Shown here: one piece after another, positions 1 to 64,000 of the stretch
Layout: each line of letters begins with the position of its first letter
Numbering within the stretch: position 1 is the stretch's first letter
Assembly: GCF_003696215.1 (NCBI RefSeq)
Contig: NZ_RFFG01000017.1
Coordinates: 1-64,000 of the forward strand
Direction: 5' to 3'
DNA: 64,000 nt
Source of the DNA: Actinomadura harenae
Lineage (GTDB): Bacteria; Actinomycetota; Actinomycetes; Streptosporangiales; Streptosporangiaceae
The notes under the pieces: generated by a model
The model's database searches: none
What the model saw: only the letters and a program-made list of their open reading frames with translations
Told to the model about the DNA's origin: nothing
Translations under genes and position numbers: made by a program

Positions 1-1
1 C

Positions 2-958
2 CCGCCCGCCTCCGCGCCCGCGCCCGCGCCCGCCACCCCGCCCAAGGCCGCGACGCCGACGCCGCCCAAGGCGGCCGCTTCTCCGCAAGCCGCAGCGCCA
101 CCGAAGGCCGCAGCGCCGCCGAAGGCCGCCGCGCCGCCCAAGGTCGTTCCGCCTAAGGCTGTGGTGCCGCGGGTTCCTGCTCCGCAGGCCGCTGGGCCGC
201 AGGTTGCTCCGCCGCGGGTGGTGGGGCCTCGGGGGTCGGCTCCGCATCGGCATCGTGGGCATGGGCGGCATCGAGCGGCGGCGGGGATGCACAGGCCGCA
301 TGCCGTGGTTCCCCGGGTTCCGCATGTGCCCGTGCCGCGCGCCGTCGCTCCGCGGCCGCCTCGCGTGCCGCACGTCCAGCCGGGGCCCGCCGTGCCTCCG
401 GCGCCGGTGCCGCGGATTCCGGTGCCGCATGAGAACGTGACGCCGCTGGTCCCGCAGCCTCTCGTCCCGGGGGTGCCGCCTGTGCCGCACTCGCCCGTGT
501 CGCGTCCGGGCGCGCAGTCGTTGGCGCCGTCCGGGATCCCGGTGCCGACGCCGCCGCCCCAGCAGGGGCCGATGGACATGCCGACGATCGGGGCCGGCGC
601 TCCGACGTCGCCGACCGCGGTGCTGCCGACGATCAGGCCCGGGGCACCGGGGCAGAACGATCCGCTTCCCGGGCCGTCCGGGGAGTCGCAGATGACGCTC
701 GTGTCGCCGATCAGCGACATCAAGGACGCCAAGGACTGGGCCATCGTGCTCGGGATCGTCCTGGTCGCCGAGGTGGTGCTGCTGTGGGGCGTGGCGTGCC
801 TGTCGCTGCTGCGGCGGAGGCTGACGCTGAGCCGGACCGGGGCCTCCTCGGACGCGACCGCGACCGCAGGCGCGACCGCGACCGCGGCGGCGGGTGCGGG
901 CGGTAGCGCGGGCAGCGGTGCCCGCTGGTGGTCGCTTCCTCGTCTCCGCAGGTCTTGA
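2..958 (+). CDS. Pro/Ala-rich membrane protein, 5' end outside window
   Basis: The reading frame is open from the first bases of the window, so the start codon lies upstream. The visible part opens with repeated PPKAA-type units (about residues 1-55), continues as a long Pro/Val/Arg-rich stretch, and ends with one hydrophobic segment (around 745-820 nt; WAIVLGIVLVAEVVLLWG) followed by an Arg-rich and Ala/Thr/Gly-rich tail. This looks like a low-complexity extracellular or wall-spanning stalk anchored by a C-terminal membrane helix. No catalytic domain is visible. The function is unknown, and low-complexity composition makes homology statements unsafe. Confidence 0.6.
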   Translation, partial: PPASAPAPAPATPPKAATPTPPKAAASPQAAAPPKAAAPPKAAAPPKVVPPKAVVPRVPAPQAAGPQVAPPRVVGPRGSAPHRHRGHGRHRAAAGMHRPHAVVPRVPHVPVPRAVAPRPPRVPHVQPGPAVPPAPVPRIPVPHENVTPLVPQPLVPGVPPVPHSPVSRPGAQSLAPSGIPVPTPPPQQGPMDMPTIGAGAPTSPTAVLPTIRPGAPGQNDPLPGPSGESQMTLVSPISDIKDAKDWAIVLGIVLVAEVVLLWGVACLSLLRRRLTLSRTGASSDATATAGATATAAAGAGGSAGSGARWWSLPRLRRS

Positions 959-1037
959 CCTGCGGAGACGGCGTCGCGGCGGACGGCCGGTCCGTCCGCG
1001 CGCGATATCGACATCGCTCGCTTTTCCGCCAAGAGGG

Positions 1038-1058
1038 CTTGTCACCGGAGTGACAAAG
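1038..1058. promoter_or_regulatory. Palindromic operator TTGTCA-N6-TGACAA upstream of FAAL operon
   Basis: The sequence cttgtcaccggagtgacaaa contains a perfect inverted repeat TTGTCA/TGACAA separated by six bases (core 1039-1056). It lies about 200 bp before the FAAL start in a stretch without a gene. The same palindrome with a nearly identical centre (CCGGAG here, TCGGCG there) is present at 19621-19640 before the PKS gene. Two copies at the heads of two functionally related transcription units suggest one regulator; which one is not shown, although two TetR genes lie at 6869-8187. Confidence 0.6.
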
Positions 1059-1254
1059 GCGGCCCGGGGTAATGTGCGTCGAGGCTAATGCCCGCCCCGG
1101 CTACCATCCGGTAGCTTTCACGCTGCACGCTCTCATGCCGCCACCGCAACGCACCCGCCGGGAGACCGGCGAACCGCCGGGCGGCACGCACGTCCGCCGA
1201 CGGCGTCCCGGCCCATCGGCCGCCGTCCGGCCCATCCCCCCGGGAGTTGGATCC

Positions 1255-3063
1255 ATGGCACTGGGCTCGCTGCTTCCCGACTTCGCGCCCGGCGGTTCCG
1301 GCCGGATCCCGCTGGTCCAGCGGGTGGCGCGGTGGGCGCGGGAGCGGCCGGACGACCCGTCCTGGACGTTCGTGGAGTACTCGTCCGACCCGTCCGGCAT
1401 CCGGACCACGCTGACCTGGGCGGAGAGCGACCGGCGGGCGCGGGCGATGGCGACCCGGCTGCGGCGGGCCGCCGATCCCGGCGACCGGGTGGCGCTGCTG
1501 CTGCCGCAGACGCCCGACTACCTGATGACGATGCTCGGCGCGATGCTGGCGCACGTCGTCGCCGTCCCGCTGTTCTCGCCCGACCTGCCCGGCTACGCGG
1601 ACCGGCTCATCGGCGCGTACACCGACTCCGAGCCCGCCGTGGTCGTCACCTCGCGCGGCGCGCTCCCGCAGGTCGAGAAGTTCCTCGCGGACCACGACGT
1701 GCCGCGCCCGAAGGAGATCGTGATCGCCGAGGACGTCGACGTGTCCCTCGCGGACGCGTGGACGGACGAGCCGGTCGGCTTCGACGACCTCGCCTACCTC
1801 CAGTACACGTCCGGCTCGACGCGCCGTCCGGCCGGGGTGGAGATCACGCACGGGAACATCACCGCGAACGCCAGCCAGATGTGGGCGGGCTGGGCGCCCG
1901 AGCGGCCGGACCCCGAGCTGGTCAGCTGGCTGCCGCTGTTCCACGACATGGGCCTGATCGCGACGATGGCGATGCCGCTGGTGAACGGCGACCACGTGAT
2001 CTACACCGAGCCGATGGCGTTCATCATGAACCCGATGCGGTGGATGCGGCTGATCGCCGAGCGGCCGAACAAGAACGTCTACACGGCCGCGCCGAACTTC
2101 GCCTACGAGTACGTCGTCGCGCACGCGACCCCGCAGAAGCTGGACGGCCTGGACCTGTCCGGCCTTGTGACCTGCCTGAACGGCGCGGAGCCGATCCGTC
2201 CGGCGACGCTGTCGGCGTTCGCGGAGAAGCTCGCGCCCGCCGGGCTGCGGGCGGGCGCGCAGGCCCCCGGCTACGGGCTGGCCGAGGCGACGGTGTTCGT
2301 GTCGGCGGCCGCCGAGGACGCCCCGCCCAAGGTGATCACCGTCGACCGGGAGGCGCTCACGCAGGGCCGGGCCGTCGTGGTGGCCGAGGACGCCGTGAAC
2401 GCCAACCCGCTCGTCTCCTGCGGACGTCCCGTCGGGCAGATCGTCGCGATCGTCGACCCGGAGACCCGCCGCGAGCGGCCGGACGGCGTCGTCGGCGAGA
2501 TCTGGGTGCACGGCCCGAACACCGCGCCCGGCTACTGGCGCAACTCCGAGCGCAGCCAGGACACCTTCGGCGGACGCCTCGCCGAGCCCGGCGACCTGCC
2601 CGAGGGCCCGTGGACGAAGACGGGCGACTACGGCATCGCGCGCGAGGGCGAGCTGTACGTCACCGGCCGCATCAAGGACCTCATCATCGTCGACGGCCGC
2701 AACCACTACCCGCAGGACGTCGAGCTGACGACGGAGGAGGCGCACCCGGCGGTCCGCGCCGACCACGTCGCGGCGTTCGCCGTGCCGGGCGGGGAGACCG
2801 AGCTGCTGGTCGTCGTCGCCGAGCGGAACCGGCGGGTGCCGCTGGCCCGGCTCGACCTCGCCGAGGTGGAGAACGCCGTGCGCGGCGCGGTCAACGTGGA
2901 GCACGAGATGAGCGTCCACGCGTTCGTCCTGATCGAGCCGGGTGGCGTGTCGCGCACCTCGTCCGGCAAGATCGCCCGAGCCGCCACCCGGCGGCGGTAC
3001 CTCGCCGGGGAGCTCGCCACCACCGAGGCGAGGCTCGCGACGCGGGCGGCCGCACGCGGATAG
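1255..3063 (+). CDS. Fatty acyl-AMP ligase (FadD32-like FAAL)
   Basis: A 602-residue ANL-superfamily enzyme, the usual FAAL length. The adenylation P-loop YTSGSTRRPAGV begins at residue 184; SWLPLFHDMGL, the FAAL-type NGAEPI, GYGLAEAT (about 340), TGDYG with Asp458, GRIKDLIIVDGRNHYPQDVE and the C-terminal SSGKI with Lys572 are all present. Enzymes of this group activate a fatty acid as the acyl-adenylate and pass it to a carrier protein. I chose ATG 1255, behind a GGGAG-like site, because 61 extra residues from 1072 would be Arg/Pro-rich and unlike the family. The MmpL gene follows after 51 bp. The N-terminal carrier domain of the PKS at 19753 is the obvious acceptor in this window, by analogy with FadD32/Pks13; that partnership is inferred. 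Confidence 0.92.
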   Translation: MALGSLLPDFAPGGSGRIPLVQRVARWARERPDDPSWTFVEYSSDPSGIRTTLTWAESDRRARAMATRLRRAADPGDRVALLLPQTPDYLMTMLGAMLAHVVAVPLFSPDLPGYADRLIGAYTDSEPAVVVTSRGALPQVEKFLADHDVPRPKEIVIAEDVDVSLADAWTDEPVGFDDLAYLQYTSGSTRRPAGVEITHGNITANASQMWAGWAPERPDPELVSWLPLFHDMGLIATMAMPLVNGDHVIYTEPMAFIMNPMRWMRLIAERPNKNVYTAAPNFAYEYVVAHATPQKLDGLDLSGLVTCLNGAEPIRPATLSAFAEKLAPAGLRAGAQAPGYGLAEATVFVSAAAEDAPPKVITVDREALTQGRAVVVAEDAVNANPLVSCGRPVGQIVAIVDPETRRERPDGVVGEIWVHGPNTAPGYWRNSERSQDTFGGRLAEPGDLPEGPWTKTGDYGIAREGELYVTGRIKDLIIVDGRNHYPQDVELTTEEAHPAVRADHVAAFAVPGGETELLVVVAERNRRVPLARLDLAEVENAVRGAVNVEHEMSVHAFVLIEPGGVSRTSSGKIARAATRRRYLAGELATTEARLATRAAARG

Positions 3064-3114
3064 CCCGGTTAGGCTCCCCGGCACCGGGGACGCTCGAACG
3101 ACTTCTGGAGGACC

Positions 3115-5745
3115 ATGCTCGGGGGGCTGGGCCGTCTCATCCAACGGCAGCGCTGGACCAGCCTCGTCCTGATCCTGCTGATCACGGGGTTCGCGGCGCT
3201 CTGGGGCGCGGGCGTGCTGGCGAAGTTCAAGCAGGGCGGGTTCGAGGATCCCAAGGCGTCCTCGACCACCGTCGCCAAGCTCGGCTCGACCTATTTCGGG
3301 AGCACCAACCCCGACGTGCTCGTGCTCTACAAGAGCGACACGATGACGGTGGACGACCCGCGCTACCAGGCGGCGGTCGTCTCCACGGTCGCGCGGCTGC
3401 CGAAGGCGTACGTCAGCCAGATCATCACGTACTGGTCGTTCGACAAGAAGTCGGACGCCGACAACCTCGCCTCGCGCGACCGGCACCAGACGATCGTCAC
3501 CCTGAAGATCGCCGGGGCGAACGACACCGTGCGCGGGGAGAACTACCTCGCGGTCAAGGACCATCTCAAGGCGCCCGGGCTCGACACCCGGCTCGGCGGC
3601 GGGTTCCCGCTCGGCACCGAGTTCGGCACGCAGGTCGTCGCGGACATCGTGCACGCCGAGACGATCACGGCGATCCCGCTGTTCGTGCTGCTGGTGATGC
3701 TGTTCGGCGCGGTGACGGCGTCGCTGCTGCCGATGGTCGTCGCGCTGTTCTCGGTCCTCGGCGGGCTCGCCGTCCTGCACCTGGTGACCTACGTCGCGGA
3801 CGTCACGTCGATGGCGCTCGAGGTCGTCACGATGATGGGCGTCGGCCTCGCCATCGACTACTCGCTGTTCGTGGTGAGCCGGTTCCGCGAGGAGCTGGAG
3901 CACGGCCAGCGCGCCGCCGGGCTGCCGCCTGGGAAACCCTGGAAACAGGGGGCGACGCGGGCCGACCGGCAGGCGGCGAAGAAGGCGCACCGGGCGCTGC
4001 CGCGGGACGAGCGGCGGACCGTCCGCCGGGAGTACAAGAGCGCGCTCAAGCCGGTCGTGCGGACCGCGCTCGGCCGGACGCTCGCCACCGCCGGTCGGAC
4101 GATCATGGTGTCCGGCGTGACCGTGTCCGCCGCCCTCGCCGGCCTGCTCCTGTTCCCGCAGATGTTCCTGCGGACGATCGGCCTGGCCGGGATCGCGACC
4201 GTGCTGGTCGCGGTGTTCGGCGCGACCGTCCTGCTGCCGACGATGCTCGCGCTGCTCGGCCCGAAGGTCGAGTTCGGGCGGATGCCGTGGCGGCGCCCGG
4301 ACGCGCACCGCGACCCGGACTCCGGTTTCTGGTTCCGGCTCGGCACCAGCGTCATGCGGCGTCCGCTGCCGTACTTCGCGGCCGTCCTGGTGGTTCTCGG
4401 CGTGATGTTCGGGCCGTTCCTGCACGTCCAGTTCGGGTCGATCGACGCGCGCGTCCTGCCGAAGGACAGCCCGTCGCGCGGGGTGTTCCAGACCGTCCAG
4501 AGCCAGTTCCCGAACCAGACGGCCGAGCCGATCGACGTCGTCCTGTCCGGGGACCTGGTGCCGAGGCACTGGACGCCGTCGAGGAAGGGCGACAACATCC
4601 CGCCCTTCCTGGAGGACTTCCGCAGGCGGCTCGCCGCGATGCCCGGCGTGACGGACGCCAAGTTCACCGGTTACGCGGGCGACTATCCCGGCGTCCGGAT
4701 CTCGGTCACGCACAAGTACGCGCCCATGGACGAGCACGCCCAGCGGCTGGTGAAGGACATCCGGCACCTGTCCCTCTCCAAGGACGGCGTCCCGATGCAC
4801 ATCGACGTCGGCGGCGCCACCGCGGGCCAGATGGACCTGATGTCGAGCCTCATCCGGACGCTGCCGAAGATGGCGCTGTTCGTCGGCGTCGCGACGTTCG
4901 TCCTGCTGTTCATGTTCTTCGGGTCGGTGGTGCTGCCGCTCAAGGCGATCGTCATGAACGTGCTGTCCATCGGGGCGTCGTTCGGCGCGATCGTGTGGGG
5001 CTTCCAGTACGGGCACCTCGCGGGCGTCCTGGACTTCACGCCGACCGGAAGCGTCGAGGCGACCTCGATGATCCTCATCCTGTCGGTCGTGTTCGGCCTG
5101 TCCATGGACTACGAGGTCTTCCTGCTGTCCCGGATCCGCGAGGAGTGGGACCACAGCCACGACAACCGCATGGCCGTCGCGCGCGGCATGCAGAAGACCG
5201 GCTCGATCATCACGAGCGCCGCGCTGCTGTTCCTCGTCGTCATCGCCGGGTTCTCGATGGCCGGGATCACCGTGGTGAAGCTGATCGGCGTCGGCATGTT
5301 CGTCGCCGTCACGGTGGACGCGCTGCTCGTGCGGTCCCTGCTCGTCCCGGCGACCATGCGGTTCATGGGACGCGCGAACTGGTGGCTCCCGGGCTTCCTC
5401 GCGGGCCTGCACGCGGCCCTCGACCTGCGGGAGCGGGACGAGCCCCTGCCCGGTACGCCCGCCCCGGCGGCGGCCGCTCCCGCGCCGCGCGGGCCCGCGG
5501 AGGCCGCGCCGGGCGTGATCGCGGTCGACTGGAAGAGCACCCCGGCGACGGCGAACGGGGAGTCGCGTTCGGGCACGTCAGAGGCGGTGCCGGACATGTC
5601 GGCGGACGGTCCGTGGCGGCCCTGGGCGGGCGGACGGCCGGAACCGGGAACGGCCCTTCCGGGTGACTCCCGGCGTGAGATAGTTCCCAACCACGATGGT
5701 TCAGGCTGGAGCTGGAACACCGTCAAGGAGAACGATGACCCGTAG
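3115..5745 (+). CDS. MmpL-family RND lipid transporter
   Basis: An 876-residue polytopic protein with the RND/MmpL plan: TM1 near residues 17-35, a large extracytoplasmic loop, a TM bundle near 185-370, a second loop, and a second bundle near 580-760. The two proton-relay Asp-Tyr pairs are visible in GLAIDYSLFVVSRFREE (Asp248) and LSMDYEVFLLSRIREE (Asp665). The C-terminus is a short Pro/Ala-rich cytoplasmic tail. GGAGG stands just before the ATG. MmpL proteins export lipids or siderophores in mycolata. Position between a FAAL and an Ag85-like esterase points to a lipid substrate. The last 11 bp overlap the next gene, so the three genes are probably one operon. Confidence 0.93.
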   Translation: MLGGLGRLIQRQRWTSLVLILLITGFAALWGAGVLAKFKQGGFEDPKASSTTVAKLGSTYFGSTNPDVLVLYKSDTMTVDDPRYQAAVVSTVARLPKAYVSQIITYWSFDKKSDADNLASRDRHQTIVTLKIAGANDTVRGENYLAVKDHLKAPGLDTRLGGGFPLGTEFGTQVVADIVHAETITAIPLFVLLVMLFGAVTASLLPMVVALFSVLGGLAVLHLVTYVADVTSMALEVVTMMGVGLAIDYSLFVVSRFREELEHGQRAAGLPPGKPWKQGATRADRQAAKKAHRALPRDERRTVRREYKSALKPVVRTALGRTLATAGRTIMVSGVTVSAALAGLLLFPQMFLRTIGLAGIATVLVAVFGATVLLPTMLALLGPKVEFGRMPWRRPDAHRDPDSGFWFRLGTSVMRRPLPYFAAVLVVLGVMFGPFLHVQFGSIDARVLPKDSPSRGVFQTVQSQFPNQTAEPIDVVLSGDLVPRHWTPSRKGDNIPPFLEDFRRRLAAMPGVTDAKFTGYAGDYPGVRISVTHKYAPMDEHAQRLVKDIRHLSLSKDGVPMHIDVGGATAGQMDLMSSLIRTLPKMALFVGVATFVLLFMFFGSVVLPLKAIVMNVLSIGASFGAIVWGFQYGHLAGVLDFTPTGSVEATSMILILSVVFGLSMDYEVFLLSRIREEWDHSHDNRMAVARGMQKTGSIITSAALLFLVVIAGFSMAGITVVKLIGVGMFVAVTVDALLVRSLLVPATMRFMGRANWWLPGFLAGLHAALDLRERDEPLPGTPAPAAAAPAPRGPAEAAPGVIAVDWKSTPATANGESRSGTSEAVPDMSADGPWRPWAGGRPEPGTALPGDSRREIVPNHDGSGWSWNTVKENDDP

Positions 5746-6766
5746 GCCGCGTCGCCCCGTCTCCCGCACGATGCCGACGGTGGCCACGGCCGCCGTCATC
5801 GCCGGTGCCCTGCTTCCCCTCACGGCGACGACCGGGACGGCGGACGCCGCGACCCTCGCGAAGGCCGACGACGGCGCGTCCATCGCCGCGTACAAGTGGC
5901 TGAACAAAACGAAGACGGCGTTCGACATCACGGTCGAATCGCCCGCGCTCGGCGCGCAGCGCAAGGTCCGCGTGCTGCTGCCGAAGGGCTACAGGTTCTC
6001 GTCCCCGAAGGCGTGGCCGGTCGTGTACGCCTACCACGGCGGCAACGACTCCTACGTCTCGTGGACGCGCAGCTCCGACATCCAGAGCGTCGCGTCCAAG
6101 TGGGGCGTCATGGTGGTGATGCCGGAGGGCGCGAACGGTTCCTACACGAACTGGTTCAACTACGGGAAGGGCGGCACTCCGCGCTGGGAGGACTTCCATA
6201 TGAAGGAGGTCCGGCAGCTCGTCGAGCGGAACTACCACGCGGGCGCGTCGCGCGCGGTCATGGGCATCTCGTCCGGGGCGGAGGGCGCGTGCACCTACGC
6301 CGGACGGTATCCCGGCGAGTTCCGGTTCGCGGCGTGCTTCAGCGGCGTCCTGTCGATGAGCCTGCCCGGAATCCCGGCGCTGCTCATGTACACCAACACC
6401 AAACCCGGCGTCGACCCGAACGCGATCTGGGGCATCCCGCGCGTTGACCAGGCGAACTGGGACGCGCACGACCCGGTGAAGCTGCTGTCCAAGGTCCGCG
6501 GGACGCGGTTCTACGTGTCGGCGGGCAACGGCACGCCCGGCCCCTTCGACAAGCCCGGCACCGCACCCTGGGACATCGGCTACCTCAGCGAGAAGGCCGT
6601 CAACCCGACCGTCCAGGACTTCGCGAAGCGGGCGCGGCAGCTGCACATCCCGATCACGGCGCACATGTACGGTCCCGGACGTCACTCGTGGCCGTACTGG
6701 AAGCGCGAGATGCACACCGCATGGCCGCAGATCATGAAGGCCATCGGGGCCAAGCCCGTCCGCTGA
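5735..6766 (+). CDS. Secreted antigen-85/esterase-D-like alpha/beta hydrolase
   Basis: A 343-residue secreted protein: signal peptide about residues 1-38 with cleavage near TADA, then an esterase fold. Visible are PVVYAYHGG (oxyanion region), the nucleophile motif GISSG with Ser179, and GRHSWPYWKREM near the C-terminus, the place and context of the catalytic His in antigen 85 mycolyltransferases. Ag85 homologues move acyl chains between trehalose or wall acceptors outside the cell; simple esterase activity is the alternative. ATG 5735 has an AAGGAG site and overlaps the MmpL stop by 11 bp, which suggests translational coupling and a role in handling the exported lipid. Confidence 0.85.
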   Translation: MTRRPRRPVSRTMPTVATAAVIAGALLPLTATTGTADAATLAKADDGASIAAYKWLNKTKTAFDITVESPALGAQRKVRVLLPKGYRFSSPKAWPVVYAYHGGNDSYVSWTRSSDIQSVASKWGVMVVMPEGANGSYTNWFNYGKGGTPRWEDFHMKEVRQLVERNYHAGASRAVMGISSGAEGACTYAGRYPGEFRFAACFSGVLSMSLPGIPALLMYTNTKPGVDPNAIWGIPRVDQANWDAHDPVKLLSKVRGTRFYVSAGNGTPGPFDKPGTAPWDIGYLSEKAVNPTVQDFAKRARQLHIPITAHMYGPGRHSWPYWKREMHTAWPQIMKAIGAKPVR

Positions 6767-6868
6767 CCTGGGCGCCCGGTCCGCCCGGCCGTCTCGGGGG
6801 CGCGTGCCTCGACGTTCGGCAAGTAGGGTGGACGGGACGGCTCGTGAGCGGAGGAGCGCGCGGACGCC

Positions 6869-7564
6869 ATGTTGGGGCTCCCGGACATCCCACTTCCCGG
6901 CACCCGGTCGGCGCTGGAGCCCGGCCGGGCCATCAAGCCCGGACGGCACGGCCTGCCGCCCGAGACCGTGGCCGCCATCCAGCGCGACCGGCTGATCGAC
7001 GCGTTCGTCCAGGTCGTCGCCGAGCGCGGTTACGCCGGGGCGACGATCGGCCGGATCACCGACGCCGCGGGCGTCACCAAGAAGACGTTCTACACGCACT
7101 TCGCCGAGCTGGACGACTGCTTCCTCGCCGCCTACGAGCGCGGCACGGCGATCGTCCTGGAGTGCATGTCCGCCGCGTTCGGCGCGGAACGCACCTGGCC
7201 GGACAGCATCCGCGCCGCGCTCCGCACCGTCCTGTGCATGCTGGCCGACGCCCCGCCGTTCGCGCGGATGGCGATGGTCGAGGTGAACGCGGGAGGCCCG
7301 CGCGTCCGGCGCGCGCGGATCGAGTGCATGGAACGCTTCCGCGCGTTCTTCGCCGGGCCCGGCGAGGTGGCCGTGCCGACCATCGTCGCGGACGCCGTCG
7401 TCGGCGGTGTCTACAGCGCCATCTACGTCCAGATCGAGAACGGCGAGACGACGGACCTTCCCGAGTTGCTTCCCCAGCTCACCTACTTCTCGCTGATGCC
7501 GCTGATCGGACGCCGCGCCGCCGCCCGCTACCTGGAGACGGCGGCGTCGGAGGCCGCGAAGTAG
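6869..7564 (+). CDS. TetR/AcrR-family regulator
   Basis: 231 residues. After about 30 variable residues comes a TetR DNA-binding domain (residues about 32-80: GYAGATIGRITDAAGVTKKT and FYTHFAELDDCFLAAYE). The C-terminal half is helical, as expected for a ligand pocket, and has no recognisable subclass. A GAGGAG site lies 12 bp before ATG 6869. It sits 100 bp after the FAAL-MmpL-esterase operon, on the same strand, and converges with a second TetR gene, their 3' ends overlapping by 37 bp. It is a candidate regulator of the shared palindrome at 1038 and 19621; no direct evidence. Confidence 0.88.
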   Translation: MLGLPDIPLPGTRSALEPGRAIKPGRHGLPPETVAAIQRDRLIDAFVQVVAERGYAGATIGRITDAAGVTKKTFYTHFAELDDCFLAAYERGTAIVLECMSAAFGAERTWPDSIRAALRTVLCMLADAPPFARMAMVEVNAGGPRVRRARIECMERFRAFFAGPGEVAVPTIVADAVVGGVYSAIYVQIENGETTDLPELLPQLTYFSLMPLIGRRAAARYLETAASEAAK

Positions 7565-8187
7565 CCGAGCGTGAACGCGGCGAGCGCGGGCGCGAGATCG
7601 GGGAGCTCCCGCGTCCGGCCTGCGGCGACGCGCGCATAGACCGTTCCGTAGAGGCCCCCGATGATCGCGTCCCGCACGACGTCCGGCAGCGCTCCGGGGT
7701 CGGGTTCGGGAGCGGGGTCGGGGCCGGAGGCAGGCCCGCGGTCTCGGCCCGGGCCGGGACTGGAATCCGGGACAGGGCCGGGGCTCGGTCCGCGGAGCAG
7801 GCCGCGCAGGCCGCCGAGGAACCGCAGCCGTTCGAGGCGGACGCGCGGACCGGCGGAACTGACGTCCAGCAGGCAGGCCCGCGCGTGCTCCGGGGACGCG
7901 GCGATCATCGCCAGCACGGTGCCGAGTGCCGCCGACAGTCCCGCGCGCCAGTCGGATCCGGCCGCGCGGAACGCGGCGTCCGCCCGTGACCGCAACAGGC
8001 CGGTGCAGTGCCGGTAGAGCGCGACGAAGCAGTCGTCCAGGTCGGTGAACCGGGCGTGGAAGGCCGCCTCGCTGAGTCCGGCGGCGTCCGCCACGTCGCG
8101 CGGGCGGGTCCGGGGATAGCCGCGTTCGGCCACGGTGCGCGCGAACGCGCCGAGGAGTAGGTCGTGTTCGTGATCGGGTGTCGTCAT
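7528..8187 (-). CDS. TetR-family regulator with Pro/Gly-rich insert
   Basis: 219 residues. The N-terminal HTH is clear (GYPRTRPRDVADAAGLSEAA, FHARFTDLDDCFVALY). The C-terminal domain resembles that of the neighbouring TetR (ARACLLDVSSAGPRVRLERL here, ARMAMVEVNAGGPRVRRARI there; similar C-terminal IIGGLYGTVYARV), so the two are probably paralogues. Unlike its neighbour it has a loop of about 30 residues made almost only of Pro, Gly, Ser, Asp and Arg between the two halves of the ligand domain. It is divergent from the secreted protein gene at 8346, and the promoter between them carries an inverted repeat. Confidence 0.87.
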   Translation of the reverse strand: MTTPDHEHDLLLGAFARTVAERGYPRTRPRDVADAAGLSEAAFHARFTDLDDCFVALYRHCTGLLRSRADAAFRAAGSDWRAGLSAALGTVLAMIAASPEHARACLLDVSSAGPRVRLERLRFLGGLRGLLRGPSPGPVPDSSPGPGRDRGPASGPDPAPEPDPGALPDVVRDAIIGGLYGTVYARVAAGRTRELPDLAPALAAFTLGYFAASDAAVSR

Positions 8188-8250
8188 CGAGGGCTCCGCT
8201 TCGGACCGCCGCTCCCCGGCGTCCGGATCCGGACGCCTCCCTGACTCAGG

Positions 8251-8279
8251 TTGACATGAAACACCACTTGGTTTCTAGT
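8251..8279 (+). promoter_or_regulatory. Promoter with inverted repeat GAAAC-N8-GTTTC
   Basis: A consensus -35 TTGACA (8251-8256), a 17-bp spacer and a -10-like TCTAGT (8274-8279) point at the secreted protein gene 8346. The spacer holds the inverted repeat GAAAC (8258-8262) and GTTTC (8271-8275), well placed for a TetR-type repressor to block polymerase. The same layout and much of the sequence recur before the gene at 9864. The divergent TetR gene starts at 8187. Confidence 0.55.
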
Positions 8280-8345
8280 GGCACTCAGAACTCCCGCATC
8301 CGGCCGGTGCATCCACCCCACCCGTCCCGAGAGAGGACGCAGCAC

Positions 8346-8951
8346 ATGCCTTCGCGGATCATCAGCACGGCCCTGGCCGCCGCAGCCACCACCACGGGTC
8401 TGTTCGCCCTCGCCGCCGCCCCGGCGTCGGCCGCCGGCGGCATCTCCCCGGCCAGCACCCACATCGTCGCCACCAGCAGCAACGTCAAGTTCGCCGGATC
8501 CCTGGGCGGGCTGTTCAACTTCTCGGTCACCTGCCAGACGGCGACCGTCGCGTTCGACACCCCGGCGTCGGGCTACGGCCCGGTGAACCTGAACCCCGGC
8601 ACGCCGAGCAACCCGAGCTTCGTCAACTGCAAGGACAACTTCGGCGGGACCGCGACCATCACGCCGCACGGCGTGTGGACGCTGTCGGCCACCGGCGGGT
8701 CCTCGCCCACCGTCACCGTCACCATCCCCACCGGAGGGGCGACCTTCACCACCTCGACGCTGCCCGGCTGCACGGTCACCGCCGCGCCGTCCGCGCCCGC
8801 GCCGATCAGCGGCCCGTACACCAACCCGCCGACCGCCTCGATGGCCCTCAGCGCCTCGGTGCCGTTCTCCGGGGTCGGCTGCGGTTCCCTCAGCCCGACC
8901 GGTTCGGTGACCGGCACCTTCACCACGAGCCCGGCGGTCACGATCTCCTGA
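8346..8951 (+). CDS. Small secreted protein, tandem paralogue 1
   Basis: 201 residues with a signal peptide (MPSRIISTALAAAATTTGLFA..., cleavage near ASAA, about residue 30). The mature part is Thr/Ser/Gly-rich with four Cys and no charged core, the look of a secreted beta-rich protein. It shares the block TPASGYGPVN-NPGTP-NPSF-NC and a late LPGCT motif with the next gene, so both come from a duplication. Start 8346 is preceded by GAGAGAGGA, a leader also conserved in the paralogue. I do not recognise a characterised family. No membrane anchor is seen after the signal peptide. Confidence 0.8.
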   Translation: MPSRIISTALAAAATTTGLFALAAAPASAAGGISPASTHIVATSSNVKFAGSLGGLFNFSVTCQTATVAFDTPASGYGPVNLNPGTPSNPSFVNCKDNFGGTATITPHGVWTLSATGGSSPTVTVTIPTGGATFTTSTLPGCTVTAAPSAPAPISGPYTNPPTASMALSASVPFSGVGCGSLSPTGSVTGTFTTSPAVTIS

Positions 8952-9083
8952 CCGTCGTCCTCCTGACCGATGCCTGAGCGGGCCGCCCGGCAACCCCGGG
9001 CGGCCCGTCCTGCCCTCCGGCGGACGCCCTCACCCCGCCGTCGGGGGACGCCTTCACCCATCCGTCCTGAGAGAGGACGCGCC

Positions 9084-9674
9084 ATGCCTTCGCGGATCGC
9101 CCGCACCGCCGCGACCGCCGCCATCGCCTCGACCGCCCTGGTCGCCCTCACCGCCACCCCGGCCCACGCCGCCGGAGTCACCCCACCCGCCTGGCCGATC
9201 ACCGCCACCGGATCCGACGTCCGTTTCACCATCAATGCCTCGGCGCCGTACACGATCGTCTGCTCGTCGATGTCGCTCAAGTTCACCACCCCGGCCTCGG
9301 GCTATGGCCCAGTGAACGTGAGCCCCGGCACGCCGGGGAACCCGAGCTTCACCAACTGCGGCGACAACTATGCGAGGTTCTGGGTCGCCGCCTCCGCCGG
9401 GACGTGGACCTGGACCGGAGCGTCCGGGCCGCCGCCCGCGATGAAGATCGGTGTCCCCGGCGGCGGGCTGACCCTCACCCTCTCCGGCCTCCCGGGTTGC
9501 ACGATAAGCGCGAGACCGACGGTGATCACCCTCACTGCCGGCGGTGCCTGGTTCAGGGTGTTCAACGCGCCGATCCAGGCCGCCGCCTCTCCTTCGTGCG
9601 GGATCCCGGGTGGGGTCCTGACGCTCGGCTTCTCAGCCTCTCTCTCGCCCAGCACCGTGGTCGACATCACCTGA
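9084..9674 (+). CDS. Small secreted protein, tandem paralogue 2
   Basis: 196 residues, signal peptide ending near AHAA (about residue 30). It shares with the preceding gene the identical N-terminus MPSRI, the TPASGYGPVNVSPGTPGNPSFTNC block and LPGCT, and the untranslated leader TCCGTCCTGAGAGAGGACGC. The second half diverges. It lies 132 bp after its paralogue with no separate promoter that I can see, so co-transcription is likely. Function unknown; a surface or matrix role is only a guess from the secretion signal. Confidence 0.78.
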   Translation: MPSRIARTAATAAIASTALVALTATPAHAAGVTPPAWPITATGSDVRFTINASAPYTIVCSSMSLKFTTPASGYGPVNVSPGTPGNPSFTNCGDNYARFWVAASAGTWTWTGASGPPPAMKIGVPGGGLTLTLSGLPGCTISARPTVITLTAGGAWFRVFNAPIQAAASPSCGIPGGVLTLGFSASLSPSTVVDIT

Positions 9675-9799
9675 CCGTGCTCTGGCAGGGGCCGTACGCC
9701 TGCCGCGTCCGTCTTCGTGTGGGGCCGACGTGGCGGAGCGGGTGTGGTTGACAGGGCGGTGCGGATTTGGCCGGTTGAGGTCGCTGTGCGGCGAAGGTC

Positions 9800-9828
9800 T
9801 TGACCTGAGACACTCCCAGGTTTCTATT
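9800..9828 (+). promoter_or_regulatory. Promoter related to the one at 8251
   Basis: TTGACC (9800-9805), 17-bp spacer, TCTATT (9823-9828). Aligned base by base with 8251-8281, 24 of 31 positions agree, including TGA-ACAC in the spacer and the run GGTTTCTA across the -10. This suggests that the Vgb-like gene at 9864 and the secreted paralogues at 8346/9084 answer to the same factor. Confidence 0.5.
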
Positions 9829-9863
9829 GGGTGCCCCGGATCTTGATAGAAGGAGGCGATGGC

Positions 9864-11747
9864 ATGCGCCGTCGACGCAATCGCGCCGCGGCCGTGGCAC
9901 TCACGGCCGTCCTCGGCACGGCCCCCGTGGCCCTGCCGTCCGCCGCCCACGCGGCGGACGCGACCGAGTTCGGGCTCTCCATCCCGGACGTGACGCCGAC
10001 GGGCGTCGCGGCGGCGAGCGGCGGCGGTGCCTGGTTCACCGAGTCCCAGGGCGGCATCGGCCGGGTCACCACGGACGGAAAGATCACCGAGTACCCGATC
10101 CCGAGGAACTCCGCCAAGGGCACCGGGTTCCCGGACGCGATCGCCACCGCCTCCGACGGCGCGGTGTGGTTCACCGACGTCTCCGGCATGGTGCCGCGGG
10201 TCGGGCGGGTCGACCCGGCGAGCGGCGCGGTGGCGACGTTCGAGCCGTCCGCGGACGCGCTCCCGGGCGCCCAGATCAGCGGAATCGCGGCGGGCGCGAA
10301 CGGCGCGATGTGGTTCACGACCGGTTACAACGGGTCGATCGTGAAGATCACCGCCTCTGGTTCGGCCGGTGTCCTCACGACCTTCGCGACCGGCCTCAGC
10401 CCGTACTCGGTCACCGTCGGCCCCGACCAGGCCGTGTGGTTCACCTCGCTGGACGGCCAGATCGGACGGCTCGACCCGGCGACCGGCGCGGTCACCACGT
10501 ACGCCGCGCCCGGCGCGATGGGAGGCGCCCCCGCGGTCGGCGAGATCACCTCGGGCGGCGGCAAGGTCTGGTTCACCGAGCCGGGCAACGGCAAGATCGG
10601 CTCGGTGGATCCGGCGTCCGGGCAGATCAGCGAGTTCGCCGTGCCGACCAGCGGTGCGCGTCCGACCGGCCTGACGGTGAGTCAGGACGGCGCGGTCTGG
10701 TTCACCGAGTCGTCCTCGTCCAACCTCGGCAAGCTCGACCCGTCCACCGGTCAGATCAGCGAGTACCCGCTGCCGGCCACCCTCTCGGGGCCGTTCCGGG
10801 TGACGGTCGGCGCGGACGGCAAGATCTGGTATTCCGCGCCCGGCCGCGGCCGTGTCGGCTATGTGGACCCGGCCGACCCGCCGTCCGGCTTCGCGCACTC
10901 GGCGACGCCCGGGTACGGCCCGGGGTTCCCGACCATGGTGTCGGCGACCCAGAACCGCTGCCCGAGCAACAGCCTCTGCATCTCGCAGGTCACGACGGGC
11001 GGCAACACCAAGATCGGATCCTTCGCGCTGGACCTGCCGCCCGCGGCGATCCGGATCACGGGATACATCGGCAACCCCGATTCGACGGGCAACCCGGTGC
11101 TGAACCCGCCGGTCTCCGGCAAGCAGTTCGAGGGGACCCCGGTGGAGGTCCCGGGCGGCCTGATCGGGCAACTGCCGCTGATCGGCCCGATCCTCGGCAA
11201 GACCCCGGCGGCGATGTGGGACGTCAACAAGCTCACCGTCAGCCAGACCCTCGCCGGGCCGGTGCACGTCCTTCAGGTTCCCGGCGGGTTCGGCGCGCAG
11301 GCCAGCCTCAACATCCACCTCAACAACACCCTGCTCGGCTCGAACTGCGTGATCGGCCCGGTGCAGGCCAGCCTCTCGCCGACCTTCACCGGCGGTAGCT
11401 TCCTGAACGACCCGCAGCTCGGCTGGTCGGGCGGCCAGATGGAGATCAACGCGCCGATCGCCATTCCCAAGGCGTCCGGCTGTGGCCCGTTCGGCCTCCT
11501 GGACGGCGTCATCAACCAGATGATGGGCCTGCCCTCACCGGCGGCGAACAACAGCATGAACCTCACCGGCATCCTGACCTTCGGCATCGGCGCCAACGCC
11601 TCGAACGTGCCGGACGGCCTGAAGGCCAACCCGTCCAACCCCACGGTCGCGAAGCTCCGTTCGGCGCTCCAGGCCAAGAAGCACGCCACCAAGCCCGCCG
11701 CCCACGTCGCCAAGAAGCACACCTACAACCTCAAGTCCCGCCACTGA
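9864..11747 (+). CDS. Secreted Vgb/SMP30-like beta-propeller protein with C-terminal beta domain
   Basis: 627 residues. A signal peptide (about 1-33, ending AHAA) precedes about six repeats with the virginiamycin-B-lyase pattern G-AVWFTE/D...IGR-DP--G---EF (residues about 35-345). The C-terminal 280 residues are a separate domain (LNIHLNNTLLGSNCVIG, SLSPTFTGGSF) resembling secreted actinobacterial proteins of unknown role, and the tail is Lys/His-rich, which could bind wall polymers. An AAGGAGG site fixes ATG 9864. The propeller family includes streptogramin lyases, but whether lyase catalytic residues are present was not checked, and the extra domain and export argue against simple drug inactivation. 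It probably shares regulation with the two genes before it. Confidence 0.85.
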   Translation: MRRRRNRAAAVALTAVLGTAPVALPSAAHAADATEFGLSIPDVTPTGVAAASGGGAWFTESQGGIGRVTTDGKITEYPIPRNSAKGTGFPDAIATASDGAVWFTDVSGMVPRVGRVDPASGAVATFEPSADALPGAQISGIAAGANGAMWFTTGYNGSIVKITASGSAGVLTTFATGLSPYSVTVGPDQAVWFTSLDGQIGRLDPATGAVTTYAAPGAMGGAPAVGEITSGGGKVWFTEPGNGKIGSVDPASGQISEFAVPTSGARPTGLTVSQDGAVWFTESSSSNLGKLDPSTGQISEYPLPATLSGPFRVTVGADGKIWYSAPGRGRVGYVDPADPPSGFAHSATPGYGPGFPTMVSATQNRCPSNSLCISQVTTGGNTKIGSFALDLPPAAIRITGYIGNPDSTGNPVLNPPVSGKQFEGTPVEVPGGLIGQLPLIGPILGKTPAAMWDVNKLTVSQTLAGPVHVLQVPGGFGAQASLNIHLNNTLLGSNCVIGPVQASLSPTFTGGSFLNDPQLGWSGGQMEINAPIAIPKASGCGPFGLLDGVINQMMGLPSPAANNSMNLTGILTFGIGANASNVPDGLKANPSNPTVAKLRSALQAKKHATKPAAHVAKKHTYNLKSRH

Positions 11748-11770
11748 CCCGGTAGGCATCTAAGACGCGC

Positions 11771-11804
11771 AAGGGACCAGCCTGACGACACAGGCTGGTC
11801 CCTT
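11771..11804 (+). terminator. Strong hairpin terminator after 9864 gene
   Basis: A perfect 14-bp stem (AAGGGACCAGCCTG / CAGGCTGGTCCCTT) with a 6-base loop 23 bp after the stop codon. There is no U tract, as is common in actinomycetes. A related hairpin with the same GGCTGGTCCC arm occurs at 35061-35093. Confidence 0.85.
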
Positions 11805-11983
11805 GCAGCGTCGTCCCACCTCAACCACCTTCGCCGGCCCCTCAACGCACCCGGCCCTAGCCGACCCACACGCAGCGCGCCGCCCAAACACACGAGCACC
11901 AACTGAGCTCGTCAGCTCGTGCGCCACGAACACCCGAGCCAAGCTTCCCTGCGGACCCCAGGGGGTCTCCTCGAGGACAGCAG

Positions 11984-12007
11984 AGCCCCCGACCGAGGAC
12001 GGGGGCT
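11984..12007 (-). terminator. Hairpin terminator after DUF397 gene
   Basis: Arms AGCCCCCG / CGGGGGCT with an 8-base loop, 16 bp beyond the stop of the minus-strand DUF397 gene. The same AGCCCCCG-type stem follows two of the DUF397 genes at 63034-63754. Confidence 0.7.
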
Positions 12008-12022
12008 CGCAGGGGGTGGCGT

Positions 12023-12220
12023 CTACAGGTCAAGCAATCCTTCGCGGATCACCGAGGTCAGCGCAGTGAGCTCGCTGCGAGTGATCTCGAAGTGGCCGTT
12101 CTGCGGGTTCTTGGAGTCACGGACTCCCACAGCCCCGTCGATCGAAGCCAGTTCCACGCAGGTGCCCTCTTGGTTGCTGTAGCTGGACTTACGCCACTGA
12201 GCAAGCTCAATGTGGTGCAT
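12023..12220 (-). CDS. DUF397 protein (WhiJ-module partner)
   Basis: 65 residues with the standard DUF397 pattern: WRKSSYS near the N-terminus, then G-CVELA, VGVRDSKNP and a C-terminal F-I-R---L stretch. Such small proteins are encoded beside XRE/DUF5753 regulators in Streptomyces and relatives (whiJ and abaA-type clusters) and are thought to act with them; the biochemistry is unsettled. Here it is the last gene of a minus-strand set XRE (13440), DUF397 (12540), DUF397. Confidence 0.93.
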   Translation of the reverse strand: MHHIELAQWRKSSYSNQEGTCVELASIDGAVGVRDSKNPQNGHFEITRSELTALTSVIREGLLDL

Positions 12221-12336
12221 CGGAACTCTCCAGTCGGTCAGTTCAAGAGTGCGTCGTATTGGCTGCGACCATCGCCAGGCTGTCTGGCGGGCTCACTGGG
12301 AAGCATCCGGAGTCCGAAGGCTTCTTCCGTGATCGA

Positions 12337-12540
12337 TCAGAGGTCGTACTTGCCGGTCTTCGCCTCACGAACGAAGGCGGCGAAGGCGGCCCGCTCCACC
12401 TGGATCATCGGGCCGGGACGGTTCTTGGTGTCGCGGACGGCGACTGTCGAGGCGAGGCTGGCCAGTTCGACGCATGCTCCCTGCTCGCCGGTGTAGCTGC
12501 TGGTGCGCCAGTTGGCATGGGGGAATGAGCTCTGCGGCAT
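12337..12540 (-). CDS. DUF397 protein (second copy)
   Basis: 67 residues: NWRTSSYTGEQGACVELA then VAVRDTKNRPGPMI and a helical C-terminus. It is about half identical to the neighbour at 12023, from which it is separated by 116 bp, so the pair looks like a local duplication. It starts 27 bp after the XRE gene stop. Confidence 0.92.
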   Translation of the reverse strand: MPQSSFPHANWRTSSYTGEQGACVELASLASTVAVRDTKNRPGPMIQVERAAFAAFVREAKTGKYDL

Positions 12541-12567
12541 TGGTACGTCTCTCGTGTGGCGGTTAGG

Positions 12568-13440
12568 TCACGACGCCTGAGCCTCAAAGACGCGCGCCCT
12601 GGCGTCGATGAGATCCAGGCTAGCCTGCGCGCTGAGGGCATCGCCGGTCAGCCGCTGGAACGCGACCTTGACCTTGGCGACGTCCACATCGTCTTCCTCC
12701 AGCAGTTCCCCGGTGATGGTCTCGGTGTAGACGGCATCGGGGTCCTGCGGCTCAGGGAACTCCAGCATGGTGAAGGGCCCACCCATGCCTGCGTGTGCGC
12801 CAGCCGCGAACGGTGCGACCTGAATGGTCACCTTGGGTAGCTCGCTCAGCCTGATCATGTGGCGCAGCTGGGCGGCCATCACAGTCGCATCGCCCACAGG
12901 GCGCCAGAGGACGGCCTCATCGACGATCGCCCATAGGCGGAGCGGGTCACTCGCCTTCAGTGCCTTCTGCCGTTCCATGCGGATCTCGACGCGGTTTTTG
13001 ACGCTCTCGTCATCGAGCTCGGACGGCCCACGTCGCAGCAGCGCATACGCGTACTCCTGTGTTTGGAGCAGGCCCGGCACCATGAGCGCCTCGAACTGCA
13101 AGACGGACGCCGCTTCGGCCTCGAGCCCGATGTAGGTCGTGTAGGACTCGCTGATCATTTCGCGGTAGGGGTGCCACCAGCCGCGTTCGCGGCCCTGCCG
13201 GGCGAGCGTGAGTACCTCCTGCCGTTGGCGTTGATCGTCGACGGCGTACAGGTTCAGCAGGTCCTCCATGTCGCGCAGGTTCGGACGCGACCAGACCCCG
13301 CGCTCCATTTTGGCGACCTTGCCGACGGTCCAGCCGAGGCGCCTGTCGACCTCGACAGTTGTGAAGGCGTCCCCGCGGTAGGTCTTGAGCAGGGCGGAGA
13401 GCCTGCGACGACGAAGGGTCGGGCTCTGCCGGGTCGTCAT
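12568..13440 (-). CDS. XRE-family regulator with DUF5753 domain (WhiJ-like)
   Basis: 290 residues. The HTH occupies about residues 5-65 (LSALLKTYRG...VEVDRRLGWTVGKVAKMERG), followed by the DUF5753 domain (VLQFEALMVPGLLQTQEYAYAL, LWAIVDEAVLWRPVG, TIQVAPFAAGAHAGMGGPF, YTETITGELLEE). I start at ATG 13440 because AAGGAGG sits 6 bp before it; a GTG at 13458 would put that site inside the gene. It heads an operon with two DUF397 genes. An inverted repeat lies in the divergent region at 13528-13564. The family is known from developmental control in Streptomyces; a role here is inferred. Confidence 0.93.
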   Translation of the reverse strand: MTTRQSPTLRRRRLSALLKTYRGDAFTTVEVDRRLGWTVGKVAKMERGVWSRPNLRDMEDLLNLYAVDDQRQRQEVLTLARQGRERGWWHPYREMISESYTTYIGLEAEAASVLQFEALMVPGLLQTQEYAYALLRRGPSELDDESVKNRVEIRMERQKALKASDPLRLWAIVDEAVLWRPVGDATVMAAQLRHMIRLSELPKVTIQVAPFAAGAHAGMGGPFTMLEFPEPQDPDAVYTETITGELLEEDDVDVAKVKVAFQRLTGDALSAQASLDLIDARARVFEAQAS

Positions 13441-13527
13441 GGCGGCCTCCTTGCTCACGGTGGGTGAAGTGATCGTAGCCAGCCCCCATCATGCGCGTCG
13501 GCGACGCAGACATCTCGGCACTTTCTG

Positions 13528-13564
13528 GACGATGTCAATTAGCCTATGGCGAGTTTGCATCGTC
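13528..13564. promoter_or_regulatory. Inverted repeat GACGATG-N23-CATCGTC
   Basis: Perfect 7-bp arms at 13528-13534 and 13558-13564, 30 bp apart (about three helical turns), in the divergent region between the XRE gene and the small gene at 13643. The intervening bases are AT-rich for this genome (CAATTAGCCTATGG). This is the expected place for an autoregulatory XRE operator. Confidence 0.4.
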
Positions 13565-13642
13565 TAGTGCACCATGGACCCGTACCCGGTCCAGCGAGTT
13601 GTCGCGAGCCGCTCCAAGGCCGTGACAGTGAGTGAGGTCGAG

Positions 13643-13924
13643 ATGGCGGATGGTGCAGTGCCCGAAGGGGCGCCCGGCGGCGAACACCTGGAACGACTCC
13701 GACTTGAGAACCACCTCCTCAAGCAGATCGTCCGGCAGCTCACCGGCTGGTATCCGGGCTGGGACGACACGGGTCGCCTCTACGCGACCCGGGATCAGAA
13801 GCTCACTTCCGCCGAGGTCGACGCCGGAGTGCTCCGCACCGTCCAGGCGGACACCGCGGCCCAGCTCGTGAGCGCCATCCGCCGCGAGCTCAACAAGATC
13901 ATCGCGACGTCCTGTGCGCGATGA
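13643..13924 (+). CDS. Small hypothetical protein
   Basis: 93 residues from ATG 13643, which has GAGG 5 bp upstream; the frame also allows ATG 13574. The N-terminal third is a heptad-like helix (HLERLRLENHLLKQIVRQL), then a segment with GWYPGWDDTGRLYA and a C-terminal helix. GC3 becomes high only from about 13670, supporting the shorter form. It is divergent from the XRE gene and begins a plus-strand run of small genes that ends with a GHKL ATPase. The first helix suggests dimerisation. No family recognised. Confidence 0.6.
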   Translation: MADGAVPEGAPGGEHLERLRLENHLLKQIVRQLTGWYPGWDDTGRLYATRDQKLTSAEVDAGVLRTVQADTAAQLVSAIRRELNKIIATSCAR

Positions 13925-14020
13925 CCCGCCCGATTCCTGATCACGGGCGCGCGCTGGGATGCCGGTAGTTCCGTCAGCCGGATTCTGGGGCGCGTGCCTC
14001 GCCAAGCCATCGGAGTTCCG

Positions 14021-14317
14021 ATGAGTGATCCGCTTGAAGGGCTCGCCGACGCACTTGCTGCTCGCGGGCTCAGCACCAAGTTCATCCCCGACGCCGACGG
14101 TGCCCCGGGCGAGTCCCTCCTCGTCCGGATCAGGGGTGTGCCCAGCATCGGCGACACGATCCGCCTCATCGAAGGACGGATGGTCGATTCCGTCGGCGCT
14201 GATCTGGGCGCCGCAGACGAGGCCGACGCGGTCGCCGCGACCATCGCGCTCCGCATGGCGACGCCCGCCCGCTTCGCCGACCACATCCGCGCCAACCCGC
14301 CGAGGGGCGCCACGTGA
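14021..14317 (+). CDS. Small acidic hypothetical protein
   Basis: 98 residues, ATG 14021 behind CGGAG. The sequence looks like one compact alpha/beta domain (LVRIRGVPSIGDTIRLIEGRMVDSVGADLG) with a C-terminal helix; no motif is recognised. It is 96 bp after the preceding small gene and 125 bp before the GHKL ATPase, in the same direction. Such short genes of unknown function are common in WhiJ-like islands. Codon use is normal for this genome, which is the main support for it being real. Confidence 0.6.
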   Translation: MSDPLEGLADALAARGLSTKFIPDADGAPGESLLVRIRGVPSIGDTIRLIEGRMVDSVGADLGAADEADAVAATIALRMATPARFADHIRANPPRGAT

Positions 14318-14442
14318 GCATCGAGGTCCTGTCCTCCGCACGCTCACCGCCCTGATCGTCGGGCAACGGATCACATCGCGATGCTGACGCGCCTGTCGGC
14401 CGGCCATGGGCACCAGGCGCTGGACAAGGAGGATCAGGAGAG

Positions 14443-14925
14443 ATGGTCACGACGACGTGGAGGTACAGCACGGCGGTCGAATGGCTGCACGGGCCCGGCC
14501 AGATGCGCTGGCGGCGCACGTTCTCCGGCGATCCGGAGCAGGTGCCGATCGCCCGTCGTTTCGCCCGGGCGATGTTCGCCGGAGAGCAGTGCGCCGACGT
14601 GGTCGAGTTCGTCGTCGCGGAGCTGGCCGGTAACACCCTTCGGCACACACGCTCGTCCAAGTCGGACGGCTGGTTCGGTGTCGAGTTCGCCTACGGTGAC
14701 CCTGTCTACGTCGGGATCACCGACATGGGTGGCGGCGGCATCCCCGCCGTGCTCCAGGTCGACGGGAACCGGGAGAGCGGACGCGGCCTGTACGTGGTGT
14801 CGCAGCTCGCGCTTGCCTTGGGCATTCACGGCAGCCCTGCCCTCGGTCACACCGTCTGGGTGGACATCGACCGCCACAAGACCCTGGAAACCCCACCCGG
14901 ACTCGCCGTCGCGCTGGTCTCTTAG
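14443..14925 (+). CDS. Stand-alone GHKL ATPase (RsbW-like)
   Basis: 160 residues forming a single HATPase_c domain: N box VVAELAGNTLRHT (about residue 60), G1 box ITDMGGGGIP and G2 box ESGRGLYVV, all intact. Proteins like this are anti-sigma-type kinases or their relatives and recur in actinomycete whiJ/abaA clusters next to XRE and DUF397 genes. A partner anti-anti-sigma or sigma factor gene is not in the window. A related ATPase at 42618 beside another XRE/DUF397 pair is frameshifted. Confidence 0.88.
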   Translation: MVTTTWRYSTAVEWLHGPGQMRWRRTFSGDPEQVPIARRFARAMFAGEQCADVVEFVVAELAGNTLRHTRSSKSDGWFGVEFAYGDPVYVGITDMGGGGIPAVLQVDGNRESGRGLYVVSQLALALGIHGSPALGHTVWVDIDRHKTLETPPGLAVALVS

Positions 14926-15017
14926 AACTCCTGACGAGATGGCGTACTCCGGCCGGAAGCCGTTGGCCAACCGAGGCGGAGGTGAGTCAAGATCGCCTCA
15001 ACGTCGAGGGAGGCGGC

Positions 15018-15449
15018 ATGGTGACGGCTGAGCGGTTGGATCTGGCCCTGCTGCGCGATGACGAAGGCAACAGCGTGCGCATCACCGTGCTCGGCCCCTT
15101 GCAGGGTGTGGCCGGTGGGCTCTCCGCGGAGATCGTCGTCGACACGCCGTTCGTGGCAGGCCGCGTTGCCCTCTCGTTGTGGCGATCTCGGCTCACCGAG
15201 TGGGGCGAGGCACTGGACCGCCTGGGGGCCGGTGAGGACATCGCCTGGCTGCACGTCCAGCGCGGGCCGGCCGTCCACATCCACTTGAACGGCGAGCGTG
15301 ACTGCCCCGAGGTCGTCGTTGAGGACGTTCTCGTCTCGATGACGACCGTGCGGGTGCCCATCGACCTGCCGTCCGACTGGATCGCAACCCATCGAGGCAT
15401 GTTGGCCGCCGTCCTCGACGCCTGGGACGGGCACCTGTCACCGGAGTGA
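15018..15449 (+). CDS. Hypothetical protein, possibly DUF5959-like
   Basis: 143 residues from ATG 15018, which has GGGAGG six bp upstream; a start at 14982 is possible. The sequence alternates beta strands and short helices (VRITVLGPLQG, LSAEIVVDTPFVAG, VHIHLNGERDCPEVVVEDVLVSM). I associate it only loosely with the DUF5959 group of actinobacterial proteins. It follows the GHKL ATPase by 92 bp and may be co-transcribed. Function unknown. Confidence 0.65.
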   Translation: MVTAERLDLALLRDDEGNSVRITVLGPLQGVAGGLSAEIVVDTPFVAGRVALSLWRSRLTEWGEALDRLGAGEDIAWLHVQRGPAVHIHLNGERDCPEVVVEDVLVSMTTVRVPIDLPSDWIATHRGMLAAVLDAWDGHLSPE

Positions 15450-15530
15450 GTTCAGGCAGCGCCGCCAGATCAGGGAGGTTCTGCTGGTCCCGGGGGATGG
15501 GCGAGGTGGGGTCCTGTAGGTTCGCGCGGT

Positions 15531-16136
15531 GTGGGTGGGATTGCGGGGGCCGTGGCTTCGGCGGCTGGGATGTTCGCGGGGACGAACATCGACGACATCA
15601 TCGTTCTGACGGTGTTGTTCCTGTCGTCGCGGGCGACCGGTAGTCCTCGGGTCTGGCGGATCTGGGGTGGGCAGTACGCCGGGTTCGCCCTTCTGGTTCT
15701 GGTGTCGGTGGTCGCGGCGCTCGGGCTGACGATCGTGCCGGACGACTGGGTGGGGCTTCTTGGGCTTGTGCCTCTTGGGCTGGGCGTGAAGGGGCTGGTC
15801 TCGGCCGTCCGGGCGAAAGGGGACGGGGAGGGCGGGGTGCCCGCCGTTGCGGCGACTCTGCCTGCGGTGGCGGGGGTGACGATCGCCAACGGGGCCGACA
15901 ACATCTCCGTCTACACGCCGGTGTTCCGGACGGTCGGGACGGCGTCCACGGTGGTGATGGTCTGCGTGTTCCTGGTCGGGGTCGCGCTGTGGTGCCTGGC
16001 GGGGTCCGTGCTCGGGTCGCACAAGAAGGTCATCGAGCTCGTCGAGCGGCATGGGCACTGGTTCGTGCCGACCGTGTTCGTCGTGATCGGCGGAATCATC
16101 GTGGTCGAGTCCGGCGTTCTCGGACGGTTCGTCTAG
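15531..16136 (+). CDS. CadD-family cadmium/cation resistance transporter
   Basis: 201 residues with five or six hydrophobic segments. The motifs FAGTNIDDIIVLTVLF at the N-terminus and ANGADNISVYTPVF in the middle, each with acidic residues inside a membrane helix, are typical of CadD/LysE-superfamily cation exporters. The start is GTG 15531. It ends tail to tail with an ArsR sensor (4-bp overlap) whose metal site is intact, and the stump of a P-type ATPase lies just beyond, so this is the remainder of a metal-resistance locus. Confidence 0.88.
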   Translation: MGGIAGAVASAAGMFAGTNIDDIIVLTVLFLSSRATGSPRVWRIWGGQYAGFALLVLVSVVAALGLTIVPDDWVGLLGLVPLGLGVKGLVSAVRAKGDGEGGVPAVAATLPAVAGVTIANGADNISVYTPVFRTVGTASTVVMVCVFLVGVALWCLAGSVLGSHKKVIELVERHGHWFVPTVFVVIGGIIVVESGVLGRFV

Positions 16137-16420
16137 TCCTGCGGGTCGGTGAGGCCCAAGCGCAGGTGTTCCACGTGGTAGAGCGCCTGGTCGAGCAGGG
16201 CGGACACGTGGTCGTCGTACAGGGCGTAGACGATGTGGCGGCCCTGGCGGGTGCCGGTGACCAGGCCGAGGTTGCGGAGCAGGCGTAGCCGGTGGGAGCA
16301 GGCGGACTGCTCCATGCCGACCTCGGTGGCCAGTTCGGTCGCCGGGAGGGGCCCCTCGCGCAGGCGGGCCAGGATCAGCAGCCGGGACGGCGTGGCGAGG
16401 GCCTGGAGGGTGTTGGCCAC
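16133..16420 (-). CDS. ArsR/SmtB-family metal sensor, alpha-5 site
   Basis: 95 residues with the winged HTH (LPATELATEVGMEQSACSHRLRLL). The last helix contains D-x-H-x10-H-x2-H in YDDHVSALLDQALYHVEH, which matches the alpha-5 metal site of CzrA/SmtB/NmtR sensors that respond to Zn, Co or Ni. A CadC-type alpha-3N Cys pair is absent. It should repress a metal-efflux gene; the convergent CadD gene cannot share its promoter, while the ATPase stump at 16447 is divergent and in the right place for the original target. Confidence 0.9.
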   Translation of the reverse strand: MANTLQALATPSRLLILARLREGPLPATELATEVGMEQSACSHRLRLLRNLGLVTGTRQGRHIVYALYDDHVSALLDQALYHVEHLRLGLTDPQD

Positions 16421-16446
16421 GTGCGTCGCGCTCGCCGGGGTGAGCG

Positions 16447-16650
16447 GTGGCGCTGCCGCTGTACCTGGCGGGAGCCCCGGCGTGGACGTGGGGACCCCTG
16501 TTCGCGGCCGTGTTCATCACCGGCCTTGTCGTCTGGGACCTGGTCGGTTACCTGCCGCTGCCCCTCGGTGTCGCCGGGCACGAGGGCTCGACGGTGATCG
16601 TCGGCCTCAACGGGCTCCGGCTGCTCACCGGGTCCGCCTGGCGTCGCGCG
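16447..16650 (+). pseudogene. C-terminal stump of heavy-metal P1B-type ATPase
   Basis: About 65 codons read as a membrane segment FAAVFITGLVVWDLVG followed by LPLGVAGHEGSTVIVGLNGLRLL, the conserved last transmembrane part of CadA/ZntA/CtpV-type ATPases. No phosphorylation domain, metal-binding motif or other transmembrane helix is present: the preceding bases belong to the divergent ArsR promoter. After 16650 the frame runs on only as antisense of the glycosyltransferase. I read it as the 3' end of a deleted efflux ATPase, not a functional gene. Confidence 0.72.
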
Positions 16651-16659
16651 CAGCGGTGG

Positions 16660-17883
16660 TCACAGGCGGTCGAGGAGCTTCACAGCGCGGGTGACGCCGT
16701 CCTCGGCGCGGAGGCGGGCGCCCAGGTCGGCGGCGCGGGTCCTGATCGTCTCGGAGGACGTCGCCCGGCGGATCGCCTTCGCGAGGGCCGGGGCGGTCAT
16801 CGTCCGGAACGGGACGGGGGCGGGGCCCGCGCCGAGCGCCGCGACGCGTTCGGCCCAGTAGGGCTGGTCGCCGAAGAACGGCGTGACCACGGACGGGACG
16901 CCCGCGCGCAACCCGGCGGCGGTCGTCCCCGCGCCGCCGTGGTGGACGACGGCGGCCATGCGCGGGAAGAGCCACGTGTGCGGGACGTCCCGGACGGCCA
17001 GGACGTCATCGTCCGAGGTCGCGGGGTCGCCCTGGACGATGCCGCGCCGTCCGGCGAGCCGCAGCGCCGTCCGGACGGTCAGGTCGGTCATCCGCGGGTC
17101 CTTCGGGACCATGCTGCCGAATCCGACGTAGACGGGCGGCGGGCCGTCGGCGAGGAAGGCGGCGAGGTCGTCCGGCGGGGTGAAGTCCGGTTCGTCCAGC
17201 GTCCAATATCCCGTGAGATGGACGTGGGCGGGCCAGTCCGCCGGACGCGGGACGACGTGCTCGCTGAAGCAGGCGAGGACGAGCGGCTCGTCACGGGGCG
17301 CGCCGCGAAGGGGGAGCGGCGGGAGGCCCAGCGCGTCCCGCCGCCACGGGTTGAGGAACGGGCGGGAGAGCTGCCAGGCGATCTGGTCGACGGCGGCGAA
17401 GCTCGCGCGGTTGAGCGGCCCGCCGAGCGGGCGCGGGACGAACGGGTGGGGGAACGCGGCGGTCGGACGGCTCGGCTGGAAGTGGATCAGCGCCCACGGG
17501 ACGTCCAGGTGCTCGCCGAGGTGCCGGGGGAGCAGGCCGAGGGTGGGGCCGAGCAGCAGGTCGGCGTCCTTGGACCCGGCGAGGCACTCGTCCAGCAGGC
17601 GGCGCGCGGCCGGGCCGAGGATGCGCCGGAACCCGGTCAGGAAGCGCACCGGGTTCCGGCCGCCCGCGAGGAGTTCCTGGCCCTCGTCGGACGCGAGGAT
17701 CTCGGCGGGGTCGACGGTCAGCGGCGCGAGGTCGAGCCCGGAGGCGTGCGCGAGCGGCGCGTAGCGGGCGCTCGCGACGAGGCGGACGCGGTCGCCGCGC
17801 GCGGCGAGGGCGCGGCCGAGGGCGACGCACGGCTGGATGTCGCCGCGCGACCCGGCCGCGAAGATCACGACGGTCCGGCTCAT
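16660..17883 (-). CDS. UGT-like family 1 glycosyltransferase
   Basis: 407 residues, GT-B fold. The N-terminal half begins VVIFAAGSRGDIQPCVALGRALAARG, the acceptor-side signature of actinobacterial natural-product and sterol-type glucosyltransferases. The C-terminal donor domain has YVGFGSM and VVHHGGAGTTAAGLRAGVPSVV-(P)FFGDQPYWAERV. GGAG precedes ATG 17883. It follows the MFS gene by 30 bp in one operon, divergent from the PKS. It could glycosylate the PKS product; a lipid or macrolide-inactivating role is the alternative. Confidence 0.9.
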   Translation of the reverse strand: MSRTVVIFAAGSRGDIQPCVALGRALAARGDRVRLVASARYAPLAHASGLDLAPLTVDPAEILASDEGQELLAGGRNPVRFLTGFRRILGPAARRLLDECLAGSKDADLLLGPTLGLLPRHLGEHLDVPWALIHFQPSRPTAAFPHPFVPRPLGGPLNRASFAAVDQIAWQLSRPFLNPWRRDALGLPPLPLRGAPRDEPLVLACFSEHVVPRPADWPAHVHLTGYWTLDEPDFTPPDDLAAFLADGPPPVYVGFGSMVPKDPRMTDLTVRTALRLAGRRGIVQGDPATSDDDVLAVRDVPHTWLFPRMAAVVHHGGAGTTAAGLRAGVPSVVTPFFGDQPYWAERVAALGAGPAPVPFRTMTAPALAKAIRRATSSETIRTRAADLGARLRAEDGVTRAVKLLDRL

Positions 17884-17913
17884 GGACGTCTCCTCGGTCT
17901 CCCGGTCCCTGAT

Positions 17914-19515
17914 CTACCGGTGCTCGGTCTCCCAGGCGTCGCCGCGGGGGATGCGGAGCGGCCCGGTCGTCTCGCTGTCCTCGGGATCGTACGGGCGGTA
18001 CCAGCCGTCCGGTGGCGGGGGGAGGCCGCGGCGGAGGTTCTCGTCCAGGTAGGAGTGCAGCCCGGAGCGTCCGCGCCGTCCGCCGGAACCCGCCGCGACC
18101 AGCACGTCGTCCGACGCCTGTTCCGCGGCGGCGCCGTCCTTCAGTCGGTGTCGGCGCGGCAGGGTCGTGGCGCTGATGAGCCCGCCGACCGCGACGAGCG
18201 CCGCGCCGAGCAGCAGCCCGGACGCGATGCTGTGCCGGAACCGCTCCGTCGCCGCCGCCGACGCCTGCCCGGGCAGGTCCTGCACGAGGACGCCGACGAC
18301 CGCGATGCCGAACGCGCCGGACGCCTCCCGGATCACGTTGAGGATGCCGCTGGCGACCCCCGTCCGCTCCTCCGGGATGGCCTTGAGGACGTACATCGCG
18401 AGCGGCATGACCAGCGCGGATCCGGCGCCGACGGTCAGGACGCCGGGCAGCAGGTCGGTGTAGCCGTCGCCGCGCCGGACGAGCGAGAACCAGGCCATGC
18501 CGAGCGCCATCAGGCCCATGCCGGAGCCGACCGCGACACGCGGCCCGATCCGTCCGGCGAGCCAGAACGCGACCGGGGTCAGCGCCATGATCACGAACGC
18601 GGCGGGCAGCAGCACCAGGGACGACTCGAGCGCGGTGAAGCCCAGGTAGTCCTGCATGAAGGTGGCCGAGTAGAACAGCATGGCCGTGAACCCCATGCCC
18701 TGGAGCATCTGGGACACCAGGCCGCCGACGAACACCCGGTTCCGGAAGAAGCCGAGGTGGATCATCGGGTCGCGGGACCACCGCTCGACCGCGACGAAGC
18801 AGGTGAACGCGACGAGCGCGAGCGCGAACACGCCGAGCACCGGACGCGCCGTCCACCCGTCCCGCTGGACGGCCTCCAGTCCGTAGACCAGCGCGAACAG
18901 CATCGTCGCGGAGATCAGGACGCCCGGCATGTCGACCCGGGCGTCGGCGTTCTCGGCCTTGGACGTCAGCACCACGGCGCCGAGCGCGATCACCAGCACG
19001 CCGGGCACGATGTTGACGAGGAAGATCCAGCCCCAGGGCCAGTAGGTGACGATGGACGCGCCGATCGGCCCGCCGAGGGCGGTCGCGGCGCCGCCCGCGG
19101 AGACCCAGACGATCGTGCCGAGCGACCGCTGCTTGTCGGTGCGCCCGACGGTGACCATGACGAGCGTCGCGGGGAGCGCGAGCGCGGCGCCCGCGCCCTG
19201 GACGACGCGGGCGAGGATGAGGGTCCCGGCGTCCGGCGCGAGCCCGCAGACGGCGGACGCGGCGGTGAAGATCGTCATGCCCGTGGTGAAGCCGACGCGG
19301 CAGCCGTAGATGTCGGTGATCCGGCCGCCGGCGACCATCAGGCACGAGAACATCAGCATGTAGCCGGTCGTGACCCACTCGCCGGCCGAGCCGGACATCC
19401 CGAGGTCGCGGCGGATCGTGGGGATCGCCTGGATGACCACCGTGTTGTCCATGGTGGTCATGAAGGCGCTCACCGCGACGACGAGCAGTGCCCACCGGTA
19501 TCGTCCTCGGGTCAC
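17914..19515 (-). CDS. DHA2-family MFS exporter (14 TM)
   Basis: 533 residues from GTG 19515, preceded by AGGGGG; a TTG at 19563 would add 16 residues. The protein starts with the DHA2 motif FMTTMDNTVVIQAIPTIRRDLG, has RITDIYGCRVGFTTG (motif A) and LARVVQGAGAALALP (motif C region), and 14 predicted TM segments up to about residue 430, then a polar cytoplasmic tail of about 95 residues rich in Arg/Gly/Pro. It leads the MFS-glycosyltransferase operon that faces the PKS gene across a 237-bp promoter region, so it may export the PKS product or protect the producer. Confidence 0.9.
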   Translation of the reverse strand: MTRGRYRWALLVVAVSAFMTTMDNTVVIQAIPTIRRDLGMSGSAGEWVTTGYMLMFSCLMVAGGRITDIYGCRVGFTTGMTIFTAASAVCGLAPDAGTLILARVVQGAGAALALPATLVMVTVGRTDKQRSLGTIVWVSAGGAATALGGPIGASIVTYWPWGWIFLVNIVPGVLVIALGAVVLTSKAENADARVDMPGVLISATMLFALVYGLEAVQRDGWTARPVLGVFALALVAFTCFVAVERWSRDPMIHLGFFRNRVFVGGLVSQMLQGMGFTAMLFYSATFMQDYLGFTALESSLVLLPAAFVIMALTPVAFWLAGRIGPRVAVGSGMGLMALGMAWFSLVRRGDGYTDLLPGVLTVGAGSALVMPLAMYVLKAIPEERTGVASGILNVIREASGAFGIAVVGVLVQDLPGQASAAATERFRHSIASGLLLGAALVAVGGLISATTLPRRHRLKDGAAAEQASDDVLVAAGSGGRRGRSGLHSYLDENLRRGLPPPPDGWYRPYDPEDSETTGPLRIPRGDAWETEHR

Positions 19516-19620
19516 GTGGCTCGCCGCTTCCCCCTGTTGAGCGTGAGTGGTAGTGCTGCCCAACTATCCCATCAGGGCACTTCGCTTGCCAGGGGCCCCC
19601 GGGATCGCCCGCCGGAGGGT

Positions 19621-19640
19621 CTTGTCATCGGCGTGACAAG
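19621..19640. promoter_or_regulatory. Palindromic operator TTGTCA-N6-TGACAA between MFS and PKS genes
   Basis: CTTGTCATCGGCGTGACAAG is a 20-bp inverted repeat with a six-base centre (CG/CG inner pairs also match). It lies 113 bp before the PKS start and about 105 bp from the MFS start, where one protein could control both directions. The only other copy that I found is at 1038-1058 before the FAAL operon. Confidence 0.62.
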
Positions 19641-19752
19641 TGGCCCCTGAGAAAAGTGGCCTGTGTGCGCATCGTGAGACGGTCGAAATAGGACATCGTG
19701 GACCTCCTCCGTGCCGCACGAACGATCCCGCGTTATTGGGGGAACCCCGCAG

Positions 19753-22700
19753 ATGCACTCCCGTGAGGGGATCGGCGAGGACGCGATCCGCCGGTACCTG
19801 GTCGAGCAGATCGCGCGCCGGTCCCGCGTCGAACCCTCCGAGGTGGATCCGGACCGTCCGCTGGAGGAGTTCGGACTCGCCTCCCGCGACGCCGTCGCGG
19901 TCGCGGGGGAGCTGGAGCAGCTTCTCGGGCGTGCGCTTCCCGCGACCCTGGTGTGGGAGCACCCCACGATCAACCGGCTGTCCGCCGCGCTCGCGAACGG
20001 CGCCGACCTCGTGGTCCCCGCCGCGACGCCCGCGCCGGTCGCCCGGGTCCGTGAGGACGAGCCGATCGCGGTGGTCGGCGTCGGGCTGCGGATGCCCGGC
20101 GGCGGCGAGCGCGACCTGACCGGCGCGGACGACTTCTGGCGGTTCCTCCTCGACCGCGGGGACGGCGTCAGCGAGGTCCCGGGCGGCCGCTGGGACCCGT
20201 TCGACGACGGATCGCCCGAGGTCGGCGACCTGCTCGCCCGGACGACCCGGCTCGGCGGCTTCCTCTCCGACATCGCCGGGTTCGACGCGGAGTTCTTCGG
20301 GATCACGCCGCGCGAGGCCGCCGTCATGGACCCGCAGCAGCGGCTCGTCCTCGAGGTGGCGTGGGAGGCGTTCGAGCACGCGGGCCTCGCGCCCGCCGCG
20401 CTGCGCGGCACCCGGACCGGCGTGTTCGTCGGCGTCTCCGCGCCCGAGTACGCCGCGTTCACCGCGTCCGACCTGGCGGCGCTGGAGCCGTTCACCGCGA
20501 CCGGCGCGGCGCTGAGCGTGATCGCCGGGCGCCTCTCCTACCTGCTGGACCTGCGCGGGCCGTCCATGATCGTGGACACCGCGTGCTCGTCGTCGCTGGT
20601 CAGCACGCATCTGGCCGTCCAGGCGCTGCGCAGTGGCGAGGCGGACGTGGCGCTCGCGTCCGGCGTGAACGTGCTGCTGTCGCCGACCGTGACGATGACC
20701 TTCGACCTGGCGGGCGGGACGGCGTCCGACGGGCACTGCAAGGCGTTCGACGCGAGCGCGGACGGCATGGTCCGCGCCGAGGGGTGCGGCGCGGTCGTCC
20801 TGAAGCGGCTCGCGGACGCCGAGCGCGACGGCGACCGGGTGCTCGCGGTGGTCCGCGGCACCGGCGTGAACTCCGACGGGCGCTCGAACGGCCTGGTCGC
20901 GCCGAACTCCGAGGCGCAGAAGGCGCTGCTGCGCGACGTGTACGCGACCGCCGGGATCGACACCCGCGAGGTCGACTACGTCGAGGCGCACGGGACGGGC
21001 ACGTTCCTCGGCGACCCGATCGAGGCGCGCGCGCTCGGCGAGGTGCTGGGCGTGGGACGCGACGCCGACCGGCCGCTGCTGATCGGCTCGGTGAAGTCGA
21101 ACCTCGGGCACATGGAGGCGGCGGCGGGCGTCGCGGGGCTGGTCAAGGCCGTCCTCGCGCTGCACCACGGGGTGATCCCGCCGTCCGCGCACTACAAGGA
21201 GCCGAACCCGCACATCCCGTTCGACGACCTGCGGCTCGCGGTCGTCGCGGAGGAGACGCCGTGGCCGCGGCGCGGTCACGCGCGCCGGGCGGGCGTCTCG
21301 GGCTTCGGCTTCGGCGGGACGAACGCGCACGTCCTCCTGGAGGAGGCCCCGGCCGCCGAGGTCGCGCGCGAGGACGTTCCGGTTCGCATCTATCCGCTGT
21401 CCGACACGTCCGATGAGCGGGTCCGCGCGTACGCGGCCGAGCTGCTCACCTGGCTCGACGGCCAGGACGCCCAGGACGCCCACGACGCGGACCTGGGCGG
21501 ACGTCGCGTCGCGGACGCCGATCTCGCGCGGACGCTGCGCCGCCGCGACGGACGCGGACGGGCCCGCGCCGCCGTCGCCGCCCGCGACCGCGCCGGGCTG
21601 GTCGACGGCCTGCGGGCGCTGGTCGACGGCCGTCCACACCCGGGGCTGGTCAGCGGCACGGCCGTCGGCGTTCCGGGACGTCCGGTCTGGGTGTTCTCCG
21701 GGTACGGCGCGCAACGGGCCGGCATGGCGCAGCGGCTCCTGGAGGAGGAGCCCGCGTTCGCCGAGGCCATCGACGACCTGGACGCGTTGTTCGCCGAGGA
21801 GGGCGGGCCCGAGCTGTGGGCCGTCCTGGAGGAGGGCGAGCCGGTCGAGGGCGGCCCGGCCGCCACGATGCCGCTGCTGTTCGCGATCCAGATCGGCCTC
21901 GCGCGCATGTGGGCGGCGTACGGCGTCACGCCCGGCGCGGTCGTCGGGCACTCGATGGGCGAGGTCGCGGCGGCCGTCGTCGCCGGAAAGCTGTCCCTCG
22001 CGGACGGCGTCAGGGTCATCTGCCGCCGCTCGCGCCTGCTGGACCGGCTGATCGGCGGGGGCGCGATGGCCGTGCTCGGCGCGTCCGCCGCCGACGTCGC
22101 CCGCCTCGCGGACGGCCTGGACGAGGTGTACGCGGCCGTCCACTCCTCGCCGAAGCAGACCGTCGTCACGGGCGACGCCGCGCAGGTCGCCGAGGTCGTG
22201 AGGCGCGCCGAGGCCGAGGGCCGCCTCGCCCGGACGATCAAGGCCGAGGGCGCGGGCCACTCCCCGCAGGTCGACCCGCTCCTGCCCGACCTGCGCGACG
22301 CGCTCGCCGAGATCGGCGCGAAGCCCGGGACCCCGCTCGCGGACGGCGTCCGCCTCTACACGACCGCGCTCGACGACCCGCGCGCCGACGTCCCGATGGA
22401 CGCCGAGTACTGGGCGCACAACCTGCGCAACCCGGTGCGTCTCACCGACGCCATCGCGGCGGCCGCCGACGACGGCCACCGGACGTTCATCGAGGTCAAC
22501 GCCCACCCGATCCTCTCCCACGCCGTCGGCGAGACCCTGGACGGCGTCGGCGCGTTCGTCACGCACACGCTGAAGCGCGCCCCCAGGGGCCAGGAGACCG
22601 ACGACACCCTGACCTTCCACGCGCGGCTCGCCGGACTCGCCGCGCACGGCCACGCCATCACGACGCCCGGGGGCGGCGCGATCGCGGACGTGCCGTCGGC

Positions 22701-25700
22701 GTCCTGGCGGCACGAACGTCACTGGATCGACACCTCGCGCCGCGGACGCGGCGCCGGGCGGGACGAGCACCCGCTGCTCGGCGCGCACGTCGAACTCCCC
22801 GGCGAGGACCGGCACGCCTGGCGCGCCGACGTCGGCACCGCCGCCCAGCCGTGGATCACGCCGACGCAGGGACTGAGCCTGCTGCCGCCCGCCGCGTTCG
22901 CGGAGATGGCGCTCGCCGCCGGAGCCGAGGCGCTCGGCGTCGAGTCGGTGCGTGTCAACAGCCTGTGGATAGAGCGGCCGCTCGCGCTCGACGCGTCCAC
23001 GACCGTCACGACCACGTTCGGCGAGGACGAGCAGCGCGTCGAGATCCACGCCCTCACCCCCGCCGGAACCTGGACCCGCCTGGCCAGCGCCGACGTCGGC
23101 GAGGACCACCACGCGCCCGCGTCCCCCCTGGACGGCCCGGCCACCGAGATCGCGGCCGCGCAGCGCGGAAGCCGCCACTACCGGCTGCACCCGGAGGTCT
23201 TCGAACGCGCGCTCGCCGTCCTCTACGCCGAGGCGGGCGGGGACGCGCTCGTCGAGACGATCGGCAGCCTGCGCGTCCACGGGCCGACGCACCGGGGCGG
23301 CCACGTCCGCGCCACGGTCGACGGCGACCAGGGCGACCTGCGGATCCTCGGCCCGGACGGTCAGGTGCTCGTCGAGGCCACGGGCATCACGCTGCGCCGC
23401 GCCGACCGCGCCGGCCTGCCCGTCCCGCTCGCGGACAAGCTGGCCGAGGTCGTCTGGGACGCGTCGGAAACCCCCGAAGCGGTCGTGTCCGAAGCGTCCT
23501 GGTCGCTGCTCGCCGACGACACCGACCCCTTCGCCACGGACGTCGCCGACGAGCTGAACCGCCGGGGCCAGACCGTCACACGTCAGCCTCTCGACGCTGT
23601 TCCGTCCGCTGACGTGCACGGTGTCGTGCTGCTGGCGGGCGACCTCGCCGACGAGGAGCTCGTGCTGGCCGTCGCGCGCACGTCCGTCGCGATGCAGGAC
23701 GGCCCGCGCCTCTACGTCGCCACCCGCGACGCGCTGCCCGTCCTGCCCGGTGAAGCCGGGAAGCTCCGGCAGGCGCACGTTCGCGCGCTCACCCGCGTCC
23801 TGGCGTTCGAGCGGACCGTCCAGCGCGCCACCGTCGTGGACGCCGCCCGCGCGGAAGACCTGGTCACCGAACTCCTCGCGGACACCCCGTCCCGCGAGAC
23901 CGCCTACCGCGACGGCACCCGCCGCACCGCCCGCCTCGACCGCGCGCGGCTCCCCGCCCACCCGGCGGGCGACACGGGCGACACGGGCGCGACGGGCGAC
24001 TCCCACGCCGGTTCCGGTGACTCCGCCAGGGCGGACGCGCGCGCGGTGACACGGAAGCGGCGGCGGGTCGTCCGGCGGGGCGGCGCGTATGTCATCACCG
24101 GCGGTTACGGCGGGATCGGGCTGGTCACGGCGCGTCTGCTCGCCGAGCGCGGGGCCGCGCGGATCGTGCTTTCCGGACGGTCCGGGCCGTCCGCCGACGC
24201 CGAGAAGGCGATCGCGCGGATGCGCGAGGACGGCGTGGACGTCGGCGTCGTCCTCGGCGACATCGCCGAGCCCGGCGTCGCCGAGCGGCTCGTCGAGGCC
24301 GCGCGCGAGGGCGGGGCCACGCTGCGAGGGATCGTGCACGGCGCGGGCGCGATCGACGACCGCATGCTCGCCGACCTCGGCCCGGACGACCTGCACCGCG
24401 TGTGGGGGGCGAAGGTGGACGGCGCGCGGGCGCTGTCCGAGGCCACCTGGGACGCCGAACTCGACTGGTTCGTCCTGCACTCGTCGGCCGCCGCGCTGCT
24501 CGGCTCGCCGGGGCAGGCCGCCTACGCCGCCGCGAACGCCGCGCTGGACGCGCTCGCCGCGCACCGCCGCGCGCACGGACGTCCCGCCACGTCGATCGGC
24601 TGGGGCACGTGGTCCCAGGTCGGCGGGGCCGCGGACCTCCGGGTCGCAGTGATCGAGCCGATCACGCCGGACGAGGGCGCGGAGGCCCTGGAGGCGCTGC
24701 TCGCCGCCGACGCGACCCTCGCGGGCGTGCTGCGGTTCGACCCGTCCGCCGCCGTGGGCCTGTTCCCCGAGATCACGAAGATGCCGTACTTCGCGGCGCT
24801 CACCGAGGCCGCGGAGGGCCAGGTCGTCGACGCGGGCGACTGGCCGGGGATCGAGGCCGTGCGGGCGCTGCCCCCGGACGAGGCGCGCGCCCGGATCGCC
24901 GCGCAGGTCAGGTGGCGGATCGCGTCCGTGCTGGGCTTCGCGCCCGACCGGCTCGACCCGTCCGTGCCGCTCACCGACCTCGGGCTGGACTCGCTGGTCG
25001 CCGTCCGGATCAAGAGCGGCGTCGAGCACGACCTGGGGCTGACCGTCCCGGCGTCGGTGCTGCTCAAGGGCGCCTCGGTGGACGTGTTCGAGGAGTGGGC
25101 CGCCGAGGAGCTCGGCCTCGCCGGCGCTTCGGCGCCCACCACGACGACCGCCGTGTCGAACGCGGTGTCCAATGCGGAGTTCGGGTACGTGATGGCGCGC
25201 GACGCCGCCGAGCGCCTGGCCGTCCGGTTCTTCGAGGACGTCCTCGGCCTCGACCGCGTCTCCGTCGTCGCCGACTTCCACGCCGACCTCGGCGGCACGG
25301 CCGAGCAGGCCGACCAGGTCGTGGCCCTGCTGCTGAAGGAGCTGGGCGGGGAGGCCACGCGCGGCGAGCTGTTCGCGACGCCGACGGCCGAGAACGTCGC
25401 CGAGTACATCCGGGCCGCGGACGAGGAGGCCGCGCGGCAGATCGTCCGGCCGCTGAAGCCGTCCGGGGACCGGCGGCCGCTCTTCATCGCGCACCCGGCG
25501 GGCGGCACCACCGCCTGCTACCGGCAGCTCATCGACCTGCTCGGCGACGACCAGCCGGTGTACGGGCTCGAGCGGTTCGACGACGCGCCCTCGGTCGAGG
25601 AGCGCGCGGCACGCTATGCCGAGCAGATCGTCGAGGTCCAGCCGGAGGGCGCGTTCCGCCTGGCCGGATGGTCGTTCGGCGGCGTCCTGGCGTACGAGAC

Positions 25701-26274
25701 CGCGCGGCGGCTCCGCGAGGCCGGACGCGAGGTCGAGTTCGTCGCGCTGTTCGACGCGGGCCTGCCGCTGCCCGTGGACGACGAGTCCGACACCCTCGCC
25801 CGCCGGTTCGCCGCGTTCACCGACTACATCAACGAGACCTACGACCTGGACGTGGCGCTCACCTACGAGGAGCTGTCCGGGCTGCCCGAGGAGCAGCAGT
25901 TCGCGCTGGTCATGGAGCGCGCGGCGCCGCTCGCCGAGCTGATCCCGCCGGCCGCGCTGCACCACCAGCTCACCTCGCACCAGGACACCCGGTCCCTCGA
26001 GGCGTACGAGCCCCGGCCCTACGACGGCCGTGTCATCCTCTACTACGCGCCCGAGGAGACCCCCTGGGCCGTGAAGGACGCCCGGTACGTCCTGGACGGG
26101 ACGAACGGGTTCGGCCCGCTCTGTCCCGCCCTGGAGAAGGTCGTGATCCCCGGCGTGCACCACCTGAACCTGCTCGACCCGCCCGGCGTGGAGATCCTCG
26201 CAGCCCACCTGGACGGCCGACTCGCCGCCGACACGGCTTCGGACGGCTCGGCGGCCCTGTCTCCGGCCCACTGA
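19753..26274 (+). CDS. Modular type I PKS: ACP-KS-AT-DH*-KR-ACP-ACP*-TE
   Basis: 2173 residues. ACP1 (about 10-80, phosphopantetheine Ser44 in EEFGLASRD). KS (about 102-530) with Cys278 in DTACSSS, His413 in EAHGTGT and His453 in SNLGHMEAA. AT (about 645-950) with GHSMG Ser734 and GAGH 833-836 where malonyl ATs have HAFH and methylmalonyl ATs YASH. DH-like region (about 1005-1290) in which the HxxxGxxxxP His is Thr1036 and the second-half Asp is Glu1151. KR (about 1440-1640) with GGYGGIG, Ser1577/1578, Tyr1591 and an IDD motif. ACP2 Ser1747 in LGLDSL. A further carrier-like domain (about 1815-1890) where DLGG is followed by TAEQ and no Ser. TE (about 1908-2150) with GWSFGG Ser1974. A carrier before the KS plus a C-terminal TE resembles Pks13. 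I chose ATG 19753 over GTG 19711. The CCR gene follows after 20 bp. Confidence 0.93.
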   Translation: MHSREGIGEDAIRRYLVEQIARRSRVEPSEVDPDRPLEEFGLASRDAVAVAGELEQLLGRALPATLVWEHPTINRLSAALANGADLVVPAATPAPVARVREDEPIAVVGVGLRMPGGGERDLTGADDFWRFLLDRGDGVSEVPGGRWDPFDDGSPEVGDLLARTTRLGGFLSDIAGFDAEFFGITPREAAVMDPQQRLVLEVAWEAFEHAGLAPAALRGTRTGVFVGVSAPEYAAFTASDLAALEPFTATGAALSVIAGRLSYLLDLRGPSMIVDTACSSSLVSTHLAVQALRSGEADVALASGVNVLLSPTVTMTFDLAGGTASDGHCKAFDASADGMVRAEGCGAVVLKRLADAERDGDRVLAVVRGTGVNSDGRSNGLVAPNSEAQKALLRDVYATAGIDTREVDYVEAHGTGTFLGDPIEARALGEVLGVGRDADRPLLIGSVKSNLGHMEAAAGVAGLVKAVLALHHGVIPPSAHYKEPNPHIPFDDLRLAVVAEETPWPRRGHARRAGVSGFGFGGTNAHVLLEEAPAAEVAREDVPVRIYPLSDTSDERVRAYAAELLTWLDGQDAQDAHDADLGGRRVADADLARTLRRRDGRGRARAAVAARDRAGLVDGLRALVDGRPHPGLVSGTAVGVPGRPVWVFSGYGAQRAGMAQRLLEEEPAFAEAIDDLDALFAEEGGPELWAVLEEGEPVEGGPAATMPLLFAIQIGLARMWAAYGVTPGAVVGHSMGEVAAAVVAGKLSLADGVRVICRRSRLLDRLIGGGAMAVLGASAADVARLADGLDEVYAAVHSSPKQTVVTGDAAQVAEVVRRAEAEGRLARTIKAEGAGHSPQVDPLLPDLRDALAEIGAKPGTPLADGVRLYTTALDDPRADVPMDAEYWAHNLRNPVRLTDAIAAAADDGHRTFIEVNAHPILSHAVGETLDGVGAFVTHTLKRAPRGQETDDTLTFHARLAGLAAHGHAITTPGGGAIADVPSASWRHERHWIDTSRRGRGAGRDEHPLLGAHVELPGEDRHAWRADVGTAAQPWITPTQGLSLLPPAAFAEMALAAGAEALGVESVRVNSLWIERPLALDASTTVTTTFGEDEQRVEIHALTPAGTWTRLASADVGEDHHAPASPLDGPATEIAAAQRGSRHYRLHPEVFERALAVLYAEAGGDALVETIGSLRVHGPTHRGGHVRATVDGDQGDLRILGPDGQVLVEATGITLRRADRAGLPVPLADKLAEVVWDASETPEAVVSEASWSLLADDTDPFATDVADELNRRGQTVTRQPLDAVPSADVHGVVLLAGDLADEELVLAVARTSVAMQDGPRLYVATRDALPVLPGEAGKLRQAHVRALTRVLAFERTVQRATVVDAARAEDLVTELLADTPSRETAYRDGTRRTARLDRARLPAHPAGDTGDTGATGDSHAGSGDSARADARAVTRKRRRVVRRGGAYVITGGYGGIGLVTARLLAERGAARIVLSGRSGPSADAEKAIARMREDGVDVGVVLGDIAEPGVAERLVEAAREGGATLRGIVHGAGAIDDRMLADLGPDDLHRVWGAKVDGARALSEATWDAELDWFVLHSSAAALLGSPGQAAYAAANAALDALAAHRRAHGRPATSIGWGTWSQVGGAADLRVAVIEPITPDEGAEALEALLAADATLAGVLRFDPSAAVGLFPEITKMPYFAALTEAAEGQVVDAGDWPGIEAVRALPPDEARARIAAQVRWRIASVLGFAPDRLDPSVPLTDLGLDSLVAVRIKSGVEHDLGLTVPASVLLKGASVDVFEEWAAEELGLAGASAPTTTTAVSNAVSNAEFGYVMARDAAERLAVRFFEDVLGLDRVSVVADFHADLGGTAEQADQVVALLLKELGGEATRGELFATPTAENVAEYIRAADEEAARQIVRPLKPSGDRRPLFIAHPAGGTTACYRQLIDLLGDDQPVYGLERFDDAPSVEERAARYAEQIVEVQPEGAFRLAGWSFGGVLAYETARRLREAGREVEFVALFDAGLPLPVDDESDTLARRFAAFTDYINETYDLDVALTYEELSGLPEEQQFALVMERAAPLAELIPPAALHHQLTSHQDTRSLEAYEPRPYDGRVILYYAPEETPWAVKDARYVLDGTNGFGPLCPALEKVVIPGVHHLNLLDPPGVEILAAHLDGRLAADTASDGSAALSPAH

Positions 26275-26294
26275 TCCCGCGGAGGAATCCCCCC

Positions 26295-27611
26295 ATGTCC
26301 GAACTGCTCGAAGCCGTCCGGTCCGGCGCGTCCGGCCGGGAGCTGGCCGAGATCGACCTGCCCACCCGGTACCGCGCCGCGTTCACCCGCAAGGACGAGG
26401 TGGGAATCTTCGCTGGGCAGGCCGACAAGGACGTCCGGCGGTCGATGCACGTCGGCGAGGTCGAGATGCCGGAGATCGCGCCGGACGAGTGCGTCGTCGC
26501 GGTGATGGCGGCGGCGATCAACTTCAACACCGTCTGGTCGGCGATCTTCGAGCCGGTGCCGACGTTCGCGTTCCTGGAGAAGTTCGGACGCCAGGGCTGG
26601 TACGGCGCGCGGCACGACCTGCCGTACCACGTGCTCGGCTCGGACGGCTCGGGCGTCGTCGTCCGCACCGGCGCGGGCGTGAAGCACTGGAAGGTCGGCG
26701 ACCGGGTGGTCATCTCACCGTCCTACGTGGACGAGGAGGACCACGGCTCCTACGACGACGGCATGATGTCCGAGACCCAGCTGGCCTGGGGCTTCGAGAC
26801 GAACTTCGGCTCGCTCGGCGACTACTGCGTCGTCAAGGCGAACCAGCTGATCAGGAAGCCCGCCCACCTGACCTGGGAGGAGGCGGGCTCCAACACGCTG
26901 TGCGCGGCGACCGCCTACCGCATGCTCGTCGGGACGCACGGCGCCCGCATGAAGCAGGGCGACGTCGTCCTCGTTTGGGGCGCGACGGGCGGGCTCGGCT
27001 CGTTCGCCACCCAGCTCGTCCTCAACGGCGGCGGGATCCCGGTCGCGGTCGTGTCGTCCGAGGAGAAGGCGGAGATCGTCCGCGCGCAGGGCTGCGAGCA
27101 CGTCATCGACCGCACCGAGCTCGACCTCGGCGAGGACGGGCTGCGCAACCCCAAGGCCGGCCGGATCCTCGGCGAGGCCATCCGCGCCCGGGTCGGCGAG
27201 GACCCGGGCATCGTCTTCGAGTACCTCGGCCGCGAGACGTTCGGGACGTCGGTGTACGTCGCCAAGCGCGGCGGCAAGATCGTCACGTGCGGCTCGTCCA
27301 CCGGCTACAAGCACGAGTACGACAACCGGTTCCTGTGGATGCGGCTGAAGAGCATCATCGGCTCGCACGGCTTCAACTACCACGAGGCCGTGCAGGTCAA
27401 CCGGCTGTTCGGGCTCGGCATGATCCACCCGACCCTGTCCCGCTCCTACACGCTGGAGGACGCGGGCGAGGCGACCCGCGCCGTCCAGACCAACGAGCAC
27501 ATCGGCAAGGTCGCCGTCCTGTGCGGCGCGACCGCCGAGGGGCAGGGCATCGACGACCCGGCGCTGCGCGAGCGCGTCGGCGAGGAGAAGTTCCACCTCT
27601 TCCGCCGCTGA
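26295..27611 (+). CDS. ccrA: Crotonyl-CoA carboxylase/reductase
   Basis: 438 residues, medium-chain dehydrogenase fold with GATGGLGSFATQL as nucleotide site. By alignment in my head with Kitasatospora setae Ccr, the CO2-handling residues are all present: Asn78 (INFNTVW), Phe167-Glu168 (GFETNFG) and His358 (SHGFNYHEA). The enzyme reductively carboxylates 2-enoyl-CoAs with NADPH and CO2, giving ethylmalonyl-CoA or longer alkylmalonyl-CoA. GGAGGA precedes ATG 26295, 20 bp after the PKS stop, so it is almost certainly made with the PKS and supplies its extender unit. A housekeeping ethylmalonyl-CoA pathway copy is less likely in this position. Confidence 0.95.
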   Translation: MSELLEAVRSGASGRELAEIDLPTRYRAAFTRKDEVGIFAGQADKDVRRSMHVGEVEMPEIAPDECVVAVMAAAINFNTVWSAIFEPVPTFAFLEKFGRQGWYGARHDLPYHVLGSDGSGVVVRTGAGVKHWKVGDRVVISPSYVDEEDHGSYDDGMMSETQLAWGFETNFGSLGDYCVVKANQLIRKPAHLTWEEAGSNTLCAATAYRMLVGTHGARMKQGDVVLVWGATGGLGSFATQLVLNGGGIPVAVVSSEEKAEIVRAQGCEHVIDRTELDLGEDGLRNPKAGRILGEAIRARVGEDPGIVFEYLGRETFGTSVYVAKRGGKIVTCGSSTGYKHEYDNRFLWMRLKSIIGSHGFNYHEAVQVNRLFGLGMIHPTLSRSYTLEDAGEATRAVQTNEHIGKVAVLCGATAEGQGIDDPALRERVGEEKFHLFRR

Positions 27612-27630
27612 GCCCGCCGACCGCCCCCCG

Positions 27631-27669
27631 TTCGGTCACTTCGGGTCGCTGACCTGCTACTTTCGGTCA
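27631..27669 (+). promoter_or_regulatory. Direct repeats TTCGGTCA before SnoaL-like gene
   Basis: TTCGGTCA occurs at 27631-27638 and 27662-27669, starts 31 bp apart, which puts both copies on one face of the helix. TACTTT at 27658-27663 could be a -10 element overlapping the second copy. The 90-bp region separates the CCR and SnoaL-like genes. Confidence 0.35.
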
Positions 27670-27701
27670 GGAAGGATCACCTGCCCGGACGGAGACGGGG
27701 C

Positions 27702-28175
27702 ATGGCGCTACAAGACCTGACCGCGGAGGCCCGGCTCACCGCCCTGGCCGACCGCGCCGAACTCGTCACGCTCCTGGACCGCTACGCGCGCGCCCTGGAC
27801 GACCGCACCTTCGATCCGCAGACCCTCGCCGCCCTGTTCACCCCGGACGCGACGGTCAGCATCCCCCGGGAGGAGCACACCGGCCTGACCGACCTGTCCC
27901 GGTACCTGGCCGACTCCCTGGCGACCTTCGGAAGGTCCCAGCACATCTACGCCGGCCACCTAGTCGACGTAAACGGCGACGAGGCGTCCCTGCGCGTGAA
28001 CTCCAACGCGACCTACGTCCTGCTCGGGACGGAACGCGTCTACATCACGGGCTCCGTCGTCACCGGGACCGCCGTGCGGACCCCCTACGGGTGGCGCCTG
28101 AAGCTGCTGACCCTCACCCCGACCTGGGACACCCTCGCCACCTTCCCGACCGAGGAGAAGGACGACGACGCCTGA
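27702..28175 (+). CDS. SnoaL-like/NTF2-fold protein
   Basis: 157 residues with the SnoaL_4 pattern: an N-terminal helix ending LLDRYARALDDRTFDPQTLAALFTPDATVSI, then LSRYLADSL, SQHIYAGHLVDVNGDEA and a strand-rich C-terminus with GWRLKLLTLTPTW. Members are cyclases, hydroxylases or lyases in natural-product pathways, or of unknown role. It follows the PKS-CCR pair in the same direction but has its own probable promoter, so membership of the pathway is uncertain. Confidence 0.82.
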   Translation: MALQDLTAEARLTALADRAELVTLLDRYARALDDRTFDPQTLAALFTPDATVSIPREEHTGLTDLSRYLADSLATFGRSQHIYAGHLVDVNGDEASLRVNSNATYVLLGTERVYITGSVVTGTAVRTPYGWRLKLLTLTPTWDTLATFPTEEKDDDA

Positions 28176-28300
28176 CGGCGGTCTCCGGGAGTTCTTTCCC
28201 CGCGGATGTCGAGACGGGTGCGGCGGCTCCGACCAACGGGTGAAGGGGCCGTCAGGGCCCGGTGACGAACCGATGAGTTCACCTCTCCGCAGGAGTCGAT

Positions 28301-29167
28301 ATGGGCATGACCACGAACACGCTCGAAACGCCTGAAGTGGACCTCGTCCACGACGTGCAGGGCCCGCTTCCCACGGCCGACGGGCGTCCGCCGCTGTTCC
28401 TGATCGGCCAGCCCATGACCGCCGAGGGCTTCCGCGCGCTCACGGCACGCTTCCCGGACCGCACCGTGATCACCTACGACCCGCGCGGCCTCGGACGCAG
28501 CGTCCGCAAGGACGGGCGCACCGACAACGACCCCGAGACGCAGGCCCGCGACGTCCACGCTCTCATCGAGGCGCTCGGCGCGGGCCCGGTCGAGATGTTC
28601 GCCAGCAGCGGCGGCGCGGTCACCGCCCTCGCGCTCGTCGCCGCGTATCCGGGCGACGTGACGACCCTGGTCGCCCATGAGCCGCCGATGGCCTCCGTCC
28701 TCCCCGACGCCGGCGCGGCGGCGCGCGCCCTGGCCGCCGTCCAGGACGTCTACCAGGCCAAGGGCAACAACGCGGGCATGGCCGCCTTCATCGCGATGAC
28801 CGCCTGGCAGGGCGAGTACGACGACGCCTACTTCGCGCAGCCCGCCCCCGACCCGGCCGCGTTCGGCATGCCGTCTGAGGACGACGGCACCCGCGACAAC
28901 CCCCTGCTCTCCGGCGCGTCCAGGCCGATCACCGCCTACGAGCCCGACGTGGCGGCCCTGAACGCCGCGCCCACGCGCGTCGTGCTCGCCGTGGGCGAGG
29001 AGACCGGCGACGCGTTCACCGCCCGCACCGCCCGCGCGACGGCCGCCCTCCTGGGCGGCGACGCCGTGGTCTTCCCCAGCCACCACGGCGGCTTCGCCGG
29101 CCCCGAGGGCGGCTATCCCGGCAAGCCCGAGGAGTTCGCCCAGAAGCTCCGCGAGGTCCTCGGCTGA
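28301..29167 (+). CDS. Alpha/beta hydrolase
   Basis: 288 residues. Elements in order: PPLFLIGQPMTAEGF (oxyanion strand-turn), VITYDPRGLGRSVRKDG (loop typical of alpha/beta hydrolases), the nucleophile elbow ASSGG in MFASSGGAVTAL (first Gly of GxSxG is Ala), a cap region, and HHGGFAG near the C-terminus for the catalytic His. GGAG precedes ATG 28301 or 28307. Substrate unknown. There is a 125-bp gap from the SnoaL-like gene. Confidence 0.86.
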   Translation: MGMTTNTLETPEVDLVHDVQGPLPTADGRPPLFLIGQPMTAEGFRALTARFPDRTVITYDPRGLGRSVRKDGRTDNDPETQARDVHALIEALGAGPVEMFASSGGAVTALALVAAYPGDVTTLVAHEPPMASVLPDAGAAARALAAVQDVYQAKGNNAGMAAFIAMTAWQGEYDDAYFAQPAPDPAAFGMPSEDDGTRDNPLLSGASRPITAYEPDVAALNAAPTRVVLAVGEETGDAFTARTARATAALLGGDAVVFPSHHGGFAGPEGGYPGKPEEFAQKLREVLG

Positions 29168-29288
29168 CACCGATGCGCGGGTGGGCCCTGAGGAGCTCGG
29201 CTTCACCCGGGTGAGGTCGCCGGCCGCCGGGACACGTCCGGCCCCCGCTCGGGCGTGTCCCGGCCGGCCGCGCCCCCCGGACGAGCCG

Positions 29289-29585
29289 TCAGGGGGCGTC
29301 GGTGAAGGTGATGGTGAGTTTCGCGTCGAGGGCGCGGGCGAGGCGGTCGAGGACGCCGATCGTGGGGGTGAGGCCGCCGGTCTCCAGGCGGGACAACGCG
29401 GGCTGGGTCATTCCGGCCCGTCCGGCCAGCGCCATCTGCGACAGGCCGAGCGCGAGCCGCCTCGCGCGGACCGCGCGGCCCAGCTCCTGGCCGAGCCGCG
29501 CCTCCGCCCGTCCCGTCCGGACCTCGGTCCTGTCGCAGCCCGAACCGAGTTCCCAGGTGCCGTGAGTGATGGGCTGACCGTTCAT
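29289..29585 (-). CDS. XRE-family HTH protein
   Basis: 98 residues; after about 35 variable residues a full XRE domain (VRARRLALGLSQMALAGRAG-MTQPALSRLETG, then TIGVLDRLARALDAKLTITF). The length and C-terminal end resemble HigA-type antitoxins, but no toxin gene is adjacent: the gene upstream on the same strand, 49 bp away, is a carboxylesterase. It is best described as an orphan small regulator. Confidence 0.85.
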   Translation of the reverse strand: MNGQPITHGTWELGSGCDRTEVRTGRAEARLGQELGRAVRARRLALGLSQMALAGRAGMTQPALSRLETGGLTPTIGVLDRLARALDAKLTITFTDAP

Positions 29586-29634
29586 GTGCCTGTCGTCTTT
29601 CTCGTGCTGGTGTTGTTGCAGGTCGTGCGTGGTG

Positions 29635-31320
29635 TTAGAAGGTGCGCCAGAGGGCGTAGCCGTGGTCGCGGTCGAAGGGGGTGGGGCGGATGCCGCCGGG
29701 GGAGAGGGACTGGACGGACGCGCCGGGACGCCAGGTCGGGGTGCCGGGGCCGTTCGGGTTTCCGGTGCGGGCGAAACGGGTCCAGTAATCCATCATCTGG
29801 TGCGAAAGCCGCTGCTGCTTCGGGGTCAGGTGGCGTCCGGCGAAATAGGTGGTGTTGAACAGGTACTGGAGTTCGGCGGCGTGGAACGCACCGGCCGGGA
29901 AGCCCGGTGCCGGCGCGCCGGAGACCCAGGGGGACGACTCGTCCGCGAACTCGTACGAGTAGGTCGGGACGCGGTTCTGGAGGTCGCGGCGCTGTTCGGT
30001 GGAGCCGCGTCCGAAGGTGGCGTCCGTGACGATCCCGGACCAGGCCGCGCCGTACGAGCCGTACCGCGCGAGCGTGTAGCGGGACAGGATCTCCGGCGCG
30101 CGCTTCGCGCCGACGTACGCCTTGACGTGCGCCTCGTAGGCGGACTTGTCGAGCGTGGTGCCGGAGAGCCGCTCACCGACGGCCTCGAACAGCCGGTACT
30201 CGTCGCGGGTCATGCCCTGCATGACCGGGACGTGGTGGAAACGGCCGGTCGCGTACGCCTTGTTCGGTGACAGCGGCAGCAGGCCGCCGCCCCCGTAGGT
30301 CGGGGTGAAACCGTAACCGGACTCCTTGAGGAGGCGGCCGACGGGGACGGCGCGCAGGCAGGCGGCCGCGGTGGCCGTGTCGGCGCAGCCGAGCTTCGCC
30401 GCGACGTCCCGGCCGCGCTTCTCGGCGTCCGGGCGGGAGCGCGGCAGCCAGGAGTCGGACGAGTCGCGCGAGCCGTCGAACTGGGGCCAGTCCGCGGCCG
30501 GCCGCGTGCACGGCCCGCTCTGCACGATCGCGCGCTGGAACAGGCCCTTGGCCTGCGGAGACACCAACTGCGAGCAGGTGCTGACGCCGCCCGCCGACTC
30601 CCCGAAGACCGTGACGTTCCGCGCGTCGCCCCCGAACGCGGACGCGTTGCGCCGAACCCAGCGGAACGCGGCCTGCTGGTCCTCGAGGCCGTAGTTGCCG
30701 GAGCCGTTCCCGGCCTTGTCGAACGCGGGGTGGGCGAGGAAGCCGAACATCCCGAGCCGGTAGTTGATCGTCACGACGATCACGTTGTCGCGCGCGACCA
30801 TCTCCGCCGGACGGTAGAGGGAGCCCGAGCCGTTCCGGAACCCGCTGCCGTGGACCCACACCATGACCGGCAGCTTCGCGCCCTTCGGCGTGTGCCTGGG
30901 GGTGGTGACGTTCAGGTAGAGGCAGTCCTCGGCGGTGGACTCGTCCTCGCCGCCCGCGCCGAGGATCCCCGTCTGCTGGGCGCAGCGGGCGCCGGGTGCG
31001 GTGGCCTTCCGGACGCCGTGCCAGGCGGCCGCCGGTCTCGGCGACGCCCAGCGCAGCGCGCCGACGGGCGGGGCCGCGTAGGGGATGCCGAGGAACTCGC
31101 GGTGGCCGGTCGCGACCGTCCCGCGGATCGCGCCCTTGTCGGTGACGACGGTCGCGCCGTCCGGGGCGGCGCGGGGTGCGGCGTCCGAGGTGGCGCGGGG
31201 TGCGGCGTCCGAGGTGGCATGGGCCGCGGCGTCCGCCGGGCCCGCCAGGGCCGGGACGGCCGCGATCGTCCCGAGCGCCGCGGCCGTGGCGGCGGTCATC
31301 GTCCAGCGGTTCTTCATCAT
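29635..31320 (-). CDS. Secreted type B carboxylesterase
   Basis: 561 residues with a signal peptide of about 30 residues, then an Ala/Arg/Thr linker containing repeats of ATSDAAPRA. The catalytic domain is complete: EFLGIPYAAPPVG, AEDCLYLNV, GSGFRNGSG (oxyanion), GESAGG nucleophile, DEYR for the acidic residue region and GAFHAAEL for the His. Cys pairs (SCAQQ/EDCLYL and LGCADTATAAACLR) match known disulfides of the family. GGGAGGAC precedes ATG 31320. It should hydrolyse short or medium esters outside the cell. Confidence 0.93.
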   Translation of the reverse strand: MMKNRWTMTAATAAALGTIAAVPALAGPADAAAHATSDAAPRATSDAAPRAAPDGATVVTDKGAIRGTVATGHREFLGIPYAAPPVGALRWASPRPAAAWHGVRKATAPGARCAQQTGILGAGGEDESTAEDCLYLNVTTPRHTPKGAKLPVMVWVHGSGFRNGSGSLYRPAEMVARDNVIVVTINYRLGMFGFLAHPAFDKAGNGSGNYGLEDQQAAFRWVRRNASAFGGDARNVTVFGESAGGVSTCSQLVSPQAKGLFQRAIVQSGPCTRPAADWPQFDGSRDSSDSWLPRSRPDAEKRGRDVAAKLGCADTATAAACLRAVPVGRLLKESGYGFTPTYGGGGLLPLSPNKAYATGRFHHVPVMQGMTRDEYRLFEAVGERLSGTTLDKSAYEAHVKAYVGAKRAPEILSRYTLARYGSYGAAWSGIVTDATFGRGSTEQRRDLQNRVPTYSYEFADESSPWVSGAPAPGFPAGAFHAAELQYLFNTTYFAGRHLTPKQQRLSHQMMDYWTRFARTGNPNGPGTPTWRPGASVQSLSPGGIRPTPFDRDHGYALWRTF

Positions 31321-31414
31321 GTCCTCCCGTGTCGCTTTCGCCCCCTCAGTTTGTCGACGTGGCGACAGCGGTCCCAGGGGGTTTGCCCCATGACCGTGGT
31401 GGAGGTAGACCCCC

Positions 31415-31445
31415 TTGACCTCAATGTCTCTTCAGGTTGCAGGCT
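31415..31445 (+). promoter_or_regulatory. MerR-type promoter with 19-bp spacer
   Basis: TTGACC (31415-31420), 19-bp spacer, CAGGCT (31440-31445). The spacer starts with an imperfect inverted repeat ACCTCAA-N6-TTCAGGT (one mismatch). Overlong 19-20 bp spacers holding a dyad are the hallmark of promoters activated by MerR/SoxR-type proteins. It drives the quinone oxidoreductase at 31472. No MerR gene is in the window. Confidence 0.45.
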
Positions 31446-31471
31446 GGCCTTCCGAGCGAGAGGAGAGCGAT

Positions 31472-32443
31472 ATGCGGGTGGCACAGGTGACGGATTTCGG
31501 CGGACCGGACGTGCTCGTCCCGGCCGAGGCCCCGGACCCGGACGCCGGGCCGGGGCAGGTCGTCGTCGGCGTCGAGGTCGCGGGGATCACCTACGTCGAG
31601 ACACAGATCAGGCGTGGTGTCGACCGCTGGCACGCCCGCCCGCCGCTGCCGTACGTCCCGGGCGGCCTGGTCGCCGGACGGGTGATCGCGACCGGCCCGG
31701 ACGTGGACGCGTCCTGGGAGGGACGCCGCGTGATCGCGTCCACCGGGCAGACGGGCGGCTTCGCCGAGCGCGCCGTCGCCGAGGCCGGCGACCTGTTCGC
31801 GGTGCCGGACGACCTGGGCCTCCCCGAGGCCGTCGCCCTGCACAGCGACGGCGCCACCGCGCAGGGCCTCGCCGAGACGGCCCGGATCACCCCCGGTGAC
31901 ACGGTGCTGGTGGAGGCGGCGGCCGGAGGCGTCGGAACGCTGCTGGTGCAGTTGGCGCGGGCCGCGGGCGCGCGCGTGATCGGCGCGGCGCGCGGTGAGC
32001 TCAAGCTCCGGCTCATCCGCGACCTCGGCGCGGACGCCGCCGTCGACTACTCCGAACCCGGCTGGACGAAGCAGGTCCTCGACGCGACCGGAGGTGTCGG
32101 CCCGACCCTCGTCTTCGACGGCGTCGGCGGTGCGATCGGACGCGCCGCCTTCGAGGTCACGGCGCGCGGCGGACGGTTCTCCGTCCACGGCGGAGCGAGC
32201 GGGGACGCCACGTCCGTCGACCCGTCCGAGGCGTCCGCGCGGGGTGTCACGGTCATCGGACTCGAACAGCTCGCCGGCTTCGGCCCCCACCTGGACCGAT
32301 GGGCGCGCGAGATGGTCGGCAAGGCCGCCGCCGGGACCGTCCACCCGGTCATCGGCCAGACCTTCCCGCTCGACCGCGCCGCCGACGCCCACGCCGCGAT
32401 CGAGAACCGCACCGCCCTCGGCAAGACCTTGATCGTTCTCTGA
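31472..32443 (+). CDS. Zinc-independent quinone oxidoreductase (MDR family)
   Basis: 323 residues. N-terminal GroES-like domain (RVAQVTDFGGPDVLV, GITYVETQIRRG) without the zinc Cys ligands, then a Rossmann domain with VEAAAGGVGTLLVQLARAAGARVIG. This pattern is that of NADPH:quinone reductases such as QOR. ATG 31472 follows GAGAGGAGAG. The MerR-type promoter upstream suggests induction by redox-active or electrophilic compounds. The next gene starts 39 bp downstream. Confidence 0.9.
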   Translation: MRVAQVTDFGGPDVLVPAEAPDPDAGPGQVVVGVEVAGITYVETQIRRGVDRWHARPPLPYVPGGLVAGRVIATGPDVDASWEGRRVIASTGQTGGFAERAVAEAGDLFAVPDDLGLPEAVALHSDGATAQGLAETARITPGDTVLVEAAAGGVGTLLVQLARAAGARVIGAARGELKLRLIRDLGADAAVDYSEPGWTKQVLDATGGVGPTLVFDGVGGAIGRAAFEVTARGGRFSVHGGASGDATSVDPSEASARGVTVIGLEQLAGFGPHLDRWAREMVGKAAAGTVHPVIGQTFPLDRAADAHAAIENRTALGKTLIVL

Positions 32444-32482
32444 CCCTGGAACAACTACCTCGAATCGAGTTAGCATGCCCGG

Positions 32483-33925
32483 ATGAGCCGACCGACATCG
32501 AACGGCGCGCTGGGAGTGTGGGTGACGTTGTCCCTCGGGGCCCCGTTCCTGCTGATCTCCATCGCCGCCCGCGCCCTGCCCACCGACGTGCTGACCTGGA
32601 CGCGGTTCGCGCTCGCCGTCCTGACCCTGCTCGTCATGGCGGCGGCGCGGCGCGGCGTCGCCGAGGCGTTCGGCGCGCCCGCCCGGCTGCTGAGGTCCCG
32701 CCCGCTCGACGTCCTGCTGGTCGGCGTGTGCAGCGCGGCGCTGCCGTCCGCCCTCATCACCGTCGGCGAACACCACGTGCAGACCGGCCTGACGTCGGTG
32801 CTGCTGGCCACCACCCCGATGTGGGTCGCCATGGGCGCCCCGCTGCTGTTCCCGGCCGAACGCCTCGGCCTGCCCCGGACGGCGTGCATGGTCGCGGCGC
32901 TCTGCGGAACGGCCCTCATGACGACCGGCATCGGCGGGACGCCGCTGTGGGCGACCCTCCCGCTCGCCGCCTCGTTCAGCTACGCCGCCGGGGTCCTGCT
33001 CGTCCGCCGCCGGCTGCGGGACGTCGACCCCCTCACCCTGACCAGCGCGCAGATGACGGTCGCGGTCGTCATCAGCACGCCGTTCGCCGTGACGCACCTC
33101 TCCGCCGCCCGCTGGGAACCCGGATCCTGGGCCGCCGTGGCGGCGCTGGGCGTCCTGTGCTCGGGGCTGGGATGGCTCGCGAACACGACCCTCGTCCAGC
33201 GGGTGAGCGCCGTCCAGGCGTCACTGGTGTCGTTCGCGGCGCCGGTCGTCTCCCTGCTGCTGGGTACGATCGTGCTGGACGAGCGCCTGTCCCCGTCCCA
33301 GGTCGCGGCCGCCGGTGTCGTGGTGGCGGCCCTCGTGGCGTTCGGCGTCCTGTCGCGTCCGGTCCGCCGGGCGAACTCGCACCGGGAGGTGGCGGCCATC
33401 CTCGAACTCGCCGTCCTCGGCTTCCTCGCAGAGGACCCCATGCACGCCTACGAGCTGCGCAAACGCATCACCAAACTGGTGGGGCACGTGCGGCCGGTCA
33501 GCGACGGCTCGCTGTACCCGGCGTTGCAGCGCCTGCGCCGCCAGGGCCTGCTGTCCCGCGAGCAGGCCCCCGGCGAGGGCGGCCCCGCCCGTCAGGTCTT
33601 CGCGCTCACCGACGCCGGACGCGCCGAACTGGAACGCCGGCTCACCCACCCGGACGACCTGGACATCACCGACCGCAACAAATACTTCGTCGTCCTGGCC
33701 TTCCTGCACCTGCTGCCGCCGTCCACCCAGGCCGACGTCCTCCGCCGCCGCCTGACGTTCCTGGAGGACCCGCAGCGGGGCTTCTTCCTGAACGACGACC
33801 GCGCGGCACGCGAAGCCGACCTCACGTCCCCCTTCCGGGCCGGCATCCAGCACATCGCCCGCGCGACGTCCGCCGCCGAACGCGCATGGCTGACCCAGAC
33901 CCTGCAGACTCTGCACCCCAACTAA
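32483..33925 (+). CDS. EamA (DMT) transporter fused to PadR regulator
   Basis: 480 residues in one uninterrupted frame. Residues 1-295 have two EamA repeats with about ten TM helices (VLTWTRFALAVLTLLVMAAA, VQTGLTSVLLATTPMWVAMGAPLLF, VSAVQASLVSFAAPVVSLLLGTIVLDE). Residues about 308-480 are a whole PadR protein: AAILELAVLGFLAEDPMHAYELRKRI, then SDGSLYPALQRLRRQGLLSRE and the C-terminal dimer helices. A separate PadR start would need GTG 33391 with a site almost touching it, so the fusion seems real. A membrane-tethered PadR that senses the transported compound is an attractive but unproven idea. Confidence 0.88.
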   Translation: MSRPTSNGALGVWVTLSLGAPFLLISIAARALPTDVLTWTRFALAVLTLLVMAAARRGVAEAFGAPARLLRSRPLDVLLVGVCSAALPSALITVGEHHVQTGLTSVLLATTPMWVAMGAPLLFPAERLGLPRTACMVAALCGTALMTTGIGGTPLWATLPLAASFSYAAGVLLVRRRLRDVDPLTLTSAQMTVAVVISTPFAVTHLSAARWEPGSWAAVAALGVLCSGLGWLANTTLVQRVSAVQASLVSFAAPVVSLLLGTIVLDERLSPSQVAAAGVVVAALVAFGVLSRPVRRANSHREVAAILELAVLGFLAEDPMHAYELRKRITKLVGHVRPVSDGSLYPALQRLRRQGLLSREQAPGEGGPARQVFALTDAGRAELERRLTHPDDLDITDRNKYFVVLAFLHLLPPSTQADVLRRRLTFLEDPQRGFFLNDDRAAREADLTSPFRAGIQHIARATSAAERAWLTQTLQTLHPN

Positions 33926-33965
33926 GGGCCATAAGCTGCGGTATCTGGTGCAGAAGGGAACCGAG

Positions 33966-35006
33966 ATGTCCGCTGAGCTTCATCGCAGGGCCGTCGTCGC
34001 CGAGACTCACAACGATCTGCTGATGGGCGTGGTGGCCCGTCCGCCCGAGCGGTGGGCGGGGTTCTTCCGGGAGCGCTGGCTGCCGCAGCTGCGTGACGGA
34101 GGCGTGGACCTCCAGGTCCTCCCGGTCTTCATCGACGAGCAGTTCCGGCCGGAGGGCTCGCTGCGCGAGACCCTCCGGATGATCGAGGCCGCGCACGTGC
34201 TCGCCGAGGGCAACGCCGACGAGGTGAGCCTGTGCCGGGACGGCGAGGAGATCGACCGGGCGCTCGCGGACGGCAAGATCGCCCTTGTCCTGGCCCTGGA
34301 GAGCGCCCCCGGACTCGACGCGAACGTGGAACTGTTCTCCACCCTGCACCGGCTGGGCGTCCGGGTCGCCTCGATCGCGCACTGGGGCCGCACCCCGCTC
34401 GCCGACGGCAGCGGCGAGGACGCCACCGGCAGCCGCCTGACGCGCGCCGGTGTCGAGACCCTGGCCGAGATGGAACGACTCGGCATGCTCTTCGACGTCT
34501 CCCACCTGGGAGCCTCCGGCGTCGCCCACGTCCTGGAACTCGCCACCCGCCCGGTCATGGCCACGCACTCCTCGGCCCGCGCCCTCCGCGACCACCACCG
34601 CAACCTCACCGACGACCAGCTCCGCGGCATCGCCGCGACCGGCGGCGTCGTGTGCGTCAACTTCCTCGCGGGCTTCCTCAGCGCCGACCCCGCCGAGTGG
34701 ACCATCGACCGCCTCGTCGACCACATCGAGCACGTGGCGTCCGTCGCGGGCATCGACCACGTCGGCCTGGGCCCCGACTTCATCCGCGAGCTCAACCTCG
34801 AACTCACCCCGCCCTGCTGCGAGGGCATGGTCACCATGGCCGGCTTCGACGTCAACGCCGTCGTCCCCGGCCTCGACGGCCCCCGCGGCCTGCCCCTGGT
34901 CACCGAGGCCCTCCTCCGCCGCGGCCACTCCGAGCCCGACATCCTGAAGATCCTCGGCGACAACGTCCACCACCTCTTCCAAAAACAACTAGGCCGCCCC
35001 GCCTAA
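33966..35006 (+). CDS. Peptidase M19 (membrane dipeptidase family)
   Basis: 346 residues, TIM-barrel amidohydrolase relative. Metal-site motifs in order: ETHNDLL (HxD), LALESAPGL (bridging Glu), FDVSHLGASG, ATHSSARALRDHHRNLTDDQL (His ligands) and HVGLGPDFI. Family members cut dipeptides, including D-amino-acid or beta-lactam substrates. No signal peptide is seen, so it should act in the cytoplasm. I start at ATG 33966; an in-frame GTG at 33948 adds six residues. It follows the EamA-PadR gene by 40 bp. Confidence 0.92.
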   Translation: MSAELHRRAVVAETHNDLLMGVVARPPERWAGFFRERWLPQLRDGGVDLQVLPVFIDEQFRPEGSLRETLRMIEAAHVLAEGNADEVSLCRDGEEIDRALADGKIALVLALESAPGLDANVELFSTLHRLGVRVASIAHWGRTPLADGSGEDATGSRLTRAGVETLAEMERLGMLFDVSHLGASGVAHVLELATRPVMATHSSARALRDHHRNLTDDQLRGIAATGGVVCVNFLAGFLSADPAEWTIDRLVDHIEHVASVAGIDHVGLGPDFIRELNLELTPPCCEGMVTMAGFDVNAVVPGLDGPRGLPLVTEALLRRGHSEPDILKILGDNVHHLFQKQLGRPA

Positions 35007-35060
35007 CCCCCCGTCGCCTGCCCTGACCCCTCCTTTCGGCGAACGACCATCCCGCAGACG

Positions 35061-35093
35061 CGGGACCACGCCCCGACAACCTGGCTGGTCCCG
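35061..35093 (+). terminator. Hairpin after dipeptidase gene
   Basis: Arms CGGGACCA / TGGTCCCG with a 17-base loop, 55 bp after the stop. The right arm and following bases (GGCTGGTCCC-TT-CAGCG) match the stronger terminator at 11771-11804, which suggests a dispersed terminator type in this genome. Confidence 0.45.
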
Positions 35094-35163
35094 TTCAGCG
35101 CCGAACCATCCCCAAAACGAAGCTCACGCCAACCGGGGAGTGGCGTAGGGCGGCGGGGAGCCG

Positions 35164-35418
35164 TCAGGCAGCCAACGGCAACGGCCGGCGGCGGCGCGCG
35201 GCTTCTACCGGGACGCTCCCTGCCGATCTGCGACGAGCCCGCCGCCGCCCTGGACGCCCGCGCCGAGCGCCGCCTGCTCGAGCAGATCCGTGCCCACGCC
35301 GCCGCCACGGCCGCACCGCCCTGTTGACATCCCCCGACTCGCTGGCGTCCTCCACGCCGACCACATCCATGTTCCGGAACGCGGCCAGGCCATCGTCCGC
35401 CGTGGCGGGCGTCGATCC
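35164..35418 (+). pseudogene. Remnant of ABC-transporter ATP-binding domain
   Basis: Three short stretches in different frames match the second half of an ABC ATPase in the right order. Frame 1 from 35164: SGSQRQR...ARGFYRDAP, a decayed signature motif (SGGQ). Frame 3 from 35220: LPICDEPAAALDARAERRLLEQIRAH (Walker B and D-loop), ending at a stop at 35325. Frame 1 again: RLAGVLHADHIHVPERGQAIVRRG, the H-loop region and following strand. At least two frameshifts separate them, and no Walker A is seen upstream. It is a degraded gene, not an active transporter. Confidence 0.72.
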
Positions 35419-35503
35419 CGTTCCAACGCCCTTCCAACGCCCTTCCAACGTCCTGCCTCGATCGTCATCAGTACCCGAACAGGGACGAACGAGGAGGTTC
35501 GAG

Positions 35504-35653
35504 ATGGGGAAGGGCGCACCGGCCCGGATCCTGACGAGTGCGGCGACCGAGATCCTGGCCGCCGCGCCCACCGCGGTCGCGAGCGGCATCCTGGCCGCCC
35601 CGGCGGACGCTGTCACGGCCGCCCCGGCGGAGATGCGGGCGGCGGGCGGCTGA
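35504..35653 (+). CDS. Possible 49-residue Ala-rich peptide
   Basis: ATG 35504 has a well-spaced GAGGAGG site. The peptide is MGKGAPARILTSAATEIL followed by Ala-rich repeats of the type AAP-A and ends RAAGG. It could be a small secreted or precursor peptide, or chance in a decaying region; no modification enzyme is nearby. It stands between the ABC remnant and the lectin gene. Confidence 0.3.
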   Translation: MGKGAPARILTSAATEILAAAPTAVASGILAAPADAVTAAPAEMRAAGG

Positions 35654-35757
35654 GACCGCCCCTCGACCACCACCGTTCACACCGCATGGCTGAAGCAACC
35701 GCGCCGCCATGAGCTCATCAGCGAGTTATTCCACGCCACAGAGAGGCAGACCTGCAC

Positions 35758-36249
35758 ATGAAGAGGAAACTCACGGCCGTTGCGCTTGCCGCTGCGACAG
35801 TCACAGGAGGAGTTGTCGCGGCGACTCCCGCGCAAGCCGCCCAGTTCTGGAACTTCCGCAACGCTGTGAGCGGCGCGTGCCTCGACTCCAACGCCAACGG
35901 CTCAGCCTACGTGCTGGCGTGCAATGGCGGCGCCTATCAGAAGTGGGAGTGGGTGTCCGGAGGGGCCAACTCCGGCAAGCTTCTCAAGAACCGGGCAACC
36001 GGGCGGTGCCTGGCCTACAACGACCAGCAGTCGGTCAGCACCCAGTCCTGTGCCAGCGGCTCCGTCAAGCAGAGTTGGTTCTACAACACGAGCAAGTACT
36101 ACCTCATCGGCGGCGGCTACAGCAGCTACCCCGATACCGCGCTGAAGCTCCAGTTCGTGAGTACCAAGGGGCTGCGGGTGATCCAGCAGAGCCCGCCCAA
36201 CGGCACCTACAACGACCTCATTTGGCACCCTTACGCGGTCGGTGCCTGA
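35758..36249 (+). CDS. Secreted ricin-type beta-trefoil lectin
   Basis: 163 residues: signal peptide of about 27 residues (cleavage after AQAA), then one beta-trefoil domain with two clear QxW-type motifs (YQKWEW, KQSWFY), the repeat AVSGACLDSNA / ATGRCLAYND, and paired Cys. No enzyme domain is attached, so it is a free carbohydrate-binding lectin-like protein. The A/C/N-rich codon use in the mature part is slightly lower in GC3 than its neighbours, and remnants of mobile or broken genes lie on both sides, so acquisition by transfer is possible. Confidence 0.88.
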   Translation: MKRKLTAVALAAATVTGGVVAATPAQAAQFWNFRNAVSGACLDSNANGSAYVLACNGGAYQKWEWVSGGANSGKLLKNRATGRCLAYNDQQSVSTQSCASGSVKQSWFYNTSKYYLIGGGYSSYPDTALKLQFVSTKGLRVIQQSPPNGTYNDLIWHPYAVGA

Positions 36250-36501
36250 CCGTAGCGTCCTGCCCCTGAAGCGGAGCACGCTTGCCAGGCCGAACTGAGA
36301 AACGCGGCCGAACAGCGATCGCGGTACGCGGCGGCGCTACGGCGAAGGCGAACACGCATTAGTGTCGCCCCTGGCAGGAAAGCGATTCACCACGGCGGGA
36401 TCGGGGGCCCACAATCCCTCCGTGGTGAATCCACGCGGACGAGCGTGGTCCGGTTAGCGTTGAATTCGCACGTGTCACCAGCCGCACGAGGGTGGGCTTC
36501 T

Positions 36502-36690
36502 TCAGCGATCGTGGTGGTGGCGACTCGGGCCTTGCTTGGCGAGGGCCGCGCCGACGGCCTCTGCGGTGGCGTTGGTGTTGATGGCCAGGCTGCGGATGTT
36601 CTGGTGCCCGGACAGGGCCATGAGCATCGGGGCTGGCCAGCCGTCCTCGGCCAGGTGAGTGAGCCGGGAGTGGCGGAGCTGGTCTCCTCG
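36502..36690 (-). pseudogene. C-terminal remnant of tyrosine recombinase
   Basis: On the minus strand, QLRHSRLTHLAEDGW then PMLMALSGHQNIRSLAI and a TEAV-type tail match the end of a phage-type integrase (R of LRH, H of SGH). The position of the catalytic Tyr (usually LA-Y-TN) is Asn in LAINTNATAEAV, and everything before the LRH motif is missing. It is the inactivated end of an integrase gene. Confidence 0.7.
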
Positions 36691-36762
36691 GGCCAGGCGA
36701 TCCGCACCAACACCTACAAGCTGTCCGACCGCAACATCGTGGGCTACATGCTGCCCAGGTAG
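36687..36762 (+). pseudogene. Orphan 3' end of an unidentified plus-strand gene
   Basis: The last 23 codons before TAG at 36760 read SGQAIRTNTYKLSDRNIVGY and four more residues. They use amino acids with AT-rich codons (N, T, Y, K, I) but every third base is G or C, which is strong evidence of former coding selection. The frame has no convincing start, and upstream of 36687 it is antisense to the integrase remnant. It looks like a gene end left at a recombination junction. Confidence 0.4.
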
Positions 36763-36826
36763 CGGCGGACGGGCGTCGGCGGGCGCGCTTTGCGGGGTTG
36801 CGCGTCCGCCGGCCCACATCGGGGGG

Positions 36827-37600
36827 TCAGGCCGATGGAGTCAGGCCCGGCGCGGTGTGCGTCGTCAGCGCCGGGTCGTGGCGTAGGATCGCCGCCTCCA
36901 GGGCCGTCAGCTCCGGGCCGGGGTCCAGGCCCAGTTCCTCGGCCAGCAGGTGGCGGCCTTGGCGGCACACCTCCAGGGCCTCGGCGGTCCGGCCGGTGCG
37001 GTAGAGGGCCAGTGCGAGCCGCGCGCGGGGGCGCTCGCACAGCGGGGTCAGGCGTACCAGGTTCCGCAGCCTGCCGATCAGGTCGGCGTCGCAGCCGAGG
37101 GCCAGCCGGGCCTCCAGGGCCTCCTCGACCGCGCTCGACCGCAGTTCCCCCAGCCGCAGGGCCTCCTGGTGGACCGGCGCCAGATGGTCCTGCTCCTCGT
37201 AGGCGGCGCCGCCGCGCCACAGTGCCAGCGCCGTCTCGAACGCCTCGGCCGCCTCGCGCGGGCGGCCCGCCGCCCAGGCGTCCCTTCCCCTGTCGACGGC
37301 GGCGGTGAACGCGGTGGCGTCCAGTTCCCCGGCGGCGACGTGCAGCACGTACCCGGCCGGGTGGGACGCCAGCCGGCCGGGGCCCAAAGCCCGCCGCAGA
37401 TGGTGGACGTAGCCGCGCAGCGTCTCGGCCGCCGCGCCCGGCGGCCGCCCGGCCCACAGCACGTCGGCCAGCCGTCCCGGCGAGACCGGGCGGCCCGCGT
37501 GGCACAGCAGTGTCGCCAGCAGATCGCGGAGCTTGGGCGACAGCGCCACCGGTCCCTCCGGGCCCTGGACGTCCAGTGGCCCGAGCACGCGGTATCTCAT
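36827..37600 (-). CDS. SARP-family transcriptional activator
   Basis: 257 residues: OmpR-type winged HTH (residues about 15-95; LSPKLRDLLATLLCHAGRPVS, LRGYVHHLRRALG, GYVLHV) followed by a bacterial transcriptional activation domain of TPR type (about 100-245, ending LLAEELGLDPGPELTALEAAIL). This is the short SARP plan (ActII-ORF4, RedD) with no ATPase. SARPs usually switch on antibiotic clusters through heptameric repeats. GGGGAG precedes ATG 37600. It is divergent from the STAND gene at 37810, with repeats between them. No biosynthetic cluster adjoins it directly. Confidence 0.93.
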   Translation of the reverse strand: MRYRVLGPLDVQGPEGPVALSPKLRDLLATLLCHAGRPVSPGRLADVLWAGRPPGAAAETLRGYVHHLRRALGPGRLASHPAGYVLHVAAGELDATAFTAAVDRGRDAWAAGRPREAAEAFETALALWRGGAAYEEQDHLAPVHQEALRLGELRSSAVEEALEARLALGCDADLIGRLRNLVRLTPLCERPRARLALALYRTGRTAEALEVCRQGRHLLAEELGLDPGPELTALEAAILRHDPALTTHTAPGLTPSA

Positions 37601-37670
37601 CGGCTCCCCTCTCGATGGGTCCCGGGGCGCTCCGGCGGCGCCCCACGACCAGGTCTAGGCAGCCGCCGGA

Positions 37671-37756
37671 TTGTCCGAAATCCCTGGTCAGCGGGTCCGG
37701 ACAAAGCGTCTCAATCTGATTCGCGCAGGTCGCCCCGGTCCGGGCGGGAAATCCCT
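37671..37756. promoter_or_regulatory. Repeats in SARP/STAND divergent region
   Basis: An inverted repeat TTGTCCG (37671-37677) / CGGACAA (37698-37704) and a 9-bp direct repeat GAAATCCCT (37677-37685 and 37748-37756) lie in the 209-bp space between two divergent genes. Either could be a binding site for the SARP or a related factor. The arms resemble, but are not, the TTGTCA palindromes at 1038 and 19621. Confidence 0.35.
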
Positions 37757-37809
37757 AGGATGATGCCGCCCAACGTGAACAACAGCGGTCGCCGGGGAGC
37801 AGCCAGGCC

Positions 37810-40800
37810 ATGGGGAGACCGGAACGCCCCCTGGACCCGCACGCGGGTCCCGTCGAACGGCTGGCGTGGGAGCTGCGCGGGCTGCGCGACCGCGCGGGCC
37901 GCCCCAGCTACCGGGAGTTGGCCGCGCGAGCCCACTTCTCCCGCAGCACCCTGGCGGAGGCGGCAACCGGGCTGCGCCTGCCGACCCTCGAGGCCACTTT
38001 GGCCTACGCCACCGCCTGCGGGGGCGACGCCGCCCGGTGGGAGGCCCGGTGGCGGGCGGCGGCCAAGGAACTGGAACGGGCGCGCCGCCGCTGCCCCTAT
38101 CCGGGGCTCGCGCCGCTGGAGGCCGCCGACGCCGACCTGTTCTTCGGCCGGGACGACCTGGTGGAGCAGGTGCGCGCGGCGGTGGCGCGCGGGCCGTTGA
38201 CGGCGGTGTTCGGGGCCTCGGGCAGCGGAAAGTCGTCGCTGCTGCGGGCGGGACTGGCGCCGACGCTGACCGCCGAGGGAGTCCCCGTCGCGGTGCTGAT
38301 GCCGGGCGCGCACCCCCGCGCCCCGCTGGACGAGGCGGTCGAGAGCCTGGGCGGGGACGGCGTGCTGGTCGTGGACCAGTTCGAGGAGGCGTTCACGCTC
38401 TGCGCCGATGCCGGTGAACGGATGGCGTTCCTGGACGCGGTGACCGCGCTCGCCGACGGCGGAGGGCCCCGCGTGGTGCTCGGGGTGCGCGGCGACTTCT
38501 ACGGGCACTGCTCCCGGCACGCGGGCCTGGTGGCGGTGTTGCGGGCGGGCGCCCAGCTCCCGATCGGGCCGCTGACGGCGCGGGAGCTGCGCGCCGTCAT
38601 CGTGGAGCCCGCCGCCCGCGTGGGGCTGGAGGTCGAGCCCGCGCTGGTGGAGGCGGTGCTGGCCGAGGCGGCGGGCGAGCCGGGCACGCTGCCGCTGGTG
38701 GCGCACGCCCTGCGGGAGTCCTGGCGGCGGCAGCCCGGCCAGGTGCTGCGGCTGGCCGACTACCGCACGGCCGGCGGGGTCCGGGAGGCCGTGGCGCGCA
38801 CCGCCGAGGAACTGTACGAGGACCTGGACCCTCCCCAGCGGGACCTGCTGCGCGCGGTGTTCCTGCGGCTGACCGCGCTCGGCGAGGGCACCGAGGACAC
38901 CCGCCGCCGCGTGGACCGCGACGAGCTGGCGGGCCTGGCCGACCCCGGCGAGATCGACGCGCTGCTGGACCGGCTGGCCGCCGCCCGGCTGGTGGTGGTC
39001 GACCGCGGCACCGCCGAGCCCGCCCACGAGGCGCTGATCGACGCCTGGCCCCGGCTGCGGAGGTGGCTGGCCGACGACCGCGCCGCGCTGCTGCGGCACC
39101 GGCGGCTCACCACCGCCGCCGACGACTGGCACGACCACGGCCGGGACGCCGAGTTCCTGCTGCGCGGCGGGCGGCTGGCCGAGTGGGACGAGGCCGACCC
39201 CGGACCGCTCAACGAGCGCGAACGCGCGTTCCTGGCCGCCGGCCGGGCCCGCCGCGACGCCGAGCATCTGGCCGAGCGCCGCCGTGCGCGCCGCCGCTTC
39301 GGCGGGCTGAGCCTGGTCGCCGCCGTGGTCGCCGTGCTGGCGGTCGTCGCGCTGGTCCAGGCCGACCGCAACGCCGACGCCCGCGACCGCGCCCGGTCCC
39401 GGCAGCTCGCCGCCGAGGCCCGCCGCCAGTTCACCCTGGACCCCGCCCTGGCGTTGTCACTGGCGGCCGAGTCGCACCGGGTGGCGCCGACCGTCGAGGC
39501 GGACACGGTGCTGCGGCAGGCCCTGGCCGACGCCCGGCACCGGCCCGCCCCCGCCACGGGCCTGACCATCGTGACCGGGATGGCGGCCGCCCCCGACCGG
39601 ACGCGGATCGCGGTGTGGGGTCCGGGGCGCGGCGCGGGGACGTCCGTGCGGACGTGGCGGTGGGAGGACGGCCGGCTGGTCCCGGACGGGCCCGGGCTGG
39701 AGATCCCCGCAGTGGTGAGCGACGCGGCGTTCGGTGCGGACGGCCGGACGCTGGCGGTGGGCGGTGGCAAGGGGACCGTCGAGTTGTGGGACGCCTCCGG
39801 CGGTCGCGGGCGGATCCGGACGCTGTGGGACGAGGGCGGGTCGCCGGTCCAGACCGCGGTCGCGTTCGCGGGCGGCCGGGTGGCGGCGGCGCGCGGTAAG
39901 GAGGTGCGCGTATGGGACCTGGACGAACCGGACCGCGCGTTCGTCCGGCTCGGTGCGGCCCATGACGTGGACACGGTGGCGTTGAGCCCCGACGGGCGGC
40001 AGCTGGTGTGCGGCGGCTTCGGGACGGCCCAGCGGATGTTCACACTGACGCGGACCGGCGCCGAGACCCTGCGGACCGCTCTCGACAGCCGTCCGAGGGA
40101 CCTGGCGTTCAGCCCGGACGGCGTGTGGATGGTCTCCACCCAAGGCCGGCAGGCGCGCCTGTGGCGGACGGATTGGGAGGCCGGACGCGGGGACTGGCAG
40201 GCCGAGGCCACCTGGCGGATGGGGGCCGAGACGTTCCGGGGCGCCGTGTTCAGCGCCGACGGCGGCCGCGTCGCGACCTTCGCCGACGACCGGGCGGTCC
40301 GTGTCTGGGACACCGGCAGCACGCTGGACCCGCTGACGCTGCGCATCCCCTCGGGGGTCCTGCAAGCGGTCGCGTTCGCCCCCGACGGCCGCGGCCTGGC
40401 GGGCGTCACGGGCCAGGGCGCGCTGCACGTCTGGGACGTCACGGCGGGCACGGGCGAACGGTCGGCCCGGCTGGAGGGCCACGACGGGATGGCCGACCGT
40501 TCCCTCAGCGCCGACGGCGGGCGGGTCCTGGCCACCTCCGTCAAGGGCGACCGGTTCGCGGTCTGGGACGCCGGTCGGGGCGGGCGACCGCTGGCCGACC
40601 ACCGCGTCCCCCCGGGCCAGGCCGACTACGCAGTGCTGAGCCCCGACGGCCGCCGCGCCGCCACGGGCGGGTTCTTCGGCGCCCCGGTCCGGCTGTGGGA
40701 CCTGGCGGGCGGCCCGCCGCACGTGCTGGTGGAGAGCGGCGCGCGGACGACGGCGCTGGCCTTCGGCGGCGACGGCCGGACGCTGGCGGTCAGCAGCGGC

Positions 40801-41499
40801 GGCGCGGCCGACGTGCGCGTATGGCGGGTGCCCCCGCAGGGGCCTCCCACGGAGATGACCGGATGGCGGCGTGGCGGGGAGGGAGGCCGCGCCGACGGCG
40901 GACTGGCCGTCAGCGCCGACGGTCGGCGGCTGGCCAGCGCCCGCGCCGACGGCTCGGTGTGGTTCTGGGACCTGTCCGGCCGGGTCCGGCCCCGCGTCCT
41001 GCGCGGCGGCCGGTCCAGCGTGACCGAGCTCGCCCTCAGCCGCGACGGGCGGTGGCTGGCCGGGGCCCGCTCCGACGGGACCGTGCTGCTGTGGGACACC
41101 GCCGCCGACGGCGCGGCGGCCGCCGTCATGCGCGGCACCGGCGGCGAGATCCTCCAGGGCCGGTCGCTGGCGTTCACCGCCGACGGGTCCTGGCTGGCGG
41201 CCACCGAGCCGTCCGGCGGCCTGCGTGTGTGGCGGGTCGGCGAGGGTCCCACCGAGCCGCTGACGTTCGGCGGGCTCGGCGGACCGGTCGGCCCGCTGGC
41301 GTTCCACGGCACCCGGCTGGTCGCGGCGTTCACCGGTCAGGTGGGCTCCGACGGGGCGGCCCGGTGGCGTCGGCCGTCCCGCGTGCGCACCTGGGAGTGC
41401 GAGGTCTGCGGTCCCGCCGACCGCCTGCCCGCCCTGGTCCGGCGTCACGCACCCCGCCCGTTCACCCCCGACGAACGCCGCCTCTACCTACGCCCCTAG
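37810..41499 (+). CDS. HTH-nSTAND1-WD40 membrane signalling protein
   Basis: 1229 residues. Residues about 10-85 form an HTH-like domain typical of these proteins (RDRAGRPSYRELAARAHFSRSTLAEAA). The nSTAND1 NTPase follows (about 95-430) with Walker A GASGSGKSS (Lys141) and Walker B VLVVDQFEE (Asp189). A single hydrophobic helix (about 497-517) and an Arg-rich coiled segment lead to about 13 WD40 blades (about 570-1190; repeated SPDGR-LA and VRVWD) and the family tail CEVCGPADRLPALV. Such proteins are presumed signal-dependent switches that oligomerise. It is divergent from the SARP, suggesting a joint circuit, and ends with a 4-bp tail-to-tail overlap with DUF397. Confidence 0.92.
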   Translation: MGRPERPLDPHAGPVERLAWELRGLRDRAGRPSYRELAARAHFSRSTLAEAATGLRLPTLEATLAYATACGGDAARWEARWRAAAKELERARRRCPYPGLAPLEAADADLFFGRDDLVEQVRAAVARGPLTAVFGASGSGKSSLLRAGLAPTLTAEGVPVAVLMPGAHPRAPLDEAVESLGGDGVLVVDQFEEAFTLCADAGERMAFLDAVTALADGGGPRVVLGVRGDFYGHCSRHAGLVAVLRAGAQLPIGPLTARELRAVIVEPAARVGLEVEPALVEAVLAEAAGEPGTLPLVAHALRESWRRQPGQVLRLADYRTAGGVREAVARTAEELYEDLDPPQRDLLRAVFLRLTALGEGTEDTRRRVDRDELAGLADPGEIDALLDRLAAARLVVVDRGTAEPAHEALIDAWPRLRRWLADDRAALLRHRRLTTAADDWHDHGRDAEFLLRGGRLAEWDEADPGPLNERERAFLAAGRARRDAEHLAERRRARRRFGGLSLVAAVVAVLAVVALVQADRNADARDRARSRQLAAEARRQFTLDPALALSLAAESHRVAPTVEADTVLRQALADARHRPAPATGLTIVTGMAAAPDRTRIAVWGPGRGAGTSVRTWRWEDGRLVPDGPGLEIPAVVSDAAFGADGRTLAVGGGKGTVELWDASGGRGRIRTLWDEGGSPVQTAVAFAGGRVAAARGKEVRVWDLDEPDRAFVRLGAAHDVDTVALSPDGRQLVCGGFGTAQRMFTLTRTGAETLRTALDSRPRDLAFSPDGVWMVSTQGRQARLWRTDWEAGRGDWQAEATWRMGAETFRGAVFSADGGRVATFADDRAVRVWDTGSTLDPLTLRIPSGVLQAVAFAPDGRGLAGVTGQGALHVWDVTAGTGERSARLEGHDGMADRSLSADGGRVLATSVKGDRFAVWDAGRGGRPLADHRVPPGQADYAVLSPDGRRAATGGFFGAPVRLWDLAGGPPHVLVESGARTTALAFGGDGRTLAVSSGGAADVRVWRVPPQGPPTEMTGWRRGGEGGRADGGLAVSADGRRLASARADGSVWFWDLSGRVRPRVLRGGRSSVTELALSRDGRWLAGARSDGTVLLWDTAADGAAAAVMRGTGGEILQGRSLAFTADGSWLAATEPSGGLRVWRVGEGPTEPLTFGGLGGPVGPLAFHGTRLVAAFTGQVGSDGAARWRRPSRVRTWECEVCGPADRLPALVRRHAPRPFTPDERRLYLRP

Positions 41500-41720
41500 C
41501 CAGGCGCGTGGCTGGACCGCGCTCTTGACGGCGGCTCCGAGTCAAGGACGAACGAGGCCAGCCGACGGAGGTCGGTGCGGTGGAGGGTGAGGTGCCCGGC
41601 GTCGGGATCCTTGCTGTCGCGGACGCCCACGAACGTGCCGAGGTCGGCCAGTTCGATGCAGGTTCCGCCGCCGCCGCTCTCGCTGCTGTGGCTGCTCTTG
41701 CGCCACTTGATCATCGTCAT
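41496..41720 (-). CDS. DUF397 protein
   Basis: 74 residues: KWRKSSHSSESGGGGTCIELADLG, FVGVRDSKDPDAGHLTL and a C-terminal tail. It starts in an ATGA overlap with the stop of the XRE gene just upstream (ATG 41720-41718, TGA 41719-41717), so translation of the two is coupled. A GAGAGGA site is inside the XRE end. Partner of the XRE/DUF5753 gene. Confidence 0.93.
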   Translation of the reverse strand: MTMIKWRKSSHSSESGGGGTCIELADLGTFVGVRDSKDPDAGHLTLHRTDLRRLASFVLDSEPPSRARSSHAPG

Positions 41721-42532
41721 TCCTCTCGCCGTTCGAGGATGAGCCATTCGCGAGACTCGTCCTCACTGCGAGCGCGAGCGGCGAGTCGATCAAAGCGTAT
41801 CCGCGTACGGTCCGCTCGACTCTGGTCGTCGATGATTCCTCCTACGTCGAGCGCGGTGCCGGCGAAGCCCAGCTCCTCGCCCCTAGGCATCCTGAAGTGC
41901 CAGAACGATCCGTCGACACCGATGTGCGGCGTGATCCGCTCGGGAATGATGCGCAGCGAGACATGATGCCGCTCCGCCATTTTGAGCAGGTGGTCGGTCT
42001 GGGCGCACATCACCTCGCGGCTCGCCAGCGGACGTAGGGCGACCTCGTCGAGCACCGCCCAGATCTGGCGCTCGCCCCTCAACATCGCGGTCTGGTGCTC
42101 CATGCGGCGAGCCACGGCGGCGTCCACATCCTTGATGAGGCCGGCGTTGTGTCCGGCCGTCAGAAGGCTCCGCGCGTAGTCCTCCGTCTGAAAGGGCAGC
42201 GGAATGATGTTGTACGAGAAGACCCGGGTTTCGATGGCCTCGCGCTGAATGTGATTCAGGCGCTCGCTCCAGTTGGGGTTGGTGCCCGATGTCGCGAAGT
42301 AATGCAGGGTTTCGAAGAGTTGTCCGGTGTGCCAGGTGGTGTCGAGGGCCTTGCATTGGCGTTCGTCGAGTTGCTTGTCGCCGGTCTCGTACTTGGAAAC
42401 TTGGCTGATCGAGCACTCCAGGATGGCGGCCACGTCGTGCTGGCGCAGGTTCATCCAGATGCGCATATGGCGAAGGTGATTGGCCATCAGGGCCCAGAGG
42501 GAGAGCCGGGCGTCGGGTGGTGGCTTGACCAT
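41717..42532 (-). CDS. XRE-family regulator with DUF5753 domain
   Basis: 271 residues. HTH at about 18-72 (HMRIWMNLRQHDVAAILECSISQVSKYETG), then DUF5753 (VFSYNIIPLPFQTEDYARSLL, IWAVLDEVALRPLAS, SLRIIPERITPHIGVDGSFWHF). It belongs to the same family as the genes at 12568 and 62213 but with low identity, so these are not recent copies. It is coupled to a DUF397 gene and divergent from a frameshifted GHKL ATPase, reproducing the WhiJ-type trio. Confidence 0.93.
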   Translation of the reverse strand: MVKPPPDARLSLWALMANHLRHMRIWMNLRQHDVAAILECSISQVSKYETGDKQLDERQCKALDTTWHTGQLFETLHYFATSGTNPNWSERLNHIQREAIETRVFSYNIIPLPFQTEDYARSLLTAGHNAGLIKDVDAAVARRMEHQTAMLRGERQIWAVLDEVALRPLASREVMCAQTDHLLKMAERHHVSLRIIPERITPHIGVDGSFWHFRMPRGEELGFAGTALDVGGIIDDQSRADRTRIRFDRLAARARSEDESREWLILERREE

Positions 42533-42617
42533 GGTGCGCTCCGCGGGGGTCTGATCGGCGCATTTTCTGATCCGAGCAACAACAGTGACAACGGTAGTCG
42601 AGTGGCGTCAGGGTGTG

Positions 42618-43078
42618 ATGCAGAACACTGGAATTCGCGCCATGAGGACGGGTCCGATGATTCCGAAAGCTCCGGTGGAGGACGATCAGGAAAGGCTGGT
42701 CGTTTGTCGGTTCGAGGCGGATTTGTCCGCTGCGGGGAAAGCGCGGCGGCGGGTGGGGGAGGTGCTGCGGGGGTGGGGCGTGAAGACCTTGAGGACGACG
42801 CCGCGCTGTGTGTGTCCGAGCTGGTCACCAATGCGCTGAACTGCGGTGCGGGCGATATCCGTGTGCTTGTCGAGTGGCACACCGATGCCATGGTCGAGGT
42901 CGCGGTGTGGGATGACGGGCCTGGGTGTCCCGAACTTCAGGAGCCCGACGAGAACTGTGAGACGGGACGAGGGCTCGGGATCGTCCAGGCGCTCGCGGTC
43001 TCGTGGGGCAAGCACGGCTCGCCGGACGGCGGCAAGACCGTGTGGGCGCGGTTCGTCTCGCCGGGCGCCGACGCGTGA
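42618..43078 (+). pseudogene. RsbW-like GHKL ATPase, frameshifted
   Basis: The first part, in one frame, gives RLVVCRFEADLSAAGKARRR and GEVLRGWGV up to about 42779. The next frame back by one base continues EDLEDDAALCVSELVTNALN, VAVWDDGPGCPE (G1 box) and ETGRGLGIVQAL (G2 box) to the stop at 43078. Together they make one ATPase domain of the usual length, so one base is missing. The break lies in a G-rich run (GGGGGTGGGG), where a sequencing error or real slippage are both possible. If real, this module lacks its kinase. Confidence 0.7.
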
Positions 43079-43217
43079 TCGCCGCGTTCGACGTTGTTCG
43101 CGCGTCGGTGGTGGTGGGGTCGGGCGTTGCCGGGGCGTGTGCGGCGGCCTCGCTGGCGGGGCTGCTCTTCCATATGTTCCGGCCGCGTCCGCACGGACGG
43201 CATCGGGCGGGGCCGTT

Positions 43218-43248
43218 TTGACCTGGAGCGCGCTCCAGTTCCTAGCGT
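43218..43248 (+). promoter_or_regulatory. MerR-type promoter, 16-bp palindrome in 19-bp spacer
   Basis: TTGACC (43218-43223), a spacer of exactly 19 bp, and TAGCGT (43243-43248). The spacer is filled by the perfect palindrome CTGGAGCGCGCTCCAG (43223-43238). This is the classical MerR-activated layout. The SDR start codon lies 9 bp after the -10, so the transcript is probably leaderless. The MerR-family gene is not in the window. Confidence 0.72.
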
Positions 43249-43256
43249 CTTGGGAC

Positions 43257-44198
43257 ATGACGTGGGAACAGCAGCACAAGCTTGGTTCGGGGTTCGGCGC
43301 GCACAGCACGGCGCGGGACGTTCTCGTTGGGATCGTTCTCTCTGGAAAATCCGCGCTCGTCACCGGGGGCTACTCGGGGCTCGGGCTGGCCGGTGTCCAG
43401 GCGCTGGTGGAGGCGGGGGCGCGGGTCGTCGTCCCAGCTCGGAGGGTCGATGTCGCGCGGGAGGCGTTGGCGGGCCTGACGGGAGTGGAGGTCTTCGAGC
43501 TCGACCTCGGTGATCTGGAGAGCGTGCGTGAATTTTCCGATCATCTCCTGGGGGAGGGGCGGACGCTCGACATCGTGATCAACAACGCGGGGATCATGGC
43601 GTGCCCGGAGACGCGGGTCGGGCCGGGGTGGGAGGCGCACTTCGCGACCAACCATCTCGGGCACTTCGCGCTGGTCAACCGGCTGCGTCCGCTCTTCACC
43701 GAGGAGACGCGGGTGGTCTCGGTCGCGTCGTCCGGGCACTTCCTGTCGGGCATCAGGTGGGACGACCTGCACTTCAATGATGGGTACGACGGGTGGCTCG
43801 CGTACGCGCAGTCGAAGACGGCGAACGCGCTGTTCGCCGTCCACCTGAACGACGTGGTCGGGGTGCGGGCGTTCGCCGTTCACCCCGGCAGCATCCTCAC
43901 GCCGCTCCAGCGGCACGTCCCGCGTGAGGAGCAGATCGCGCAGGGGTGGATGGACGAGAACGGCACCCCGGCGGAGGGCTTCAAGACTCCGGAGCAGGGG
44001 GCGGCCACGGCGATCTGGGCCGCCACGTCACCGCTCCTGGACGGCCTCGGCGGGCTCTACGCGCAGGACTGCGACATCGCCGAGCACGCGACCGGCGACG
44101 ACATGCTCGTCGGCGGGGTCAAGCCGTGGGCCGTCGACCCCGAGGACGCGGCGCGGCTCTGGGGGATCTCCACCGAACTGACCGGTCAGGGCGCGTAG
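43257..44198 (+). CDS. Short-chain dehydrogenase/reductase
   Basis: 313 residues with TGGYSGLG (NADP site), NNAGIM, SVASSGHF (catalytic Ser) and the YAQSK Tyr/Lys pair, in the manner of retinol-dehydrogenase-like SDRs. The region after the core (GGLYAQDCDIAEHATGDDMLVGGVKPWAVDPEDAARLW) is typical of a common actinobacterial group of stress-induced oxidoreductases. ATG 43257 has no ribosome site and fits a leaderless message from the MerR-type promoter. It overlaps the convergent TetR gene by 13 bp. Confidence 0.9.
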   Translation: MTWEQQHKLGSGFGAHSTARDVLVGIVLSGKSALVTGGYSGLGLAGVQALVEAGARVVVPARRVDVAREALAGLTGVEVFELDLGDLESVREFSDHLLGEGRTLDIVINNAGIMACPETRVGPGWEAHFATNHLGHFALVNRLRPLFTEETRVVSVASSGHFLSGIRWDDLHFNDGYDGWLAYAQSKTANALFAVHLNDVVGVRAFAVHPGSILTPLQRHVPREEQIAQGWMDENGTPAEGFKTPEQGAATAIWAATSPLLDGLGGLYAQDCDIAEHATGDDMLVGGVKPWAVDPEDAARLWGISTELTGQGA

Positions 44199-44728
44199 CA
44201 GGCCAGCACCGTGTCCACGTACGCGTCGATGTCCGCGGGGGCGGCGTCGACGCGGGCGAGGGCGAAGGTCCCCAGGTAGCTGGCGTAGGCGGCGGTCGCG
44301 CGGTGCCGGGCCTGCTCCTCCTCCATCCCGAGCTCGCGGAACGCCGCCGCGACGATCTCCAGCCGCCGCCGCGTGACCCGGCCCGCGACCTCGAGGACGG
44401 CGGGGTGCGTCTCGCCGGTCAGCCGCAGCGCGAGATCGGCGCGGTTGTCGGACAGGGCGTTCCGGAGCAGGATCCGCATCCGCTCCAGGGGGTGCGGAAT
44501 GCCCGCGTGGCGGGCCACGACCTCGTCGGTCTGCTCGCGTTCCCACAGCTCCAGGGCCGCGTCCAGCAGCGCCGCCCGGTTCTCGAACAGCCAGTAGAAG
44601 CTCGACTTGGACGCCCCGAGCCGTGCCGCGACCGGCTCCACCGCGACCGCGGCGGCGCCTCCCTCGGCGAGTGCCGCGAGTGCCGCGGCGGCCCAGTCGT
44701 CCCGGCTGAGGCGGGCGGTTCGTGGCAT
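44186..44728 (-). CDS. TetR-family regulator
   Basis: 180 residues: HTH near residues 10-55 (DWAAAALAALAEGGAAAVAVEPVAARLGASKSSFYWLFENRAAL) and an all-helical ligand domain. It is divergent from the gene at 44814. The inverted repeat CGTACAG-N8-CTGTACG lies between them, so it most likely represses itself and that gene. Confidence 0.9.
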   Translation of the reverse strand: MPRTARLSRDDWAAAALAALAEGGAAAVAVEPVAARLGASKSSFYWLFENRAALLDAALELWEREQTDEVVARHAGIPHPLERMRILLRNALSDNRADLALRLTGETHPAVLEVAGRVTRRRLEIVAAAFRELGMEEEQARHRATAAYASYLGTFALARVDAAPADIDAYVDTVLACYAP

Positions 44729-44758
44729 TTCTCACGCTCCCCACGTTCTGGACGGTGC

Positions 44759-44780
44759 CGTACAGTCTAGGTTCTGTACG
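44759..44780. promoter_or_regulatory. Operator CGTACAG-N8-CTGTACG
   Basis: Perfect 7-bp arms at 44759-44765 and 44774-44780 in the 85-bp region between the TetR gene and 44814. A further CAGTACG stands at 44790-44796. The size and place fit a TetR-family binding site. Confidence 0.65.
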
Positions 44781-44813
44781 CATCCGTTCAGTACGTTCGG
44801 AGGGGACCCGACC

Positions 44814-45350
44814 GTGGACTGGATCCTGGACCGCCTGCTGCCCGACCCCGACTTCCGCACCTGCCACACCCGCGCCGTCGACGCCCCGCCGGAGGCCGTC
44901 TGGCGCGCGCTCCTGAGCATCGGCGTGGACGATCTCCCGGTCACCCGCGTCCTGATGCGGATCCGCGGCGGCGGCCGCCGTCCCGACCCCGGCGCCTTCG
45001 TCGCCAACGGCCTGATCCCCGAGCTCGGCCGCGAGGACGGACGCGAGGTCGTCATCGGCCGCGTCGGCCAGTTCTGGAAGCCGCGCCCGGCCCTCGGCCC
45101 GGCGGAGGCCACGGGCGCCGAGGGCTTCGCCGCCTTCTCCGAACCCGGCTGGGCCAAGGCCGCCATGGGCCTCCAGATCACGCCGCTCGACGGCCGCACC
45201 CTCCTCGCCGCCGACACCCGCGTCACCGCGACCGACCGGCGCAGCCGCCGCGCGTTCCGCCCCTACTGGTCGTTCATCCGCCTGGGGGGCGCCGGGATGA
45301 TCCGCATCGAACTCCTCACCGCCGTCGCCCGCCTGGCCGAACGCGCCTGA
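44814..45350 (+). CDS. SRPBCC-like hypothetical protein
   Basis: 178 residues from GTG 44814, which has GGAGGGG 7 bp upstream. The start (DPDFRTCHTRAVDAPPEAVWRALLSI) and the strand pattern with a central GQFWKPRPALGP and late TRVTATDRRSRRAFRPYWSFI match a family of Bet-v1/SRPBCC-type proteins annotated as hypothetical in actinomycetes. It should bind a small hydrophobic ligand, by fold only. It is controlled with the divergent TetR gene. Confidence 0.75.
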   Translation: MDWILDRLLPDPDFRTCHTRAVDAPPEAVWRALLSIGVDDLPVTRVLMRIRGGGRRPDPGAFVANGLIPELGREDGREVVIGRVGQFWKPRPALGPAEATGAEGFAAFSEPGWAKAAMGLQITPLDGRTLLAADTRVTATDRRSRRAFRPYWSFIRLGGAGMIRIELLTAVARLAERA

Positions 45351-45378
45351 GGCCCGTCCGATCCGGGGGGATCGACCG

Positions 45379-45999
45379 ATGAACCGTGTGTGGCGCGTCC
45401 TCATGGCGGCCGCGATGCTGACCGGTGCCGCCTCGGGGTGCGGGACGGTCGCCTACTCGTCCGGAAAATCGAGCCCGACCGCGCCGGGGACGAGGTGGCC
45501 GGACGAGTTCTCCAGCGCCCCCGTCCCCTGGAGACTCTTCCCGGCCGAGGTGGTGAGGACCTTCCGCGACAAGGACGACTCATGCCGCTACAACCCGGGT
45601 GAGGGCTACGACATGTGGAGCTGCCGGTTCAGCGCCGCGCGCCCGGGATCCCCGCAGCGGGACGAGCTTTCGGTCGACGTGACGAAGTACGAACCGCGCC
45701 TCGGGGAGAGCGCGACCGACCACGCGGCCGCCGTGTTCGACTCGCTGCACCACGCGTTCGCCGATTTTCCGGTGTCCGCGCCGTCCCCGCTCGGCGACCA
45801 GGCGATCGACATGCCGGCCGGGGACGCGAAGGACAGGCCTCACGCCATCGACTTCCGCGTGCGGAACCTCATCGTGGAGCTCCAGGTCACCGTCCACAGG
45901 CGGAATCTCGACCAGTGGGAACTGGCCGCCGAGCGCCGCAGCCGGACGTGGCGTTACGCGACCGACCTGTCCCATGGCCTCGCCGGACTCCGCCCCTGA
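45379..45999 (+). CDS. Putative lipoprotein of unknown function
   Basis: 206 residues. The N-terminus has a short basic start, a hydrophobic core and a lipobox-like ASGC (Cys21), so it is probably a lipoprotein; the Ala at -3 makes the box weak. The mature part has a Cys pair (DDSCRYN, MWSCRFSA) and an alpha/beta character (DELSVDVTKYEP, DFRVRNLIVELQVTVHRR). It follows the SRPBCC gene by 28 bp and may be in its operon. No family recognised. Confidence 0.7.
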   Translation: MNRVWRVLMAAAMLTGAASGCGTVAYSSGKSSPTAPGTRWPDEFSSAPVPWRLFPAEVVRTFRDKDDSCRYNPGEGYDMWSCRFSAARPGSPQRDELSVDVTKYEPRLGESATDHAAAVFDSLHHAFADFPVSAPSPLGDQAIDMPAGDAKDRPHAIDFRVRNLIVELQVTVHRRNLDQWELAAERRSRTWRYATDLSHGLAGLRP

Positions 46000-46120
46000 C
46001 CGCACCGGCACCCGTCAGGGATCACATTGTGCGGAAGATCTTGAACGGGCACGATGGCGTTTCGAGCGATGACCGCGGTCACCAGGGGGTTCGTGGTGAC
46101 CGCTCACAGAGGAGAACGCC

Positions 46121-46729
46121 ATGATCCGGCTGTCAGACGGGCCCATGACCTGGGTAGCGACCGGGGACAGCATCACCCAGGCCGTCGAGCACACCCACGG
46201 TGCCCGCGGCTGGGTCGAGCACCTGCACGAGCGGATCCGGTGGCAGCTGAACCGGCTCACCGACGTCGTCGTCAACACCGGCGTCTCCGCGTGGGGCGCC
46301 GACGACGTGCTCGCGGCCCACGACCGCCTCATCGGACGGTTCGAACCCGACGTCCTGTCGGTGTCGCTCGGCACCAACGACTGCCTCGCCGGAGAGGACG
46401 GGCTGCCCGGGTTCCGCGACGCGATGCACCGGATCATCGCCGGGGCGGCGCCGGGCACGCAGGTCGTCCTGCACACGCCCGTGCTGGTCAGCGCCTCGGG
46501 CCGGGAGCGGCGCGCGGCGCTTCCCGCGTACTGCCAGGCCGTCCGGGAGATCGCGAAGGAGAGCGGCGCGCTGCTCGTCGACCACGAGGCCCACTGGCTG
46601 GAGCACCACGGCGCGGACGACCCGATCCCGTGGCTCGACGACCCGGCCCACCCCAACGCCGTCGGTCACCTGCACATGGCGAACCACACCCTGCGGAGCA
46701 TCGGGCTGGGCGAGCTGGACCCGCTCTAG
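46121..46729 (+). CDS. SGNH/GDSL hydrolase
   Basis: 202 residues with the four SGNH blocks: GDSIT (Ser near residue 17), NTGVSAWG (block II Gly), SLGTND (block III Asn) and DPAHPNAVGH (Asp/His). The usual secretion signal is missing, so it appears cytoplasmic. GAGGAG lies 8 bp before ATG 46121. Likely an esterase or lipase-type enzyme; the substrate is unknown. Confidence 0.9.
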   Translation: MIRLSDGPMTWVATGDSITQAVEHTHGARGWVEHLHERIRWQLNRLTDVVVNTGVSAWGADDVLAAHDRLIGRFEPDVLSVSLGTNDCLAGEDGLPGFRDAMHRIIAGAAPGTQVVLHTPVLVSASGRERRAALPAYCQAVREIAKESGALLVDHEAHWLEHHGADDPIPWLDDPAHPNAVGHLHMANHTLRSIGLGELDPL

Positions 46730-46820
46730 GGAGGTCGCCGCCCGACCTTCGCCGCAGCGGACCCACGACTTCGGGCGCGGACGGCGCGGACGGCGCGTCC
46801 GGCCCTGAGGTCCGGCGAGG

Positions 46821-47240
46821 TCAGCTTTCGATCTTGAGGAGGACGGCGAGGCGGTCGAGCAGGGCGAGCGTCTCGGGGACGTCCGGGGTGGCCTCGGCGA
46901 GGACGGGTTCGAGCGGCGCGTCGCGGATCACCTTCGCGCGGGGCGAGACGTCCGCGTTCGGGTGGAGGAGGGTGCGGCGGCGGTCGGACGGGTCGGGTTC
47001 GGCGCGGACGGTTCCGGCCTCGCGCAGGCGGGCGACGCAGTTGGAGACCTGGCTCTGCACCAGCCCGGTCCGCTTGGCGATCTCGGTGACCGTCGTGCCC
47101 GGATGGTCGCGGACGTCGTCGGCGACGATCAGGACGGTGCCGGTGCTCGTCGGGTGCTCGCCGACGCCCTCGGTCGGGATCGCGGCCTCGGCGATCTTCT
47201 GGAGGCGGCGTCCCAGCAGGTACAGCTCCGTGACGTTCAC
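46821..47240 (-). CDS. MarR-family regulator
   Basis: 139 residues with the winged HTH (TTVTEIAKRTGLVQSQVSNCVARLREAGTVRAEPDPSDRRRTL). The start is GTG 47240. The gene is divergent from an MFS exporter and three phased palindromes lie in between, so it very probably represses the exporter and releases it when a drug-like ligand binds. Confidence 0.88.
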   Translation of the reverse strand: MNVTELYLLGRRLQKIAEAAIPTEGVGEHPTSTGTVLIVADDVRDHPGTTVTEIAKRTGLVQSQVSNCVARLREAGTVRAEPDPSDRRRTLLHPNADVSPRAKVIRDAPLEPVLAEATPDVPETLALLDRLAVLLKIES

Positions 47241-47262
47241 GGCCCGAGATTACATCATCCAA

Positions 47263-47298
47263 GATGCATCTCTCTTGATGCATCTCAAAAGATGCATT
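47263..47298. promoter_or_regulatory. Three phased GATGCATC palindromes
   Basis: GATGCATC at 47263-47270 and 47277-47284 and GATGCATT at 47291-47298, centres exactly 14 bp apart. The stretch is strikingly AT-rich for the genome and fills the 70-bp space between the MarR gene and the MFS gene. Adjacent half-sites form longer dyads such as AGATGCATCT. This should be a cooperative MarR operator. Confidence 0.75.
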
Positions 47299-47310
47299 AC
47301 GGTCGGCGGC

Positions 47311-48687
47311 ATGACGAAGTGGCGCGGCAACCCCTGGGCCGTCCTGGCGACACTGTCCCTCGGGTTCTTCATGACCCTGCTCGACATGACGATCGTGAAC
47401 ATCGCGATCCCCGACGTGATGCGCTCGCTGCACACCGGCCTCGACCAGGTGGTCTGGACGGTCGGCGGGTACACGCTCGTCCTCGCCGTCCTGCTGGTGA
47501 CGGCGGCGCGGCTCGGCGACCTGCGCGGACAGCGGACGGTGTTCGCCGCGGGCGTCGTCGTCTTCACCCTCGCGAGCGCGGCGTGCGGCCTCGCCCCGGA
47601 CGTCGGGACGCTGATCGCCGCGCGGGTCGTCCAGGGCGTCGGCGCGGCGCTGCTCACCCCGCAGACCATGGCGCTGATCATCGCGACCTTCCCGGCGGAC
47701 CGGCGCGGCACGGCGCTCGGCGTCTGGGGCGCGGTCGCGGGCGTCGCGACCCTGACCGGGCCGACGCTCGGCGGGACGCTGGTCAGCGCCGCGGGCTGGC
47801 GCTGGGTGTTCCTCGTCAACATCCCGGTCGGCGCGCTGGTGCTGGCGATGACCGTCCTGGTCGTCCCCGACGTCCGGACCGGACGCGCGCACCGCCTCGA
47901 CCTGCCCGGCGTCCTGCTCTCCTCGGCGGCCCTGACCTGCCTCACGTTCGCGCTCATGGAAGGCGACCGGTACGGGTGGAACGCGTGGATCTGGGGGCTC
48001 ATGGCGTCCGGCGCGCTGCTCGGCGGCCTCTTCCTCCGCCACCAGGCCGGAGGCCAGGACCGCGAGCCGCTGATCCCGTTCGAGCTCTTCCAGAACCGCG
48101 GATTCGCGCTGATGACGGCCCTGATGGGCGTGATCGGCGCGGCGCTCATCGGGGCCGTCCTGCCCCTCGGGATCTTCCTCCAGGAGCAGCTCGGCCTCAG
48201 CGCCGTCCACGCCGGGCTCGCGCTCGCGCCGTCCCCGCTCGTGTCGCTCGCCGTGTCGCCGTTCGCCGGTCGGATGAGCGACCGGGTCGGCGGGCACCGC
48301 GTCCTGGTCGCCGGACTGCTCGCCTTCGCCCTCGGACTCGGCCTCGTCGCCCTGCTGACCGGCGGCGACGCGCACGCCTGGACGTTCACCGCGCCGCTCA
48401 TGCTGATGGGACTCGGCACCGGATGCATGATCGCGCCGCTCTCCGCCGAGGCGATGCGCGGCGTCCCGGCGCGGCTCGCGGGGTCGGCCTCGGGCGTCAG
48501 CAACTCCGTCCGGCAGCTCGGCTCGGTGCTCGGCACCGCCGCGACCACCGCGCTCATGACCGTCGGCTCGCCGCTGGACGGCGTCCACCTGGCGCTCGCG
48601 CTGCCGATCGTCCTGCTCGCGCTCGCCGCCGGAGCGCTCGCGTTCACCCGCCCGCGCACTCCCGCCCCGGCCGCGACCTCCGCGTGA
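47311..48687 (+). CDS. DHA2-family MFS drug exporter
   Basis: 458 residues with 12-14 TM helices. The N-terminal LGFFMTLLDMTIVNIAIPDVM, LGDLRGQRTVFAAGVVVF (motif A), ARVVQGVGAALLTPQTMALI (motif C type) and GALIGAVLPLGIFLQEQLGLS are typical of EmrB/QacA proteins. The start ATG 47311 lies 12 bp after the last operator palindrome, so the transcript has a very short leader. Controlled by the divergent MarR gene. Confidence 0.92.
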   Translation: MTKWRGNPWAVLATLSLGFFMTLLDMTIVNIAIPDVMRSLHTGLDQVVWTVGGYTLVLAVLLVTAARLGDLRGQRTVFAAGVVVFTLASAACGLAPDVGTLIAARVVQGVGAALLTPQTMALIIATFPADRRGTALGVWGAVAGVATLTGPTLGGTLVSAAGWRWVFLVNIPVGALVLAMTVLVVPDVRTGRAHRLDLPGVLLSSAALTCLTFALMEGDRYGWNAWIWGLMASGALLGGLFLRHQAGGQDREPLIPFELFQNRGFALMTALMGVIGAALIGAVLPLGIFLQEQLGLSAVHAGLALAPSPLVSLAVSPFAGRMSDRVGGHRVLVAGLLAFALGLGLVALLTGGDAHAWTFTAPLMLMGLGTGCMIAPLSAEAMRGVPARLAGSASGVSNSVRQLGSVLGTAATTALMTVGSPLDGVHLALALPIVLLALAAGALAFTRPRTPAPAATSA

Positions 48688-48745
48688 GCCGACCGCTATC
48701 GCCGGGTCTGTCGAGATGTCATCCCCTTCGCGTACTTTGCTCGAC

Positions 48746-49216
48746 ATGGAACTGCTGGTGTCCTCCTACGCCGATCCGGCCGCGCGGAAGCTGATCGACG
48801 AGCTGCAGCAGGAGTACGTCGTGCGCTACGGCGGGCCGGACGAGACGCCGGTCGACCCGGCCGAGTTCGCCGCGCCCCTCGGCCACTTCGTCGTCGGACG
48901 CCTCGGCGGCGACCCCGTCGCGTGCGGCGGATGGCGCGCGCACGACGCGGGCGAGCCCGGCTTCCTGGACGGGGACGCCGAGCTCAAGCGCATGTACGTC
49001 GTGCCCCGCGCCCGCAAGCGCGGCCTCGCGCGGGAACTGCTCGCCGGGCTCGAGGCCGCGGCGCGGACGGCGGGACGCGGGCGGATGGTCCTCGAGACCG
49101 GCACCGCGCAGCCCGAGGCGCTGGCCCTGTACGCCTCGTCCGGGTACGGCGAGATCGAGAAGTTCGGCTACTACCGTTGCTCCGAGTCGAGCCGCTGCTT
49201 CGGCAAACTCCTGTAG
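48746..49216 (+). CDS. GNAT-family N-acetyltransferase
   Basis: 156 residues with the GNAT core: HFVVGRLGGDPVACGGWR, AELKRMYVVPRARKRGLARELLAGLE (acetyl-CoA loop, R-x-x-G-L/A type) and YASSGYGEIEKFGYY. A TACTTT -10 element stands 10 bp before ATG 48746, suggesting a leaderless mRNA; ATG 48716 is an alternative start. The acceptor is unknown. Confidence 0.85.
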   Translation: MELLVSSYADPAARKLIDELQQEYVVRYGGPDETPVDPAEFAAPLGHFVVGRLGGDPVACGGWRAHDAGEPGFLDGDAELKRMYVVPRARKRGLARELLAGLEAAARTAGRGRMVLETGTAQPEALALYASSGYGEIEKFGYYRCSESSRCFGKLL

Positions 49217-49221
49217 CGGCC

Positions 49222-49275
49222 ACTGCTGGTCAGGCCGACACTGCTGGTCAGGCCAACACTGCTGGTCAGGCCGAC
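49222..49275. repeat. 18-bp tandem repeat, three copies
   Basis: ACTGCTGGTCAGGCCGAC is repeated three times head to tail (49222, 49240, 49258), with one change in the middle copy (CCAAC). It covers the space after the GNAT gene and the last codons of the minus-strand cyclase-like gene. Being a multiple of three, the unit keeps a frame open on either strand. Confidence 0.9.
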
Positions 49276-49916
49276 ACGTGGCGGCCCGCGACGTGGAGGT
49301 GGCGCTGCGGGCGCGCGACCCACGCCCAGCCGGTCTCCTCGCTCTCCTTGTTGGCCAGGTCGATCTCGAAGAACTCGGCCGGCGGGATCAGCGTCCGGTG
49401 TTCGAGGACGAAGTTGCGGTAGAGGAATCCGCTCATCACGAACCCCAGGTCGGTGCCGTGCCCGGCGACCAGGTCGCGGAAGGCCGGGGCGTCGAGCATC
49501 CGCGCGAGCCGGACGAACCCGTCGCCGTCCAGGCCCTCGCCGTCCCGCAGGACGAGGCCGACCGCGGCCGCCGCGCGGAGCTGCAGCCGCCCGTCCTCTG
49601 TCCGGGCCTCGTTGCGCGCGCGGAGCTGCCGGTCGAGGTGCTGGACGAGCTCGCCGGCGAGCAGCCCGCAGTCGGCGTCCGGCGGGGCGGCCAGGACGAG
49701 CCCGTCGCCGGTGTCCCGGGACGAGCAGCAGTCCAGCGGCAGCCCGATCGCGGCGAACGCGGCGCGCGCGACGGCGTGCAGGTCGTCCCGCAGGACGCGC
49801 CGGACGGCGCCGGAGCGGCGGCCGTAACCGACCACGTCCAGCCCGAATACCGCGCGCGGGACCGGATGGCCGGGAAGCCCGGCCGGAGGGGGCGATGCGT
49901 TCTGTTCCATCGTCAT
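49266..49916 (-). CDS. Class III nucleotidyl-cyclase-like domain protein
   Basis: 216 residues from ATG 49916 (also 49910). The pattern FGLDVVGYGRRS, SSRDTGDGLVLAAPP, LRAAAAVGLVLRDGEG, and FVRLARMLDAPAFRDLV follows the order of class III adenylate/guanylate cyclase catalytic domains (metal-site strand, DGD-like turn, dimer strand and the ARxxD-like helix). Metal Asp residues are only partly kept, so it may be a catalytically weak or regulatory cyclase homologue. It has no sensor domain. The C-terminus runs into the tandem repeat. Confidence 0.72.
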   Translation of the reverse strand: MTMEQNASPPPAGLPGHPVPRAVFGLDVVGYGRRSGAVRRVLRDDLHAVARAAFAAIGLPLDCCSSRDTGDGLVLAAPPDADCGLLAGELVQHLDRQLRARNEARTEDGRLQLRAAAAVGLVLRDGEGLDGDGFVRLARMLDAPAFRDLVAGHGTDLGFVMSGFLYRNFVLEHRTLIPPAEFFEIDLANKESEETGWAWVARPQRHLHVAGRHVSA

Positions 49917-50512
49917 CCTCGAAACGGACCGGCGTGTGGATGCGACGCCGGAATCGCCTTCCCGGAGCACTCCGGGAGTAGGCGCAAGCATGGAACGCCG
50001 CATGTGGGCCGGGTGCCCGAACGAACGCGGTCGCCTCGAAATCGGCACGGACGCGAACAAAGGCGAACAGGGGAAGGGCGAAAGGGAAGGGGGTGGCGGC
50101 GGGCGTTCCGACGCTCTGCCGCCACAGCACTGCGCGCGGCCGCCCGCCGCCGGGGCCGCCCGGTCAGGAGCGCCCTTGAGAGGAGCGGTTTCGTGTCACG
50201 TGACACATCTCCGCCCTGAGTCGATTATCGCGCATGTCCCCGGCATGCCCCCGTCGTGACCGCCCGTTTTAAGGCGATTTATGGTGCATGATCGAATACC
50301 GCCTGGGATTCTCTACCGTGACCACCCCGGAACGGAGGAGGATCCATCTACCTTGGGTGTGGATTTCTCCCCTCCAGCATCTCGTTAGAAATGCCGACAT
50401 GATGCTGATCTCTGAGCCATGATTTCGTGGATCGGGGCGATGCGACGGCCGCCACCGTCGGCGCCCCCTTACGAAACGTCCGGTCAGGCACGACCAGTGG
50501 GAGGAGCTGCAC
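49917..50512. other. Gene-free stretch
   Basis: Almost 600 bp between the cyclase-like gene and the HTH gene. No frame shows convincing coding character. It holds the palindrome at 50193-50206 and an AT-richer part from about 50270 to 50420, including a TTTATGGTGCATGATCGAAT segment that could be a promoter. Nothing else was recognised. Confidence 0.5.
50193..50206. promoter_or_regulatory. Perfect 14-bp palindrome GTGTCACGTGACAC
   Basis: A perfect palindrome in the 600-bp region without genes between the cyclase-like gene (divergent, start 49916) and the HTH gene (50513). It probably binds a dimeric regulator, but the distance to either start is over 270 bp. Confidence 0.45.
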
Positions 50513-50977
50513 ATGTGCGCGAAGGGGGAGCACGACGATCCGCGCCGCCCTGAGGGACGGCGTCCCGACGACGGCGGGTTCCGCCTGACCGCCGAACGCC
50601 TCGCGGTCGCGATCCGCCTGGCCGCCGACCATCTGGCGGCCCTCATCCGCGTCGCCGCCGAGTACCTGGCCGGCGCCCTCCAGGGCTGGGCCCGCCGGTC
50701 CCCGTCCGAACACCCCGACCCGGCCACCGCCCGGACCACCGCCGAGTTCGCCGAGCAGCTCCGCCGCCTCAAGCGGTACCGCGGCGCGTCCTACCGCGAG
50801 ATGGCCCGGCTGAGCGGCGGCACCCCCGTCGTCTCCACCCTCTCCAAGGCCGACAAGGGCGACCGGCTCCCGAGCGAACGCGTCCTCCGCGCCTACCTGC
50901 GCGGCTGCCACCTCGACGACGCCGCCATGACCCCCTGGCTCGAAGCCCGCGGCCGCCTCGCCATGCGGGACCACTGA
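50513..50977 (+). CDS. XRE-like HTH protein
   Basis: 154 residues. The N-terminal half is a polar leader followed by an amphipathic helical stretch (LAVAIRLAADHLAALIRVAAEYLAGAL). The C-terminal half is an HTH of the kind fused to actinobacterial STAND and regulatory proteins: FAEQLRRLKRYRGASYREMARLSGG, then STLSKADKGDRLPSERVLRAYLRGC. It may sense or tether through the amphipathic part. No GGAGG-type site is close to ATG 50513 except GGGAGGAG 10 bp upstream, which supports this start. Confidence 0.75.
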   Translation: MCAKGEHDDPRRPEGRRPDDGGFRLTAERLAVAIRLAADHLAALIRVAAEYLAGALQGWARRSPSEHPDPATARTTAEFAEQLRRLKRYRGASYREMARLSGGTPVVSTLSKADKGDRLPSERVLRAYLRGCHLDDAAMTPWLEARGRLAMRDH

Positions 50978-50986
50978 CCCGCCTCA

Positions 50987-51011
50987 CCCCGCCCCGCCCC
51001 GCCCCGCCCCG
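50987..51011. repeat. CCCCG pentamer repeat, five copies
   Basis: Five perfect CCCCG units directly after the HTH gene stop. Simple-sequence G/C runs of this type can form secondary structure and change in length; no gene overlaps it. Confidence 0.85.
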
Positions 51012-51231
51012 CCGCTGGGACGCCTCACCAGGCACGACGACCGCGCTCCAGGGGAGGTCTTCGTCCAACCTCGTCAAGCGGGGCGACCGAATCTGGTCGG
51101 GTCTCGCCATGGACGCCCAGGGGACCCTTGGTTGGGATGATGATTTTCCCCACACTAGACTCAAAAGTGAGCAATTTTCTCATGTGTGGCTGTAAGGCGC
51201 ATGAGCCGGTGACGGACCTGGGGGGAGCGGC

Positions 51232-52521
51232 GTGGCGGAGGACGCGACGGGCGGGACCGGGACGGCGGGACACGGGCGCCCCTGGTCCGACCTGCCCAGG
51301 GAGCTGGCCGACCACATGCGGCCCAACCTGGACGAGGTCGCCGACGACATGATCGCCGAGATCCAGGGCCGGGTCCGCGAGTACGACCGTCCGGGCGACG
51401 GCCCCTACTCGGGGACGCTCCGGCTCGCCGTCGAGCGCGTCCTGCACCACTTCGTCGAGCGGGTCGCCGACCCCGCGCACGAGCCCGGCGACCTCGCCGA
51501 CTTCTTCCGCGCGATCGGCCGCGGCGAGTCGGGCGAGGGCCGCAGCCTGGACGCCATGCAGTCGGCCATGCGGGTCGGCGGGATGGTCGCCTGGCGGCGG
51601 ATCGCCGACGGCGCCGCCGCGCTGGAGGTCGACCCGCGCACGCTCGGCGCGGTCGGCGAGGCGCTCATGCTCGTCCAGGACGAGCTGGCCGCCGCGGCCG
51701 CCGAGGGGTACGCGCAGGCCAAGGCCGCCGTCGCGGGCGAGATGCAGCGCCGCCGCAAGCGCCTGCTCGACCTGCTGTTCGCCGACCCGCCCGCCGCGCC
51801 GGAGGCCATCGCCGACCTCGCCGCCGCCGCGGCCTGGCCGGTGCCGCGCACGGTCGCGGCGGTCGCGCTCGGCCGTCCGCCCGCCGGGTCCCACCACCCC
51901 GCGTTCCCGCCGGACGTCCTGTCCGACCTGACCCGCCGCACGCCCAGCCTGATCGTCCCGGACCCGGACGGCCCCGGCCGCGCCCGCCTCATCGACCGCG
52001 CGCTCGCCGGGACGCACGCCGTCGTCGGCCCGACCGTCCCGGTCGCCGAGGCCGCCCGCTCGGTGCAGTGGGCGCGCAAGACCCTCGCGCTCGTCGACCG
52101 CGGCGTCATCGAGTCGGACGGCGGGGTGGTGCGCAGCGTCGAGCACATGTCCACGCTGATCCTCTTCCAGGACGAGGACCTCATCTCGTCCCTCGCCGCG
52201 CTGCGCCTCGCCCCGCTCGCGCACCTGCGCGTCAGCCAGCAGGACCGGCTCGCCGAGACGCTCCTCGCCTGGCTCCAGTCGGGCCGCAACGCCAACGAGG
52301 TCGCGATGCGGCTGCACGTCCACCCGCAGACCGTCCGCTACCGGCTGCGCCAGCTCGAGGAGCTCTTCGGCGACCAGCTCCTCGACCCCGACCAGCGCTT
52401 CGACCTGGAGATCGTCCTGCGCGCCCGCGCGCTTCTCGCCTCCGGCGCGGGCGAGCACCTCCTCGCCACCGTCCACGAGGCCGTCGGCGAGACCGGCGAG
52501 ATCGTCAGCCTCCGCCGCTGA
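51232..52521 (+). CDS. PucR/CdaR-type transcriptional regulator
   Basis: 429 residues from GTG 51232 behind a GGGGGG run. The N-terminal part is an all-helical RsbRD-like domain (about 20-160), the middle resembles the GGDEF-like fold of PucR proteins, and the end is the PucR HTH_30 domain (RLAETLLAWLQSGRNANEVAMRLHVHPQTVRYRLRQLEELFG). The promoter region is AT-rich (CTCAAAAGTGAGCAATTTTC around 51153-51182), unusual here. It converges with the histidine kinase with a 17-bp overlap. Targets unknown. Confidence 0.9.
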   Translation: MAEDATGGTGTAGHGRPWSDLPRELADHMRPNLDEVADDMIAEIQGRVREYDRPGDGPYSGTLRLAVERVLHHFVERVADPAHEPGDLADFFRAIGRGESGEGRSLDAMQSAMRVGGMVAWRRIADGAAALEVDPRTLGAVGEALMLVQDELAAAAAEGYAQAKAAVAGEMQRRRKRLLDLLFADPPAAPEAIADLAAAAAWPVPRTVAAVALGRPPAGSHHPAFPPDVLSDLTRRTPSLIVPDPDGPGRARLIDRALAGTHAVVGPTVPVAEAARSVQWARKTLALVDRGVIESDGGVVRSVEHMSTLILFQDEDLISSLAALRLAPLAHLRVSQQDRLAETLLAWLQSGRNANEVAMRLHVHPQTVRYRLRQLEELFGDQLLDPDQRFDLEIVLRARALLASGAGEHLLATVHEAVGETGEIVSLRR

Positions 52522-53611
52522 CCGACGCGGAGCGGGCCGGGAGGGTCACGCGGATGCGGCAGCCGTGCGGGGTGTCGACGACGCCGATGAGCCCGCCGTG
52601 CATGTCGACGACCCAGCGCGCGATGGCGAGGCCGAGGCCGGTGCCGCCGTCCGGGGTGGCCGCGCCGGACGCGCCGCGCGAGAACCGCTCGAAGACGCGT
52701 TCGCGCTGGCCCCTGGGGATGCCGGGCCCCTCGTCGGAGACCTCCAGGACGAGCGCGCCCGCCCCGTCGCCGGGACGCGCCGTGATGGCGACCGCCCCGT
52801 CGGACGGCCCGTGCCGGACGGCGTTGTCCAGCAGGTTCGCGAGGACCTGGTGCAGCCGGTCGCGGTCCCCGACGCAGCTCAGGCCGGGCGCGATGTCGGT
52901 CGTGACGGGGGTGTCGGGGAACGCGGCGGTCACCTCGTCGACGAACCCGGCGACGTCGAGGACGCGCAGGTCGAGCGGGACGGCCCCGGCGTCCACCTTG
53001 GACAGGTCGAGCAGCTGCCCGACCAGGCGCCCGAGCCGTTCGGTCTGCTCCAGCGCGGACTCCAGGACCTCGGGGCTCGCGGGGGTCACGCCGTCCGCGA
53101 CGTTCTCCAGGACGGCGTGCAGCGCGCTGATCGGGGTGCGCAGCTCGTGCGACACGTTCGCGACGAACTCCTGCCGCTGGCGGTCGACGGCGGCGAGGTC
53201 GGCGGCCATCCGGTTGAACGCGCCGGCGAGCTCGCCCACCTCGTCCCGTGACGTGGACCGCACCCGGCGCGAGTAGTCGCCGCGCGCCATCGCCCGCGCC
53301 GCCGCCGTCATCTCGCGCAGCGGCGCGGTCATGCCGTGCGCGATGAGCTGCGTGATCACCAGGGCGATGAGCAGCCCGACGGGGACGGTCTGCCGCGCGC
53401 GGAACCCCAGCGGATACCCCCACAGGACGATCAGGATCGCGATGCACGCGGTCACCACGACCAGCACGCCCAGCTTCACCTTGATCGAGCGCAGCGGGTC
53501 CAGCGGCCGGGGCAGCCGCTCCCACGCGCGCTCCGCCGACCCGCGCTTGCGCCGCGCCCGCTCCCGCACCGCCGCGACGGCCCGCAGCCGCGCGAACCCG
53601 CGCACGCTCAC
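52505..53611 (-). CDS. Sensor histidine kinase with HAMP domain
   Basis: 368 residues. Basic N-terminal region, TM segments near 47-66 and 76-92 with almost no loop between them, HAMP (about 93-145), HisKA with NVSHELRTP and HATPase with N box LANLLDNAVRH, G1 DEGPGIP and G2 GTGLGLAI. The missing extracytoplasmic loop suggests sensing within the membrane. It is downstream of the response regulator on the minus strand (55-bp gap), a BaeS-type pair. Confidence 0.93.
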   Translation of the reverse strand: MSVRGFARLRAVAAVRERARRKRGSAERAWERLPRPLDPLRSIKVKLGVLVVVTACIAILIVLWGYPLGFRARQTVPVGLLIALVITQLIAHGMTAPLREMTAAARAMARGDYSRRVRSTSRDEVGELAGAFNRMAADLAAVDRQRQEFVANVSHELRTPISALHAVLENVADGVTPASPEVLESALEQTERLGRLVGQLLDLSKVDAGAVPLDLRVLDVAGFVDEVTAAFPDTPVTTDIAPGLSCVGDRDRLHQVLANLLDNAVRHGPSDGAVAITARPGDGAGALVLEVSDEGPGIPRGQRERVFERFSRGASGAATPDGGTGLGLAIARWVVDMHGGLIGVVDTPHGCRIRVTLPARSASVSGGG

Positions 53612-53666
53612 CGTGCCCCCCTCGCGAGCACGCCCCTCACCCGCAGGCGCCTCGTCCGCGTGTCGC

Positions 53667-54347
53667 TCACGCCGGGATCTCCAGGCTGTAGCCGACGCCG
53701 TGGACGGTGCGGATGAGGTCGGGGCCGAGCTTGCGGCGCAGCGCCTTGACGTGGCCGTCGACGACGCGCGTCCCGGACGCGTCGGCCCAGTCCCAGACGT
53801 CCTCGAGCAGGACGGCGCGGGTGAGGACGGTGCCGGGGCGGCGGGAGAGGCAGGCGAGCAGGTCGAACTCGGTCGGGGTGAGGTGCACCTCGGAGCCGTC
53901 CCGGCGGACGCGGCGGGAGCGCTCGTCGATCTCGAGCGGGCCGAGGCGGGTGACGGGCTCGGGCGCGGGCAGCGTCAGCGTCGCGGCGCGCTCGACGCGC
54001 CGGAGCAGCGCGCGGATGCGGGCGACCAGCTCCCGCATGCTGAACGGCTTGGTGAGGTAGTCGTCCGCGCCGACGCCGAGCCCGACGAGCTTGTCGGTCT
54101 CGTCGTCGCGGGCGGTGAGCATCAGCACCGGGACGGGACGGTCCGCCTGGACGCGGCGGCAGACCTCCAGCCCGTCGAAGCCGGGGAGCATGACGTCCAG
54201 CACGATGAGGTCGGGGGCGGTCTCGCGCGCCCGCGCGACGGCGGACGGTCCGTCCGCGGCCGTCTCCACCGCGAAGCCCTCGGCGGACAGCCGGTCGGCG
54301 ACCGCCTTGGCGATGGTGGGTTCGTCCTCGACGACCAGGATGCGCAT
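53667..54347 (-). CDS. OmpR/PhoB-family response regulator
   Basis: 226 residues. Receiver with the acidic pair in VEDE, phosphoacceptor Asp in LIVLDVMLPG, the T/K switch in MLTARD and DYLTKPFS, then a winged HTH (LTPTEFDLLACLSRRPGTVLTRAVLLEDVW, VDGHVKALRRKLG, VHGVGYSL). First gene of a two-gene operon with the histidine kinase at 52505. Confidence 0.95.
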   Translation of the reverse strand: MRILVVEDEPTIAKAVADRLSAEGFAVETAADGPSAVARARETAPDLIVLDVMLPGFDGLEVCRRVQADRPVPVLMLTARDDETDKLVGLGVGADDYLTKPFSMRELVARIRALLRRVERAATLTLPAPEPVTRLGPLEIDERSRRVRRDGSEVHLTPTEFDLLACLSRRPGTVLTRAVLLEDVWDWADASGTRVVDGHVKALRRKLGPDLIRTVHGVGYSLEIPA

Positions 54348-54473
54348 GCCCCGACCCTAGGAGCGCGGTGCGCGCGCTCCCGGGGCGGGTTGTGCGGATC
54401 CTGTGCCGATCACCGGATCCGCCGGGCGGATCCCGTGCCGATCAGTGGACCTCGACGGTGGAACCTGTGCCGG

Positions 54474-55955
54474 TCAGGGGCCGATCGGCCAGGTGTGGAC
54501 GGGTTCGTTGGTGTTCATATGACCGACGTACGAGCGGACCATCGCGCGCAGCGCGTCGGGACGGCGCGGCCCGATGCGCTCCTCGATGGCCTCGACGGTC
54601 GCGGTCTGCCAGTCCGCGCCGGTGCGTCCGGCCAGGCAGCGACCCTCGATGATGCCGAGCAGCCGGTCCCGGCGGGACGGTTCGACGCCCCAGCGGTCCA
54701 GGCCCTCGTGGGCGAGCGGGAGCAGGCGGCGCAGCACGAGCTCGGCCGCGGGGACCTCGCCGAGGCCGGGCCAGTACAGGCGCGCGTCGATGCCGTCCCG
54801 GGCCGCGCGGAGCAGGTTCTCCCGCGCGGTCGCGAACGACATCCGGGACCAGACCGGGCGTTCCTCCTCGGCGAGGACGCGCAGCAGGCCGTAGTAGAAC
54901 GCGCCGTTGGCGACGGTGTCGGCGACGGTCGGGCCGGCGGGCAGCACGCGGTTCTCCACGCGCAGGTGCGGACGGCCGTCCACGACGGCGTAGATCGGCC
55001 GGTTCCAGCGGTAGATGGTGCCGTTGTGCAGGGCGAGCTCGGGCAGCTCGGGGGTGCCGCCGCCGTCGAGCACGGCCTCGGGGTCCTCGTCCTCGCAGAT
55101 CGGGAGCAGCGCGGGGAAGAACCGGGTGTTCTCCTCGAACAGGTCGAAGACCGAGGTGATCCAGCGTTCGCCGAACCACACCCGGGGCCGGACGCCCTGG
55201 GCCTTCAGCTCCTCGGGACGGGTGTCGGTGGACTGCTCGAACAGCGGGATCCGGGTCTCCCGCCAGAGCCGGTGGCCGAACAGGAACGGCGCGTTCGCGG
55301 CGAGCGCGACCTGTGGCCCGGCGATGGCCTGCGCGGCGTTCCAGTGCGCGCCGAACCGGTCGGGGCTGACCTGGATGTGGAACTGGACGCTGGTGCAGGC
55401 GGCCTCCGGGGTGATGGTGTCGGTGTGCAGGGACAGCGGTTCCGGGCCGTCGATGGCGATCCGGATCTCCTCGCCGCGCGCGGCGAAGATCTCGTCGTTG
55501 AGCAGCTTGTACCGGTTGTTGGCCGACAGCGTCTCCTCGCCGATGTCGGCGCGGCGCAGCGTCGGCAGGATGCCGATCGTCACGAGTTCCGCGCCGACCT
55601 CGGCCGCGTGGGCCCCGGCGTTGTTCAGGTGGTCGCGGACCTCCTGCTCCAGCTCGTGGGCGTTGTGGCCCCCGAGCTCGCGTGGCGGGATGTTGATCTC
55701 CAGGTTGAACTGGCCGAGCTCGGTGTCCCAGGCCGGGTCGGCGATGGCCTTGAGCACGTCGGCGTTGCGCATGAGCGGGTCGCCCGCGGCGTCGATCAGG
55801 TTGAGCTCGATCTCCACCCCGATGTGCGGCCGCTCGAAGTCGAACTGCGACTCGCGCAGCATGCGTGCGAGCACGTCCAGGTCGCGTCGCACCTTCTCCC
55901 GGTACCTGCGCCGGTCCATACCGCTGATGGTCGCGGCGGAAACGTCTCGTCCCAT
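54474..55955 (-). CDS. Glutamate-cysteine ligase family 2 protein
   Basis: 493 residues from ATG 55955 with GGCGAGGAC directly before it. The family core begins GVEIELNLIDAAGDP and includes LGQFNLEINIPPREL, SVQFHIQVSPDRF and RVENRVLPAGPT, the substrate and Mg-ATP residues of the GCS2 fold. Proteins of this group carry out or resemble ATP-dependent gamma-glutamyl ligation to an amine; the actual amine partner in actinomycetes, which use mycothiol, is not settled. The gene stands alone, 126 bp after the two-component system start, with about 280 bp of non-coding DNA before it. Confidence 0.88.
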   Translation of the reverse strand: MGRDVSAATISGMDRRRYREKVRRDLDVLARMLRESQFDFERPHIGVEIELNLIDAAGDPLMRNADVLKAIADPAWDTELGQFNLEINIPPRELGGHNAHELEQEVRDHLNNAGAHAAEVGAELVTIGILPTLRRADIGEETLSANNRYKLLNDEIFAARGEEIRIAIDGPEPLSLHTDTITPEAACTSVQFHIQVSPDRFGAHWNAAQAIAGPQVALAANAPFLFGHRLWRETRIPLFEQSTDTRPEELKAQGVRPRVWFGERWITSVFDLFEENTRFFPALLPICEDEDPEAVLDGGGTPELPELALHNGTIYRWNRPIYAVVDGRPHLRVENRVLPAGPTVADTVANGAFYYGLLRVLAEEERPVWSRMSFATARENLLRAARDGIDARLYWPGLGEVPAAELVLRRLLPLAHEGLDRWGVEPSRRDRLLGIIEGRCLAGRTGADWQTATVEAIEERIGPRRPDALRAMVRSYVGHMNTNEPVHTWPIGP

Positions 55956-56238
55956 GTCCTCGCCTTCTGCCGCGGATATGGTCTTCTGAGGCGAAATGTC
56001 CAGATCTGGCCTGGGGAAACCCGGACCGGGGTTACGGGCGCGCCGATTCTCACGCTCCGCACGGTCACCACGCGCCGACGTGCCGTGTTGAGCGTGCGCC
56101 GGGTGCCGCCCGCGCGGGCCGCCGGGACGTCCGGCGACCTCCGTGACGCGGGACGCCGGGGACGCGGGAGGGTCGGCGGGGGCAGGATGGCGCGCAGGGC
56201 GCCATGGCACGCTGTGGGCGGATGTGAGGGGGGACACG

Positions 56239-57609
56239 ATGCGGTTGCGGCCACGGTCGATCAGGACGAGGGACACCCTGGTCGCCGCGGTGCTGGCGGC
56301 GGTGGTGTTCGGCGCGATCGCGATCGCGGCGGACCTCGGGATCCGGGACACGGTGCGCGCCGCGCTCGTCCAGGACACCGCGCAGTCCGCGCGCCGGACG
56401 AGCGCCGCGATCCGCGACGGGTCGCTCGCCTCGCCCATCCCGGACGACAGCGGCGGACGCGTCCTGATCCAGGTCGTCGGCCCCGGCGGCAACATGCTGG
56501 ACGCCACGCCCGCCGCCGGGCGGCACCCCCGGATCTCCGGCTTCTGGCCGCCGCGCGACGAACGCGTCCGCGACTTCCGGCACTGCCACGGCCACGGCCT
56601 GACCCGGCACTGCGAGATGGTCGAGGCGATCCGCGTCACCACCGCGCCCGACTCGGTCGTCGTCTACGCCGCGACCCGGATCCCGGGGCCGCTGGTGAAC
56701 GGCGTGCTGGAGGTGCTGCTCGCCGTCGCCGTCCTCGGCCTGTCGGCGCTGGTGGCGTGGGTCACGTGGCGCGTCGTCGGACGGACGCTCCGCCCGGTCG
56801 AGCAGATCCGGGGCCAGCTCGCCGAGATCAGCGGCAGCGACCTGTCCCGGCGGGTGCCGCAGCCGCCCGGGGAGGACGAGATCGCCGAGCTCGCCGCGAC
56901 CGCCAACCAGACCCTCGACCGGCTCGAACGCGCCGTGGACCGGCAGCGCCAGTTCGCCTCGGACGCCTCGCACGAGCTGCGCACGCCCATCGCGGGCCTG
57001 CGCGCCAACCTCGAGGACGCCGCGATGCACCCCGAGGACACCGACCTGAAGGCCGTCGTCGCGTCCGCGCTGCGCGACACCGACCGGCTGGAGCACATCG
57101 TCACCGACCTGCTGCTGCTCGCCCGGATCGGCACGGGGAACGCGGCCCGCGAGGCCGTCGACCTCGGTGACCTGGCGCGCCGGGAGATCGCCCGCCGCGA
57201 CGGGATCCCGCGCTCCGCGGGAGCGCCCCGCCTGGTGGCCGATCTCGCCCCGGGCGTGCGGGTCCGCGGCGTCCGGATGCAGTTCGTCCGGCTGCTCGGC
57301 AACCTGCTCGACAACGCCGAGCGCTACGCGGACGGCTCGGTCGCGGTCGCGGTCAGCTCGTCCGGCGGGTTCGCGGTCCTGACCGTCCAGGACGACGGCG
57401 CGGGCGTCCCGGACGCCGACCGCGAGCGGGTCTTCGCGCGCTTCACCCGCCTGGACAGCGCCCGCAGCAGGCACGCGGGCGGCACCGGCCTCGGCCTCGC
57501 CATCGCCCGCGAGATCGCCCAGGCGCACGGCGGTTCCCTCACGATCGAGGACTCCGTGCGCGGCGCGCGTCTCGTCCTCAATCTGCCCCTGGACATCGAG
57601 AACACATGA
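56239..57609 (+). CDS. Orphan sensor histidine kinase with His/Cys-rich sensor loop
   Basis: 456 residues: TM1 near 12-34, extracytoplasmic domain about 35-150, TM2 near 155-178, HAMP, HisKA (SDASHELRTP), HATPase (LGNLLDNAERY, DDGAGVP, GTGLGLAI). The sensor loop contains HCHGHGLTRHC at residues 115-125: four His and two Cys in eleven residues, a likely metal or heme site. No response regulator gene is adjacent, so its partner is elsewhere. ATG 56239 follows a GGGGGG run. A strong terminator lies right at the stop. Confidence 0.9.
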   Translation: MRLRPRSIRTRDTLVAAVLAAVVFGAIAIAADLGIRDTVRAALVQDTAQSARRTSAAIRDGSLASPIPDDSGGRVLIQVVGPGGNMLDATPAAGRHPRISGFWPPRDERVRDFRHCHGHGLTRHCEMVEAIRVTTAPDSVVVYAATRIPGPLVNGVLEVLLAVAVLGLSALVAWVTWRVVGRTLRPVEQIRGQLAEISGSDLSRRVPQPPGEDEIAELAATANQTLDRLERAVDRQRQFASDASHELRTPIAGLRANLEDAAMHPEDTDLKAVVASALRDTDRLEHIVTDLLLLARIGTGNAAREAVDLGDLARREIARRDGIPRSAGAPRLVADLAPGVRVRGVRMQFVRLLGNLLDNAERYADGSVAVAVSSSGGFAVLTVQDDGAGVPDADRERVFARFTRLDSARSRHAGGTGLGLAIAREIAQAHGGSLTIEDSVRGARLVLNLPLDIENT

Positions 57610-57644
57610 AAGGACCGCCTGCGCGGGGCGCGGGCGGTCCTTTC
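57608..57644. terminator. Bidirectional terminator between kinase and YceI genes
   Basis: Perfect 12-bp arms GAAAGGACCGCC / GGCGGTCCTTTC around a GC-rich 13-base loop, beginning in the kinase stop codon and ending 15 bp before the YceI stop. It serves both convergent genes. Confidence 0.88.
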
Positions 57645-57659
57645 AAAAGGAGTGCGGCC

Positions 57660-58211
57660 TCAGGAAGCCTGCACGGCCTGGATCTCCAGGGTGATGTCGA
57701 CCTTGTCGCCGAGGAGGGCCTTGTCGCCGCCCAGCGGGACGTTGAACTCGATGCCCCAGTCCTTGCGGTTGATCGTCGTGGAGGCGGAGAACCCGGCGCG
57801 GGTGCCGCCCCACGGGTCCTGGCCGATGCCGTGGAAGTCGACGTCCAGGGTGACCGGCTTGGCGACGCCCTTGATCGTCAGGGTGCCCTCGACCTTGTAG
57901 TCGCCGCCCTCGGCGCGGACGCCGGTGGTCGCGAAGGTCATGGTCGGGTGGTTCTCGACGTCCAGCACGTCGGCGGTGCGGACGTGGGCGTCGCGGTCGG
58001 CGTTGCGGGTGTCGATCGAGGCGAGCTTGATCTCGGCCGTCGCGGTGGACGTGGCGACGTCGTCGGCGACCTGGACGGCGCCCGAGAAGTCGGTGAAGGA
58101 GCCGCGTACCTTGGTCATCAGGTGGCGGATCGCGAAGGTGACCTCGGAGTGCGCGGGGTCGATGTTCCAGGTGCCGGCGGTCAGGCCCAGCTCGGTGGTG
58201 GCGAGGGTCAT
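57660..58211 (-). CDS. YceI-family lipid-binding protein
   Basis: 183 residues with the YceI lipocalin-like pattern: GTWNIDPAHSEVTFAIRHLMTKVRGSF, DAHVRTADVLDVENHPTMTF, GTLTIKGVAKPVTLDVDF and GFSASTTINRKDWG. Family members bind polyisoprenoid chains. There is no signal peptide, so it is a cytoplasmic member. Two TTGA-TTCAA palindromes upstream suggest a dedicated repressor. Confidence 0.93.
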   Translation of the reverse strand: MTLATTELGLTAGTWNIDPAHSEVTFAIRHLMTKVRGSFTDFSGAVQVADDVATSTATAEIKLASIDTRNADRDAHVRTADVLDVENHPTMTFATTGVRAEGGDYKVEGTLTIKGVAKPVTLDVDFHGIGQDPWGGTRAGFSASTTINRKDWGIEFNVPLGGDKALLGDKVDITLEIQAVQAS

Positions 58212-58234
58212 GGCGTTGCTCCTACGGGTAGTTC

Positions 58235-58281
58235 TTGAAACTTCAACGAACTGACTCCTCGGAGATTAGTTGAGACTTCAA
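58235..58281 (-). promoter_or_regulatory. Two TTGAnACTTCAA palindromes upstream of YceI
   Basis: TTGAAACTTCAA (58235-58246) and TTGAGACTTCAA (58270-58281), centres 35 bp apart, lie just before the YceI start on the minus strand. They have the form of MarR-type operators. No MarR gene is adjacent; the divergent TetR gene has a different repeat at its own promoter. Confidence 0.55.
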
Positions 58282-58324
58282 GCAGTGTCAAGCCCGGATC
58301 CTCCATCGGTCTGCGAGGAGGTAT

Positions 58325-58346
58325 ACATACCGGACAACCTGTATGT
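58325..58346. promoter_or_regulatory. Inverted repeat ACATAC-N10-GTATGT
   Basis: Arms at 58325-58330 and 58341-58346, 20 bp before the TetR start. The surrounding TATACATAC is AT-rich. This fits an autoregulatory TetR operator overlapping the promoter. Confidence 0.6.
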
Positions 58347-58366
58347 TTCTTCGATAGGCTGAGGGC

Positions 58367-58987
58367 ATGCCGTCACCCGTCCGCCCCCGCCGCACGCAGG
58401 AGGAACGCACCGCCGCGACCCGCGCGGCGCTCCTCGACGCGACCGTCGCCTGCCTCGTCGAGTACGGCTACCACGGCACCACCACGACCCGCGTCGTCCA
58501 GCGCGCCGGGGTCTCCCGCGGCGCCCAGGTGCACCACTTCCCGACGAAGAACGATCTCGTCCTCGCCGCCGTCGAGCACCTGGCCCGCAAACGCGCCGAC
58601 CGCTTCCTCGCCGAGGACCTCGATCGTCTCCGCGCCTCCGCCGACCCCCTCGGGGACGCCCTCGACCTGCTCTGGCGCGCCTTCCAGGGCCCGCTGTTCG
58701 AGGCGTCCATGGAACTGTGGGTCACCGCCCGCACCGACCCCGACCTGCGCGAACACGTCGCCGAGTTCGAACGCCTGATCACCGCCGGCCTCCTGGACAT
58801 CAGCCGCGCCGTCTTCGGCGACCAGGTGGACGACCCCGAGGTCCGCGGCAACCTCTACGTCGCCCTGGAGACCATCCGCGGCCTCTGCCTCCTCAACTTC
58901 GTCCACCCCACGACCCCGGAACGGCAGGAGGCCCGCTGGCTCCGCTCCAAGGCCCGCCTCCGCCGCATGGTCACCCCCGACCAGTGA
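58367..58987 (+). CDS. TetR-family regulator
   Basis: 206 residues: HTH near 15-62 (ALLDATVACLVEYGYHGTTTTRVVQRAGVSRGAQVHHFPTKNDL) with the C-terminal fold common in fatty-acid or hydrophobic-ligand TetR proteins (LLWRAFQGPLFEASMELWVTARTDPDL). An inverted repeat lies just upstream. The Ser/Thr kinase gene follows after 28 bp. Confidence 0.9.
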   Translation: MPSPVRPRRTQEERTAATRAALLDATVACLVEYGYHGTTTTRVVQRAGVSRGAQVHHFPTKNDLVLAAVEHLARKRADRFLAEDLDRLRASADPLGDALDLLWRAFQGPLFEASMELWVTARTDPDLREHVAEFERLITAGLLDISRAVFGDQVDDPEVRGNLYVALETIRGLCLLNFVHPTTPERQEARWLRSKARLRRMVTPDQ

Positions 58988-59015
58988 GCGGCGGCGGGGC
59001 CGCTATCGTTCGCCC

Positions 59016-60986
59016 ATGCGCGGCGACACCGGAGAGACGCTGGCCGGCCGCTACCGGATCCTGGAGCTGATCGGACGCGGCGGCATGGGCCGCGTGTGGC
59101 GCGCGTACGACGACCAGCTGGGCCGCGAGGTCGCCGTCAAGGAGATGCTCCTGCCCGAGGGCATCGACGACGAGGGACGCCGCGAGTGGTACGCCCGGAC
59201 GGCCCGCGAGGCCCGCGCCGCCGCCCGCCTGCACCATCCCGGCATCGTCACCGTGCACGACCGGGTGCTCGAACCCGACGGACGCCCGTGGATCATCATG
59301 GAGTTCGTCCGCGGCCGGTCCCTCTCCGACCTGCTGCGCGCCGAGGGGCCGCTTCCGCCGCGACGGGTCGCCGAGATCGGCCGGCAGATGCTGTCCGCGC
59401 TGACCGCCGCGCACGCGCACGGCATCGTCCACCGCGACGTCAAGCCCGCGAACGTCCTGCTGTCCGGGGACCGCGCCGTCCTCACCGACTTCGGCATCGC
59501 CGCGCTGGCCGACGACGTCACCGTCACGCGGACGGGCGCCCTCGTCGGCACGCCCGGCTACATGGCGCCGGAGCAGATCCGCGGCGAACCGGCGACGCCC
59601 CGCTCCGACCTGTGGGCCCTCGGCGCCACCCTGTACACCGCGGTGGAGGGCCGCCCGCCCTTCACGGGCGCCACACCCGCCGCGATCTACGTGTCGGTGG
59701 CCACGGAAGAGCCGTCGCCCCCGGCCCTGGCGGGTCCCCTGACCCCTGTGATCGCCGGCCTCCTCACCAAGGACCCGTCCAAGCGCAGCACCCCCGAACC
59801 CCTGTCCGCCGCCCTGACCGCCATCGCCAACGGCACCGAGCCACCGCCCTCACGACCCGTGTTCCCGACCGTGCCCGTGCCCGTCGGCGCCACCACCCCG
59901 TACGGCCCCGCCCCAGAGGCGTTCGCGCCGCCGTCCGGACGAGCCCGCCGCCGCACGCTGCTCCTTCGCGCCGCCGCGGCCGGTGCGGTGGTGCTCGTGG
60001 CGGGCGGCGTCACCGCCGCGCTGACCCTGCGCGACTCCGGCCACACGCCGGAGCCTTCACGCCAGCCGACCAAGGCGGCGGCGAAGGACCTGATCCTCGG
60101 CTCGCAGGGCGTCCTCAACCTGACCTACCTGCCGGACAGCCGTGAGCTGATCTCGATGAGCGTCAGCGCGCCGAGCCGCATGTGGGACGTCACCACCGGC
60201 CGCGTCCTCGCCAACCTGGACGACAGCGTCCACGGCTCGAGCAGCTTCGCCGCCCCGTCCCCCGACGGCCGCACCATCGCCACCGACAACTACAGCTCGA
60301 TCAGCCTGTGGGACGCGCGCACCCAGCGCGTCACCCGCACGTTCCAGCTCCCCGGCGGCGACAAGGCGGGCATCGCCTCCTCGGCCGCGTTCAGTCCCGA
60401 AGGTGACAGGCTCGCCATCGGGACGTACTCCAACGACAAGGGCCCGCACAAGATCGTGCTGTGGAACGTCCCCCAGAACTCCGCCGAGGGAACGCTCGAC
60501 AGCGGCGGCACCACCGGACTCTCGCACGTCGTCTACAGCCCGGACGGCCTCCAGTTCGCCACCTCCGACCTCACCCAGGTCAAGCTGTGGGACACGTCCG
60601 GCGGCCGTCTCATCGGAACGATCGGTGAACCCGACGGCATCGTCGCCGACATCGCGTTCAGCCCGGACGGCACCGAACTGGCCGTCAACACCACCGGCAC
60701 GGGCATCCACCTGTGGAACCTCAAGACCCGGACGCTCGCCACCTCGATCATCGGCGGCGGCAAGGACGACTCCAACCAGATCGCCTTCAGCCCCGACGGC
60801 ACACTCCTGGCCGGACGCGACGCCGGGGACCACGACGTCGTCGACCTGTGGGACACCAAGACCGGCAAAGTCGTCCGCAGACTGACCGGCCACACCAGGG
60901 AGGTTCGCGCGGTCGCCTACGCCCCAGACGGCTCGTCGGTCGCGGCCGCCAGCACCGACGGCACCATCCGCGTCTGGCGCGTCTGA
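59016..60986 (+). CDS. Membrane Ser/Thr protein kinase with external WD40 propeller
   Basis: 656 residues. Kinase domain about 10-270: Gly loop IGRGGMGRVW, VAVKEM Lys, HRDVKPAN (Asp141), TDFGIA and GTPGYMAPEQ, all intact PknB-type. A Pro-rich linker leads to one TM helix (about 312-335), and the C-terminal 320 residues hold about seven WD40-like blades (FSPEGDRLAIGTYS, YSPDGLQFATSD, IAFSPDGTLLAG, YAPDGSSVAAAS, ending TIRVWRV). The topology puts the propeller outside the cell as a likely ligand sensor instead of PASTA repeats. ATG 59016. Confidence 0.92.
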   Translation: MRGDTGETLAGRYRILELIGRGGMGRVWRAYDDQLGREVAVKEMLLPEGIDDEGRREWYARTAREARAAARLHHPGIVTVHDRVLEPDGRPWIIMEFVRGRSLSDLLRAEGPLPPRRVAEIGRQMLSALTAAHAHGIVHRDVKPANVLLSGDRAVLTDFGIAALADDVTVTRTGALVGTPGYMAPEQIRGEPATPRSDLWALGATLYTAVEGRPPFTGATPAAIYVSVATEEPSPPALAGPLTPVIAGLLTKDPSKRSTPEPLSAALTAIANGTEPPPSRPVFPTVPVPVGATTPYGPAPEAFAPPSGRARRRTLLLRAAAAGAVVLVAGGVTAALTLRDSGHTPEPSRQPTKAAAKDLILGSQGVLNLTYLPDSRELISMSVSAPSRMWDVTTGRVLANLDDSVHGSSSFAAPSPDGRTIATDNYSSISLWDARTQRVTRTFQLPGGDKAGIASSAAFSPEGDRLAIGTYSNDKGPHKIVLWNVPQNSAEGTLDSGGTTGLSHVVYSPDGLQFATSDLTQVKLWDTSGGRLIGTIGEPDGIVADIAFSPDGTELAVNTTGTGIHLWNLKTRTLATSIIGGGKDDSNQIAFSPDGTLLAGRDAGDHDVVDLWDTKTGKVVRRLTGHTREVRAVAYAPDGSSVAAASTDGTIRVWRV

Positions 60987-60988
60987 CG

Positions 60989-61357
60989 TCAGCTGTACCC
61001 GTCCCCGAAGTCGCCCATGGCCTCGCGGAACTCCGGAGAACGAACGCGGTCGGCCACGTCCAGCAGGCTCTGAACGCCGGACGCCTCGACCCAGATCCGC
61101 CGCCCGCTCACCCGCCCCCCGAGCCCGAGAAGGGCCACGCACAGCGGCACCCCCGCATACCCTTCCACTCGCTCAGGCTGGACGTCGAGGACCCAGCCCG
61201 CCGTCACAGGCGATTCGGCCATCGCCTCATCCACCCGCCGCGCACGGCCTTCCCCGTCCTCACAATCGCCAAGTTCAAGCATCCACCCCAGATCCACCTC
61301 GCTCCGCCGAGACCAGACCCTCCGGATGCGCGGCCACCTCATACCGGGAGTGATCAC
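60989..61357 (-). CDS. Hypothetical protein, last gene of overlapping trio
   Basis: 122 residues from GTG 61357, chosen because it overlaps the stop of the preceding gene as GTGA. The sequence has VDLGWMLELGDCEDGEGRARRVDEAM and VPLCVALLGLGGRVSGRRIWVEASGVQSLLDVADRV, a mixed alpha/beta protein of unknown family. It ends 3 bp from the kinase stop, convergent. Confidence 0.65.
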   Translation of the reverse strand: MITPGMRWPRIRRVWSRRSEVDLGWMLELGDCEDGEGRARRVDEAMAESPVTAGWVLDVQPERVEGYAGVPLCVALLGLGGRVSGRRIWVEASGVQSLLDVADRVRSPEFREAMGDFGDGYS

Positions 61358-61746
61358 GTCACGTCCTCGGATGCGGGCAGCGGCCCCATGCGCCGGATGG
61401 CCTCGCTGACGATGTCCAGGTACTCGGTGTGCGCGAGCGCGGTGATGATCCGAATGCGCGCGGGAAAGTACCCGAACGCCGCCAAGCGCCCGACGAACGC
61501 CGCCTTGACCTCCTCCCATGCCGCGTCCAGCGCCAGCAGGACGGGAAGCGCCTCCGCATCCTCCAAGGCGTCCACCGCGTCAGCGGCCGCAAGCACCGAG
61601 ACCAGTTCGCGCATACGCCCCGACGACCGCCCGTCCGCCCACGCGACGTCCCACACCCTGGACCAAGCACCGACGACGATGGGCACCAGAACAGCAGGTT
61701 CCGCGAAGCGAGTGGTGCGGTTCTTGTAAGAGCCCCTGGCGCTCAC
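61354..61746 (-). CDS. Hypothetical protein, middle gene of overlapping trio
   Basis: 130 residues from GTG 61746, which overlaps the stop of the upstream gene as GTGA. Mostly helical (MRELVSVLAAADAVDALEDAEALPVLLALDAAWEEVKAAFVGRLAAFG), with no motif known to me. Coupled start and stop codons on both sides suggest that the three products are made in fixed proportion and may form a complex. Confidence 0.65.
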   Translation of the reverse strand: MSARGSYKNRTTRFAEPAVLVPIVVGAWSRVWDVAWADGRSSGRMRELVSVLAAADAVDALEDAEALPVLLALDAAWEEVKAAFVGRLAAFGYFPARIRIITALAHTEYLDIVSEAIRRMGPLPASEDVT

Positions 61747-61949
61747 CGCGCGCCGCCCGCATTCAGCGTCCACGCGATGAGGTGGAGCACGTCTTCCAGG
61801 TCAGCCACGAGCCCAAGCGACTCACGCTCGGCGTCCCGCCCCGTCCACACAAAGCACCACCTCCCGCACTGGTAATCGACGCGAACGACGATGGGCGCGA
61901 CGCCGACAACCGACAACGCCACCGCGTCCCGCTCCCGAACCGCGCTCAT
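61743..61949 (-). CDS. Hypothetical protein, first gene of overlapping trio
   Basis: At least 68 residues from ATG 61949; the same frame stays open to 62108 but the extra part is Arg/Pro-rich. The clear part is VALSVVGVAPIVVRVDYQCGRWCFVWTGRDAERESLGLVADLEDVLHLIAWTL, an alpha/beta fragment with two Cys. Divergent from the XRE gene at 62213. The true start is uncertain, and the function unknown. Confidence 0.5.
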   Translation of the reverse strand: MSAVRERDAVALSVVGVAPIVVRVDYQCGRWCFVWTGRDAERESLGLVADLEDVLHLIAWTLNAGGAR

Positions 61950-62119
61950 CCCAAAGCGCGGAGCCGCATGTTCCAGAGCTTCCAGCGCCTGCCCGCGAGG
62001 GTGGCGAGGACGTGACGTGGGTGACGTCGCAGGGGTTGCGACCTGGGGGTGGACGGCTTGCGCGGCTCCTGCCGCATGCCGTCCCCCGCGTCGCCGTGCG
62101 AGGCGCATGGGATACCTCC

Positions 62120-62167
62120 GTAACCGAACGTGTGATTCGAGTTACAGAGTGCGCCCTCCCGGGTTAC
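62120..62167. promoter_or_regulatory. Phased GTAAC/GTTAC elements before XRE gene
   Basis: GTAAC at 62120-62124, GTTAC at 62141-62145 and GTTAC at 62163-62167, spaced 21 and 22 bp, i.e. on one helix face. They lie 46-90 bp before the XRE start in the divergent region. An autoregulatory XRE site is the simplest reading. Confidence 0.4.
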
Positions 62168-62212
62168 TCTCGCTACGTTCCGCATCACACTTGGAACCCC
62201 CTCGGAGGAGCG

Positions 62213-63037
62213 ATGCCAGCGCGTGACAACCTCGACCCGATGGGCTCGTTGTGGGACGTCATCGCCCTTGAAGTGAGGGCATGGCGCATCGCCAAGCACA
62301 TGTCCGAGGTCCAAGTTGCGGCCTTGCTCAAGTGTGACCGTTCCACCGTTTCCAGGATCGAAAACGGGCTTCGGAAACTGAACGACGCATATGCCAACTC
62401 CCTGGATGAGGCGTGGAAAACGAGCGGACTGTTCGCTGCGCTCGTGTTCCACGCAAGCACGTTCGCCGAGCAGGACTGGCGGACCGGGCTGCGCCAGTAC
62501 GAGCGCGAAGCCTCGCGTATGCGGATGTGGGACGTATCGCTCGTACCGGGATTGCTCCAACACCCCGAGTACGCGCGGGCCGTGATCGCCAAGGCTTACG
62601 AAGCGGGGCTGATCAAGAGCATCGACCAGGCCCTGGAAGACCGCTTGGAGCGTCAGCGGGCTGTGTTCGAGCGCGACGATCCGCCCCAGATCTCAGCGGT
62701 GATCAACTGGCCGATTCTCCGCCACACGTACGGAGGCTCCGCCGTCATGCGCGCGCAGATCGAGCTGCTCATGGAGCATGCGGGACGGCCGAACGTCTCT
62801 CTGCGCTTCGTCGAATCCGACGCCATGGGACACGTTGGCCTGGACGGATCGTTCAAGCTCCTGACGGTCAAGAACCGCGAATACGCGTTCTGCGAGGCTC
62901 CGCACGAGGGACGCATCTTGTACGTCCCCGCTGACGTTCACAAGATCTCGGTACGGTGGGAGCAGGTAAGCGACCATGCCTCGCCGGTACGGCGTACGGG
63001 CGCGGTACTACAGGAAGCGATGGAAATCTACCGATGA
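62213..63037 (+). CDS. XRE-family regulator with DUF5753 domain
   Basis: 274 residues. HTH at about 15-62 (VRAWRIAKHMSEVQVAALLKCDRSTVSRIENG), then DUF5753 (MWDVSLVPGLLQHPEYARAVI, ISAVINWPILRHTYGG, SLRFVESDAMGHVGLDGSFKLL, YVPADVHKISVRWEQV). CGGAGGAG precedes ATG 62213. It is translationally coupled (ATGA) to the first of three DUF397 genes. Confidence 0.93.
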   Translation: MPARDNLDPMGSLWDVIALEVRAWRIAKHMSEVQVAALLKCDRSTVSRIENGLRKLNDAYANSLDEAWKTSGLFAALVFHASTFAEQDWRTGLRQYEREASRMRMWDVSLVPGLLQHPEYARAVIAKAYEAGLIKSIDQALEDRLERQRAVFERDDPPQISAVINWPILRHTYGGSAVMRAQIELLMEHAGRPNVSLRFVESDAMGHVGLDGSFKLLTVKNREYAFCEAPHEGRILYVPADVHKISVRWEQVSDHASPVRRTGAVLQEAMEIYR

Positions 63038-63225
63038 CTGAGTGGCGCAAGTCGTCCCACAGCAGCTCAACGGGTGGCGACTGCGTAGAAGTCGCCCGCC
63101 TCGCCCCTAACACCGTCGGGATCCGCGACAGCAAGAACCCGACCGGCTCCGCGTTCGCGCTTCCCAGAACGGCAGCGCGAGACCTCCTGTCGCGAATCAA
63201 GGCAGGCGAGGACGACCTGGCCTGA
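63034..63225 (+). CDS. DUF397 protein, copy 1 of 3
   Basis: 63 residues: EWRKSSHSSSTGGDCVEVARL, VGIRDSKNPTGSAFALPRTAARDLLSRIKAGEDDLA. Its ATG overlaps the XRE stop as ATGA. Its last 25 residues are nearly identical to those of copy 3, and the two are followed by the same terminator, evidence of a tandem duplication. Confidence 0.94.
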   Translation: MTEWRKSSHSSSTGGDCVEVARLAPNTVGIRDSKNPTGSAFALPRTAARDLLSRIKAGEDDLA

Positions 63226-63241
63226 CCCCCTCGATGGACCG

Positions 63242-63263
63242 AGCCCCCGGATCTCCGGGGGCT
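63242..63263 (+). terminator. Terminator after DUF397 copy 1
   Basis: AGCCCCCGGA / TCCGGGGGCT, 10-bp perfect stem with a 2-base centre, then CTTTG, 16 bp after the stop codon. Identical to the one at 63768-63789. Confidence 0.85.
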
Positions 63264-63348
63264 CTTTGTATGTCCAGAGGGAGAGTGCCCGGTATGCCTG
63301 CCGCGTCGTACGGTCGAGGCAGAAGCGCGCAGCGATGGAGGACTCCGC

Positions 63349-63528
63349 GTGATCGAATGGCGTAAGAGCAGTCACTCGGCCCCGTCTGGCGGCGACTGCG
63401 TGGAACTTGCCCGCCTGCGCCCCGAGGTCGTGGGCGTCCGTGACAGCAAGGACCCCGAGGGCCCGCGGCTCGGCCTCACCCCTGCCGCAGCGCGCGGCCT
63501 TGCGGAGGCGCTTCGAGCGGGGGAGTGA
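63349..63528 (+). CDS. DUF397 protein, copy 2 of 3
   Basis: 59 residues from GTG 63349, with GGAGGA 7 bp upstream. The sequence is IEWRKSSHSAPSGGDCVELARL, VGVRDSKDPEGPRLGLTPAAARGLAEALRAGE, a clear though short DUF397. It lies behind the copy-1 terminator, so it probably has its own promoter within 63264-63335. Confidence 0.88.
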   Translation: MIEWRKSSHSAPSGGDCVELARLRPEVVGVRDSKDPEGPRLGLTPAAARGLAEALRAGE

Positions 63529-63541
63529 TGACCGCGTGCGC

Positions 63542-63754
63542 ATGACGGACCTGCAATGGCGCAAGGCGACGCGGTCCACCTCGGACGGCGGGGAGTGCGT
63601 TGAGTGCGCGGACCTCGAACGTGTTGCGGGTCTCTCCGGTCGCGTCGGAGTGCGCGACAGCAAGAACCCGGTTGGTCCCGCGCTCGTGCTCCCCAGGTCG
63701 GCAGCACGAGACCTGCTGATCCGAATCAAGGCAGGCGAGCACGACCTGGCCTGA
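63542..63754 (+). CDS. DUF397 protein, copy 3 of 3
   Basis: 70 residues from ATG 63542 (GTG 63536 also possible), 13 bp after copy 2. LQWRKATRSTSDGGECVECADLE, an insert VAGLSGRV, then VGVRDSKNPVGPALVLPRSAARDLLIRIKAGEHDLA. The C-terminal half matches copy 1 much better than copy 2. Confidence 0.92.
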   Translation: MTDLQWRKATRSTSDGGECVECADLERVAGLSGRVGVRDSKNPVGPALVLPRSAARDLLIRIKAGEHDLA

Positions 63755-63767
63755 CCCCCGACGAATG

Positions 63768-63789
63768 AGCCCCCGGATCTCCGGGGGCT
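63768..63789 (+). terminator. Terminator after DUF397 copy 3
   Basis: The same AGCCCCCGGA / TCCGGGGGCT hairpin as at 63242, followed by CTTTTG. The similarity continues for about 70 bp beyond (GTCCAG-GGGAG..., CGTACGGTCG), so the duplicated unit includes the gene end, the terminator and the spacer. Confidence 0.85.
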
Positions 63790-63917
63790 CTTTTGCGTCC
63801 AGGGGGAGGTTCCCCCGAATGTCCGTCGTTTCGTACGGTCGGGTGAGTACGAATGTACGGGGACGTTGAGTAGGAGCGCGGATTCTGGGCGGCCGCAGCG
63901 CGCAGCATGATCTGAAC

Positions 63918-64000
63918 ATGACCAGCTGCCCCGGCTCCTACCTCCCCCCGCAGAGGCCACAGTCCTACTCCATGCTCATCTATCCCGCGGCCGTGATCCC
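63918..64000 (+). CDS. Possible start of a further gene, cut by window end
   Basis: ATG 63918 opens a frame without stop to the window edge: MTSCPGSYLPPQRPQSYSML and then IYPAAVI. No good ribosome site is seen (GCAGCATGATCTGAAC), so it could be leaderless. Too short to identify. It lies 128 bp after the copy-3 terminator. Confidence 0.3.
   Translation, partial: MTSCPGSYLPPQRPQSYSMLIYPAAVI

Follow-up and report, generated by a model that had tools for sequence, protein, structure and literature searches.

An Actinomadura harenae locus within the window (the whole 64,000-nt stretch of DNA that was analysed) probably encodes a mycolic-acid-type condensation system, in which a chain loaded by a fatty acyl-AMP ligase (FAAL) would be joined to an alkylmalonyl unit made by a carboxylating enoyl-CoA reductase (CCR), with reduction taking place on the polyketide synthase (PKS) itself. 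We give this reading a probability of about 0.68; what it says of chain lengths, of the acceptor and of a role in the envelope is presumed. Four separate genes of the locus (Table 1) have FadD32, MmpL3, PS1/Cmt1/Ag85 and Pks13 as their top relatives in the PDB. Against a mycolate-type reading, the NCBIfam cut-offs for FadD32, MmpL3 and Pks13 are all unreached. To our knowledge, Actinomadura is described as mycolate-negative.

Table 1. Genes of the locus and predicted domains of the synthase (window coordinates; parentheses in a domain order mark domains without an active site)
Feature	Coordinates	Strand	Remarks
FAAL	1255..3063	+	Top PDB match FadD32; NCBIfam FadD32 553 bits (cut-off 975)
MMPL exporter	3115..5745	+	MmpL3 closest in PDB; NCBIfam MmpL3 368 bits (cut-off 1400)
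PF00756 esterase, apparent signal peptide	5771..6766	+	PDB: corynebacterial mycolyltransferase PS1 best, then Cmt1, Ag85
Glycosyltransferase (GT), EryCIII/UDPGT type	16660..17883	-	Adjoins MFS/PKS side of locus
MFS exporter	17914..19473	-	Next to PKS
Pks13-like type I PKS, ACP1-KS-AT-(DH)-KR-ACP2-(ACP3)-TE	19753..26274	+	GTG at 19711 is an alternative start
ACP1	19783..19998	+	Ser in FGLASRDAV; compare Pks13 GLSSRDAV
KS	20059..21465	+	Cys-His-His kept
AT	21685..22572	+	GHSMGE; GAGHSPQ motif versus GASHT or GAGHT in Pks13
DH-like domain	22768..23415	+	Without catalytic His
KR	24082..24615	+	NADPH motif TGGYGGIG and Ser-Tyr-Asn intact
ACP2	24916..25083	+	GLDSL intact
ACP3-like carrier	25201..25398	+	Without Ser (DLGGTAEQA)
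TE	25474..26220	+	Ser-Asp-His found
CCR	26295..27611	+	20 bases 3′ of PKS

Domain architecture of the synthase

The PKS frame is uninterrupted from either start and has a strong coding signal; a long antisense open reading frame (19564–26271, reverse strand) is explained as a by-product of high GC content. Pfam matches to KS (1e-86), AT (1e-73), PKS_DH_N (3e-16), KR (9e-57) and Thioesterase (2e-23), with three PP-binding stretches, and the motifs confirm the order ACP, KS, AT, DH-like, KR, ACP, carrier-like, TE given in the initial annotation. Its other statements on the domains stand as well: the DH that it called dead-looking has lost the catalytic His (TPTQGLSLLPP where HxxxGxxxxP is expected), the KR motifs are present, and the carrier-like domain is the counterpart of the serine-less ACP3 of Pks13, a domain of unknown function (PMC9900942). 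Since the KR motifs are intact, the simplest interpretation is that the β-keto group would be reduced while still on the enzyme. That mycolic acids depend on a separate reductase, as the same annotation had it, agrees with mycobacteria, in which Rv2509/CmrA (Rv2509/MSMEG4722) reduces the β-oxo group (PMC2568869). Pks13 itself, which joins two long chains into 2-alkyl-3-oxo acyl chains, has no reductive domains, whereas the Actinomadura PKS has a built-in KR and a DH without its active site.

An AlphaFold model of the stretch from DH to KR (mean pLDDT 89.7) has as its top solved match the DH-ER-KR region of a mycocerosic-acid-synthase-like (MAS-like) PKS, making this modifying region the best solved counterpart of the predicted fold. 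Unlike the MAS-like PKSs, however, the Actinomadura PKS has no ER, carries a dead DH, adds ACP1, the serine-less ACP3 and a TE, and has a KS from which the MAS-like KSs branch apart in the KS tree.

The same active-site pattern recurs in the aligned PKS orthologues, the KR of one genome (G012) being the exception. There (loci L072/L245; G012; Actinomadura litoris), the KR looks degenerate, with altered Tyr and Asn motifs (AHAASGA), and no GT was seen in the locus. Apparent TGA stops within the PKS genes of relatives did not reappear when the loci were checked with tblastn.

Probable extender supply by the CCR

In mycobacteria, accD4 flanks pks13 (PMC9900942); here the CCR gene stands in its place, and CCR genes are known to cluster with the PKSs that they supply (PMC5187497). 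The CCR scores 507 bits against TIGR01751, above the cut-off of 379. It keeps the Asn, Phe, Glu and His that we take to be the CO2 site of CCRs. Its top PDB relative, at 57% identity, is the octenoyl-CoA CCR CinF (4a0s), with which it shares A163 and G362 (CinF numbering). These two positions, which presumably bear on chain length in CinF, are as in CinF in 108 of 108 CCRs, whereas the crotonyl-CoA enzyme has I and F. The contexts differ: CinF supplies a modular PKS, and the Actinomadura CCR adjoins a single Pks13-like synthase.

The best reason for thinking that the CCR feeds the PKS is that CCR and carboxyltransferase swap between related loci. In families f20 (three loci) and f48 and in f19-g114, the PKS locus has a carboxyltransferase (PF01039) in place of the CCR. 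These AccD-FAAL-PKS-esterase loci overlap with the Actinomadura locus in partner set and have a related PKS, but differ from it in the DH as well as in the carboxylating enzyme: the DH His is missing in 16 of 16 aligned CCR-linked synthases and present in those of f19 and f48. From this exchange of partners, we infer that the CCR would be the source of the alkylmalonyl extender of the PKS, replacing AccD4.

Within f20, four FAAL-PKS-esterase loci (L284–L287, in genomes G568, G358, G080 and G445) encode PKSs of 1311–1414 aa, and the carboxyltransferase was located in L284, L285 and L286. Neither DH nor KR was seen in the L284 PKS, the f20 example scanned with Pfam. In the related PKSs of f48 and f19 (L288–L292, L188 and L189), the DH His is canonical and the KR motifs are mostly intact; among these loci, L288, L290 and L292 alone had a confirmed carboxyltransferase. 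No CCR was seen in the G347 and G357 loci.

The CCR might instead make ethylmalonyl-CoA, in which case the product would be a glycolipid of a 2-ethyl-3-hydroxy fatty acid and not a mycolate bearing two long chains. Crotonyl-CoA is the substrate of many CCRs, and a search of the genome at E 1e-30 found no CCR besides the one next to the PKS, which could therefore serve as a general ethylmalonyl-CoA enzyme. The octenoyl-type residues throughout the CCRs, the labelling of a CCR at 78 of 80 named PKS loci (flanks of 10 kb) and the use of a carboxyltransferase by related loci nevertheless lead us to consider so short a branch unlikely.

Partner genes and their conservation

The esterase aligns with PS1 at Ser (GISSG), Glu (SEKAV) and His (HSWPYW), a Ser-Glu-His triad whose catalytic identity we take from Ag85C. 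The FAAL gene belongs to the PKS locus yet is not adjacent to the PKS. Between esterase and GT lie about 9.5 kb of unrelated genes (6869–16420; TetR-like and DUF5753 regulators, a CadD transporter and others), an interval that is absent from most relatives and in which G033 has three genes. The window also encodes an nSTAND1-WD40 protein of 1229 aa (37810–41499).

With the C-terminal part as query, the PKS was found in 53 of the 59 other genomes of the genus, mostly in single copy. The gene order FAAL-MMPL-(esterase)-GT-MFS-PKS-CCR is kept, without the interval, in most relatives, both across Actinomadura and in other Streptosporangiales genera, although the esterase is often missing; Actinomadura madurae carries the locus (L210). 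At the 80 named loci, an MFS exporter was labelled in 63 and a GT in 51, counts that, like that of the CCR, undercount distant partners because of the 10-kb flanks. The Ag85-like esterase was present in 12 of 30 loci and the MMPL exporter in 23 of 30, some of the contigs being cut.

The macrolide-GT-type GT and the MFS exporter that adjoin the PKS would also suit a specialised metabolite, that is, a secreted, glycosylated 2-alkyl-3-hydroxy fatty acid such as a glucolipsin-type macrodiolide, cyclised perhaps by the TE and exported by the MFS protein rather than built into the envelope. A PKS that is near-universal and mostly single-copy in the genus, with MmpL3- and mycolyltransferase-like partners, better fits a structural lipid, and we regard a secreted product as decidedly improbable. 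No glucolipsin gene cluster was found in the open literature for comparison.

Relationship to Pks13 and to modular synthases

Several comparisons support the PKS as a variant of the Pks13 kind, with ends of Pks13 type. First, Pks13 is the top PDB match of the N-terminal ACP-KS-AT (727 bits; MAS next, 689) and matches ACP3-TE over the full stretch at 167 bits, against 100 bits for the runner-up protein. The resemblance of both ends to Pks13 had been proposed in the initial annotation, whose comparison holds for the enzyme but missed the wider context of FadD32-, MmpL3- and Ag85-like genes and the CCR. Against NF040607 (Pks13), the PKS scores 1246 bits, below the cut-off of 2100, and true Pks13s score 2583–2836.

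Second, the KS lies outside the modular clade (support 100/100) in the KS trees and, in the larger tree, groups with Pks13, f19, f48 and f20 at 94/94; a position well inside modular macrolide PKSs, named at the outset as the result that would speak against a Pks13 kinship, was thus not found. An AU test of CCR-type synthases and modular KSs together versus the rest did not reject that grouping (p 0.387), a result that addresses branching order and not nesting within the modular clade. The branching order within the Pks13-like KS group is not firmly resolved. Because of the KS trees we reject, as having almost nothing to recommend it, the reading of the PKS as an ordinary modular enzyme minus its upstream modules: the order ACP-KS-AT-DH-KR-ACP-TE is known in modular enzymes, but the modular clade excludes this KS, Pks13 is closest to ACP3-TE, and no other PKS match occurs on the contig.

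Third, an ACP3-TE profile run over 395 genomes of the class (E 1e-45) retrieved the relatives, genomes of f19, f20 and f48, and the f6 Pks13s. Its matches in G541 and G142 are not clearly of the Pks13-like-synthase kind. Two more PKSs of the A. harenae genome (G000:C226:51206 and G000:C189:80008) have KSs that branch near the Pks13-like group.

Proposed pathway and implications

On the mycolic-acid-type reading, the FadD32-like FAAL would convert a fatty acid to acyl-AMP and load it onto ACP1, and the CCR, in the role of AccD4, would turn a medium- or long-chain 2-enoyl-CoA into alkylmalonyl-CoA by reductive carboxylation, as its linkage and pocket residues suggest. Judging from their motifs, AT and ACP2 would accept this extender and the KS would join the two chains; the fused KR would then reduce the β-keto group to give a 2-alkyl-3-hydroxyacyl chain, the mycolic motif, and, with the DH dead, the chain would remain in that form. 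Release by the TE, probably onto a sugar, would be followed by the GT, the MmpL3-like exporter, the MFS protein and the Ag85/PS1-like esterase, which may complete and place an envelope glycolipid.

The mycolic system of Mycobacteriales (Pks13, FadD32, AccD4, MmpL3 and Ag85) shares with this locus the ACP1-KS-AT-ACP2-(ACP3)-TE frame, the FAAL partner, the MmpL3- and Ag85-like partners, and a related KS and ACP3-TE. The Actinomadura locus differs in having a CCR and not AccD4, and in including a GT and an MFS exporter. No Emb arabinosyltransferase was found in the genome, so any lipid would be without an arabinogalactan anchor of that kind. No prior description of the Actinomadura PKS/CCR system was found in the open literature.

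Mycolic acids are taken as a hallmark of Mycobacteriales. With its own reductase and an apparently different side-chain enzyme, the present system may produce an envelope lipid of a mycolic-acid-like type that has so far gone unrecognised in Actinomadura. We see even chances for the broader proposal that Actinomadura and other Streptosporangiales make mycolic-type 2-alkyl-3-hydroxy acids with a reductase fused to the synthase and a branch supplied by reductive carboxylation, Pks13 then belonging, as a single branch, to a larger family of partly reducing synthases. The locus is of more consequence than the PKS enzyme alone. If the proposal is true, there would be an unknown envelope lipid to seek in many genera, A. 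madurae included, a comparison set for the loss of reductive domains in Pks13, and a natural comparison between an α branch made by a carboxylase and one made by a CCR.
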